Shown in pieces: positions 1 through 32,260 of a stretch of DNA of 32,260 nucleotides. Below the pieces are notes generated by a model that did no database searches, was not told the DNA's origin, and saw nothing but the letters and a program-made list of their open reading frames with translations. This DNA is from a virus, in the IMG/VR virus record IMGVR_UViG_3300049791_000044, positions 1 to 32,260 of that record; one strand, 5' to 3'. A program made the translations under genes and the position numbers. Each line of letters starts with the position of its first letter. The stretch's first letter is position 1.

Positions 1-58
1 ACGGGATGCGATCGAAGCGCTTGCCGCGACGATCGAGATTGGGGGCGAAGATGGGTGA
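1..58 (+). CDS. C-terminal end of an unknown gene upstream of the integrase module (truncated by window edge)
   Basis: Reading from base 2, an open frame gives about 18 residues (RDAIEALAATIEIGGEDG) and stops with TGA at 56-58. The stop sits inside the start of the next ORF (ATGGGTGA, 51-58). Such 8-base overlaps are the rule for neighbouring genes in this genome, which is the main reason to believe it. The visible piece looks like the end of an alpha helix with an acidic tail. Too little is present to name a family. It would be the first gene seen of a plus-strand integration or early module. Confidence 0.5.
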   Translation, partial: RDAIEALAATIEIGGEDG

Positions 59-251
59 CTCGACCGCCCGCCTTCTCGACGAGGAAGCTGTTCGCCGCGC
101 GCTGTCGGACGAGCTCGCGCCGAAGCGAGTCGACGCCGTACTCGAACGGGCGCGCATCCTGGCCGGCGAACTCACGCCCAAGGCGCGACGACTCTCCGAC
201 GACGAGATCGACGCGAGGGTGCGTCGCTCGCTCCGAAGGCGGCCACGGTGA
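51..251 (+). CDS. Small charged protein directly upstream of integrase
   Basis: A 66-aa protein starts at the ATG at 51, preceded by GGGGGCGAAG as a modest ribosome site. An in-frame ATG at 6 is possible but would overlap the previous frame more deeply. The stop TGA (249-251) overlaps the GTG start of the integrase as GTGA, so the two are probably translationally coupled. The sequence is rich in Arg, Glu, Asp and Leu and predicted helical (LLDEEAVRRALSDEL near the start, a basic RRSLRRRPR tail). Its size and position would suit a recombination directionality factor or a small DNA-binding protein. No helix-turn-helix signature is clear enough to claim this, so the function is unknown. Confidence 0.55.
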   Translation: MGDSTARLLDEEAVRRALSDELAPKRVDAVLERARILAGELTPKARRLSDDEIDARVRRSLRRRPR

Positions 252-1552
252 CGCGAGGTTCCATCCGAGAGCGGCGCGGGCGTCAGTTCGCGCGCATCAC
301 GATCGCCGGGGTCGAGCACTCGGGCGCATTCGACTCGCGCGAGGACGCGGAGCGGTTCATCGCGCGCACGCTCGCGATCGCGGAAGCTGAGGCTATCGGG
401 AAAGCGGAGCCGACCCTCGCAAGCATCGCTGACGATTTCTTCGACGCGCGGGAGGCCGGCGGCTACGTGGGTCACGGCAAGCGCGAGCGGTCGGTGTGGC
501 GCGTGCACATCGAATCCGACGAAGCGCTGTCGACGCGTCCGCTCCGCAGCATCCGAATCACGCACCTCGTCGAGTGGTCCAAGCGACTCGCCGCGCGCCC
601 GTCGTCAAGAGGCGGGACGATCTCGAAACAGACACAGAAGAACGCGATCGTTCTCGTGCGTGCCGCCTTGCTCTACGCGCACCGTCGCGGGTTCACGTCG
701 GCGAACGTCGGCGAAGGGCTCGTCCCGATCAAGTCGCGCACGGGAGCGTCGCCGTGGGGCTGGCTCGCCAACGCGGAGATCCTGACCGTCCTTGCGCGCC
801 CAGCGATCGAGACCGACGTCACGCGCGAGCGTCGAGCGATCTACGCGACCGCGATCTACGCCGGCCTTCGCGCCTCCGAGATGCTGCACCTTCGCTGGGA
901 GAACGTGCACCTCGGCGGCCGCCGTCCGCGCATCGAGGTCCGCGCGCCGATCAAAACCCCCGCCGCGCTCCGAGACGTGCCCCTCTTGCCGCCCATCATC
1001 GAGCACCTGGGCGAGTGGCACGTGCACCAGGGCGAACCCAAGACGGGCCTCGTGTGGCCTGGCGACAAGGCCGAATTCGGCAACGAGTCGCGGCACCATG
1101 AGAACTTCGATGCGGCGTGGGCGGATCACCCCTACATCGTCCAGGTCGAGCGCGACGGAAAGACGATCCCGGAGCGGAAGGTCCGTCCCGGCGCGCTCGC
1201 TCGGGCCGGGATCAAGCGGCACATCCGCTTCCACGATCTGCGCCACACGTTCTGCTCTCACCTCGCCCAGGGAACGTGGGGGCACGCGTTTACCCTCCAT
1301 GAAATCAAGGACTTGGCGGGCCACTCCGACATCAAGACGACGATGCGGTACGCTCATCTCTCGCCGCTCGGCATCCACGGAATCGTCGCGGGACTCCGGG
1401 CCGGGTGGACGGACCGAGCGACGGACCGCGCTTCCGAGAACGTCGGGTCACCAAAAAGAAATCCGCCTCAGAATGAAGCGGATTCAGTGGCGGACGCTAT
1501 AGGGGTCGAACCTATGACCTTCGGCTTCGGAACGCGAAACGCAGATGAATGA
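248..1552 (+). CDS. int: Tyrosine recombinase / phage integrase
   Basis: A 434-aa site-specific recombinase that would join attP to attB and excise the prophage. The N-terminal part (about 1-45) resembles an arm-type or Arm-DNA-binding domain, followed by a helical SAM-like core-binding domain (about 55-150). The catalytic domain carries the expected residues: Arg208 in GLRASE, Lys236 in the beta-hairpin, His329-x-x-Arg332 in FHDLRHT, His359 in LAGHS and the nucleophile Tyr368 in MRYAHL. The start is GTG, overlapping the upstream ORF stop. The C-terminus extends 66 residues past Tyr368. Residues about 414-429 are encoded by a tRNA 3'-half sequence, as in many phages whose attP overlaps the 3' end of int. 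The stop at 1552 lies just beyond this core. It faces the minus-strand unit and has no plus-strand terminator of its own. Confidence 0.95.
   Translation: MTRGSIRERRGRQFARITIAGVEHSGAFDSREDAERFIARTLAIAEAEAIGKAEPTLASIADDFFDAREAGGYVGHGKRERSVWRVHIESDEALSTRPLRSIRITHLVEWSKRLAARPSSRGGTISKQTQKNAIVLVRAALLYAHRRGFTSANVGEGLVPIKSRTGASPWGWLANAEILTVLARPAIETDVTRERRAIYATAIYAGLRASEMLHLRWENVHLGGRRPRIEVRAPIKTPAALRDVPLLPPIIEHLGEWHVHQGEPKTGLVWPGDKAEFGNESRHHENFDAAWADHPYIVQVERDGKTIPERKVRPGALARAGIKRHIRFHDLRHTFCSHLAQGTWGHAFTLHEIKDLAGHSDIKTTMRYAHLSPLGIHGIVAGLRAGWTDRATDRASENVGSPKRNPPQNEADSVADAIGVEPMTFGFGTRNADE
1453..1484 (-). terminator. Intrinsic terminator behind the tRNA fragment, inside the int 3' end
   Basis: On the minus strand AATCCGC (1484-1478) pairs with GCGGATT (1466-1460) around an 11-nt loop and is followed by TCTTTTT (1459-1453). 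It lies four bases after the CCA end of the tRNA-like sequence, where a tRNA terminator is expected. It may therefore be host sequence carried with the att core, restoring termination of the host tRNA after integration. It also overlaps the coding frame of the integrase. Confidence 0.7.
1488..1532 (-). other. tRNA-Arg(CCG) 3'-half fragment, probable attP core
   Basis: Read on the minus strand, this stretch has an anticodon loop TTCCGAA, the 3' anticodon stem GCCGA, a 5-nt variable loop, a T-arm with 5-bp stem ATAGG/CCTAT and loop TTCGACC, the acceptor strand AGCGTCC, discriminator G and an encoded CCA. Upstream of the anticodon loop the pairing fails at the two loop-proximal positions, and no D-arm or matching GGACGCT acceptor strand follows. 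It is therefore only the 3' part of a tRNA gene. Phage attP cores typically copy exactly this segment. Location inside the 3' end of int supports the attP call. Because phage genes flank it on both sides, it looks like an unintegrated attP. Confidence 0.8.
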
Positions 1553-1646
1553 TTTCAGGTGGATAGGTGTGCGGTCCGCGGGCGGTCCGTCTGACCCTCG
1601 CCGACGTCGTTTGCGCGGCGCTTGATGCGTACCTGGGGTGACGACG

Positions 1647-1667
1647 AAAGCCCCGCCGAAGCGGGGC
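1647..1667 (-). terminator. Terminator of the long minus-strand late unit
   Basis: On the minus strand GCCCCGC-TTCG-GCGGGGC (1667-1650) forms a 7-bp GC stem closed by a stable UUCG tetraloop and is followed by TTTCG. It lies 29 bases after the last minus-strand gene and before the convergent integrase, so it is well placed to end late transcription. The U-tract is short (three), so strength is uncertain. The plus-strand side has no T-run. The rest of 1553-1695 shows no gene. Confidence 0.75.
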
Positions 1668-1695
1668 GAGTCGTGAGCGGTGGGCGTCAGTCGCG

Positions 1696-2013
1696 CTACT
1701 CGCACCGCACGACCGACGGCCCGCAGTCTCCCCGCTCCGCGTCGTAGGCCCGCCCGCAGGCCCCGTGGTCATCGAGACACCCGCAGCACGTCACGCACCT
1801 AGCGTACGACTCGGCAGCCAGAGCGAGGCACCTCGTGGCGGCGTCGTGCGTCTCGGGGCAGACGGGGGCGACGGGCTCGACGCGGACGCCGTCGCATGCT
1901 GCGACGTGTGCCGCTGCCGCGTGCTCTGCGATGATGATACGTTCGGAGAGGTGTTCGGGGGAGAGCGTCGCCGAGCAGGAGATGGCGGCGAGGATGAGCC
2001 AGCGCACGGTCAC
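1696..2013 (-). CDS. Small Cys-rich exported protein, possible lipoprotein (last gene of the late unit)
   Basis: A 105-aa protein. The GTG start at 2013 overlaps the stop of the preceding fibre gene as GTGA; a second GTG two codons later is also possible. The N-terminus (MTVRWLILAAISCSATLS) is a hydrophobic export signal. Cys13 could be a lipidation site, although the residues before it (A-I-S) fit the lipobox poorly. Ten further Cys follow, with a dense cluster around residues 73-86 (CVTCCGC and following). This pattern suggests disulfides in the periplasm or at the cell surface. There is no recognisable enzyme motif. Coming after the lysis and fibre genes, it could act as an outer spanin, an exclusion factor or a fibre accessory; none of these is shown. 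The terminator follows at once. Confidence 0.6.
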   Translation of the reverse strand: MTVRWLILAAISCSATLSPEHLSERIIIAEHAAAAHVAACDGVRVEPVAPVCPETHDAATRCLALAAESYARCVTCCGCLDDHGACGRAYDAERGDCGPSVVRCE

Positions 2014-3575
2014 ACTCCTGTCGTCAGATCGGGCCGGAACCCGTGCTTGTCGACCTCCAGCGTGCGCGCGGTGAGGCCCGCTGATTTGATGATGCCGACG
2101 TGGGGCATCATCGTGGCGCTCGCCGGGATATTGCTCGCGTGCGTCGCGAGCAGCGTGCCGTTGAGGTAATGCTTCACCGACGTCGCCGCCGCATTCACCT
2201 CGGCCTCGTAGCAAACGAACGCCGACGCGCTCACGGGGTTCACTGACGACGCGAACACGGTGCCGGTTTCGGTGTTCGAATTTCGCGTGACGAGTTCGAG
2301 CAGCCCGCTGTTCGCCGAATGTGTGTACCTCGCGAAAACGCCACCGAACGGAGCCGCTGAGCCCGATGTCGTAGTGAATCCGACGATCGTTGTGAACGTG
2401 TTCGTGTCATCGCTCGCGGTCGGGATTCGGAAGTCGGCTCGGTAGCGCCAGATTCCGCCGCCGAACGTGAACATCGTGAAGTTTGGGATCGAGCTGCACG
2501 TGCCCGTGGTAGTCGTGCCCGTGCTGAGGACCGCGATGCCTGGTCGTCCGCTGGTCCCCGTGCCGTTCGACATTGCGGCGCCGGTGCCACCCGAGCTCGC
2601 CACGAACGGATTGCACGCGCCGTTCGCGACTCCGAGGTAGTCCGTGCATCCCGGCGCCTCGAACAGGCCCTTGATGAGTCCGTAGGACGGGAAGATCGCG
2701 AGCGGATCGAGTCGATTGATTTGCGCCGCTTGCGCCGCCGTCATGTATCCATCGACCGATACCGTAGCTGCCGGCATCGCGAACGTTCGGTTTGCGGAGA
2801 GGTCCCCTCCACCCGTGATCGGCGCCGTGGTCGAGATGGTCCGTGTGTTCGCGACGGCCGCGTTGAGTGCGGTTTTGTCCGCCCCGCTCATCAGCCCTGC
2901 GACGCTCGTCGTGGCAACGTCGATCGCGTCCGAGCCGTCGCCCTTGTGGCTCGCTGCGTGGCTCGTCGGCGTGCGCGCGTTCGTGACGCTCGCGTCGTTG
3001 CCGGGCAGCGCTTCGCCCGCCGCCGTGCCGAGCTTGCGGAGCGCGGGCGTGCCCGCCGATCCGCCCGATGGAATCGCAGCGACCGCGGCGGCGGCAGTCC
3101 CCGCGGGGTCCGCTCCCACCTGAGCGGCCGTCGTCGAATGCGGGTTGCTCGTGTTCGTGAGATGCGCGTCGAGGGCCGCCTTGTCGGCTGCGCTCATCGT
3201 GCCGCGCTGCCCCGACGTAGCAGCGGCAACGTCGAGGACGACGTTCGTTCCGTCGTCAGTCGCCGTCATCACGGAGCCGTCGACCTTGGCGTACGTCCGC
3301 TCGGCGAGGGTCGATGCGCCGTTCTTCCAGGTCGAGCCAGGTCCGCGAGCACCCGTCGATCCAGTGGCGCCGGTCGCGCCGGTCGCGCCCTGCGGACCGG
3401 TCTCGCCGATCGGACCTTGCTCGCCCATCTCGCCCCGCTCACCTCGCGGCCCCTGCGGTCCACGTCCACCGACGTCGATGGTCACGACGCGCGCGATGCC
3501 ACCCACGAGCATCGTTCCGCCGTCGGGGCGAACGATGCGGAGCACGGAGCGCGGCGCTGTGATCGAGAGCGTCAT
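2010..3575 (-). CDS. Tail fibre with collagen-like Gly-X-Y segment
   Basis: A 521-aa protein starting at the ATG at 3575, which overlaps the upstream stop (ATGA). After about 35 N-terminal residues there is a run of about 15 Gly-X-Y triplets (residues about 36-80, starting GRGPQGPRGERGEMG). This would form a triple-helical stalk as in other phage fibres. Around residue 128 the motif SAADKAALDAHL...NPHSTTAAQVGAD appears, a stretch often repeated in phage fibre shafts. The C-terminal about 200 residues are Ser/Thr/Gly-rich and beta-strand-like (GGIWRYRADFRIP; VKHYLNGTLLATHAS), consistent with a LamG/concanavalin-type receptor-binding tip. It probably forms a trimer. It is separated from the other fibre genes by the lysis cluster and may be a second, alternative receptor-binding protein. 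Confidence 0.8.
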   Translation of the reverse strand: MTLSITAPRSVLRIVRPDGGTMLVGGIARVVTIDVGGRGPQGPRGERGEMGEQGPIGETGPQGATGATGATGSTGARGPGSTWKNGASTLAERTYAKVDGSVMTATDDGTNVVLDVAAATSGQRGTMSAADKAALDAHLTNTSNPHSTTAAQVGADPAGTAAAAVAAIPSGGSAGTPALRKLGTAAGEALPGNDASVTNARTPTSHAASHKGDGSDAIDVATTSVAGLMSGADKTALNAAVANTRTISTTAPITGGGDLSANRTFAMPAATVSVDGYMTAAQAAQINRLDPLAIFPSYGLIKGLFEAPGCTDYLGVANGACNPFVASSGGTGAAMSNGTGTSGRPGIAVLSTGTTTTGTCSSIPNFTMFTFGGGIWRYRADFRIPTASDDTNTFTTIVGFTTTSGSAAPFGGVFARYTHSANSGLLELVTRNSNTETGTVFASSVNPVSASAFVCYEAEVNAAATSVKHYLNGTLLATHASNIPASATMMPHVGIIKSAGLTARTLEVDKHGFRPDLTTGV

Positions 3576-3907
3576 CGCGTGATCGCTCGCGCGACTTGAA
3601 TCTCGAACGTGTCGGTGTGCACGACGCCGGACGCGCTCGTGAATCGCACGTCGCAGTCGAGGACCGCGACCGGCCACGACGCGGTCATCGTCGCCGTCGC
3701 CGAGACCACGAACTGCCCGGGGTTCGTGGCTTGGTCGGCATCGGCCTCGCACGTGAGTTCGTCGACTGGCGTTTCCGCCGACGTGTCGCTTCGCCTGCGG
3801 ACCTGCGAGGCGATGGCGTAGCCGGTGAGGTCGACGGGCGCGCCACCAGACTCCCAGGTCATCGGGAGCGAGAACGTGTCGCCGGCTTTGATAGTGATCG
3901 CGGACAT
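3572..3907 (-). CDS. Small beta-rich phage structural protein, fibre/baseplate accessory
   Basis: A 111-aa protein starting at the ATG at 3907, which overlaps the amidase stop (TGATG). A GTG-type extension to 3937 would run into the amidase and is not needed. The sequence reads like a single beta-sandwich domain: AGDTFSLPMTWESGGAPVDL, then TGYAIASQVRR, then alternating strands with a DVRFTSASGVVHTDTFEIQV end. Short proteins with the GDT...G.PVDLTGY...R pattern are common next to phage fibre genes and resemble the N-terminal domain of baseplate upper proteins. It lies just upstream of the collagen-like fibre and may attach it. The exact role is inferred. Confidence 0.65.
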   Translation of the reverse strand: MSAITIKAGDTFSLPMTWESGGAPVDLTGYAIASQVRRRSDTSAETPVDELTCEADADQATNPGQFVVSATATMTASWPVAVLDCDVRFTSASGVVHTDTFEIQVARAITR

Positions 3908-4554
3908 CAGTACCCACCTGCCGATCGTCGATCCCACGAGCTAGGAATTGGTTTGCCGTCTCGGTCGGTGAGCGTGAGAAGCGGGGTCAGACCGATCACC
4001 TTCTCGCAATGGTCAATGCCGACCTTCTGCCAGATCGCCCAGCCCGGATCGGCTCGCCTGCTCGCGGCGTACTGCCGGTGCGCGACGTAGTGCTTGATCG
4101 TGATTCCCTCTTTCGCGGCCTCAGCAACGATGGCGCTACACGCCTCGCGCGCGGCGGCGATGAGAGACTCGGCGGGCTCCGCTCCGGTCCCGCTCGGCAG
4201 GCCGTTGTAGAACCCCTCGCACTCCAGGCCGATGCTCCGCGAGTTGGCGCCGTTGCCGTGGTAGACGTAGGCGCGCAACGGGTAGGCGAGCACCACGGTC
4301 CCGTCGATGAACGCGGAGACGTGCGCGTGAACGTTCAGCGCGCGACGATGACGAGCAAGATCCTTGTCACCCTTCGCTGCGTTGATCGCGGCCGTCGAAG
4401 CGCCGAGCGCGACCGCCATCTGATGGAGGCAGATCGAGTCGATCGCCGTCCGTTCGCGCACGACGAGATGGCCGTAGCGGTCGAGTTTCCCGGCGGGCTT
4501 TTCGCCCACGGGACCGGACGCCTTTTGCTGACTTCGCCAGTCGAGAACGCTCAT
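3907..4554 (-). CDS. Endolysin, N-acetylmuramoyl-L-alanine amidase type
   Basis: A 215-aa zinc amidase that would cut the bond between muramic acid and the stem peptide at the end of infection. Zinc-ligand candidates are His44 (ICLHQMA), His159 (YVAHRQ) and Asp169 in the RRADPG motif. The spacing matches the amidase_2/PGRP family, where the last motif is typically AHRQW..RRSDPG. The central SIGLECEG motif (about 107-114) also fits. There is no signal peptide, so it needs a holin to reach the wall. It starts at the ATG at 4554 with an ATGA overlap to the upstream membrane protein. It is embedded in a cluster of small membrane proteins that forms the lysis module. Confidence 0.88.
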   Translation of the reverse strand: MSVLDWRSQQKASGPVGEKPAGKLDRYGHLVVRERTAIDSICLHQMAVALGASTAAINAAKGDKDLARHRRALNVHAHVSAFIDGTVVLAYPLRAYVYHGNGANSRSIGLECEGFYNGLPSGTGAEPAESLIAAAREACSAIVAEAAKEGITIKHYVAHRQYAASRRADPGWAIWQKVGIDHCEKVIGLTPLLTLTDRDGKPIPSSWDRRSAGGY

Positions 4555-4724
4555 CGCCTCCCGCTCCTCTCGATCGCATCCCTCACCGCGCGCTCGTTTT
4601 CACGGATGCGCCGCGCCTCGATCACGTCACTGACCAGCGACGCGCAGACCCACCCGAGGAAGCCGAGCAGCGCCACGAGGGGCACAACGACGAGCATGAG
4701 CGCGATGATGAGCAGGGTTTTCAC
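4551..4724 (-). CDS. Single-pass small membrane protein in lysis cluster
   Basis: A 57-aa protein starting at the GTG at 4724, which overlaps the upstream stop as GTGA. Residues about 2-30 form one strongly hydrophobic helix (KTLLIIALMLVVVPLVALLGFLGW), followed by a charged tail (EARRIRENERAVRDAIERSGRR) likely facing the cytoplasm or forming a short coil. Its size, topology and position immediately before the amidase suit a holin, a pinholin or an inner-membrane spanin subunit. Family identity cannot be read from the sequence. A longer reading to 4799 exists, but the coupled GTG is preferred. Confidence 0.65.
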   Translation of the reverse strand: MKTLLIIALMLVVVPLVALLGFLGWVCASLVSDVIEARRIRENERAVRDAIERSGRR

Positions 4725-4855
4725 GACGCCTTCGCTTTCTGCTTCGCGGTCGAATGCTGACGGCCACGCGAGCACCACTCGCACCCGCGCGACGGGCATG
4801 GGCCGCGCCTACGTTTGCGGCTGCCGTAGATGCGCTTTGATCCGTAGGTCCTCAT
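4721..4855 (-). CDS. 44-aa basic Cys mini-protein
   Basis: A 44-residue ORF with ATGA overlap at its start (4852-4855) and GTGA overlap at its stop, so it sits tightly in the coupled gene chain. The composition is very basic (SRKRRRG, many Lys and Arg), with a compact CPSRGCEWC motif (three Cys within nine residues) that could bind a metal or form a disulfide. No hydrophobic segment is present. It could be a small nucleic-acid-binding or lysis accessory protein. The function is unknown. Confidence 0.55.
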   Translation of the reverse strand: MRTYGSKRIYGSRKRRRGPCPSRGCEWCSRGRQHSTAKQKAKAS

Positions 4856-5109
4856 CCCGCCTCGCCCGTATCCGAGATGCGCCGCGTGACGGTGGGCTCG
4901 TCGGCCCTCGCAGCCCTCGCCGCGTCGAGTCGCGCATACGCATCGACGGTCGCGCGGTGGGTGTGCTCCGCGCCTTGCTCCATGACCGCGATGATGGCCG
5001 CGCGATCTTCGGGGCGAGCGTCCCGGATGCGCTTGACGAGGCGAGAGATCGCGCCCCACGCGTCGGGGATCTCGTGGATGATGTCGACGATCGTTCCGAT
5101 GGTGCTCAT
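4852..5109 (-). CDS. Small helical protein of unknown function
   Basis: An 85-aa protein from the ATG at 5109, overlapping the preceding stop by four bases and ending in ATGA with the next gene. The N-terminus (STIGTIVDIIHEIPDAWGAISRLVKRI) is an amphipathic helix. The middle (DARPEDRAAIIAVMEQGAEHTHRAT) and end (AYARLDAARAARADEP) are charged helices. There is no Cys, no clear membrane span and no signal peptide. It lies in the lysis cluster between two Cys-containing small proteins. An amphipathic membrane-associated role such as antiholin is possible but unsupported. Confidence 0.6.
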   Translation of the reverse strand: MSTIGTIVDIIHEIPDAWGAISRLVKRIRDARPEDRAAIIAVMEQGAEHTHRATVDAYARLDAARAARADEPTVTRRISDTGEAG

Positions 5110-5474
5110 GGGCAAAGCTCCGTGTCCGAGCGAGTGATGTGGTGTTCGGCGCAGAACGTCGCGGCGCGCTCTTGGCAGCCCGCGAGAGCCGCCCGAATGC
5201 GCGTGTCGTCTTCGCCCGGAGCGAACGTCAACGCGTCGAGCTCCCCGGCGCATTGCGCGTCGAGTTGTTCCACCTGGTCGATCGCCGCGGACGTGGCGAG
5301 CGAAGGGCCGCACGCGTGCGCGTTGGCGAGCGCCACAAGGAAGACCGCGACGAACCAGCCGTTCTGTTCGCACCGCTTGGCGTACGCCTTCGCGGAGATG
5401 CGATCGTGTCGGCGCTTCGCGAGCGCCCAACGGAGACGCCACCATGCGTCCGAGAGTCGTTCGTACAGGCTCAT
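5106..5474 (-). CDS. Membrane-anchored Cys-containing protein, spanin candidate
   Basis: A 122-aa protein from the ATG at 5474 (ATGA overlap). About 37 basic cytoplasmic residues precede a hydrophobic segment at about 39-52 (GWFVAVFLVALANA) that ends in HACG. Five Cys lie in the downstream part (55, 75, 100, 108, 121), with acidic and helical stretches between them. The N-in, C-out topology with a periplasmic domain is compatible with a spanin or another cell-envelope lysis component. The sequence before Cys55 (A-H-A) is not a good lipobox, and the long basic N-terminus argues against a classic outer-membrane lipoprotein. The role is inferred from position. Confidence 0.6.
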   Translation of the reverse strand: MSLYERLSDAWWRLRWALAKRRHDRISAKAYAKRCEQNGWFVAVFLVALANAHACGPSLATSAAIDQVEQLDAQCAGELDALTFAPGEDDTRIRAALAGCQERAATFCAEHHITRSDTELCP

Positions 5475-5686
5475 GGCATCCTCCAGGTCATCGGCTGCGG
5501 TTCGTCGGAGCGCTTCACGGGGATCGGTGCGTGGCCGTTGACGACGAGATCGAGGACGCCAGTGGGCATCGCGACGTCGAGCATCACGCCGTCTGCGTCG
5601 AATCCCTGGACGTCGATGCGCGAGACGGTCGCCGAGTGATCGACGCCCTTGAAGTCGCGGAGCAGAACGATGTCGCCGACGTTCAC
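5471..5686 (-). CDS. Small beta-rich protein of unknown function
   Basis: A 71-aa protein from the GTG at 5686, coupled as GTGA to the holin candidate upstream and ending ATGA into the next gene. The sequence (VNVGDIVLLRDFKGVDHSATVSRID and following) reads like a small SH3-like or OB-like barrel: a turn after a buried V-G-D-I-V-L-L strand, then alternating strands. It ends with PMTWRMP. There is no signal peptide or Cys. The frame is open further upstream, but that would overlap the neighbour by over 100 bases. The function is unknown. Confidence 0.55.
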   Translation of the reverse strand: MNVGDIVLLRDFKGVDHSATVSRIDVQGFDADGVMLDVAMPTGVLDLVVNGHAPIPVKRSDEPQPMTWRMP

Positions 5687-5967
5687 GAGCCACCTTCCAC
5701 GCGTTCGATCGAAGGCGTCGAGACCGTCTCCGGCTGCCGGCTGAGCCCGCCGCTTGAGGCCGTCGCGATGAACGTCGCCGTGACGTCGAGCCACGTCGCG
5801 AGGTCGACCAATCGCTGCGTCACCTTGTCGTCGCCCTTGTCGGCGGTGCTCTTGGCGTGCGCGTGGAGGTACGTCGCGAATCGACGCAGCCCGTGAGCCG
5901 CCGCGAGGATGAACGGCATGGCGACGGTGACCATCGCGAGCCAGTGTTCGATCTGTTGCTGAGTCAT
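5683..5967 (-). CDS. Holin candidate
   Basis: A 94-aa protein from the ATG at 5967, overlapping the upstream stop as ATGA. One clear membrane helix (about 9-32, LAMVTVAMPFILAAAHGLRRFATYL) is followed by a basic region and a second weakly hydrophobic amphipathic helix (LVDLATWLDVTATFIATASSGG). The size, a short N-terminus, one or two membrane helices and a charged C-terminal tail fit small phage holins. Its neighbours are a coiled-coil membrane protein and, some genes later, the amidase. The alternative reading is an antiholin or a different inner-membrane factor. Confidence 0.6.
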   Translation of the reverse strand: MTQQQIEHWLAMVTVAMPFILAAAHGLRRFATYLHAHAKSTADKGDDKVTQRLVDLATWLDVTATFIATASSGGLSRQPETVSTPSIERVEGGS

Positions 5968-6440
5968 GATCCGGCCTTCCCTGCGATGAATCCGTTTACC
6001 GAGTGAGTCGTGAGCCCGAGCGCTTCGCCCGCCCTGCGTAGGTGCGCGATCTCGGAAGCGGTCGGCGTGCGCGACGGATCGATCCGCGAGAGCATCCGTC
6101 CGAGGTCTTCGACGAGATTGGGCACGGCCGAGAGTCGCTCTTCCGCGTCGGCAAGCTTTGCGTTCGACTCGGCCAGCGCCGATTCCAGCGCCACGATCCG
6201 GCGCTCCATGCTGGCGAGGGTCGTGCGGTAGAGTTCGCGCTCGTGCGACACCATCTCGTCGACCTTGCCGCGTAGCCAACCCTCGTTCTCGCGCTGGGTC
6301 TTGTCGCGCGCGGCGATTCGATCGGCTTCCGCTGCCGCTTCGTCGCGGGCCTTTGCCGTGTACTTGCCGTACGCGTCGAGAAGGAACTTGAAGATGACGG
6401 CCATGGCCGATCCGTAGGCTGCGATTTCGGCGCCGGTCAT
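5964..6440 (-). CDS. Membrane-anchored coiled-coil protein, possible inner spanin (Rz-like)
   Basis: A 158-aa protein from the ATG at 6440 (TGATG overlap with the upstream stop). A short hydrophobic N-terminal segment (about 6-24, IAAYGSAMAVIFKFLLDAY) is followed by a long Ala/Glu/Arg-rich coiled coil (about 28-110, with heptad-like LESALAESNAKLADAEERL). The C-terminus (HLRRAGEALGLTTHSVNGFIAGKAGS) is globular and polar. An N-terminal anchor plus a periplasmic coiled coil is the architecture of the inner spanin that links to the outer membrane in Gram-negative lysis. The anchor is weak, so a cytoplasmic scaffold role cannot be excluded. Confidence 0.55.
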   Translation of the reverse strand: MTGAEIAAYGSAMAVIFKFLLDAYGKYTAKARDEAAAEADRIAARDKTQRENEGWLRGKVDEMVSHERELYRTTLASMERRIVALESALAESNAKLADAEERLSAVPNLVEDLGRMLSRIDPSRTPTASEIAHLRRAGEALGLTTHSVNGFIAGKAGS

Positions 6441-7258
6441 CAGTTCAGCCTCCCGCCGCTCGCGGTCGTGTTCGTGACGATCGTCGCGAGCACGCGCGCG
6501 CCCATTCGGAATTCGATGCGGCCTGGGACGTACCGGATCGTGACTTGGCCCGTCGCTTCAAGCTGAATCGGCGTGCCCGCGTTCATCCGGATCGGGCTGT
6601 TGCCGACGTCGAGGGCGACCTCGTGGACGCCCTCGATCCAGATCGCTCGCGTATCGTTTGACGTCGGCGCGAAGTGGATCCCGGTCAGCGAATGGCACTC
6701 GAAGCGCATGGCATCCGTGAAGCCCGCCGAGGGTTGCGATTGCAGATTGATCCCCTGCGGGGTCCAACCACCCGCTCGTCCCGCGTAGCTATCTGTGGCC
6801 TGGACGTTCACGCCGATCACGCGACCTGCGGCGAAACTCGTCGTCTCGACATTCACGCCGATAGTGGTGTTCGCGCCGTCGCCGATCGGCTCGGCATGAA
6901 TCGCCGCGCCCCATCCCGCGCCCTCGTTTCGCAGCCTCGCATTGAAGACGGTTGCGTCGCCGCGCGCGTGTCGCGTGCGGACCTCGGCGTAGACCGCCCA
7001 CGGGTGGACACCGAGCGACTCGTGGAGGTTTTCGAGGTAGACGCTCGATCCGGCGATCACGCCTGACATCTGCGCCTCGTCCGACGTGACTCCGCGCGAG
7101 AGCATCGTTGCCGCGTTGATCGGAACCGGGGTCTCGACGGTTCCGACGATCGAGTAGCGCGGCATCGGAGTCGAACCCGGAAGCGCGGTCATCGTCGGCA
7201 GGGCGTACGCGATCGACGCGACGAGCAGAACCGAGGCGATGGGGGCTGCGCGCTTCAT
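6440..7258 (-). CDS. Signal-peptide-bearing beta-rich protein, secreted adhesin-like or fibre-like
   Basis: A 272-aa protein from the ATG at 7258 (ATGA overlap). It begins with a textbook Sec signal peptide: MKR, a hydrophobic core (APIASVLLVASIAYA) and likely cleavage near residue 19-20 (AYA-LP). The mature part is rich in beta strands with repeated short turns (TTIGVNVETTSFAAGRVIGVNVQATDSY), as in beta-helical tail spikes and chaperone-free fibre tips. The C-terminus ends in strands (VTIRYVPGRIEFRMGARVLATIVTN). A signal peptide is odd for a virion fibre, which assembles in the cytoplasm. It therefore may instead be exported to the envelope of the infected cell or lysogen. Its place just after the fibre block and before the lysis genes fits either role. 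Confidence 0.7.
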   Translation of the reverse strand: MKRAAPIASVLLVASIAYALPTMTALPGSTPMPRYSIVGTVETPVPINAATMLSRGVTSDEAQMSGVIAGSSVYLENLHESLGVHPWAVYAEVRTRHARGDATVFNARLRNEGAGWGAAIHAEPIGDGANTTIGVNVETTSFAAGRVIGVNVQATDSYAGRAGGWTPQGINLQSQPSAGFTDAMRFECHSLTGIHFAPTSNDTRAIWIEGVHEVALDVGNSPIRMNAGTPIQLEATGQVTIRYVPGRIEFRMGARVLATIVTNTTASGGRLN

Positions 7259-7596
7259 TCTTCGACCGCCTTGATCCGGTCGCGCGCAACAACGTTACCC
7301 GTTCCATCCGGAGAGAGAACGAGCCAACCGTCGACGAGTTCAATGGGGACGGTCCACGTCTGCGTCCGCTCGTTCGGCAGGCCCATCGCCTTGTCGTGCT
7401 CTGCACAGCGAGCGTTGGCTTCGTCGAGCGTGCGGAACACATCGCCGCGCGGAATCCGCGCCTCATCCTCGCGAGAGAGTTGCGCGCTCTTCGCGGCTTC
7501 GCGTTCCGCGTGCGCTTCGACGTCCGCCTTGGTCGGCTCTTCGGCCGATCCGAGCGTCTCATCGTCGGGATCGAGCGGCTTAGTTGAGGACGCCAT
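7255..7596 (-). CDS. Small acidic protein following fibre gene
   Basis: A 113-aa protein. The ATG at 7596 is chosen, preceded by GGCGGGG and overlapping the end of the LamG-like gene by 17 bases. The N-terminal half is acidic and disordered-looking (SSTKPLDPDDETLGSAEEPTKADVEAHAERE). The C-terminal half has a compact fold (WTVPIELVDGWLVLSPDGTGNVVARDRI). There is no Cys, membrane span or signal. Position suggests a fibre chaperone or fibre-associated protein, but there is no family match to rely on. Confidence 0.6.
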   Translation of the reverse strand: MASSTKPLDPDDETLGSAEEPTKADVEAHAEREAAKSAQLSREDEARIPRGDVFRTLDEANARCAEHDKAMGLPNERTQTWTVPIELVDGWLVLSPDGTGNVVARDRIKAVEE

Positions 7597-8356
7597 AATA
7601 CCCCGCCAAGTACATGTTGACCGCAAGCATTTGCTCGGATGTCAGCGCAGCGTTGCAGATCATGAGTTCTCCGAAAGTGAATGCGGCGTACGCAGATGTG
7701 CCGGCCTTGGCGGCCCCGAGGCACATCTGCTGATTGGCGAGCGTCGATCCGGTCGACGCGTTCGTGCCAGCGGCCCCCACGAGCCCCAGACGTCCGCGAC
7801 CGTCCCATACCGTCGCGCCGCCATTCGCCAGCGTGCCGGACCACGAGTAGATGCGCGGGGCGTTGGCGGCTTGGTCCGCCTGCGTCGCGGTCATGACCCA
7901 CGCGGAGTTGGTGGCTGCGGGGTTGCTGTAGAGCACCGACAAATTCGCGGTCACGCCTTGCGTGATGCGTACCGACTGTGCGTCCGACGAGTTGCCGATC
8001 GACAACGGCTGCGCGGTGACCCCCGGCGTCGCCATGCTGCGAGTCACGAAGAAGATCGTGATCGCACTCATCGCCCCGATGCCGGGCGACGCGACGGTCA
8101 GCGCATCGTCGATCCCGTCGAACGTGATCGAGTCGCGCCCGCCCATGTTCGCGTCGGCGGCGTTGAACGTGGGTTGCTTCGATCCGGTCGCCTGCGTGAG
8201 GTTGACGCTGCCCTTTTTGTCGGTGAGTTGCGAGACGCCCGTGCCGATCGTTTTCGTGTCCGCTCGCCACCAGCTGGTCAGGTTCGGGACGTCGGTCGAC
8301 GGCGTGTACGAGCCGTACTGGGAGGCCCATTTCCTGATCGTGTTCGACGACGTCAT
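7580..8356 (-). CDS. LamG/concanavalin-like receptor-binding or fibre tip protein
   Basis: A 258-aa protein from the ATG at 8356, coupled to the preceding fibre stop by ATGA. It shows the usual pattern of the laminin-G-3/ConA-like fold: LTSWWRADT at about 26-34, QLTDKKGSVNLTQATGSKQPTF, then DSITFDGIDDALTV and ITIFFVTRS, and a final MICNAALTSEQMLAVNMYLAGYYG motif. This pattern occurs in phage fibre tips and bacterial sugar-binding proteins. A small N-terminal part (SNTIRKWASQYGSY) may attach it to the fibre encoded just upstream. It probably acts at the tip of the tail fibre and decides host range. Confidence 0.75.
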   Translation of the reverse strand: MTSSNTIRKWASQYGSYTPSTDVPNLTSWWRADTKTIGTGVSQLTDKKGSVNLTQATGSKQPTFNAADANMGGRDSITFDGIDDALTVASPGIGAMSAITIFFVTRSMATPGVTAQPLSIGNSSDAQSVRITQGVTANLSVLYSNPAATNSAWVMTATQADQAANAPRIYSWSGTLANGGATVWDGRGRLGLVGAAGTNASTGSTLANQQMCLGAAKAGTSAYAAFTFGELMICNAALTSEQMLAVNMYLAGYYGVLN

Positions 8357-9636
8357 CCGACGACCAGCCAGTTCGTGCCGTTGCTCTCGAACGTCCACGA
8401 GAGCTTCATCGCCGACGCCGACCCGAGGCAGAGGTACGTCCCTGCGGTGCCGTCGATCTGTTCGGACGCGTTCTGGGCGAGAGAGATCGTGTTTGCGTCG
8501 GCGGTCGTCTTCTTGATCTTGAAGCGTCGTCCGGCGGTCGCGGGGGATGGCGCGGTGTGCGTGATGTTGCCCGCCGTAGTGTCGGTCGGAATGAGCACGT
8601 CGGTCGCGGCGATCGAGTGGTTCGCGGTCTTTGTCGCGGTGATGCCAGCAACCGCTTCGCCCGCGAGCAGATCGAGCAACGTCTGCGGCGCCTTGTGCGT
8701 GTGATCGCCCGGCGCGAACTGCACCGACGAGCCGGCGGATCCGGCCGTTGCAGAGATGGCTGCGGGAGTCGAAGTGTACGCCTGGCGTAGCGACTCGGTG
8801 CCCTGCGCGGCGGATTGCACGGCGGCCGCGATCTTCGCGAGGGTGATCGCCGAGTTCGCAATACCAGCCGTTGCGATCGTCCCGAAGCCCAGCGTCCCGC
8901 CGCTCTCGCGAAGCACCGCGTCGGTCCCGTTCGTCGTCGAGATGTCCGCGACGTCGCCCGTGGAGTTTGCGCTTCGGCCGATGATGCTGAGCGCCACGCC
9001 CTGCGCGAGTTTTGCTCGCGTGATGAGGTTGTTCGCGATCATCCCGATCGTGAGCGCCGTCCACGCGATCGCGCCCGCGACGCGCCCAAGGAACGTGTCG
9101 TTCGATCCGGATACGAGGTCCGCGAGGGTTCCGCTCTGCGAGACGGGGACAGACAGCGACGCGTGACCCGAAGGCACGACGCCGCCGATCGCCGCGTTGA
9201 TGACGCCCCACGTATCCGCGCCGTCCGTGGTGACGATGTAGAGGCCCGTAGCGAACGCAACCTGAGCGCCCGCCGCGCCGCCGTTGACGTAGCCCGTCGT
9301 CGGGTAGCCGTCGGGCTGGAGCGAGACGCCGCCGGGGGCGTAGAGGATGCGGACCGCCCTGTTGCCGGTGGGGGGTGGGAACTGGAAATAGTCGGCCGCG
9401 ACCTGCCAGAACGACGCGTCGAGATCGAGGATGCCGGCGGAGGCGTAGACGGTGGGATTTGTGAGGGAGCCGGAGGCGATCAGATCGGCGAGAGGAGAGC
9501 CCGACTCAGCAAACAACTCGGCGATGTCAGAAAGCAGGACCTTCCGCGCGCTCGACCCGTTGCTGATCATCGCGTACTGCGCGAGCATGGGCGCCGCCGA
9601 CGCGGTGAACCCGTCCGGGAATGCTTTGTCGGTCAT
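8353..9636 (-). CDS. Tail fibre protein
   Basis: A 427-aa protein from the ATG at 9636 (ATGA overlap with gp48). The N-terminus (DKAFPDGFTASAAPMLAQYAMISNGSSARKVLLSDI) resembles the baseplate-attaching region of phage fibres. Long Ala/Ser/Thr/Gly-rich strands fill the shaft. GDHTHKAPQTLLDLLAG (about 299-315) is a recurrent fibre shaft motif. The C-terminus (RRFKIKKTTADANTISLAQ, then TYLCLGSASAMKLSWTFESNGTNWLVVG) matches the end domain frequently found in phage fibres. Gene order baseplate gp47, 255-aa protein, gp48, fibre is as expected downstream of a Mu-like baseplate. Confidence 0.85.
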   Translation of the reverse strand: MTDKAFPDGFTASAAPMLAQYAMISNGSSARKVLLSDIAELFAESGSPLADLIASGSLTNPTVYASAGILDLDASFWQVAADYFQFPPPTGNRAVRILYAPGGVSLQPDGYPTTGYVNGGAAGAQVAFATGLYIVTTDGADTWGVINAAIGGVVPSGHASLSVPVSQSGTLADLVSGSNDTFLGRVAGAIAWTALTIGMIANNLITRAKLAQGVALSIIGRSANSTGDVADISTTNGTDAVLRESGGTLGFGTIATAGIANSAITLAKIAAAVQSAAQGTESLRQAYTSTPAAISATAGSAGSSVQFAPGDHTHKAPQTLLDLLAGEAVAGITATKTANHSIAATDVLIPTDTTAGNITHTAPSPATAGRRFKIKKTTADANTISLAQNASEQIDGTAGTYLCLGSASAMKLSWTFESNGTNWLVVG

Positions 9637-10229
9637 GAGACCACCACGTATTCACCGTCCACGGTGACGTACTCACCATCGACGGTCAGGAATGAGACGA
9701 ACGAGAAAAGAAGCGTCTCGTGCGCGAGCTTCTGATGGTTGAACGCGCACTCGAGGAGCGTGTCGAAGAGACCGCTTTCGATCTGCACGAGAGCCGTCGA
9801 GCGCCACGGTCCGTTCGTGAATCGGTCGCCCATCCGCGAGCCCATCCGAAACGGCGCGTAGGTCGTGAACACGGGCCCCGCGTATCCGAGCGTCGCTGCG
9901 AGCGCGGCGTAGTCGGCGACCGAGTTTCCTCCGGTACCGACGAGCCGCGTGACGATGGCTTTCCTTCGCTCGTCATCGGTCGATGGCGTGAAGCACGTAT
10001 CTGGCAGACCGAGCGACTTCTCCCACTCGTCGATGAGGTTCAGTGCGCGCGACGGAACGAAGTCGTAGAGCAGCGCCGTCACCGATTCATCGACACGCGC
10101 AAACTCGGTCGCGACCTTCTCCATGAACGCGTAGACGCGCGAGTCGGTGCCCTTCGCGATCGCGTCTCCTGGCGGGAGAAGCGAGAGCAGGCGATCGCGA
10201 TACCGATCGATGAGCGCCTGGGCGGGCAT
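9633..10229 (-). CDS. Mu gp48-like tail/baseplate protein (DUF2313, YmfQ family)
   Basis: A 198-aa protein from the ATG at 10229 (TAATG overlap). It shows the family pattern: RDRLLSLLPPGDAI near the start, then FARVDESVTALLYDFVPSRALNLIDEWEKSLGLPD, and DDERRKAIVTRLVGTGGNSVADYAALAATLGY. These proteins sit at the baseplate periphery between the gp47 wedge and the fibres. The C-terminus is unusual: TVDGEYV is repeated twice in a row, which also appears as a tandem repeat in the DNA near 9640-9685. Confidence 0.88.
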   Translation of the reverse strand: MPAQALIDRYRDRLLSLLPPGDAIAKGTDSRVYAFMEKVATEFARVDESVTALLYDFVPSRALNLIDEWEKSLGLPDTCFTPSTDDERRKAIVTRLVGTGGNSVADYAALAATLGYAGPVFTTYAPFRMGSRMGDRFTNGPWRSTALVQIESGLFDTLLECAFNHQKLAHETLLFSFVSFLTVDGEYVTVDGEYVVVS

Positions 10230-10996
10230 TACCAGTTGCTCACGTAGGCGTCAGAGGTGAGCGAGATCGTGACGCCGTAGAGAATGTCTGCGGTGCCCCC
10301 GGATCCGTCGTCGCTCGCCTTGAACGTCAGGAGGAGCGCCATCGCCTTCGTGTCGATCGCGTTCAGCGGCGCGCATCCGGTGGGAGGCGACTTGATAATC
10401 TGCTGCACGTGTCCGTCGTCGCCGAAGGGGGCACCTTCGTACGACGCTGTCGATTGTAGGATCCACGGGACGACGTCGGTGCCGAGGTTGACGGCGCTCG
10501 CGTCGTAGAGGAATCGCTCTAGCTTGTACTGGCAAGCGGTTGCGCCGGCCGCTTCCGAGCCGCCCGACTTCCACGTCACAGTCACATTTGCGACGGTCGC
10601 GCCGGCTGGGATGTACGGGGTCAGATCGCAGTAGAGAAGCCCGGAGTTGACGAGCGAGATCCAGCCGAGCCCAGAGAACGTCCACTGCGATTGCTCCGGC
10701 ACGAACGCCGTGAGCGGCACGTAGACGGTGCGCGTCTTCGTCGTCGTGTAGACGAAGTGCTGCGAGGCGAGGCGCGCTTGCATCGCGGCGAGCAGGGTGC
10801 CGAGCTGTTCGTTGCTCGCGTAGCTTGGCGTGCCGCCGAGAAGCTCGATCGCGCGAACGATCTCTTCCTGGACGCCGTTCGCCTGCTCGGAGCAATACTC
10901 GCTCGCGGGCGTGACGCCGGGGTCGCCGTCCGTGAAGCCATCGCGGCCAGCGCCGTTCGCGTCGGGGGCGTAGTCGATTCCGCGATTGCGATTCAT
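10229..10996 (-). CDS. Baseplate/fibre-attachment protein with fibre-type N-terminus
   Basis: A 255-aa protein from the ATG at 10996 (ATGA overlap with gp47). The N-terminus (about 30-72) has the pattern typical of phage fibre and baseplate-attachment proteins: TPASEYCSEQANGVQEEIVR, then AIELLGGTPSYASNEQLGTLLAAM. The remaining about 180 residues look beta-rich (GLLYCDLTPYIPAGATVANVTVTW; DILYGVTISLTSDAYVSNW). It is inserted between gp47 and gp48, which are adjacent in Mu. It may be a short fibre or adaptor for one of the downstream fibres. Confidence 0.65.
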   Translation of the reverse strand: MNRNRGIDYAPDANGAGRDGFTDGDPGVTPASEYCSEQANGVQEEIVRAIELLGGTPSYASNEQLGTLLAAMQARLASQHFVYTTTKTRTVYVPLTAFVPEQSQWTFSGLGWISLVNSGLLYCDLTPYIPAGATVANVTVTWKSGGSEAAGATACQYKLERFLYDASAVNLGTDVVPWILQSTASYEGAPFGDDGHVQQIIKSPPTGCAPLNAIDTKAMALLLTFKASDDGSGGTADILYGVTISLTSDAYVSNW

Positions 10997-12057
10997 GGGA
11001 TGGCCGAGAACGTCACGAGGGACGCGTTGAAGGTCGGGATTTCAAGGACGGTCGCCGCGACAACGTCAGCAGATGGTGCGACGAGCACGTGGTCGGTCTC
11101 GCCCGTTGCCGCCGAGATCGCCTCGTTGATGTGCGAGAGCAGGAGCGTCCCGCCTGGCGTGGCCTCGCGACGGTGGAGGCCGGCGAGGGATGCGAGGATT
11201 GCGGCCTCGGTCGCGCTCGACGGGTACGGAGCGATCTGAATGTCGTACGTGACGTCCGCCGACGTCGGTGCGTAGGCGGTGAAGTCGCGCAGCACGGCGG
11301 GCCGGAGCGGATCGACGTAGTCCTGCACCGCCGTGACGTCGCCGCCGCTCGGGATCGGGTCGACGGCGTCCATCGTGAACACGATCGCGATCGTGCCGTC
11401 GCCGTCGTAGTCGACGAGCACGGCAACGGTTGCGATGTCGACGCCGGGGGTCGCCTTCGCCCACGCCTCGTAGTCCGCCTCGGAGCCGCCACGCGGGGGC
11501 GCCTCCATGCGGTCGAGCAGTCGCTGTTTCAGGTCATCGATCGTTTCGAGATCGGAGCCGCCCGTGATGTCGTCATCGATCGTGAACGCGGAGTCGATGC
11601 CCGAGATCGGAGATACCAGGGTCCACGTCGCGCCCGCATCGCAGTTCGTCGTGGACGCGTAATCCACAGACGTGATCGCTACGGTGACGACGCCGCCCGA
11701 CACCGTGGCGTCCGCGTCGACCGTGAACCGCGTTCCGTCATCGAGCGCGCCGATCGTGCCCGCCGGGATCGTCGTTCCGTTCGTGCCGGTCCCGCTCGCA
11801 AAGCCCGGCGCCTGCGTCGGCTGCTTGCGCGTGAGCCCGAACATCGTCGCCCATGCGGTGACGATTTCCTCCGACGTTGCCGTCGCAGGGGTAGCCTGGC
11901 GCGATGCCCATCCGATGTGCCCATGGAGGGAATGGGACACGGCTGAGATGGCTCGCGAGAGGGCGCGCTCGAATGAACGGCGCAGCGAAGCCGCAGGACC
12001 AAGGTCGTTGATCACGCGGGCGATGATTTGGGCGAGGGTCGGGACGGGATACGTCAC
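10993..12057 (-). CDS. Baseplate wedge protein, Mu gp47 / P2 gpJ-like
   Basis: A 354-aa protein from the GTG at 12057 (GTGA overlap with gp46). It has the baseplate J-like layout: an N-terminal helical region (about 1-80, LAQIIARVINDL), a beta domain beginning around PGFASGTGTNGTTIPAGTIG (about 83-102), the typical ETIDDLKQRLLDRMEAPPRGGSEADYEAWAKATPGV segment (about 171-206), and a C-terminal part with VQDYVDPLRPAV. These proteins form the baseplate wedges with gp46 and gp48 and trigger sheath contraction. Its length is as expected for Mu gp47. Confidence 0.92.
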   Translation of the reverse strand: MTYPVPTLAQIIARVINDLGPAASLRRSFERALSRAISAVSHSLHGHIGWASRQATPATATSEEIVTAWATMFGLTRKQPTQAPGFASGTGTNGTTIPAGTIGALDDGTRFTVDADATVSGGVVTVAITSVDYASTTNCDAGATWTLVSPISGIDSAFTIDDDITGGSDLETIDDLKQRLLDRMEAPPRGGSEADYEAWAKATPGVDIATVAVLVDYDGDGTIAIVFTMDAVDPIPSGGDVTAVQDYVDPLRPAVLRDFTAYAPTSADVTYDIQIAPYPSSATEAAILASLAGLHRREATPGGTLLLSHINEAISAATGETDHVLVAPSADVVAATVLEIPTFNASLVTFSAIP

Positions 12058-12512
12058 GCGTCACCTCGCAGGACAAGCCACGGGCCGAAGGGCTTCGGGT
12101 TCCGCTCGTTCGGCGCCGCGATGTCGACGGCGAGATAGAGTCCGCGCACGCCTGGGATGGCCGATCGAATGTCGGCGGTGACTTCGATCTTCGACGCGAG
12201 GCCGTCAGCGAGCATCCACGCGAGCGCCTCTTCGGCGTACTGCTTCAGCTTGACCTTCGTCGACTGAATCAGCTTCGCGCGGCGCAGGAGCCAGATGCGC
12301 GATCCCCAGACGTCGCCGTCGCCGAGCGAGTCGGCCCAGTAGCCGCTCGGATCTTGCGCTGGAGTGACGTCGCCATCTCGCGCGGGCGCGTCGCAGAAGA
12401 GCGACAGCGACACCATCGTTTCGAGATCGCCATCCGGGACGTCAACGAGCGATGAGCCGGTAACCGTGAGGTCCGACTCGGCCAGAGTCTCGTCGAGGCG
12501 CAGCGCGAGCAC
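12054..12512 (-). CDS. Baseplate protein, Mu gp46 / GP46 family
   Basis: A 152-aa protein. The only sensible start is the GTG at 12512, since an in-frame stop lies two codons upstream. It matches the GP46 family: an initial LRLDETLAESDLTV region, ETMVSLSLFCDAPARDGD, then the family hallmark GYWADSLGDGDVWGSRIWLLRRAKL (about 58-81) and EALAWMLADGLASKIEVTADI. It acts in the baseplate with gp45 and gp47. It is separated from gp45 by the accessory cassette, although the two are neighbours in Mu. A copy of the 14-bp repeat lies just upstream. Confidence 0.93.
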   Translation of the reverse strand: MLALRLDETLAESDLTVTGSSLVDVPDGDLETMVSLSLFCDAPARDGDVTPAQDPSGYWADSLGDGDVWGSRIWLLRRAKLIQSTKVKLKQYAEEALAWMLADGLASKIEVTADIRSAIPGVRGLYLAVDIAAPNERNPKPFGPWLVLRGDA

Positions 12513-12532
12513 GCCTCATGGATGCGTGGCCG

Positions 12533-12546
12533 GGTCATTAGCGGTC
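12533..12546 (-). repeat. 14-bp repeat, copy 1 (GGTCATTAGCGGTC)
   Basis: This exact 14-mer lies between the lipoprotein gene and gp46. On the minus strand it reads GACCGCTAATGACC and contains an ATG (12538) that would start a different frame from gp46. It abuts a perfect palindrome TCCACGTGGA (12545-12554). The flanks differ from the other copies except for a GC-rich left flank. Confidence 0.85.
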
Positions 12547-12568
12547 CACGTGGACACGCCTCGGGACG

Positions 12569-12958
12569 CTACGGAAGGCGCACGCAGACCGCGCGGCCGT
12601 GCGTGACGACGCCGCCGTCTACGCTGGTTGTGCCGCCGTCCGCCCCGTAGCTAGACGCGTAGCCGTCCGTGGCCTGACACCACCAGCCGAACGATGGACT
12701 CGCGGTCGTCGGCGACTTGCACGCGGATTCGGTCTCCGCGATCGTCCCGAGGCGTCCGCAGACCGCCGCGCACGACGCCGCGTTGACCGACGTCGAGCCC
12801 CACGTGTCCAGGGCCTTGACGGTCGCCACGCCCCAGAACGCGTTGCAGTCGAACGGGGTGGCGTCTGCCCCCGCATCCGCCCCGCCATCGCCGGCAGGAT
12901 TCGCGGGGGTCTCGCAGCCGAGAAGGGCAACCAACAGCACGGGCCAGATGTTTCGCAT
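12569..12958 (-). CDS. Cys-rich lipoprotein, accessory (moron-type) gene
   Basis: A 129-aa protein from the ATG at 12958, preceded by AGGA seven bases upstream. The N-terminus MRNIWPVLLVALLGC is a lipoprotein signal with lipobox LLGC. The lipidated Cys would be residue 15, followed by Glu at +2, which does not retain it in the inner membrane by the E. coli +2 rule. A low-complexity linker (PANPAGDGGADAGADATP) then leads to a domain with six Cys (38, 63, 67, 80, 94, 125), likely disulfide-bonded. This layout is common in envelope lipoproteins of Myxococcota. It is not a virion gene. By position it may be expressed in lysogens and change the cell surface, for example by blocking phage receptors. 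That role is inference. Confidence 0.8.
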   Translation of the reverse strand: MRNIWPVLLVALLGCETPANPAGDGGADAGADATPFDCNAFWGVATVKALDTWGSTSVNAASCAAVCGRLGTIAETESACKSPTTASPSFGWWCQATDGYASSYGADGGTTSVDGGVVTHGRAVCVRLP

Positions 12959-13054
12959 GACCCATCCTATCCCGCCGGCCGTGATTTGGTAGGTGTGGAT
13001 CGAAGATGGGGTGCGCACCCTGGCGCGGCCAGGCGCGGCGTGCATATTGGCGGG
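12959..13054 (+). promoter_or_regulatory. Divergent intergenic region with two palindromes, candidate operator
   Basis: This 96-base gap separates the leftward lipoprotein from the rightward gene pair, so it must hold any independent promoters of the cassette. It contains a perfect 12-bp palindrome, GGGTGCGCACCC (13009-13020), directly followed by the interrupted inverted repeat CCTGGC-GCG-GCCAGG (13019-13033). Adjacent dyads between divergent genes are typical operator sites. I see no convincing -35/-10 pair in either direction. Confidence 0.5.
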
Positions 13055-13648
13055 ATGACCGCTCGCGAAATCCGCCTCCCACTCGCCGACGACACGACGG
13101 AAACCGACTGCGGATCGTGCCGCAAACTCCGCGATCTCGGCGTCGAACGTCGAGCGCACGTCCTCGGGTGCGTGGAGTTCGGGTTCCTCGGATACCCATT
13201 CCAGACCGGAGGCGTCTACAAGCGTCACGCGAAGTGCCGCGAGTCGGAGATGGTAGCGCCTATGATCGACGAGGTGGCATACGTCGCCGACCTGGAGTTT
13301 CGCGGATCGGGGCAGGTCAGACGTCCTCCGCCGCAGCAAGTGCCCGATGTTGATCCGAGCCTCTCGGTCCTGCCAACGTCGCACGTGCTTGGCGAGTACG
13401 CGTACCGAGATCAGATCATCGACGCCGACTCGCGCGGGTCGCTTGAAGAGATCGACCTGACGATTTGCGATGGTGTCGCGCACATCGATCGCTCGGTCGT
13501 GCGGAGGTTCGGCCGCGCAGACCGCCCTCGCGTACGGATCAACGGCAGCATCGCCGAGGTGTCCGATGTCGTCTTCCCTCGCCCGCCGCGTGCCGAAGAC
13601 GTCCAGTACGACGGTCGCCGCGCGTGTCGAACGGTGACGTTCTGGTGA
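13055..13648 (+). CDS. Unknown protein with N-terminal Cys cluster, plus-strand cassette gene 1
   Basis: A 197-aa protein read against the surrounding late genes. The ATG at 13055 is chosen; the longer open frame to 12599 is antisense to the lipoprotein. The N-terminal region has CGSC (about residues 19-22), then further Cys in HVLGCVEFG and RHAKCRES, a CxxC...C...C arrangement that could bind zinc. The middle (GQVRRPPPQQVPDVDPSLS) is a proline-rich linker. The C-terminal about 90 residues (YAYRDQIIDADSRGSLEEIDLTI to CRTVTFW) appear as a separate beta-rich domain. Its codon third positions are GC-rich as in real genes of this window. It overlaps the next gene as GTGA, so the two form an operon. 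I do not recognise the family. Confidence 0.65.
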   Translation: MTAREIRLPLADDTTETDCGSCRKLRDLGVERRAHVLGCVEFGFLGYPFQTGGVYKRHAKCRESEMVAPMIDEVAYVADLEFRGSGQVRRPPPQQVPDVDPSLSVLPTSHVLGEYAYRDQIIDADSRGSLEEIDLTICDGVAHIDRSVVRRFGRADRPRVRINGSIAEVSDVVFPRPPRAEDVQYDGRRACRTVTFW

Positions 13649-13971
13649 CCGCCGACCTCCGTGTCTGGGCCGACGCGTCCGATCCGAACCGAATAAACTT
13701 CACCCTCCCAACGTATGTATTGACTGGGCCGGGCGGCAACCATGTCGCCGATGCGATCGCCATCCTGAGCGCGGCTCACGCTCGGGCCGTTGAACGGGAA
13801 TGCGAGCGAGCGCTCAGCCTAGCGGGCGGCGATGCTTCGCGATGCACGATCCGGGATCGAGGCCATGGAATCCGTCGGGCAACGTGGGTTGCCGTCGATG
13901 GAATCGCGGTAGCGAAGGTGTGGCTCGTGGTCGACGGAATGAAATTCACTGTCACGAGCGCCAGCCTGTGA
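13645..13971 (+). CDS. Unknown protein, plus-strand cassette gene 2
   Basis: A 108-aa protein from the GTG at 13645 (GTGA overlap with the gene before it). The open frame extends upstream but inside gene 1. The start reads VTADLRVWADASDPNRINFTLPTYVLTGPGGNHVADAIAILSAAHARAVERE, a beta-strand part followed by a long helix. Two Cys and a basic turn (CTIRDRGHGIRRATWVAV) follow. There is no signal peptide or membrane span. It ends four bases before the convergent stop of gp45, with no terminator visible, so its transcript may run antisense into the spike gene. The function is unknown. Confidence 0.65.
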   Translation: MTADLRVWADASDPNRINFTLPTYVLTGPGGNHVADAIAILSAAHARAVERECERALSLAGGDASRCTIRDRGHGIRRATWVAVDGIAVAKVWLVVDGMKFTVTSASL

Positions 13972-13975
13972 GGCG

Positions 13976-14476
13976 CTAGACCGCCTTGACCTTCGTGGCG
14001 GCCACGGAGTTTGCTGCGGCGAGCGGCGTTCCGGCTACCGATGTCGTCGAAGTGGGACTGCCAGGGGCTGCGGACGTGTGAATATGGGAGTTCGCCCACG
14101 TTCGTATCGTCGCGAGTTCGCTCATCACCTTGCTCGCCAACGCAACAAAATCGGTCGCATCCTTGTCCCCAAGGTAGACGCTCCCATCCGACTTCAAGAA
14201 CACCTTGAACGTGCCTGCGTAGTAGAGCCCACCTTCGCCCTTCTCGATCGCGACAGTCGGCCGCTTGCCCCGCCCGGACGTGCCGAATGCGGCGAGATTC
14301 GTGGACGAGCCGAGTTCGATCGTGAGGACATCCGCGTCGTCCTCCGCGCGGAACGAGACTCCCGCTTGCTCGTAGAATTCCACGTCGTCGCGCGTCTCTT
14401 CGTCGAGCAGATCGAGCTGCAACTCCTGGCAACCCTTCGTCACGTCGCTGCGTTTCACGGTGCCGCGAACGTTCAT
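13976..14476 (-). CDS. Baseplate spike protein, Mu gp45-like
   Basis: A 166-aa protein from the ATG at 14476 (ATGA overlap with gp44). It has the expected small OB-like N-terminal region (VRGTVKRSDVTKGCQELQLDLLDEETRDDVEFYEQAGVSFRAEDDADV) and a beta-stranded shaft (TFKVFLKSDGSVYLGDKDATDFVALASKVMSEL). An HIH motif at residues 131-133 corresponds in Mu gp45 and P2 gpV to the metal-binding spike tip. After HIH there is the common ...SAAPGSPTSTT extension. It forms the central membrane-piercing spike under the tail tube. Confidence 0.88.
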   Translation of the reverse strand: MNVRGTVKRSDVTKGCQELQLDLLDEETRDDVEFYEQAGVSFRAEDDADVLTIELGSSTNLAAFGTSGRGKRPTVAIEKGEGGLYYAGTFKVFLKSDGSVYLGDKDATDFVALASKVMSELATIRTWANSHIHTSAAPGSPTSTTSVAGTPLAAANSVAATKVKAV

Positions 14477-15687
14477 GGGTTCCTCCTGTTCGGGTGGCGC
14501 GCCGTGGAGGCGGATGGCTGAGGGGCGGCGCGAACGACGTCGGCGCGATTGTAGAAAGCACCGAGTTGGAGCGGCGAGGCCGGCAGAATCGGCGACACGC
14601 CCTGAATCGAAGGTGCGTCGGTCCAGACTTCGACGGGGCGCGCCCGACGACGCGGCAGAAGCGGCGCATCACCCGTGTCGAACGCCCTCGGATCGCAAAG
14701 CTCGAGCGACGTCTGGTAGCCTCCCGAACCCGTGTCGCCTTGGAACGAGAACGAGGCCGACACGACGATCATGTCCTGATCGACGTCGAGCCAATCGTCG
14801 GTGACGCGCACGCGAAGGTTCGGCTCCCAGAGGTAGCCCTCGTCCGTTTTCCAGCCGAGGACTTTCACGGTCACGCGCTCCGCACGTCCGGCGCGCTGGT
14901 TGCGCTCCATGATCGCGCGAGCGCCAAGGTCGGCTGGACCATCGGCGCCGCCCGCCACGACGAGCATCGGGCGATGCCGCGTCACGGCGCGATCCTGGAC
15001 GGCGCCGCGCATCTGGTTTGCCACTACGCCGTTCACTTCGTCGCGAGCTCGCGTCTGTCCCTTGAACACGTACTCCGAGAATCGGTCCGCGAGGCTGCCC
15101 TTGCGCGAGCCTTCGAGGATGTTGACCCCGCGCCGGAGCACCGTCGTCGTCCGGTTCGTGCCGACCTTCGCGAGCACAAGCTGCGTGCCCGCCGTGTAGA
15201 CGAGCATCGTTCGCAGTCGCGCGAGTCGGCAGAGCGCCGCGCCCACGGTCTCGCCACGTTGGAGCGTGAACTTCGGGATCTTCGGTCCCTGGTCGCCACT
15301 CACGACGACGCTCACGGCGGCAAATGGACGAACGAGATCCGTTGCGATGGCGCCGATCCTCTGCCCGGTCCACTGGCCTGGCGTGTTGAGCGCCGCGCAG
15401 TCGACGAGATCGCACGCGGTCGATCGCCCCGACGCCGAAAGCTCATAGTGCACGGGCGTGTACGCGGTCGTCGCCTCGTCCACCCACCCATCGATCATCG
15501 CGTTTCCGTCAACCGTGAGCTTACACCGGTCGCCCTCGTGAATCGGCGAATGCGATCCGCGCTCGACCCACACGTCCGAGTATCGGAGGTCGAACGAGTT
15601 GCACATCTGTTCGAGCCCGAGCTTGAATTCGCCCGACCGAAACCCGCCGTAGCCGACGCCCTGGATCTCTAGCCGGACGTCATACAC
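14473..15687 (-). CDS. Baseplate hub / tail protein, Mu gp44 (gpP)-like
   Basis: A 404-aa protein. The GTG at 15687 is preceded by GGAGG and overlaps the gpN stop by eight bases. It fits the gpP/gp44 hub fold (T4 gp27-like): an N-terminal region EIQGVGYGGFRSGEFKLGLEQMCNSFDLRYS, GWVDEATTAYTPVHYELSASGRSTACDLVDCAA (about 67-99), and a later RAIMERNQRAGRAERVTVKVLGWKTDEGYLWEPNLRVRVTDDWLDVDQDMIV segment typical of the family. The last about 60 residues (ARPVEVWTDAPSIQGV...HPNRRNP) are a Pro/Ala-rich tail. It forms the trimeric hub that holds the gp45 spike. Confidence 0.9.
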   Translation of the reverse strand: MYDVRLEIQGVGYGGFRSGEFKLGLEQMCNSFDLRYSDVWVERGSHSPIHEGDRCKLTVDGNAMIDGWVDEATTAYTPVHYELSASGRSTACDLVDCAALNTPGQWTGQRIGAIATDLVRPFAAVSVVVSGDQGPKIPKFTLQRGETVGAALCRLARLRTMLVYTAGTQLVLAKVGTNRTTTVLRRGVNILEGSRKGSLADRFSEYVFKGQTRARDEVNGVVANQMRGAVQDRAVTRHRPMLVVAGGADGPADLGARAIMERNQRAGRAERVTVKVLGWKTDEGYLWEPNLRVRVTDDWLDVDQDMIVVSASFSFQGDTGSGGYQTSLELCDPRAFDTGDAPLLPRRRARPVEVWTDAPSIQGVSPILPASPLQLGAFYNRADVVRAAPQPSASTARHPNRRNP

Positions 15688-16942
15688 TCGCGACCTCCAG
15701 TGTCAGCGAGGGCGGGATACATGCGGGGTTTTCGATGTCGTTGCGCGCGATGATTTCCGCGTCTCGCGTGACGTCGCGGTAGAGGTCGAACGCAATCAAC
15801 ATCGCGCACGTCTCGGCTCTGGGCGTGTACGACCGGAGTACCGGCAGCGCGAGCGCGACGGATTCGAGGTACAGCGAAACGCTCACGCGCATGTCGCGGA
15901 TCGCCTCGTAGTCGTCTGCGTCAAGGTCGCCCTCGATCACCTCCACGATGTCGCGCACAAAGTCGCGCATCGCGATCGCTTCCTGGTACGACGAGAACGG
16001 GAAGTCGGGCACGGCACGAAGGAACGCGCCGACCGCCTGAATCCGGTACATCGCCGAGATCGCCCGAAGGTTCGTCGTCTCTTGCAGACGAAGGTCCGTC
16101 GCGTCGTCGATGTCCGTTTTGAAGTCGACGTCGAGCAGTTCGGTCACGGCCCGGCGCACCGTCGAGATGATCTGCTTTCGCAGTCCGATCGTCGTTGCGT
16201 CGAAATCGCGCGAGAGGATCGATGCGCCGTCCGACACGAGATCCGCGCAGTCCATGAACATCGACTCGAATGCCACGCCGAGCGAGGTCGCGAGCGTCTC
16301 GGGGGTCGCGAGCAACGTCTCGGCTTGCGACGTGAGCGTCGATACCGTCGACTGAATCGACGCGACGTTCGACACGATGCCGGCAACGACGCGCGTCGCC
16401 TTGCCCATCGCGGTTGACATCGACGTGGCAAGCGTCAGCTGCGAAGCGAGCGCGCTCGACGGCATCCCGGTCGTGTCGCAAGTCTCCGTGAAGCGCGAGA
16501 CGTTTCCGTCGATCGCCGCGTCGCAGATCGCCCGAAGCGCTTGGTCCGTCGTCGGTCGCGCGAATGTCGGGTTCTGCGGTGTCGCGACGGTGCATGAGAA
16601 CGAGATGGTGGCCATCCCGCCTTGCTGCTTGCTCTCGTGCGTCTTCGCGCCGCCTGCGACGTTGACGAGGAATTCGCCGCGCGTCGGGAGCACGAGCGTC
16701 GCCGGCCCCGCTGTGTTGAGCGCTCGCTCCAGCGCATCGCGAGCGCGCGTGTAGTCGGGGCCGATGACGAACGCGGATAGAGAAAACTCCACCGAGTCGC
16801 GCCCGAGATCCTGCGCAGTCGTGTCCTCGCGTCCGGGGTACTTCACGATCTCGACGCGTCGACCGTAGGCGACCTCTTCCGATTCCAAGTAGAACGGGAC
16901 GCCACGGATCGATGCGGGCAGAAGGTCGTCTCGCCAGGTCAT
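15680..16942 (-). CDS. DNA circularisation / tail-baseplate protein, Mu gpN-like
   Basis: A 420-aa protein from the ATG at 16942 (ATGA overlap with the tape measure). The N-terminus is diagnostic for the DNA_circ_N family: MTWRDDLLPASIRGVPFYLE, then VEIVKYPGREDTTAQDLGRDSVEFSLSAFVIG (about 32-63) and ALNTAGPATLVLPTRGEFLVNV. The rest is mainly helical. Despite the family name, in Mu-like phages gpN is a baseplate or tail-hub component. It is placed between the tape measure and gp44, exactly as in Mu. Confidence 0.92.
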   Translation of the reverse strand: MTWRDDLLPASIRGVPFYLESEEVAYGRRVEIVKYPGREDTTAQDLGRDSVEFSLSAFVIGPDYTRARDALERALNTAGPATLVLPTRGEFLVNVAGGAKTHESKQQGGMATISFSCTVATPQNPTFARPTTDQALRAICDAAIDGNVSRFTETCDTTGMPSSALASQLTLATSMSTAMGKATRVVAGIVSNVASIQSTVSTLTSQAETLLATPETLATSLGVAFESMFMDCADLVSDGASILSRDFDATTIGLRKQIISTVRRAVTELLDVDFKTDIDDATDLRLQETTNLRAISAMYRIQAVGAFLRAVPDFPFSSYQEAIAMRDFVRDIVEVIEGDLDADDYEAIRDMRVSVSLYLESVALALPVLRSYTPRAETCAMLIAFDLYRDVTRDAEIIARNDIENPACIPPSLTLEVASV

Positions 16943-19248
16943 TGTTGTTGCCCTCGCGTGGTCGTGTCGCCGGTCGACGGGGGCGTCGGAGCGGGCGGCG
17001 GAATCTGGCGCACCGCCGTCGCAACCTCGCGCACCGCCGTCACGATTTGATTCGCGCCCTCACGCTGAGCGCGGAGTTGGTCCGCCGTCGCCGACCCGTT
17101 TGCGACGCCGCGACCCGCAACCTGGACGCGCTGCTGTCCGTCGAAGAACCCGTCGAGCGATCGACCGTCGAGTCCGCGGTTCGCCTTGGATGCCTTCGCG
17201 AATCCAGCGCCGCGCCCGGACCTCGCGGAAGGCAGGGCGCCGCGAAGAGTCGTCGTCTCGCCCGCGAGCGACCAATTGCCGGAGAAGAAGTCGGCGATGT
17301 CCTGCGATGCCGAGCCGCCGCCAGCGCCGGCCGCGATGCCGTTGCCGCGACTCATGTGCTTGATCGCCAGGTCGAGAAGGCCGACCGTCCCGGCGAATGC
17401 CGCGAGGCCCGCTCCGGCCGCTGCCGCCGCGCCGCCGAGCGTGATCGCTCCGGTCGTGGCCGCCGCTACGCCAGCGCCTCCAGCGCCCCCGCCAAGGCCC
17501 GCCATGCCTCCAGCCGCCGCGCCCGTCGCCGGGTTGAATACGGTCCCCGCGAGAGGCGCCATGCGGCCCGAGAGCGTGGAGAAGAACGAGCCGGGGAGCA
17601 TCGCTTTCAGCGCGGCCGCGCCCACCAGAGCTTGCAGCAGCGGAGCGAGGCGTTCGAGCGCCATCGTGAGACGCGGAAACTCGTCCTCGAGATGCGTCAG
17701 ACCCTCCGCAACGTCGATGTTTGCTTGCAGGAGTTGCTCGGAGTTCGCGAGCACGCGCGCTTCCCGTTCATTCACGAGAGCGATCGCGCGCCCCGACGCG
17801 TCCGCATTCAGCGCCGCCGACGTGGTAGCGATGCCAGCGTTTCCGGTGGCCGCATCGACCCCAATCCGCCCGAGCGCCCCGTTGCCGCGCATGTCCTGTT
17901 GGACGAGCGCCGCGAATCCGGCTGACGCTTCCTGGTCGTGGAAGATCGATCGGTACGCGGTCGACGTGAGCAGACCAGGGTTACTCCGCGCCATCAGGGC
18001 CATGTCGTGCGCGATGGCTGCGGGGCTTCGGAGATCACCGTTCGCGTTCCGCGCGCTGATGCCGAGTCCTCCGTCTGCGGTCGACGCGCCGAGGCGCTCT
18101 TGAACGTGGACGTCCGAGAGGTTTTGGAGCACCGCGCCGATGAGGGTGCGCGTGCGCGATGGGTTGTTCGTGGTCGCCTGAATCGTCTGACCAAGCGCGG
18201 TGAATTCGCGAAGCCCCCCGAGTCCCGCACCTTCTGAGCCGCGAGCCGCGAGGAACGGCGCGATGACCTCGGGGAAGAGTTGGCCGAAGTCGCGCATCGT
18301 GAGCGCGCCTTCCTGTGCGCCCTGAAACAAGAGCCCGCGCGCCTCGACCTGCTGTTCCGCCGTGAGGCCGAATTGCGTCGCGAGCGCGGCCATGGCCATC
18401 GATACGTTCTCGGTGGAGTCGGTTGATGCGCGCGCGAGTTGCGCGTTACCCTCCAACGTCGCGAAGAAGTCGTCGAGCCCTTGCTGCCCGCCTTGAAGCG
18501 CCGTGCCGAGCGACGAGAATTGCTCGTTCATCTTCGTGACGGTCTGGAGTGCTTCAAGCGGACTGACGTTCGCCGAACGAGCGGTCGCGATCGTGCGGTT
18601 GAAAATCTGGTCCGCCTGCGCGCCCGAGCCGCCCGCCGCCCGCACCTGGGCGATGAGCGCTTGCCTGGCCTGGATCGAGTCGCTGACGATCGCGTCCTGG
18701 TCGCGAATGCCGATGACGCTTTGCGATGCGCGCGCCGCCGAGACCGCCGTGCCCGCGAGGACACCAACGCCAGCCACACCCGCCGCGAACCGACGCTCCC
18801 CGATCGTGCGAGCCTGGCGCCGCTGCCGTTCCTGGTTGCGTAGCTGTTGCTGCTCTTGCTGGTACGCGCGCTGAATCTCACGGACCTCGGAGCGACGGCG
18901 GGCCATCGCCTTCTTCGCGCGGTCGGCGTCGGCCTTGTCCTGTTCGCGCGCAGACTTCTGCGCGTCGCGGGCCTTCTGTTGTTCTGCCTTCGCGGCGTCG
19001 CGCGCATCCTTGTCGCGCGTGCGCTTCATGTCGGCGTAGGCGCGCTGCGTCTCTTTCACGATCGAGCGGCGCATCCGCTTCGCTTCACGCTCCTGCGCCT
19101 TGCTCGACTTGTCCGACTCGCGCGTGACCCGCTGGCCATCCTTGACGACCTGGTCCGTCGTCGCCTTCATGCCGGCGCGAACCTGCCGATCGCCGACGAG
19201 TTGCAGCTTGATAAGGACGTTCGCGGATCCGGCGGTGGCCGCCATCAT
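16939..19248 (-). CDS. Tape measure protein
   Basis: A 769-aa protein from the ATG at 19248 (a second ATG follows at once), overlapping its neighbours on both sides. Residues about 35-150 form a very charged coiled coil (Lys/Arg/Gln/Ala-rich, for example QEQQQLRNQERQRRQ). A first hydrophobic stretch follows at about 155-170. A Gly/Ala-rich hydrophobic segment at about 535-630 (LVGAAALKAM; AAAAGAGLAAFAGTVGLLDLAI) is typical of tape measures and may insert in the host membrane. The C-terminus is Pro/Thr-rich. It sits between tail chaperones and gpN as expected. Using the rough rule of 0.15 nm per residue, the tail would be about 115 nm long. Confidence 0.92.
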   Translation of the reverse strand: MMAATAGSANVLIKLQLVGDRQVRAGMKATTDQVVKDGQRVTRESDKSSKAQEREAKRMRRSIVKETQRAYADMKRTRDKDARDAAKAEQQKARDAQKSAREQDKADADRAKKAMARRRSEVREIQRAYQQEQQQLRNQERQRRQARTIGERRFAAGVAGVGVLAGTAVSAARASQSVIGIRDQDAIVSDSIQARQALIAQVRAAGGSGAQADQIFNRTIATARSANVSPLEALQTVTKMNEQFSSLGTALQGGQQGLDDFFATLEGNAQLARASTDSTENVSMAMAALATQFGLTAEQQVEARGLLFQGAQEGALTMRDFGQLFPEVIAPFLAARGSEGAGLGGLREFTALGQTIQATTNNPSRTRTLIGAVLQNLSDVHVQERLGASTADGGLGISARNANGDLRSPAAIAHDMALMARSNPGLLTSTAYRSIFHDQEASAGFAALVQQDMRGNGALGRIGVDAATGNAGIATTSAALNADASGRAIALVNEREARVLANSEQLLQANIDVAEGLTHLEDEFPRLTMALERLAPLLQALVGAAALKAMLPGSFFSTLSGRMAPLAGTVFNPATGAAAGGMAGLGGGAGGAGVAAATTGAITLGGAAAAAGAGLAAFAGTVGLLDLAIKHMSRGNGIAAGAGGGSASQDIADFFSGNWSLAGETTTLRGALPSARSGRGAGFAKASKANRGLDGRSLDGFFDGQQRVQVAGRGVANGSATADQLRAQREGANQIVTAVREVATAVRQIPPPAPTPPSTGDTTTRGQQQ

Positions 19249-19775
19249 CCACCCCGAACGAGGGCCATGACGAGGACACGAAGGCCCGTCTCGTCGAGCG
19301 CCGCGAGGGCCGCTTCGTTGCCCGGCTCTCGGAGCTTCTCCGCGAGTTCGGCGACGGCCTCAGGATCGAGCGTCACCCGGATCGTGCGCGTCGCCTGGTA
19401 GGCGAGGTACACGTCGTAGAGTTCATCGACCATCACGGAGTCCATCGCGCGGATGACGGACAGCGAGAACGCGAGCTTCGCGGCGTCGGGGAAGTCGTCA
19501 TCGAAGTCGGGGTCTACGAACGCGCGGTGAACGGTCTGGATCATCCGCTCGCGGTCGTGGATCTCGGGGTCGAGTTCCGCGACGTCGAGGATGCGGACGC
19601 CCTCAGCTTTGCACTTCGCCTCGACGTGCTTGAACGCCGCGATCCGCGACTCGCTCACCTGGTCGTCGGAGAGCAAGCGCACACAGATCGCGCCCTTCTC
19701 ATAGCCAACGATGTCCGTCCGCTGGGGTCGCAGTCGCTCCGTGATGAGGGCCGCGCATTCGCTCGCAATCGTCAT
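19245..19775 (-). CDS. Tail assembly chaperone candidate 2
   Basis: A 176-aa acidic helical protein from the ATG at 19775, overlapping the previous gene as ATGA and the tape measure by four bases. It lies in the position where tailed phages encode their chaperones between tube and tape measure. The sequence has a VRLLSDDQVSESRIAAFKHVE segment, then RERMIQTVHRAFVDPDFDDDFPDAAKL and VDELYDVYLAYQATR, a pattern seen in phage tail assembly chaperones. The open frame extends upstream to 20072 without a stop, which would allow a frameshifted fusion with the gene before it, as is common in this position. Confidence 0.7.
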   Translation of the reverse strand: MTIASECAALITERLRPQRTDIVGYEKGAICVRLLSDDQVSESRIAAFKHVEAKCKAEGVRILDVAELDPEIHDRERMIQTVHRAFVDPDFDDDFPDAAKLAFSLSVIRAMDSVMVDELYDVYLAYQATRTIRVTLDPEAVAELAEKLREPGNEAALAALDETGLRVLVMALVRGG

Positions 19776-20281
19776 GTTCGATCCCTCATCAGGCCGTGAA
19801 ACCAGAGCACCTGCGCCGTTGTCGCTTCGAGCGCGCAACGGATCCCGAAGTACGCAACGAGGCCTTCGGCGTAGTGCGCCCGAAAGCGCTCGACCCACCG
19901 ATCGCGCTCGCCCGTCATCGTGTCGATCTCGTCCTGCATGGCCCGGTCGATCGAGTGCGTGCGGTCGTGAAGCCGCACGTACGCGGCCATGAGTTCGCCG
20001 GTCACTTCGGCGGGCAGCTTGCCGACCATCGAAGGCGCACCGAACGCAGGGGAGCCGCTCGGCATGGAACACGCCGCGTGAAGCACGCGATGACGCGAGA
20101 CGGATTCCGCTTTCGCGCTCGGCTCGTTTGAGATCGCGGACAGAGCGACTTGCAGCGACGCGAGCTCAAGCGGCGAGAGCACACGAACGCGAACGACGAG
20201 ACCGCCCAAAGAGGCGACCTCGATGTCTTCGCTGTGGCTCGCGCCTAGGAGCGCGCGATCGATGTTTGACGCGCTGCTCAC
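19772..20281 (-). CDS. Tail assembly chaperone candidate 1
   Basis: A 169-aa protein from the GTG at 20281, preceded by AGAGG. The N-terminus is beta-like (EDIEVASLGGLVVRVRVLSPLELASLQVAL), followed by helices (ERDRWVERFRAHYAEGLVAYFGIRC). The opening segment, a strand pair then SPLE/AS, resembles tail assembly chaperones that act on the tape measure. It is followed by a second chaperone-like gene with a 4-base overlap. No clean slippery heptamer is visible near its end, so the pair may simply be two separate genes. Confidence 0.65.
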   Translation of the reverse strand: MSSASNIDRALLGASHSEDIEVASLGGLVVRVRVLSPLELASLQVALSAISNEPSAKAESVSRHRVLHAACSMPSGSPAFGAPSMVGKLPAEVTGELMAAYVRLHDRTHSIDRAMQDEIDTMTGERDRWVERFRAHYAEGLVAYFGIRCALEATTAQVLWFHGLMRDRT

Positions 20282-20290
20282 GGCTCGCCT

Positions 20291-20641
20291 CTACTGCTTT
20301 TGTGCCGCGTCCCCGAAGAACGAGAACGCGCACTTTCCGTCGTCGGAAACGTCGGGAGGATTCTGCGAGATGCCGTTCGACATCACGTACTTGATCCCGT
20401 TGTCTCCGAGGAAGTTGATCGTGACGTCCTTGCTGTTGTGCATGACCTGGGGGTCGAACGTCGGGACCATGAGCGCCGAGAATTCCACGGTCGCTTCCAT
20501 CATCTCTTCCGAGTGGTGGACGCTCCCATCGCTCGCGACTACGGGCGTGCGCTTGGCGCCGCCGAGGCTGATCTTCGCGCCCTTTTCGGTCAGCACGGCA
20601 TTGCCGTCGACCGTGACTTTGATTCGTCCGAGAACTTGCAT
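20291..20641 (-). CDS. Tail tube protein, Mu gpM-like
   Basis: A 116-aa protein from the ATG at 20641. Its ribosome site GAGGT overlaps the sheath stop codon. The sequence has the tail-tube pattern: QVLGRIKVTVDGNAVLTEKGAKISLGG, then EEMMEATVEFSALMVPTFDPQVMHNSKDVTINFLGDNGIKYVM. Its length is as expected for Mu gpM. It would form the inner tube inside the sheath, polymerising around the tape measure. Confidence 0.88.
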   Translation of the reverse strand: MQVLGRIKVTVDGNAVLTEKGAKISLGGAKRTPVVASDGSVHHSEEMMEATVEFSALMVPTFDPQVMHNSKDVTINFLGDNGIKYVMSNGISQNPPDVSDDGKCAFSFFGDAAQKQ

Positions 20642-20652
20642 GGGTCGCTACC

Positions 20653-22122
20653 TCAGACGATGAAGCCCATCTTGCCCGCCAGGATGTGGCAGCCGTTGAC
20701 GAGGTTCGGGGGGAAGAAATAGTTGACCCGGTTCGGGTCGTTCGGATTGGCCGTGGCGCGCTCGACGATGAGTCCAGCGACGAACGCATCGAGGTCTTCG
20801 ATGAGTCCTCGCTTCTCCATCGCCTTGCCCCACGAGATGAGTTCGCCTCGGATGATTTCCGGGGTCGCGATCGGCTGCGACGGGTCGGCGCGCGTGTCGT
20901 CGTCCGCGAGCTTGCTGCGCGGGAACTTCGCCGCGAGCCAGGCGTTCGCCGACCATCGCAGGTAGGCGAGCGTCTTCGGCGTCATCAGTTCGAGGTACGT
21001 GTCGTCCGCGAGGGCCGCCGCGTTCGTCTGGTAGGTCGTGACCGCGCGCTCGATGACCACGATGTCGTTCGCGACCTTCGTGGTCGACATGCCGACGTGG
21101 AGCAGGGCGTCCCGCTGCGTGCGCGTGAAGCGCTGCGACTTCTTCGGGGGCACGACGAGGCGAAGCGCGAGGCCGTTGAGGGGCCGCGCCGGGTCGAGCT
21201 CGGTGGAGTCGACCGCCGCGTAGTTCGCTGCCGCGATCCACGGGGCCGTGGGCGAGAGTTCGATTTCGGCGACCGAGGAGACCTGCGAGTTTCGCGCGGC
21301 CCCGTAGGCCGCCGTGTTGACGTAGGTGCCGCGATAGCCTGCGTAGACGATGGCGTCGATTGCCGCGCCCGCGTCGCATCGCGCGAGGGCCTCGGTTTCG
21401 AGCGCGTCCATGGTCGCATCGTCGTTGAACTGCGAGACGATCCGGTCGTACCACTCCGCGCCGATGGCAGCGATCGTGGTCGCGATGACGGGGACGCCCG
21501 CGCCGCTCGCCATAGTCGTGACGGTGCAGCCGATTCCGGTCGGGTACGCCTCGGTGCCGAGCCGGTTGGTCTCGACGAGGATGTCGTTTCCGGCGACGCC
21601 CTTCCACTTCGCGACGAGAGTGGTCGTTCCCGCCGTGCCGTTCGTCGCCGAGATGGGCAAGCGCGTCTGCGCGTTGATCGCGTTGTAGACGGCCGTCGCG
21701 ACCGCTGCCGCCGTGGTGCCCGAGAGCACACGCACGGGGGTCACGAGGACGCCGGCCACGTAGACGTAGATGTACCCGTCCGCCGTCGCGGGGCCGGTCC
21801 ACACGAGCGTTCCGCCCGCTGCCGTTCCGCCGCTCGGCTCGGTCGCGCAGAGCAGCGACACGTCCGACTCGGGGTTCTCGGAGATGACGGCGCGAAGCAT
21901 CTCGGCCGCAGGCGAACCGACGCCGCCGAGAGCGTCCGCTTGCGCAGATCCCCCGGTGACTTCGGCCACGGTCTCGACGGTCGCGGTGCCCGCCGACAGC
22001 TTCGTCGCGATGACGAGGATGTGCGATGGCTTCTCGTCCGTGATCGGCCGCGCCTTGCTCGCGTCGTACTCGATGAACGAACCGGGCGTGCGGATCGTGC
22101 TGGGAATCTGATTGAAGATCAC
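20653..22122 (-). CDS. Contractile tail sheath protein, Mu gpL-like
   Basis: A 489-aa protein from the GTG at 22122 (GTGA overlap; GAGGTGA as ribosome site). The start IFNQIPSTIRTPGSFIEYDASKA is characteristic of Mu-type sheaths. Later segments fit too: LNGLALRLVVPPKKSQRFTRTQRDALLHVGMSTTKV (about 313-348), VVIERAVTTYQTN, YLELMTPKTLAYLRW, and the C-terminal NRVNYFFPPNLVNGCHILAGKMGFIV. The insert domain between about 90 and 310 is rich in Ala, Thr and Gly. It defines the phage as a contractile-tailed (myovirus-type) virion. Confidence 0.95.
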   Translation of the reverse strand: MIFNQIPSTIRTPGSFIEYDASKARPITDEKPSHILVIATKLSAGTATVETVAEVTGGSAQADALGGVGSPAAEMLRAVISENPESDVSLLCATEPSGGTAAGGTLVWTGPATADGYIYVYVAGVLVTPVRVLSGTTAAAVATAVYNAINAQTRLPISATNGTAGTTTLVAKWKGVAGNDILVETNRLGTEAYPTGIGCTVTTMASGAGVPVIATTIAAIGAEWYDRIVSQFNDDATMDALETEALARCDAGAAIDAIVYAGYRGTYVNTAAYGAARNSQVSSVAEIELSPTAPWIAAANYAAVDSTELDPARPLNGLALRLVVPPKKSQRFTRTQRDALLHVGMSTTKVANDIVVIERAVTTYQTNAAALADDTYLELMTPKTLAYLRWSANAWLAAKFPRSKLADDDTRADPSQPIATPEIIRGELISWGKAMEKRGLIEDLDAFVAGLIVERATANPNDPNRVNYFFPPNLVNGCHILAGKMGFIV

Positions 22123-22334
22123 GACTTCACCTCACGAGAGGGCTTCGGGGTCGGGGCCACGGCGGCGCCTTCGTGGGCGAACGTCGCGGCGGTCCCGTCG
22201 ATCTCGATGTGATCCCAGTACGGCGACATGCGGACGCGCTTGCCCTCGGCGGGCAGCGGAGCGAATCGGTCGTCGGGGTCCATCAGGTAGGCGCCAGGGT
22301 TCGGCGTCACATGCGCGAATCGTTCGTTTTTCAT
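22119..22334 (-). CDS. Mu gp38-like protein (DUF2635)
   Basis: A 71-aa protein from the ATG at 22334 with ATGA overlap upstream and GTGA overlap into the sheath gene. It has the DUF2635 signature: PNPGAYLMDPDDRFAPLPAEGKRVRMSPYW. In Mu the equivalent gene lies directly before the sheath, exactly as here. Its role in tail assembly is not known in detail. It has a Pro/Ala-rich C-terminal tail. Confidence 0.85.
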   Translation of the reverse strand: MKNERFAHVTPNPGAYLMDPDDRFAPLPAEGKRVRMSPYWDHIEIDGTAATFAHEGAAVAPTPKPSREVKS

Positions 22335-22891
22335 GACGCTCCAGCGACGACCGTTTCGACGTCGTAGGTGATGTCTGTGGCGAGAGTCATCTCACCGTTG
22401 AGTCGGAGGAGATCGTCGAGCGCGTCGTTGTCGAACGCGGTGACGCTGCATTTCTGTGTCCACGTGAGGAGCCACATCGTCAGGTTCCGCGAGTCGAGCG
22501 CGGGTGATGCGACGTTGCGCGCGCGGATCTTCTCCGGCGTGCCGCTCGACTCGCCAGCCCACGCGCCGCCCTCGGAATTCGAGTCGCGCACCATCACGGT
22601 CAGCGTCTCGGCGAGGGCTTGCGCGGCATTCATGCGCGAGGCTTCGGTGGGTTTGCCGCTCGTCCTCTGAGTGAGGATCGACATGACCCACTGCGCGTTA
22701 CACACGAGGTCGTCGCCGTAGTCCTCGGTCTCGTCGAATCCGACGTTGGACACGAGCACGGCCGGAGCGGCGGCGCCGAATCGCTTGAGGTCCGTCTCGT
22801 TGAATTGCCCGTCGTACGCCTCGACCATGCGTAGGCCGGAGACGCCTCGCACGGCCGTCACGATCGCGTCGGTCATTGCGACGAGACTCAT
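22331..22891 (-). CDS. Mu gp37-like tail terminator/joining protein (DUF1834)
   Basis: A 186-aa protein from the ATG at 22891 (ATGA overlap). The layout fits DUF1834: a helical start (MTDAIVTAVRGVSGLRMVEAYDG), the strand PAVLVSNVGF, a central WVMSILTQRTSG segment, and LTMWLLTWTQKCSVTAFDN near the end. In Mu gp37 lies between head-joining and sheath genes and is thought to end or join the tail. Here it follows the gpG-like gene. Confidence 0.85.
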   Translation of the reverse strand: MSLVAMTDAIVTAVRGVSGLRMVEAYDGQFNETDLKRFGAAAPAVLVSNVGFDETEDYGDDLVCNAQWVMSILTQRTSGKPTEASRMNAAQALAETLTVMVRDSNSEGGAWAGESSGTPEKIRARNVASPALDSRNLTMWLLTWTQKCSVTAFDNDALDDLLRLNGEMTLATDITYDVETVVAGAS

Positions 22892-23358
22892 GCGGCACCG
22901 TTGAACGTGTCGCGGATGTGCCGCGCCACGGCCAGGCCGACGTCGTTCGCAGCCTCAGCCGAAAGGCCAAGGTACTCGCGAGCCGGGTGGTTCACGCGAC
23001 GACCGAGCGAGTCGGTGCCGTGGAACCCGAATTGCTGCCGAGCCGCGTAGGCGAGATCGGCGTGGATCGTGACTTCATCCTCGCCAGAGACGAACGAGCC
23101 GATCGCGGCCATGAGGTCGCCCGACTTGTGTTCGAGCGTCGAGCCCCGGCCCGATCGCGCATACCCGGCCGACCAGGGAGCCCACGCGTTACCGCTCGGG
23201 TCTACCTTCGTCGACTGGATGCGGTTGATTGAATCGCGAACGCCAATCTCGCCGATGTCCTCGAGAATCGGGGAGTAGTCGATGTTCGTCAGCGCGCGGA
23301 TCTTCGCGGCGAGCTTTCGCCGGAGAGCCGAGTCGTCATATGCGACCGCGACGCTCAC
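22888..23358 (-). CDS. Virion morphogenesis / tail completion protein, Mu gpG-like
   Basis: A 156-aa protein. The GTG at 23358 is chosen because it overlaps the gp36 stop as GTGA; the open frame to 23496 is antisense-like noise inside gp36. The PF05069-type pattern is clear: ILEDIGEIGVRDSINRIQSTKVDPSGNAWAPWSAGY, a beta part VTIHADLAYAARQQFGFHG, and the final ARSEY-type motif HPAREYLGLS. The family (Mu gpG, P2 gpS) takes part in tail completion or head-tail joining. In Mu it lies near the portal; here it stands between gp36 and gp37. Confidence 0.88.
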   Translation of the reverse strand: MSVAVAYDDSALRRKLAAKIRALTNIDYSPILEDIGEIGVRDSINRIQSTKVDPSGNAWAPWSAGYARSGRGSTLEHKSGDLMAAIGSFVSGEDEVTIHADLAYAARQQFGFHGTDSLGRRVNHPAREYLGLSAEAANDVGLAVARHIRDTFNGAA

Positions 23359-23789
23359 CAGACACCCCGGAGCGAGTTGCGCGACATGACGCGACAAGCG
23401 GTGTGATAGGTGGGCACTCCGAGCACCGCAGATGGGTCGTCCACGGCAGGCGGGATACCGAGCGAGGCGACGCCCTTCGACACGTCGCGGAGCCACTGCA
23501 TGGCGTCCTCGAAGCGTTTGCGCTGGTCGTCAGTTTCAGTGTTGTTCGCGAGCGAGTAGACCGCGATCGCCATCACATGGCGACGAAGCACGGCCGGAAC
23601 GTTGGCCTCTTCGATCGGGAGCCACCTCGCGAGGTAGGAATCTGCGATCGACGAAGCGTCCGCGACCGCCGCCTCGACTACGCCGATGTCCGTTTCGCCA
23701 TCGCCGTTACGATCGGAGAGTCGGACGAGTTCGTCCGCTCCGACGTAATCGGACATCTGGTCAACGGTGGCGTAGGAGACGGCGGCCAT
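23355..23789 (-). CDS. Head-tail connector protein, Mu gp36-like (DUF1320)
   Basis: A 144-aa protein from the ATG at 23789, three bases after the stop of gp35-like. It has the DUF1320 pattern: YATVDQMSDYVGADELVRLSDRNGDGETDIGVVEAAVADASSIADSYLARW, then VPAVLRRHVMAIAVYSLANN and FEDAMQWLRDVSKGVASLG. The acidic DRNGDGETD loop is a family hallmark. It probably forms the adaptor ring below the portal. Confidence 0.92.
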   Translation of the reverse strand: MAAVSYATVDQMSDYVGADELVRLSDRNGDGETDIGVVEAAVADASSIADSYLARWLPIEEANVPAVLRRHVMAIAVYSLANNTETDDQRKRFEDAMQWLRDVSKGVASLGIPPAVDDPSAVLGVPTYHTACRVMSRNSLRGVW

Positions 23790-23792
23790 GGA

Positions 23793-23999
23793 TCAGCGTT
23801 TCGCCTTGGGCGAGGGGGAGATCTCTTCCTGCGGCTCGACGGCGACAGCCGGAGCGCCCGACACGATGAGCAGGTCGTCAGCGCGAATCGCCGCCGCTTG
23901 CTCGTCGCTCGCGTCGACGATCGAGTCCTCGCGCGAGAAGCGTTGGCCCGCTCGGTATCGGCAGTCGGCCGACTTCGATCGGACTACGAGGATCGGCAT
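23793..23999 (-). CDS. Small head protein, Mu gp35-like
   Basis: A 68-aa protein whose ATG at 23999 overlaps the capsid stop (TGATG). The core ILVVRSKSADCRYRAGQRFSREDSIVDASDEQAAAIRADDLLIV resembles the HI1506/gp35-type small head-associated protein found after the Mu major capsid. The pattern is a strand, a short helix, then ...AAIRADDLLIV. The C-terminus is Pro/Glu/Lys-rich and probably disordered. Family assignment rests on pattern and position. Confidence 0.7.
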   Translation of the reverse strand: MPILVVRSKSADCRYRAGQRFSREDSIVDASDEQAAAIRADDLLIVSGAPAVAVEPQEEISPSPKAKR

Positions 24000-24925
24000 C
24001 AGCTACCGACCATCTTCATCGCGAGGAACCAGGGGCCGTAGCCGATGTTGTACCGACCGGATGCGGCCCAGAGGTACTCGTCGCGCATCAGGACGTTGTC
24101 GTCCGACTCGGCGAACTTCTGGACGAACGCGGTCTTGCGACGATCCTGGAAGACGAACGGCTTGATCATCTTGCGGGTGTCGAGCAGGTACCAGGTCTTG
24201 TCCTTGGTGGTCGTTCCGCCGAGTTCGGGGATGACGACGACCTTGGCGAGCTGATAGGCGACGTTCGCGCCGCCCGTCGAAACGGTGGCCGCAGCGACCG
24301 TCTCGAGCGCGACCTTCTCGAGCGCCGGGGGAACGACGAGCGTCACGCCCTGGCAGCCGAGCGGCCGACCGTTGTCTCCGAGGAAGCCCGCCATCGCGGC
24401 GCGCATCGCGAAGAAGTTCGTCGCGTCGAGCGTCGTGCTCGTGCGGTAGTTCGACTGCGTGGCCGACGCGGGGTCGTCCATGTTGACCGGGTGGTCGGTG
24501 TCGAAGAAGTTCTGGAGATCGAAGCACGGCGACGTGCTCAGATGCCCGTTGTTGAGCAGGTCGACGAGAAGGTCGTCCGGGTGCTTGCGCGCCTCTTCGC
24601 CGATCGCGGCGGCCACGGGCGTGTACACGCCGAGGTTGTCGTCGTCGAAGTCGTCGCGCGAGACCGCGAGGGTCAGCTCGAACTTCTTGTTCTCGATCTG
24701 GAAGCCGCGACCCGCGAGGCGGTTCACAACTCGCTCGCCGAGCCACTCGCGCATCTTCGGCAGCTTCGCCATCCACCCGTAGGTGTTCGACTTGCTGTTC
24801 GATGGCGCGCGCGTGGTGAGCGTCTCGTAGAAGGGGACCGTCGCGTCGTACGCGGACTGGTAGATGCCGCTGAACTGCGTGTTCAGCGAGCGGAGCGAGG
24901 TAGGGGTCAGTGCGTCGAATGCCAT
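23999..24925 (-). CDS. Major capsid protein, Mu gpT-like
   Basis: A 308-aa protein from the ATG at 24925, preceded by GAGGAAA. The sequence matches the Mu gpT head subunit family: SLRSLNTQFSGIYQSAYDATVPFYETLTT near the start, YGWMAKLPKMREWLGERVVNRLAGRGFQIENKKFELTLAVSRDDFDDDNLGVYTP (about 49-103), HPVNMD, GVTLVVPPALEKVALETV (about 193-210) and TWYLLDTRKMIKPFVFQDRRK. The length agrees with gpT. It forms the icosahedral shell, probably with the HK97 fold. The strong ribosome site agrees with high expression. Confidence 0.95.
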   Translation of the reverse strand: MAFDALTPTSLRSLNTQFSGIYQSAYDATVPFYETLTTRAPSNSKSNTYGWMAKLPKMREWLGERVVNRLAGRGFQIENKKFELTLAVSRDDFDDDNLGVYTPVAAAIGEEARKHPDDLLVDLLNNGHLSTSPCFDLQNFFDTDHPVNMDDPASATQSNYRTSTTLDATNFFAMRAAMAGFLGDNGRPLGCQGVTLVVPPALEKVALETVAAATVSTGGANVAYQLAKVVVIPELGGTTTKDKTWYLLDTRKMIKPFVFQDRRKTAFVQKFAESDDNVLMRDEYLWAASGRYNIGYGPWFLAMKMVGS

Positions 24926-24946
24926 GGTGGTTTCCTCAGCTCCCGA

Positions 24947-25702
24947 TCACGGGCTGACGCAGGCGTTGACGCCCCACTTGCCGCCCACGAAGACCGCAAC
25001 GGCGGTGTGTCGCTTGGACGCAGTGAGGGCGGTGGTGAGCGAGACGGGGCCGGTCGCGTCGCGGTACGTGACCGTGTGGCCGTTCTTGGTTCCGTCGGCG
25101 AAGAAGTAGATCTTCGCGCCTTCCTGCGCGGCGGCAGGGAGCGTCACGGTGGACGCGGCTGCGGTCGTCGGAACGTCGTAGACGGCTCCGTTGATGACGC
25201 TCGCGAGCGGAAGAATGATGTCGTTCGACACCTGGGCCGGGAGCGTGCCGACGCTGGCCGTCTTCACGTCCGTACCGAGGATCTCGACGAGGACGCCGAG
25301 CGTGGAGTCGATCGCGAGGACCTTGCCTGCGATCGGGCGGATGCCGGCCGTGCCGGGGAGGCACGCGACGGTGGCGTCGTCGACGGCGAAGCAATTCTCG
25401 CCGATGTGGTCGTCGAGGATCGCGTCGGTGCTCGCGGAGTTCGCGAACCAAAACGCGCCACGCTCGATGTCGGCAAACGTCGAAGCGACGCCGCTCTCGT
25501 TCGCGACGGTCTCGCAGGCAACGCCGATGACGCGAGCGCCAGCGGTGGCCGCAGCAGCGACGGTGAGGCCCGTCGAGAGGCGCATCACCATGCCGCCTGC
25601 GTAGACGGTATCGGTGCCGAGCTCGACGCGGAGCTTCTGGGCGACGGGACCCACGCAAGCGCGCTTGGTGTCACGTCCGGGGGTGGAAGAGATTGCGGTC
25701 AT
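24947..25702 (-). CDS. Putative head decoration (cement) protein
   Basis: A 251-aa protein from the ATG at 25702, between protease/scaffold and capsid, the usual place for a decoration protein in Mu-like phages. The first part (YAGGMVMRLSTGLTVAAAATAGARVIGVACETVANESGVASTFADIERGAFWFANS, about 35-90) resembles the capsid-cement fold with a small beta barrel (DUF2190-like). The C-terminal about 100 residues (TVTLPAAAQEGAKIYFFADGTKNGHTVTYRDATG) form a second beta domain often seen at the tip of surface proteins. There is no strong ribosome site. It could also be a fibre-like head protein. Confidence 0.65.
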   Translation of the reverse strand: MTAISSTPGRDTKRACVGPVAQKLRVELGTDTVYAGGMVMRLSTGLTVAAAATAGARVIGVACETVANESGVASTFADIERGAFWFANSASTDAILDDHIGENCFAVDDATVACLPGTAGIRPIAGKVLAIDSTLGVLVEILGTDVKTASVGTLPAQVSNDIILPLASVINGAVYDVPTTAAASTVTLPAAAQEGAKIYFFADGTKNGHTVTYRDATGPVSLTTALTASKRHTAVAVFVGGKWGVNACVSP

Positions 25703-25715
25703 GGATCATCGCGGC

Positions 25716-26234
25716 TCAGGCCGCGCCTCCGAGGGAGATCTTCTTGTTCGCGAGCGCCTGGGCTTCGGTGAGGCCGAGCATCCGAGCGATCGACTTGTCT
25801 TCGGCGCTGAGCGTCGCGGCCGAACCTTCGCCAACGGGGACGAGGGGCGCGGGCGACTGCGTGGTGTTCACGACGGGCTTGAGCAGCGAGAGCGCGAACT
25901 TCAGCACGTCGATGCCGTGCGCCTGGTACTGCGAGAGCACCGTGGCCTTGTCGGCGGGCGGCAGCTTGCCGTCCTTGACCGCCGCGTCGATGAGGCCGTT
26001 CGCTTCCGCGTCGACCTGCGTCTTCTTGAACGCGGAGAGGGCCTCTTCGGCCTTCGCGCCGTTCTCGGCGCCGATCTTCCACGCGATGACTTGGGCTTCG
26101 GCCTCGCCGAGCGTGGACTTGCCCGTCAGCGCGAAGAGTCGCTGTCGCTCCCCCTCGTGCTTCTGGAGTGCGGAGAGCGCTTCGGCTTCGGACGCATCAG
26201 CGCCGAGGCCAAGCGCCACGAGAAGAGTCTTCAT
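25716..26234 (-). CDS. Nested scaffold protein, Mu gpZ-like (internal start)
   Basis: In-frame ATG 26234 inside the protease gene is preceded by GGAG about ten bases upstream and would give a 172-aa protein (MKTLLVALGLGADASEAEALSAL...). Mu and many other phages make the scaffold from such an in-frame internal start. The product is helical, has no Cys and ends like the full-length protein. It is inferred from the ribosome site, the domain boundary and the family precedent. Confidence 0.6.
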   Translation of the reverse strand: MKTLLVALGLGADASEAEALSALQKHEGERQRLFALTGKSTLGEAEAQVIAWKIGAENGAKAEEALSAFKKTQVDAEANGLIDAAVKDGKLPPADKATVLSQYQAHGIDVLKFALSLLKPVVNTTQSPAPLVPVGEGSAATLSAEDKSIARMLGLTEAQALANKKISLGGAA

Positions 26235-26795
26235 GGGCGGGGTCTCCAATGCATCCGCCGTCGCGGGCTCGTCGGTCATCGACGCCGCGATCGGGGTGAG
26301 GTTTTTGGTGGCGGGCAGGTTCGTCAGCGCCGCGTTGATCACGCGTGTGATCCGGCGATTCGGCGCTTCACCACTCGTCAGGAAGTACGGACTCGTGTAG
26401 CGCCACTCGCGATCGGCGAGAGCCTTCGCGGCTTGCGGCGTGTACCGAACGTCAACGGCCCACAGTTCGCCGTTGCGAACGTCGAGCTTGAACCAACCGG
26501 CCGCAACTCGATCGCGAGGCCCCGAGAACGGGTCGGCCATCGCGTGGTCGTAGTCGAGCGGGAGGTCGTTCCCCTGGTCCGCGAACGCAGCCACCGTGTC
26601 GGCTGCGGCCTGCGCGTCGAAGAGAAAGACGCCCTTGCTCGTGGCGTTCTGCCCAGCGCGGAACAGACGAAACTCGGTGAGCGGCGCGCCCGAATCGTCC
26701 GCAAGCGCGATCGGCACCGAGAGCGTTACTCGGTCGTCGGAGGCGTTTCGGCTGGCGTGTTGATTCACTGCCCTACTCGTCCCCGGCCAGGTCAT
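25716..26795 (-). CDS. Head maturation protease with C-terminal scaffold, Mu gpI-like
   Basis: A 359-aa protein from the ATG at 26795, which lies inside copy 2 of the 14-bp repeat. The N-terminal protease part shows the gpI pattern: PLDYDHAMADPFSGPRDRVAAGWFKLDVRNGELWAVDVRYTPQAAKALADREWRYTSPYFLT (about 79-140). The DYDH motif at 81-84 and the downstream A-A-G-W and Y-T-S-P-Y-F motifs are conserved in the family. From residue 188 a helical Glu/Ala/Lys-rich scaffold follows and ends in a SIARMLGLTEAQALANKKISLGG motif. A nested start there would give a separate scaffold. It acts in procapsid assembly and cleavage. Start choice: a ribosome site is weak, so the true start could be slightly later. 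Confidence 0.9.
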   Translation of the reverse strand: MTWPGTSRAVNQHASRNASDDRVTLSVPIALADDSGAPLTEFRLFRAGQNATSKGVFLFDAQAAADTVAAFADQGNDLPLDYDHAMADPFSGPRDRVAAGWFKLDVRNGELWAVDVRYTPQAAKALADREWRYTSPYFLTSGEAPNRRITRVINAALTNLPATKNLTPIAASMTDEPATADALETPPMKTLLVALGLGADASEAEALSALQKHEGERQRLFALTGKSTLGEAEAQVIAWKIGAENGAKAEEALSAFKKTQVDAEANGLIDAAVKDGKLPPADKATVLSQYQAHGIDVLKFALSLLKPVVNTTQSPAPLVPVGEGSAATLSAEDKSIARMLGLTEAQALANKKISLGGAA

Positions 26796-26803
26796 TAGCG
26801 GTC
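26790..26803 (-). repeat. 14-bp repeat, copy 2
   Basis: GGTCATTAGCGGTC lies between the portal stop (26814) and the protease. The ATG in its minus-strand reading GACCGCTAATGACC is the start of the 359-aa protease. It shares three more bases (CCA) to the left with copies 3 and 4. Confidence 0.9.
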
Positions 26804-26813
26804 GAAAAGAAAT

Positions 26814-28115
26814 TCACTTCGGCGCCTCGACGGGCGGCGAATCGGCCGGTGCAGAAGCGGCTTTCGCGCGCAGGAGTTTCGGCGGCAGCTCGTCGCCCTT
26901 CGGCGTGGGCGGGTCCGGCAAGCCGAGCCGGTCGCGCACAACGCTCTGTTCGACCTCGCCGCCGAGCTCGACGAACGCTTTGACGTTCGTCATGTACGCC
27001 GTCTGCTCCGCTGGTGTGCGGATGACGTATTCGAGGCTCGGGACTTCGACGTCGGGGCCGTAGTTGAGGCGCACGAACGGCGTGATGATGTCGCGCTCGA
27101 TCGTGGCGCAGACGGCGCGCGCATCGGCCCGCGTGAGCGTCAGTTCCTTGCGCTCGTGGACCTCGGCCTGCGACATCGACGCGCCGTTCTCGGTGGTCAT
27201 CGTCTGGCCGAGCACGAGCTTCGAGCACTCGGAATTGAGCCAGTTCACGAACGGGAGGAACGAGTCGTTCGCGCCCGCGCCGCCCTTGCGCTCGACGAGT
27301 GTGATCGCCATCGACTTGGGGATCGTGCAACCGGCGTCGGTGCCCATGTTCGTGATGGCTGTCGCGAGCACCGCTTGCTGTTCCGGCGTCGCGTTGTCGT
27401 CGTACGTGCCGACGCGAATCGGCATTCCGTACTGCTCGAGGAACGCCATGAGGTCGCGAATCGAGAACGACTGGAGCATCCACAGCGTCACGGCGCTGCG
27501 TGCGAGTCCGCCGCGTCGCGATGGTCCGCTCCGAAGCTGCGGCGCGTGAACGGCCCACTTGTACGGGGCGAGCGGCTCGCCGTTCGGGTGCGCGTCGGTA
27601 CGCAAGAGCGGAACCGAGAGCGTCTCCGGGTCCCACGCGAAGTGCCGCTGTTCACGCCACGAATACGTTGCGGGCGTCCACGTATTCGCGTCGGTCTTCC
27701 AACCGATCTCGACGAACGAGATCCCCTTGCCGAGGCCGTCGAGAAGATCGAAGACGAGCGTCTCGAATTGCGGCTGACCGATGAGCGCCCGAACCGCGTC
27801 GGCGACCTTCTGGTCTCGTCGCTTGTCGGTCGATGCGCAGACCGCGATTTCGCTCCCGCTGACGGCCTGCTTGCGGCCACGAAGAACAGCGTCGTAGTGC
27901 GGGTATCGCTCCTCGATCTCCTGGGCGAGCGTGAAATACGCGTCGGTGTCGCCGTTGTCGGCGTTGCTGAGGAGCGTACCGAGCCGGCGAGGGTTGATGC
28001 TCGACGCCTGGCTATCGCGGTACGGGGAGCGAATCCCCGTGATCGTCGATCCGCCGCGCTCGACCTTCAGGTCAGCGGTGCGAACCGGTTCGCCGCGATG
28101 GTCGTAGAGCACCAA
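26814..28115 (-). CDS. Portal protein, Mu gp29-like (DUF935)
   Basis: A 433-aa protein. The first possible starts are TTG 28115 and GTG 28112, since an in-frame TGA precedes them. DUF935 hallmarks: SSINPRRLGTLLSNADNGDTDAYFTLAQEIEERYPHYDAVLRGRKQAVSG (about 38-87), the WREQRHFAWDPET segment, PYKWAVHAPQLRSG, RSAVTLWMLQSFSIRDLMAFLEQYGMPIRVGTYD (about 206-239), and SKLVLGQTMTTENGASMSQAEVHERKEL (about 304-331). It forms the 12-mer vertex channel for DNA. The gene is bracketed by copies 2 and 3 of the 14-bp repeat. No MuF-type gene follows, although it does in Mu. Confidence 0.95.
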   Translation of the reverse strand: MVLYDHRGEPVRTADLKVERGGSTITGIRSPYRDSQASSINPRRLGTLLSNADNGDTDAYFTLAQEIEERYPHYDAVLRGRKQAVSGSEIAVCASTDKRRDQKVADAVRALIGQPQFETLVFDLLDGLGKGISFVEIGWKTDANTWTPATYSWREQRHFAWDPETLSVPLLRTDAHPNGEPLAPYKWAVHAPQLRSGPSRRGGLARSAVTLWMLQSFSIRDLMAFLEQYGMPIRVGTYDDNATPEQQAVLATAITNMGTDAGCTIPKSMAITLVERKGGAGANDSFLPFVNWLNSECSKLVLGQTMTTENGASMSQAEVHERKELTLTRADARAVCATIERDIITPFVRLNYGPDVEVPSLEYVIRTPAEQTAYMTNVKAFVELGGEVEQSVVRDRLGLPDPPTPKGDELPPKLLRAKAASAPADSPPVEAPK

Positions 28116-28133
28116 TCACGGCATGGCGGGCCA

Positions 28134-28147
28134 GGTCATTAGCGGTC
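28134..28147 (-). repeat. 14-bp repeat, copy 3
   Basis: GGTCATTAGCGGTC lies between the TerL stop (28151) and the portal start. Its minus-strand ATG (28139) opens a seven-codon ORF, MTWPAMP, whose TGA ends at 28116, directly adjacent to the TTG start of the portal. This may couple portal translation to the repeat. Confidence 0.9.
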
Positions 28148-28150
28148 ACG

Positions 28151-29680
28151 TCACAACGCGCCGCCGCCGCCTCTCCAGCCGTAGCCGGAGCGGACCGGGC
28201 GCGTGGCGTGGCTTGCGTCGGTACGCTTGGCGGCGTCGTAGGCGTAGGCGGCGGCCGGATGCATCGCGAAGTAGTTCAGCGCCTGGCTCGTGCAGTCCAC
28301 CTGGTCATCGTTCGCGCCACGCGGGAAGCGAAGGTGCTCCTGTTGGTAGTCGCTCACCCACGGATGCTCAGGGCCGGGCTCGGGGATGTAGACGTTCCCG
28401 GCCGCGTAGAGTGGCGAGGTAGCGTGTGCGCGCGCCTGCTTGCCGCCGTGCGGTTCGATCGGGATCATCCCACTCACGGTCCTCGCCAGCGCGTTCATGA
28501 CCGCCGTGCCGTTCGCCTTGTCCTCCACGAGCTTCGCGGTCGCCGTTGGCCACTTCGCGGCGAACGCCTTGAACGCATCGCACGTCTCGGTGAACGTCCA
28601 CTGCCCGCGCACCTGGTCGAGCAAATAGAAGCGAGAACCGATGCGCGCCCACGCCTCGATCACCACATAGTCGCTCGTCGCCTCGCCCTTGAATGTGCAG
28701 TCGAGCGAGAGAACGACTTGGGCGCCGCGAAGGTCCGGACGAATCGTCCAATATCGCCAACCATCCATCTTGAACAGCGCACCCGAGTCCGGGACGGGGT
28801 TCTGCTGTAGTTGTGCGGATGCGTGGATCGGGCCGAGCTTCACCTCGAGTTTTGCGACGTCTGATTCGGGGAACCGCTCTGGCCACAGCATCGTCTCGCC
28901 CGACTCAGCACGGGGGTCGACGCCACGCGGAATCGACACGAGGTTCGGGTCGTATCGCATCGGGATGCGCAGTCGCCGGTATCCCTCGCTCGCGAGACGT
29001 CCCGGAACATCAACGTCGTGGAGCCGCTGGGCGATCACGAGGTTGCGCGTTGTCGTCGGGTTCGCGCGTCGGGTCGACATGCCGACGTTCCAAAACGTGT
29101 GCGACTTGTCAAATGCGGCGCCAGCTTCGTCGCTGCCCGTGTAGGCATCTTGCACGCGGTTCGGATCGTCGAACACAAGTGTGTCCGCGTGTCGACCCGT
29201 GGCGACGCCGCCGACCGACGTCGAAAAGCGGAAACCCTTCTGCGCCGTCTCGAACATCCGCACCTGCTGAAGCTGGCCCTCGCCGATCGAGCACTTGTCG
29301 CCCCATCGATCTCGAAACCACTCCGAAGCCACGAGGTCGCGGTGCCGCTTGGCGTCGCGGTCGCTGAGATCCTGCGCGTAGGTCGCGAAAATGAATTTGT
29401 GGCCCGGGTCGTTGATCCAGACCCATGCCGGGAAGAACACCGCCGCCGTGAGCGACTTCATGCACCCGGGCGGAACCTCGATGAGCAGGTCGAGGATTTC
29501 GAGTCGGTGAAGCGCCTCGAGGTGCTCGCAGATGAGGCCGACATGCCAGTTCGACATGTAGCGAGCGGGTTCGACCTGCGCCCACGCGAGCTCGACGAAC
29601 TTCAAGAGGCCGCCCGCTTTCACGTCCTCTTGGTCGAGGGCGATCAACGCATCGTGTGCGCTGACGTCGAGGCTAGGCAC
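28151..29680 (-). CDS. Terminase large subunit, Mu gp28-like
   Basis: A 509-aa DNA-packaging motor and nuclease, from the GTG at 29680, which overlaps TerS by eight bases. ATPase: Walker A PPGCMKS (70-76) and Walker B TLVFDDP (167-173), with the VGGVATGRHAD loop before it. Nuclease: acidic residues Asp327 (SLDCTFKG), Glu386/Asp387 (LVEDKANG) and Asp458/459 (GANDDQVD). The C-terminal residues (about 470-509) are Gly/Arg/Ala-rich. With Walker A lacking the usual second Gly before Lys (GCMKS), it follows the Terminase_6-like class. It docks on the portal to pump DNA. Headful versus cos packaging cannot be read from here. Confidence 0.95.
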   Translation of the reverse strand: MPSLDVSAHDALIALDQEDVKAGGLLKFVELAWAQVEPARYMSNWHVGLICEHLEALHRLEILDLLIEVPPGCMKSLTAAVFFPAWVWINDPGHKFIFATYAQDLSDRDAKRHRDLVASEWFRDRWGDKCSIGEGQLQQVRMFETAQKGFRFSTSVGGVATGRHADTLVFDDPNRVQDAYTGSDEAGAAFDKSHTFWNVGMSTRRANPTTTRNLVIAQRLHDVDVPGRLASEGYRRLRIPMRYDPNLVSIPRGVDPRAESGETMLWPERFPESDVAKLEVKLGPIHASAQLQQNPVPDSGALFKMDGWRYWTIRPDLRGAQVVLSLDCTFKGEATSDYVVIEAWARIGSRFYLLDQVRGQWTFTETCDAFKAFAAKWPTATAKLVEDKANGTAVMNALARTVSGMIPIEPHGGKQARAHATSPLYAAGNVYIPEPGPEHPWVSDYQQEHLRFPRGANDDQVDCTSQALNYFAMHPAAAYAYDAAKRTDASHATRPVRSGYGWRGGGGAL

Positions 29681-30101
29681 CGGTCTTCGTGGCCTTGGTC
29701 AGGAGGGCGCGCATCGCGTCGCGCTCCTCCTGCGAGAGGCCGGAGACGTCGAGGCCGGAATGCTTCACGGTCGCGTCGACCTTCGTCTTCGATGCGGGCG
29801 ACCACTTGCCTTGGAAGCGACGCTCTAGCATCCATTGGGCCGATCGCGGGTCGCTCGACGCGGATGTGTGGATGGTCCTCACCATCGCGATCTCGGCCTC
29901 GGCGACGGCTTCGTCGAGCGCGTTTGAGAAGTCCGTGTAGCGGCTCGTCTCGGGGTTCTCGCGGGCGTCTGCGCGCCAAGCCTTGATCGTCGAGTACGAG
30001 ATGCCCACCGACATGGCAGCCGTCGAGATGGGCACGCAAATGCGAACGAGCGCCAGCATGGTGGCGACGTTTTCCGGCGTGAGTTTCGTGACGTTAGGCA
30101 T
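29673..30101 (-). CDS. Terminase small subunit
   Basis: A 142-aa protein from the ATG at 30101. The N-terminus (LALVRICVPISTAAMSVGISYSTIKAWRADARE) is a helix-turn-helix of the kind that recognises the pac/cos site. A helical middle (YTDFSNALDEAVAEAEIAMVRTIHTSA, DPRSAQWMLERRFQGKW) is typical of TerS oligomerisation. The RxFxxKW motif is common in TerS of phages with this TerL type. It overlaps TerL by eight bases. The ribosome site is weak. A 22-codon ORF (30094-30162) overlaps its start and may couple it to the gene upstream. Confidence 0.88.
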   Translation of the reverse strand: MPNVTKLTPENVATMLALVRICVPISTAAMSVGISYSTIKAWRADARENPETSRYTDFSNALDEAVAEAEIAMVRTIHTSASSDPRSAQWMLERRFQGKWSPASKTKVDATVKHSGLDVSGLSQEERDAMRALLTKATKTGA

Positions 30102-30151
30102 GGCGATGGCCCAAACTGACCGGGGGCGTAATCAGGTCGCGCGCGAGTTGG

Positions 30152-30322
30152 TCACCTTCCACGAGCCTGCCCCTCCGCCTCGTGGTCGGTCACATGCCAC
30201 CCGTTGCAGTCCTCGCATCGGTACACCCGCAGCCGGTTCGCCACCCCAGCCGTTGCGCGCTTGGCCAGGCGAGCGGACGTCCACCGCACCTTGCCCGTCG
30301 TCTCGCATCGTCGCCGGTCCAT
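30152..30322 (-). CDS. Small phage zinc-type protein
   Basis: A 56-aa protein with ribosome site GGAGG eight bases before the ATG at 30322. The sequence MDRRRCETTGKVRWTSARLA and the later RVYRCEDCNGWHVTDHEAEG has Cys6, Cys36, Cys39 and His43. The pattern C...R.....A......L.VYRC..C.GWHVT is a common small phage protein with a probable zinc ribbon. It is too short for automatic detection in many settings. The function is unknown; the neighbours are packaging genes. Confidence 0.75.
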   Translation of the reverse strand: MDRRRCETTGKVRWTSARLAKRATAGVANRLRVYRCEDCNGWHVTDHEAEGQARGR

Positions 30323-30323
30323 C

Positions 30324-30446
30324 TCACCCTCCTACGATCCCAGGTGGCGTCGCGTACCAGCGGGAGTGTCTCGCTTCGGCCTCCGGCCTCGCATCGACTA
30401 CCGGAGAGAGATTCGAGTGTAACGATCTCGTCGTGCCCCAGGTCAT
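30324..30446 (-). CDS. 40-aa ORF starting in the 14-bp repeat
   Basis: The ATG at 30446 lies inside copy 4 of the repeat, where it shares the A of the upstream stop (TAATG). The stop TGA (30324-30326) lies one base before the next ATG, inside GGGTGAGATG. The product (MTWGTTRSLHSNLSPVVDAR and 20 more residues) is not recognised and lacks a membrane span or Cys. The tight coupling on both sides is the evidence. It may also serve mainly as a translated spacer. Confidence 0.45.
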   Translation of the reverse strand: MTWGTTRSLHSNLSPVVDARPEAEARHSRWYATPPGIVGG

Positions 30447-30454
30447 TAGCGGTC
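30441..30454 (-). repeat. 14-bp repeat, copy 4
   Basis: GGTCATTAGCGGTC overlaps the stop of the 142-aa zinc-ribbon gene and the start of the 40-aa ORF (TAATG junction on the minus strand). The flanks CCA (left) are shared with copies 2 and 3. Confidence 0.9.
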
Positions 30455-30874
30455 AACGTTGGGCCTTTGGCGTTTCCGTAATTCCTCTTGGATCTTCGCG
30501 TTGTCGGACTGGAGCCGGCGAAGGTTCTCAGCTTCGGTGACCGTCCGCTCGAGGAGTTCGTCGATCCTCCGCGAGCTCGCGTCGATGTCGTCTCGGATGC
30601 GCTTCATGGTCCCCTCGTCGTATGCGCGTCTGCATCGCGCGCTCCTGCATCCCGTCGAGAGTCCGTGAACCACGTCATGCTCCCAGGCCATCCGCTCGTG
30701 GCCGCATACGCACCGAACGACGATCCGCCGTTGCCACTGCATCCCGTGAGCCCCACGGCTGCGTTGTGCTGGCGTTGCAAGCCGGACGATCGTCCAGCGC
30801 CACACACGCTGGCCCTTCGCCACCTTCGACGGCCTGACCTGCGGGTCTCCGGTCTCGATGTTGCCAAGGCTCAT
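30446..30874 (-). CDS. Zinc-ribbon / coiled-coil protein
   Basis: A 142-aa protein from the ATG at 30874 (ATGA overlap with the second sigma factor). After a segment GQRVWRWTIVRLATPAQRSRGAHGMQWQ, four Cys occur in RCVCGHERMAWEHDVVHGLSTGCRSARC (about residues 55-81). This matches the common phage zinc domain with the form CxCG....GxxxxC..C. A C-terminal helical part (IDASSRRIDELLERTVTEAENLRRLQSDNAKIQEELRKR, about 97-136) is a coiled coil for dimerisation. It may bind nucleic acid or RNA polymerase. It stands directly after two sigma factors and may work with them. Confidence 0.7.
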   Translation of the reverse strand: MSLGNIETGDPQVRPSKVAKGQRVWRWTIVRLATPAQRSRGAHGMQWQRRIVVRCVCGHERMAWEHDVVHGLSTGCRSARCRRAYDEGTMKRIRDDIDASSRRIDELLERTVTEAENLRRLQSDNAKIQEELRKRQRPNVDR

Positions 30875-31392
30875 CGATTCCCCCTCATCATCGCCCTACG
30901 AATCTTCCCCTTCGCACTCCCCTCAGCCTGCCTCACCATCTGCCGCGTGAGCCCGAGCGAGTCGGCCGTCTCGTTCTGCGTCGCGCCCTCGCCGAAGAAC
31001 CGCAGATCGATGACCGCCCGCTCTCGAGCCGTGAGTGATGCGCCGGCAATCGCGAGGGCCACGGTCGCAACGCGGCTCGCCGCTTCCTGGGCGTCTCGCA
31101 AGCGGCTCTCTGGCGTCTCGTGGTCCATGCGCTCGGGCATCTCGCCTCGGAGCGCCATGGCCCCCGGGGACGCCGGCAATCGCACGGGACCCGAGTGCTC
31201 GCGCTGGTAGTTCGCCATGGCCCACCGGATGCGCTTGACCGCGAATCGCTTGAAGCCGATCGGCCCGGGGATGTACGCGTCCGCCGCTGCCATGATCGCG
31301 ATGGCTCCCTCTTGCGCGAGGTCGTCACGGAGGTGGCCGTAGCGTCGGGCTTGCTTGGCTGCGAGCGGGAGGTGGTCGAGGACGAGGGTCAT
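30871..31392 (-). CDS. Sigma-70-family factor 2 (phage-encoded)
   Basis: A 173-aa protein from the ATG at 31392 (ATGA overlap with the first sigma factor). Region 2 is in about 5-65: LPLAAKQARRYGHLRDDLAQEGAIAIMAAADAY, then GFKRFAVKRIRWAMANYQRE. Region 4 is in about 120-170: LTARERAVIDLRFFGEGATQNETADSLGLTRQMVRQAEGSAKGKIRRAMM, a helix-turn-helix for the -35 element. Region 3 is absent, as in short ECF-like or phage sigma factors. It differs strongly from its neighbour, so the pair does not look like a recent duplicate. A longer open frame to 31971 is antisense-like noise inside the first sigma gene. Confidence 0.85.
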   Translation of the reverse strand: MTLVLDHLPLAAKQARRYGHLRDDLAQEGAIAIMAAADAYIPGPIGFKRFAVKRIRWAMANYQREHSGPVRLPASPGAMALRGEMPERMDHETPESRLRDAQEAASRVATVALAIAGASLTARERAVIDLRFFGEGATQNETADSLGLTRQMVRQAEGSAKGKIRRAMMRGNR

Positions 31393-32120
31393 GCCGCAAC
31401 CGCTCCGATCATGTCCCACGTTGCCGCGAGCGACTTGCGAAGCCGGGCCCTTGCCTTCGCTTCGATCTGGTGGACCGCCTGCCGTGAGACGCCGAGGTCG
31501 GCCGCAATCGATTCGAGCGTCTCGTCTTCCTCGCCCATCCATCGGCGTTCGGCGATGACGCGCCACCGTTCGGGCAGTCGGGCGAGCGCCTCTTGCACAT
31601 CGCGGATCGCGATCGCTCGGCACTCCTCGCGGCTCAACCGACCTTCCGCGTGCTCGTGTTCGACGCACCAACGCTCGGCGGCTCCAGTGTCGATCGCGAC
31701 GTCGGCGCCAGACTGCACCGCCCAGATGAACGCCGCTGTGGCTGGTCGCGAGTTGAGCAAGGTCGCGAGTTGCTCGGGGCTCGTCGCGTGGCCCGATCGA
31801 ATCAGGCCGAGACCGCGCGTGAACTGCGAGTTGCGCGGCACGACGATCACGCGCCCGGACCGGAAGTATTCGCGTTGCACGTTCGCTCGGACGTAGTGCT
31901 GCGCGTAGGTGAGGAATCGGTTTCCCGACGCAGGGTCGAACCGCTCCGATGCTTCGATGAGCCCAATGCATCCGGCCTGGAGATAGTCGGCGTACCGGAC
32001 GGAGTTGTTTCGCGCGTAACGCCGCGCGAACTTGTGCGCGAGCGGGATGTGGGCGACGACCACGGCAGAGCGATCGCCTGCCGCAAAAAGCGCCTGCTCT
32101 TGCTCGCGAGAGAGGCTCAC
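31389..32120 (-). CDS. Sigma-70-family factor 1 (phage-encoded)
   Basis: A 243-aa protein. The GTG at 32120 is chosen over 32129 because it overlaps the upstream stop as GTGA, with GGTGGGGG before it. Region 2 is in about 20-90: VVVAHIPLAHKFARRYARNNSVRYADYLQAGCIGLIEASERFDPASGNRFLTYAQHYVRANVQREY, the classic core-binding and -10 pattern. Region 3 is in about 95-150. Region 4 is in about 180-232: LPERWRVIAERRWMGEEDETLESIAADLGVSRQAVHQIEAKARARLRKSL. It is more like RpoH/RpoD-type factors than ECF types. It probably directs host RNA polymerase to phage promoters. Confidence 0.9.
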   Translation of the reverse strand: MSLSREQEQALFAAGDRSAVVVAHIPLAHKFARRYARNNSVRYADYLQAGCIGLIEASERFDPASGNRFLTYAQHYVRANVQREYFRSGRVIVVPRNSQFTRGLGLIRSGHATSPEQLATLLNSRPATAAFIWAVQSGADVAIDTGAAERWCVEHEHAEGRLSREECRAIAIRDVQEALARLPERWRVIAERRWMGEEDETLESIAADLGVSRQAVHQIEAKARARLRKSLAATWDMIGAVAA

Positions 32121-32260
32121 CGCCCCCACCTACTCACCACGCCATCGTTGACCACGAGCGCTCCCGCCAAGGTCCGCAGCGGCTTCGCGGGTTCGGGCGT
32201 CGCGGTCCGTTCGACGCGCGGCTTCGGGGTGCCGTCTCGCGTGAGCATGGAGGCGTTCGG
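32117..32260 (-). CDS. Small ORF upstream of sigma factors (truncated at window edge or starting at 32248)
   Basis: An ATG at 32248 gives a 43-aa product (MLTRDGTPKPRVERTATPEP and 23 more residues, ending VVSRWGR). The frame is also open to the window edge, so it may be the end of a longer gene. Its TGA (32117-32119) overlaps the sigma start as GTGA, which supports both. The sequence is Pro/Arg-rich and not recognised. Confidence 0.5.
   Translation of the reverse strand, partial: PNASMLTRDGTPKPRVERTATPEPAKPLRTLAGALVVNDGVVSRWGR

Follow-up and report, generated by a model that had tools for sequence, protein, structure and literature searches.

Two overlapping sigma-70 genes before the packaging genes of a phage contig with a Mu-type head module

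Gene layout at the locus

The window analysed here is the whole of an IMG/VR viral contig, 32,260 bp long with a GC content of ~66%, and the genes considered below are located as follows.

248-1552, plus strand: tyrosine integrase, at the far left end and transcribed against the late genes
12054-12512, minus strand: baseplate wedge gene, preceded by copy 4 of the junction motif described below
26814-28115, minus strand: Mu-type portal (Pfam Portal_Mu, 5e-91)
28151-29680, minus strand: terminase large subunit (Pfam Terminase_6C; phrog_38, 1.2e-86)
29673-30101, minus strand: terminase small subunit (phrog_4102, 2.2e-17)
30152-30322, minus strand: small 56-aa protein carrying a CxxC pair; a member of phrog_15216, whose function is unknown
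30446-30874, minus strand: Cys-rich gene, 142 aa, with CxCG...C...C and a helical, coiled-coil-like part
30871-31392, minus strand: sigma factor 2 (sigma 2), ATG start, 173 aa, regions 2 and 4 only
31389-32120, minus strand: sigma factor 1 (sigma 1), GTG start with GTGGGGG upstream, 243 aa, regions 2, 3-like and 4
32117-32260, minus strand: ORF truncated by the contig end, of which the C-terminal 47 codons remain, from sequence reading and codon-position GC

A single strand carries, in order, sigma 1, sigma 2, the Cys-rich gene, terminase, portal, head, tail and amidase genes, and this minus strand includes a Mu-type head and contractile tail module with portal, protease, major head protein gpT, sheath and baseplate. 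The integrase makes it probable that the phage is temperate; the contig, which ends 140 bp upstream of sigma 1, seems to be missing the early region. Near the amidase gene, a long ORF on the minus strand (2010-3917) has a collagen-repeat-like stretch that scores slightly below the Pfam cut-off, and is possibly a fibre protein or partly mis-framed.

The initial annotation had described two sigma-70-type reading frames that overlap by ATGA ahead of the packaging genes. Both frames are present as described, with the terminase small and large subunit genes directly downstream; the 56-aa phrog_15216 gene, which falls below size cut-offs, separates the sigma cluster from the gene for the terminase small subunit. 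The sigma 1/sigma 2 junction (...GCGGCATGACC...) is an ATGA overlap, the start of the Cys-rich gene overlaps the end of sigma 2 by the same four bases (ATGA), and the TGA of the contig-end ORF overlaps the GTG of sigma 1 (GTGA). Coupling extends beyond the pair as first described to include one gene before it and one gene after it. By codon-position GC both sigma frames are coding, with GC3 of 0.78 for sigma 1 and 0.84 for sigma 2. The open frame upstream of the sigma 2 ATG is non-coding by the same measure (GC3 0.52), so sigma 2 truly begins at ATGA, and a 366-aa ORF from 31971 was rejected as a longer form of sigma 2 because its upstream part has non-coding codon-position GC. Neither host-type -35/-10 promoters nor terminators were found near the sigma pair. 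The Cys-rich protein, which the initial annotation named as a possible third partner, is encoded within the coupled operon; it matches no family in Pfam, PHROGs or NCBIfam.

Domain content of the two proteins

Four libraries and the structure models agree that the locus encodes two distinct, translationally coupled sigma-70 factors, as originally proposed. In Pfam, sigma 1 matches Sigma70_r2 (E=3.9e-12) and r4 (5.3e-12), and sigma 2 matches r4 (2.5e-12) and r2 (1.9e-6). Bit scores for sigma 1 and sigma 2 respectively are 46.2 and 28.0 against region 2, the part for core and -10 binding (PF04542, cut-off 24), 45.5 and 46.5 against region 4, the helix-turn-helix for -35 binding (PF04545, cut-off 24.1), and 83.0 and 65.1 against the NCBIfam sigma-70 superfamily model TIGR02937 (cut-off 42.9). 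Both also match the RNA polymerase sigma factor family phrog_351, at 8.4e-31 and 1.3e-20. In a search of the PDB, RpoS chains align with sigma 1 across 215 residues (E 2e-18) and RpoH chains are found as well, while the matches of sigma 2 are more remote (best E 2e-4).

AlphaFold models, for which some 50-60 viral sigma factors were aligned, place domains 2 and 4 in each protein, with confident helices in both (pLDDT blocks mostly 90-98). A fold search of the PDB pairs sigma 1 with sigma-S and sigma 2 with sigma-32, in RNA polymerase complexes, at a probability of 1.00. Whole-chain TM-scores are at most 0.4 for both models because the domains are flexibly joined and their placement is not fixed, and the fold evidence is therefore to be read at the level of domains.

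Sigma 1 resembles the sigma-32/sigma-S type. Group 3 sigma factors (sigma-32/28 type) are marked by a region 3 that separates regions 2 and 4 and by the absence of region 1.1. In sigma 1, region 3 is modelled as weak helices (residues 96-107, 115-121 and 126-137, pLDDT about 40-68) and has no Pfam region 3 match, and at 243 aa the protein is too short for region 1.1. It scores 91.4 bits against the RpoH equivalog model TIGR02392, below the cut-off of 323. Sigma 2 is a region-3-less relative with regions 2 and 4 only, as in ECF (group 4) sigma factors; against the ECF-type region 4 model PF08281 it reaches 14.2 bits, below the cut-off of 25.7, and matches PF04545 instead. The initial annotation had allowed that one of the two might be a modified anti-sigma or co-factor, and had given as grounds for refuting a sigma pair that one of them lacked core-binding or DNA-binding ability and belonged to another family. 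We found no evidence for any of this: domains 2 and 4 are kept in both, and on this domain content we reject the reading of either sigma as an anti-sigma factor.

Where primary-type sigma factors have a WW pair, used for -10 melting, sigma 1 has HY and sigma 2 has KR. The recognition helix of region 4.2 reads SRQAVHQ in sigma 1 and TRQMVRQ in sigma 2, as against TRERIRQ in primary-type sigma. The promoter-reading residues are unlike those of host or housekeeping sigma factors and unlike each other and, because the contact residues of regions 2.4 and 4.2 differ, we infer that sigma 1 and sigma 2 differ in promoter specificity.

A repeated motif at late gene junctions

A 14-bp sequence, GACCGCTAATGACC, which extends to GACCGCTAATGACC(T/C)GG, occurs in exactly four copies, all on the late strand and all at gene junctions.

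30438-30454, minus strand: copy 1, GACCGCTAATGACCTGG, ahead of the terminase genes and spanning the stop codon of the Cys-rich gene
28131-28147, minus strand: copy 2, at the terminase large subunit/portal junction
26787-26803, minus strand: copy 3, at the portal/head protease junction, covering the ATG first called for the protease
12530-12546, minus strand: copy 4, GACCGCTAATGACCCGG, before the baseplate wedge gene

It is the sole sequence of at least 14 bases repeated at least three times in the window, and has no near misses there at up to three mismatches; at the same tolerance the 17-mer matches shuffled sequence 0.24 times on average. Four of the five TAATG words on the late strand lie within the motif. 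All four copies lie near a stop codon, for which the chance is about 2e-6 by position alone and before the common strand is counted, a rough figure that depends on the gene calls and on a distance window set after the sites were seen. In three copies the motif is 15-18 nt from a start codon or covers it, so close that leaders would be very short. In these three, a GTG stands 17-18 nt from the motif, a weak regularity of spacing noticed post hoc. No conserved second box was found upstream of the motif, although both sigma factors keep region 4. Outside the contig, the motif has no match at three mismatches in one relative (L004, terminase 72% identical) and chance-level matches in another (L006). 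Among 2.9 million viral contigs there is one exact match (L150), which falls within an unrelated phage's coding frame and is for that reason taken as chance.

The junction motif may be a late promoter element read by one of the sigma factors, as tAATGTAtA is in phiEco32 (PMC8948821). The lack of a second box and the nearness of start codons speak against a promoter. The main rival to this promoter reading is that the motif is the site of a repressor (a stoperator) or of another phage protein, which we regard as a real possibility that nevertheless falls short of even likelihood. Stoperators of the L5 type are 13 bp long and asymmetric; they lie in short gaps between genes and are oriented with transcription (PMC9283540). 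The motif is likewise asymmetric, is 14-17 bp long, keeps one orientation and sits at stop/start junctions, and the phage has an integrase. However, there are only four copies, and none of the genes on the contig was recognised as a repressor, though one may lie in the missing part of the genome.

Relatives and origin of the pair

The association of a sigma gene with the terminase genes recurs in one distant relative, IMGVR_UViG_3300010373_000940 (L133; GC 65%). Its stretch from 5884 to 8857 holds, in order, a single sigma gene (263 aa), a 68-aa gene that begins with an ATGA overlap, a short gene and the terminase large subunit, the last being 41% identical over 492 aa to the present one. Region 2 of the L133 sigma is 40% identical to that of sigma 1. 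As here, the sigma gene stands directly before the terminase genes and is followed by an ATGA overlap, but L133 has one sigma factor where the present phage has two, and the repeated junction motif was not found in 12 kb of L133. The L006 phage, whose terminase is 45% identical, has no sigma gene upstream of it. The sigma-terminase pairing is thus real in two phages but not general. A scan with the aligned sigma 1 and L133 sigma returned L133 as the sole match, and among the matches listed for 62 large ORFs downstream of sigma genes (48 loci) there is at least one to another PHROG terminase family (phrog_2).

No close relative was found for sigma 1 or sigma 2, cellular sigma factors included. 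The best match of sigma 1 is ~30% identical along its length, and its matches are mostly cellular-type sigma factors. For sigma 2, tblastn against phage and plasmid records gave region 4 only (E 0.1-10) and nothing full-length, and exact peptide patterns of either protein retrieved no close relatives from viral contigs. A single GTDB match (L032) and four matches labelled as phage (L038, L040, L041 and L152) were rejected as phage relatives, being cellular sigma genes. The L038 and L152 records (CAKLQH020000004 and MW495066, labelled Acinetobacter phage and Microcystis phage) carry ordinary chromosomal genes, namely rpoH with thiG, and ribosomal proteins and ispH; both seem to be bacterial contigs entered under phage names.

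Sigma 1 and sigma 2 share 27% identity on the aligned columns of regions 2 and 4, no closer than to other sigma factors, and 32% over 84 aa in the region 4 flank. Sigma 2, searched with phmmer against about 110 sigma ORFs, has its top match in sigma 1 at 42.8 bits, the next reaching 31.3. In a tree of regions 2 and 4 (62 rows) both lie on long branches with no supported sister relation, and sisterhood is not rejected either. A tree forcing the two together is not rejected and outscores the free quick tree (p-AU 0.657, a test limited by the long branches).

These relations bear on two further readings. In the first, only sigma 1 is the late sigma factor, and sigma 2, a shortened duplicate, either acts as a partner or decoy, competing for core and modulating sigma 1, or is decaying. 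The tandem place, the common region 4 flank, the phmmer ranking and the joint tree would all fit such an origin, but we think it unlikely that sigma 2 has this limited role, as its open frame, high GC3 (0.84) and start coupling indicate selection, its regions 2 and 4 are intact, and its identity to sigma 1 is no higher than to other sigma factors. In the second, each gene was acquired on its own from a host or phage source, one serving the late genes and the other host takeover or host state in the manner of sporulation-like phage sigma factors. The long separate branches and the differing domain make-up are consistent with this, and phage sigma factors acting on host programmes are known (PMC9429907); strict translational coupling, however, suggests joint use, sisterhood is not rejected and neither protein has a close cellular relative, and we rate this reading, too, as rather improbable. 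As far as the tree is concerned, duplication and separate capture both remain compatible with it.

That one of the sigma factors or the Cys-rich protein is an anti-sigma factor is very improbable: anti-sigma genes often follow their sigma gene, as rseA follows rpoE, and the Cys-rich gene occupies that place, but both sigma factors have regions 2 and 4, and the Cys-rich protein is without a library match and has a Cys/His spacing that does not fit HxxxCxxC, the pattern of zinc anti-sigma factors.

Discussion

The overlapping sigma pair before the packaging genes, together with four exact junction signals, points to a late-gene switch run by the phage itself. We consider it probable that both proteins are working phage sigma-70 factors, expressed from one coupled operon, that redirect the host core enzyme to late promoters with two specificities. 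Sigma 1 and sigma 2 would be made together from this operon, and each would displace the host sigma on host core RNA polymerase, steering the polymerase to phage promoters that the host sigma reads poorly. The main targets would be the genes of the late module (packaging, head, tail and lysis), which starts directly downstream, and the two factors would read different promoters within the phage. Support for a late-gene role comes from L133, with its sigma gene just ahead of the terminase genes, and from the four junction motif copies. Phages phiEco32 and 7-11 offer a precedent, their phage sigma promoters being distributed along the late genes (PMC8948821). A more specific version of this late-gene switch is speculative and, taken as a whole, unlikely: here the coupled pair would form a two-step or mixed-holoenzyme switch in a temperate myovirus, one factor would read GACCGCTAATGACC(T/C)GG as a single-element late promoter heading each sub-module, and the Cys-rich protein would modulate the outcome.

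Phage sigma factors are mostly single, and the best-studied examples come from lytic phages. With a coupled pair in the late-regulator slot and an exact repeated candidate target, this small integrase-bearing phage would allow sigma exchange, promoter specificity and late timing to be tested in vitro within one compact system.

Phages phiEco32 and 7-11 are lytic and are not known to carry an integrase. In both, a phage sigma acts with host core to transcribe the late genes from several dedicated promoters along the late cluster (PMC8948821). The phiEco32 element tAATGTAtA and the 7-11 element GTAAtg share TAATG/TAAtg letters with the junction motif, a likeness short enough that it may be chance, and each of these phages has one sigma factor where the present phage has two.

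The sigma pair occupies the position just before terS that in some other temperate phages is the slot of RinA/ArpU late activators. RinA, as in phage phi11, activates the late operon in temperate phages and has its binding site in a repeat region immediately ahead of terS (PMC9867676). RinA/ArpU activators are not sigma factors with region 2, whereas both proteins here have regions 2 and 4, and in the search for RinA/ArpU homology phrog_36 was matched by sigma 1 alone, at its region 4 end (1.8e-4). SPO1 likewise uses two phage transcription factors, gp33 and gp34, for late promoters (PMC3601020); these provide one joint function, in contrast to the present pair, where regions 2 and 4 occur in both proteins.

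The view in the initial annotation that phages rarely encode sigma genes side by side is borne out, with precedents. In a survey of 4,350 phage genomes, 86.6% had no sigma gene, 11.7% had one, 1.1% two and 0.7% three (PMC9429907). Among ~99 IMG/VR sigma loci, which were picked by similarity to sigma 1 and so form no census, two have a second sigma gene within about 6 kb (L069 and L128) and none has an overlapping one. In L128 (4432-6711) one strand carries both genes with ~480 bp separating them, and region 4 of the second is unusual; L069 (1522-5846) holds an integrase-like recombinase and two sigma genes ~2.4 kb apart. The closest parallels are in the Herelleviridae, where two sigma-70 genes are adjacent as they are here: Moonbeam gp164/165 and Eldridge gp171/172 of Bacillus phages lie on the same strand, and the neighbouring genes gp108/109 of Bc431v3 encode sigma F/B and G types (PMC3601020). 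These pairs differ in belonging to ~160 kb Bacillus phages, in having longer proteins and in having no terminase within a few kb, and the Moonbeam and Eldridge genes are ~130 bp apart rather than overlapping by four bases. The present phage has Mu morphology, an integrase and a sigma pair directly before the packaging genes. Adjacent sigma pairs are therefore already known as an occasional feature of phages, and the overlapping pair before the packaging genes is a new arrangement.
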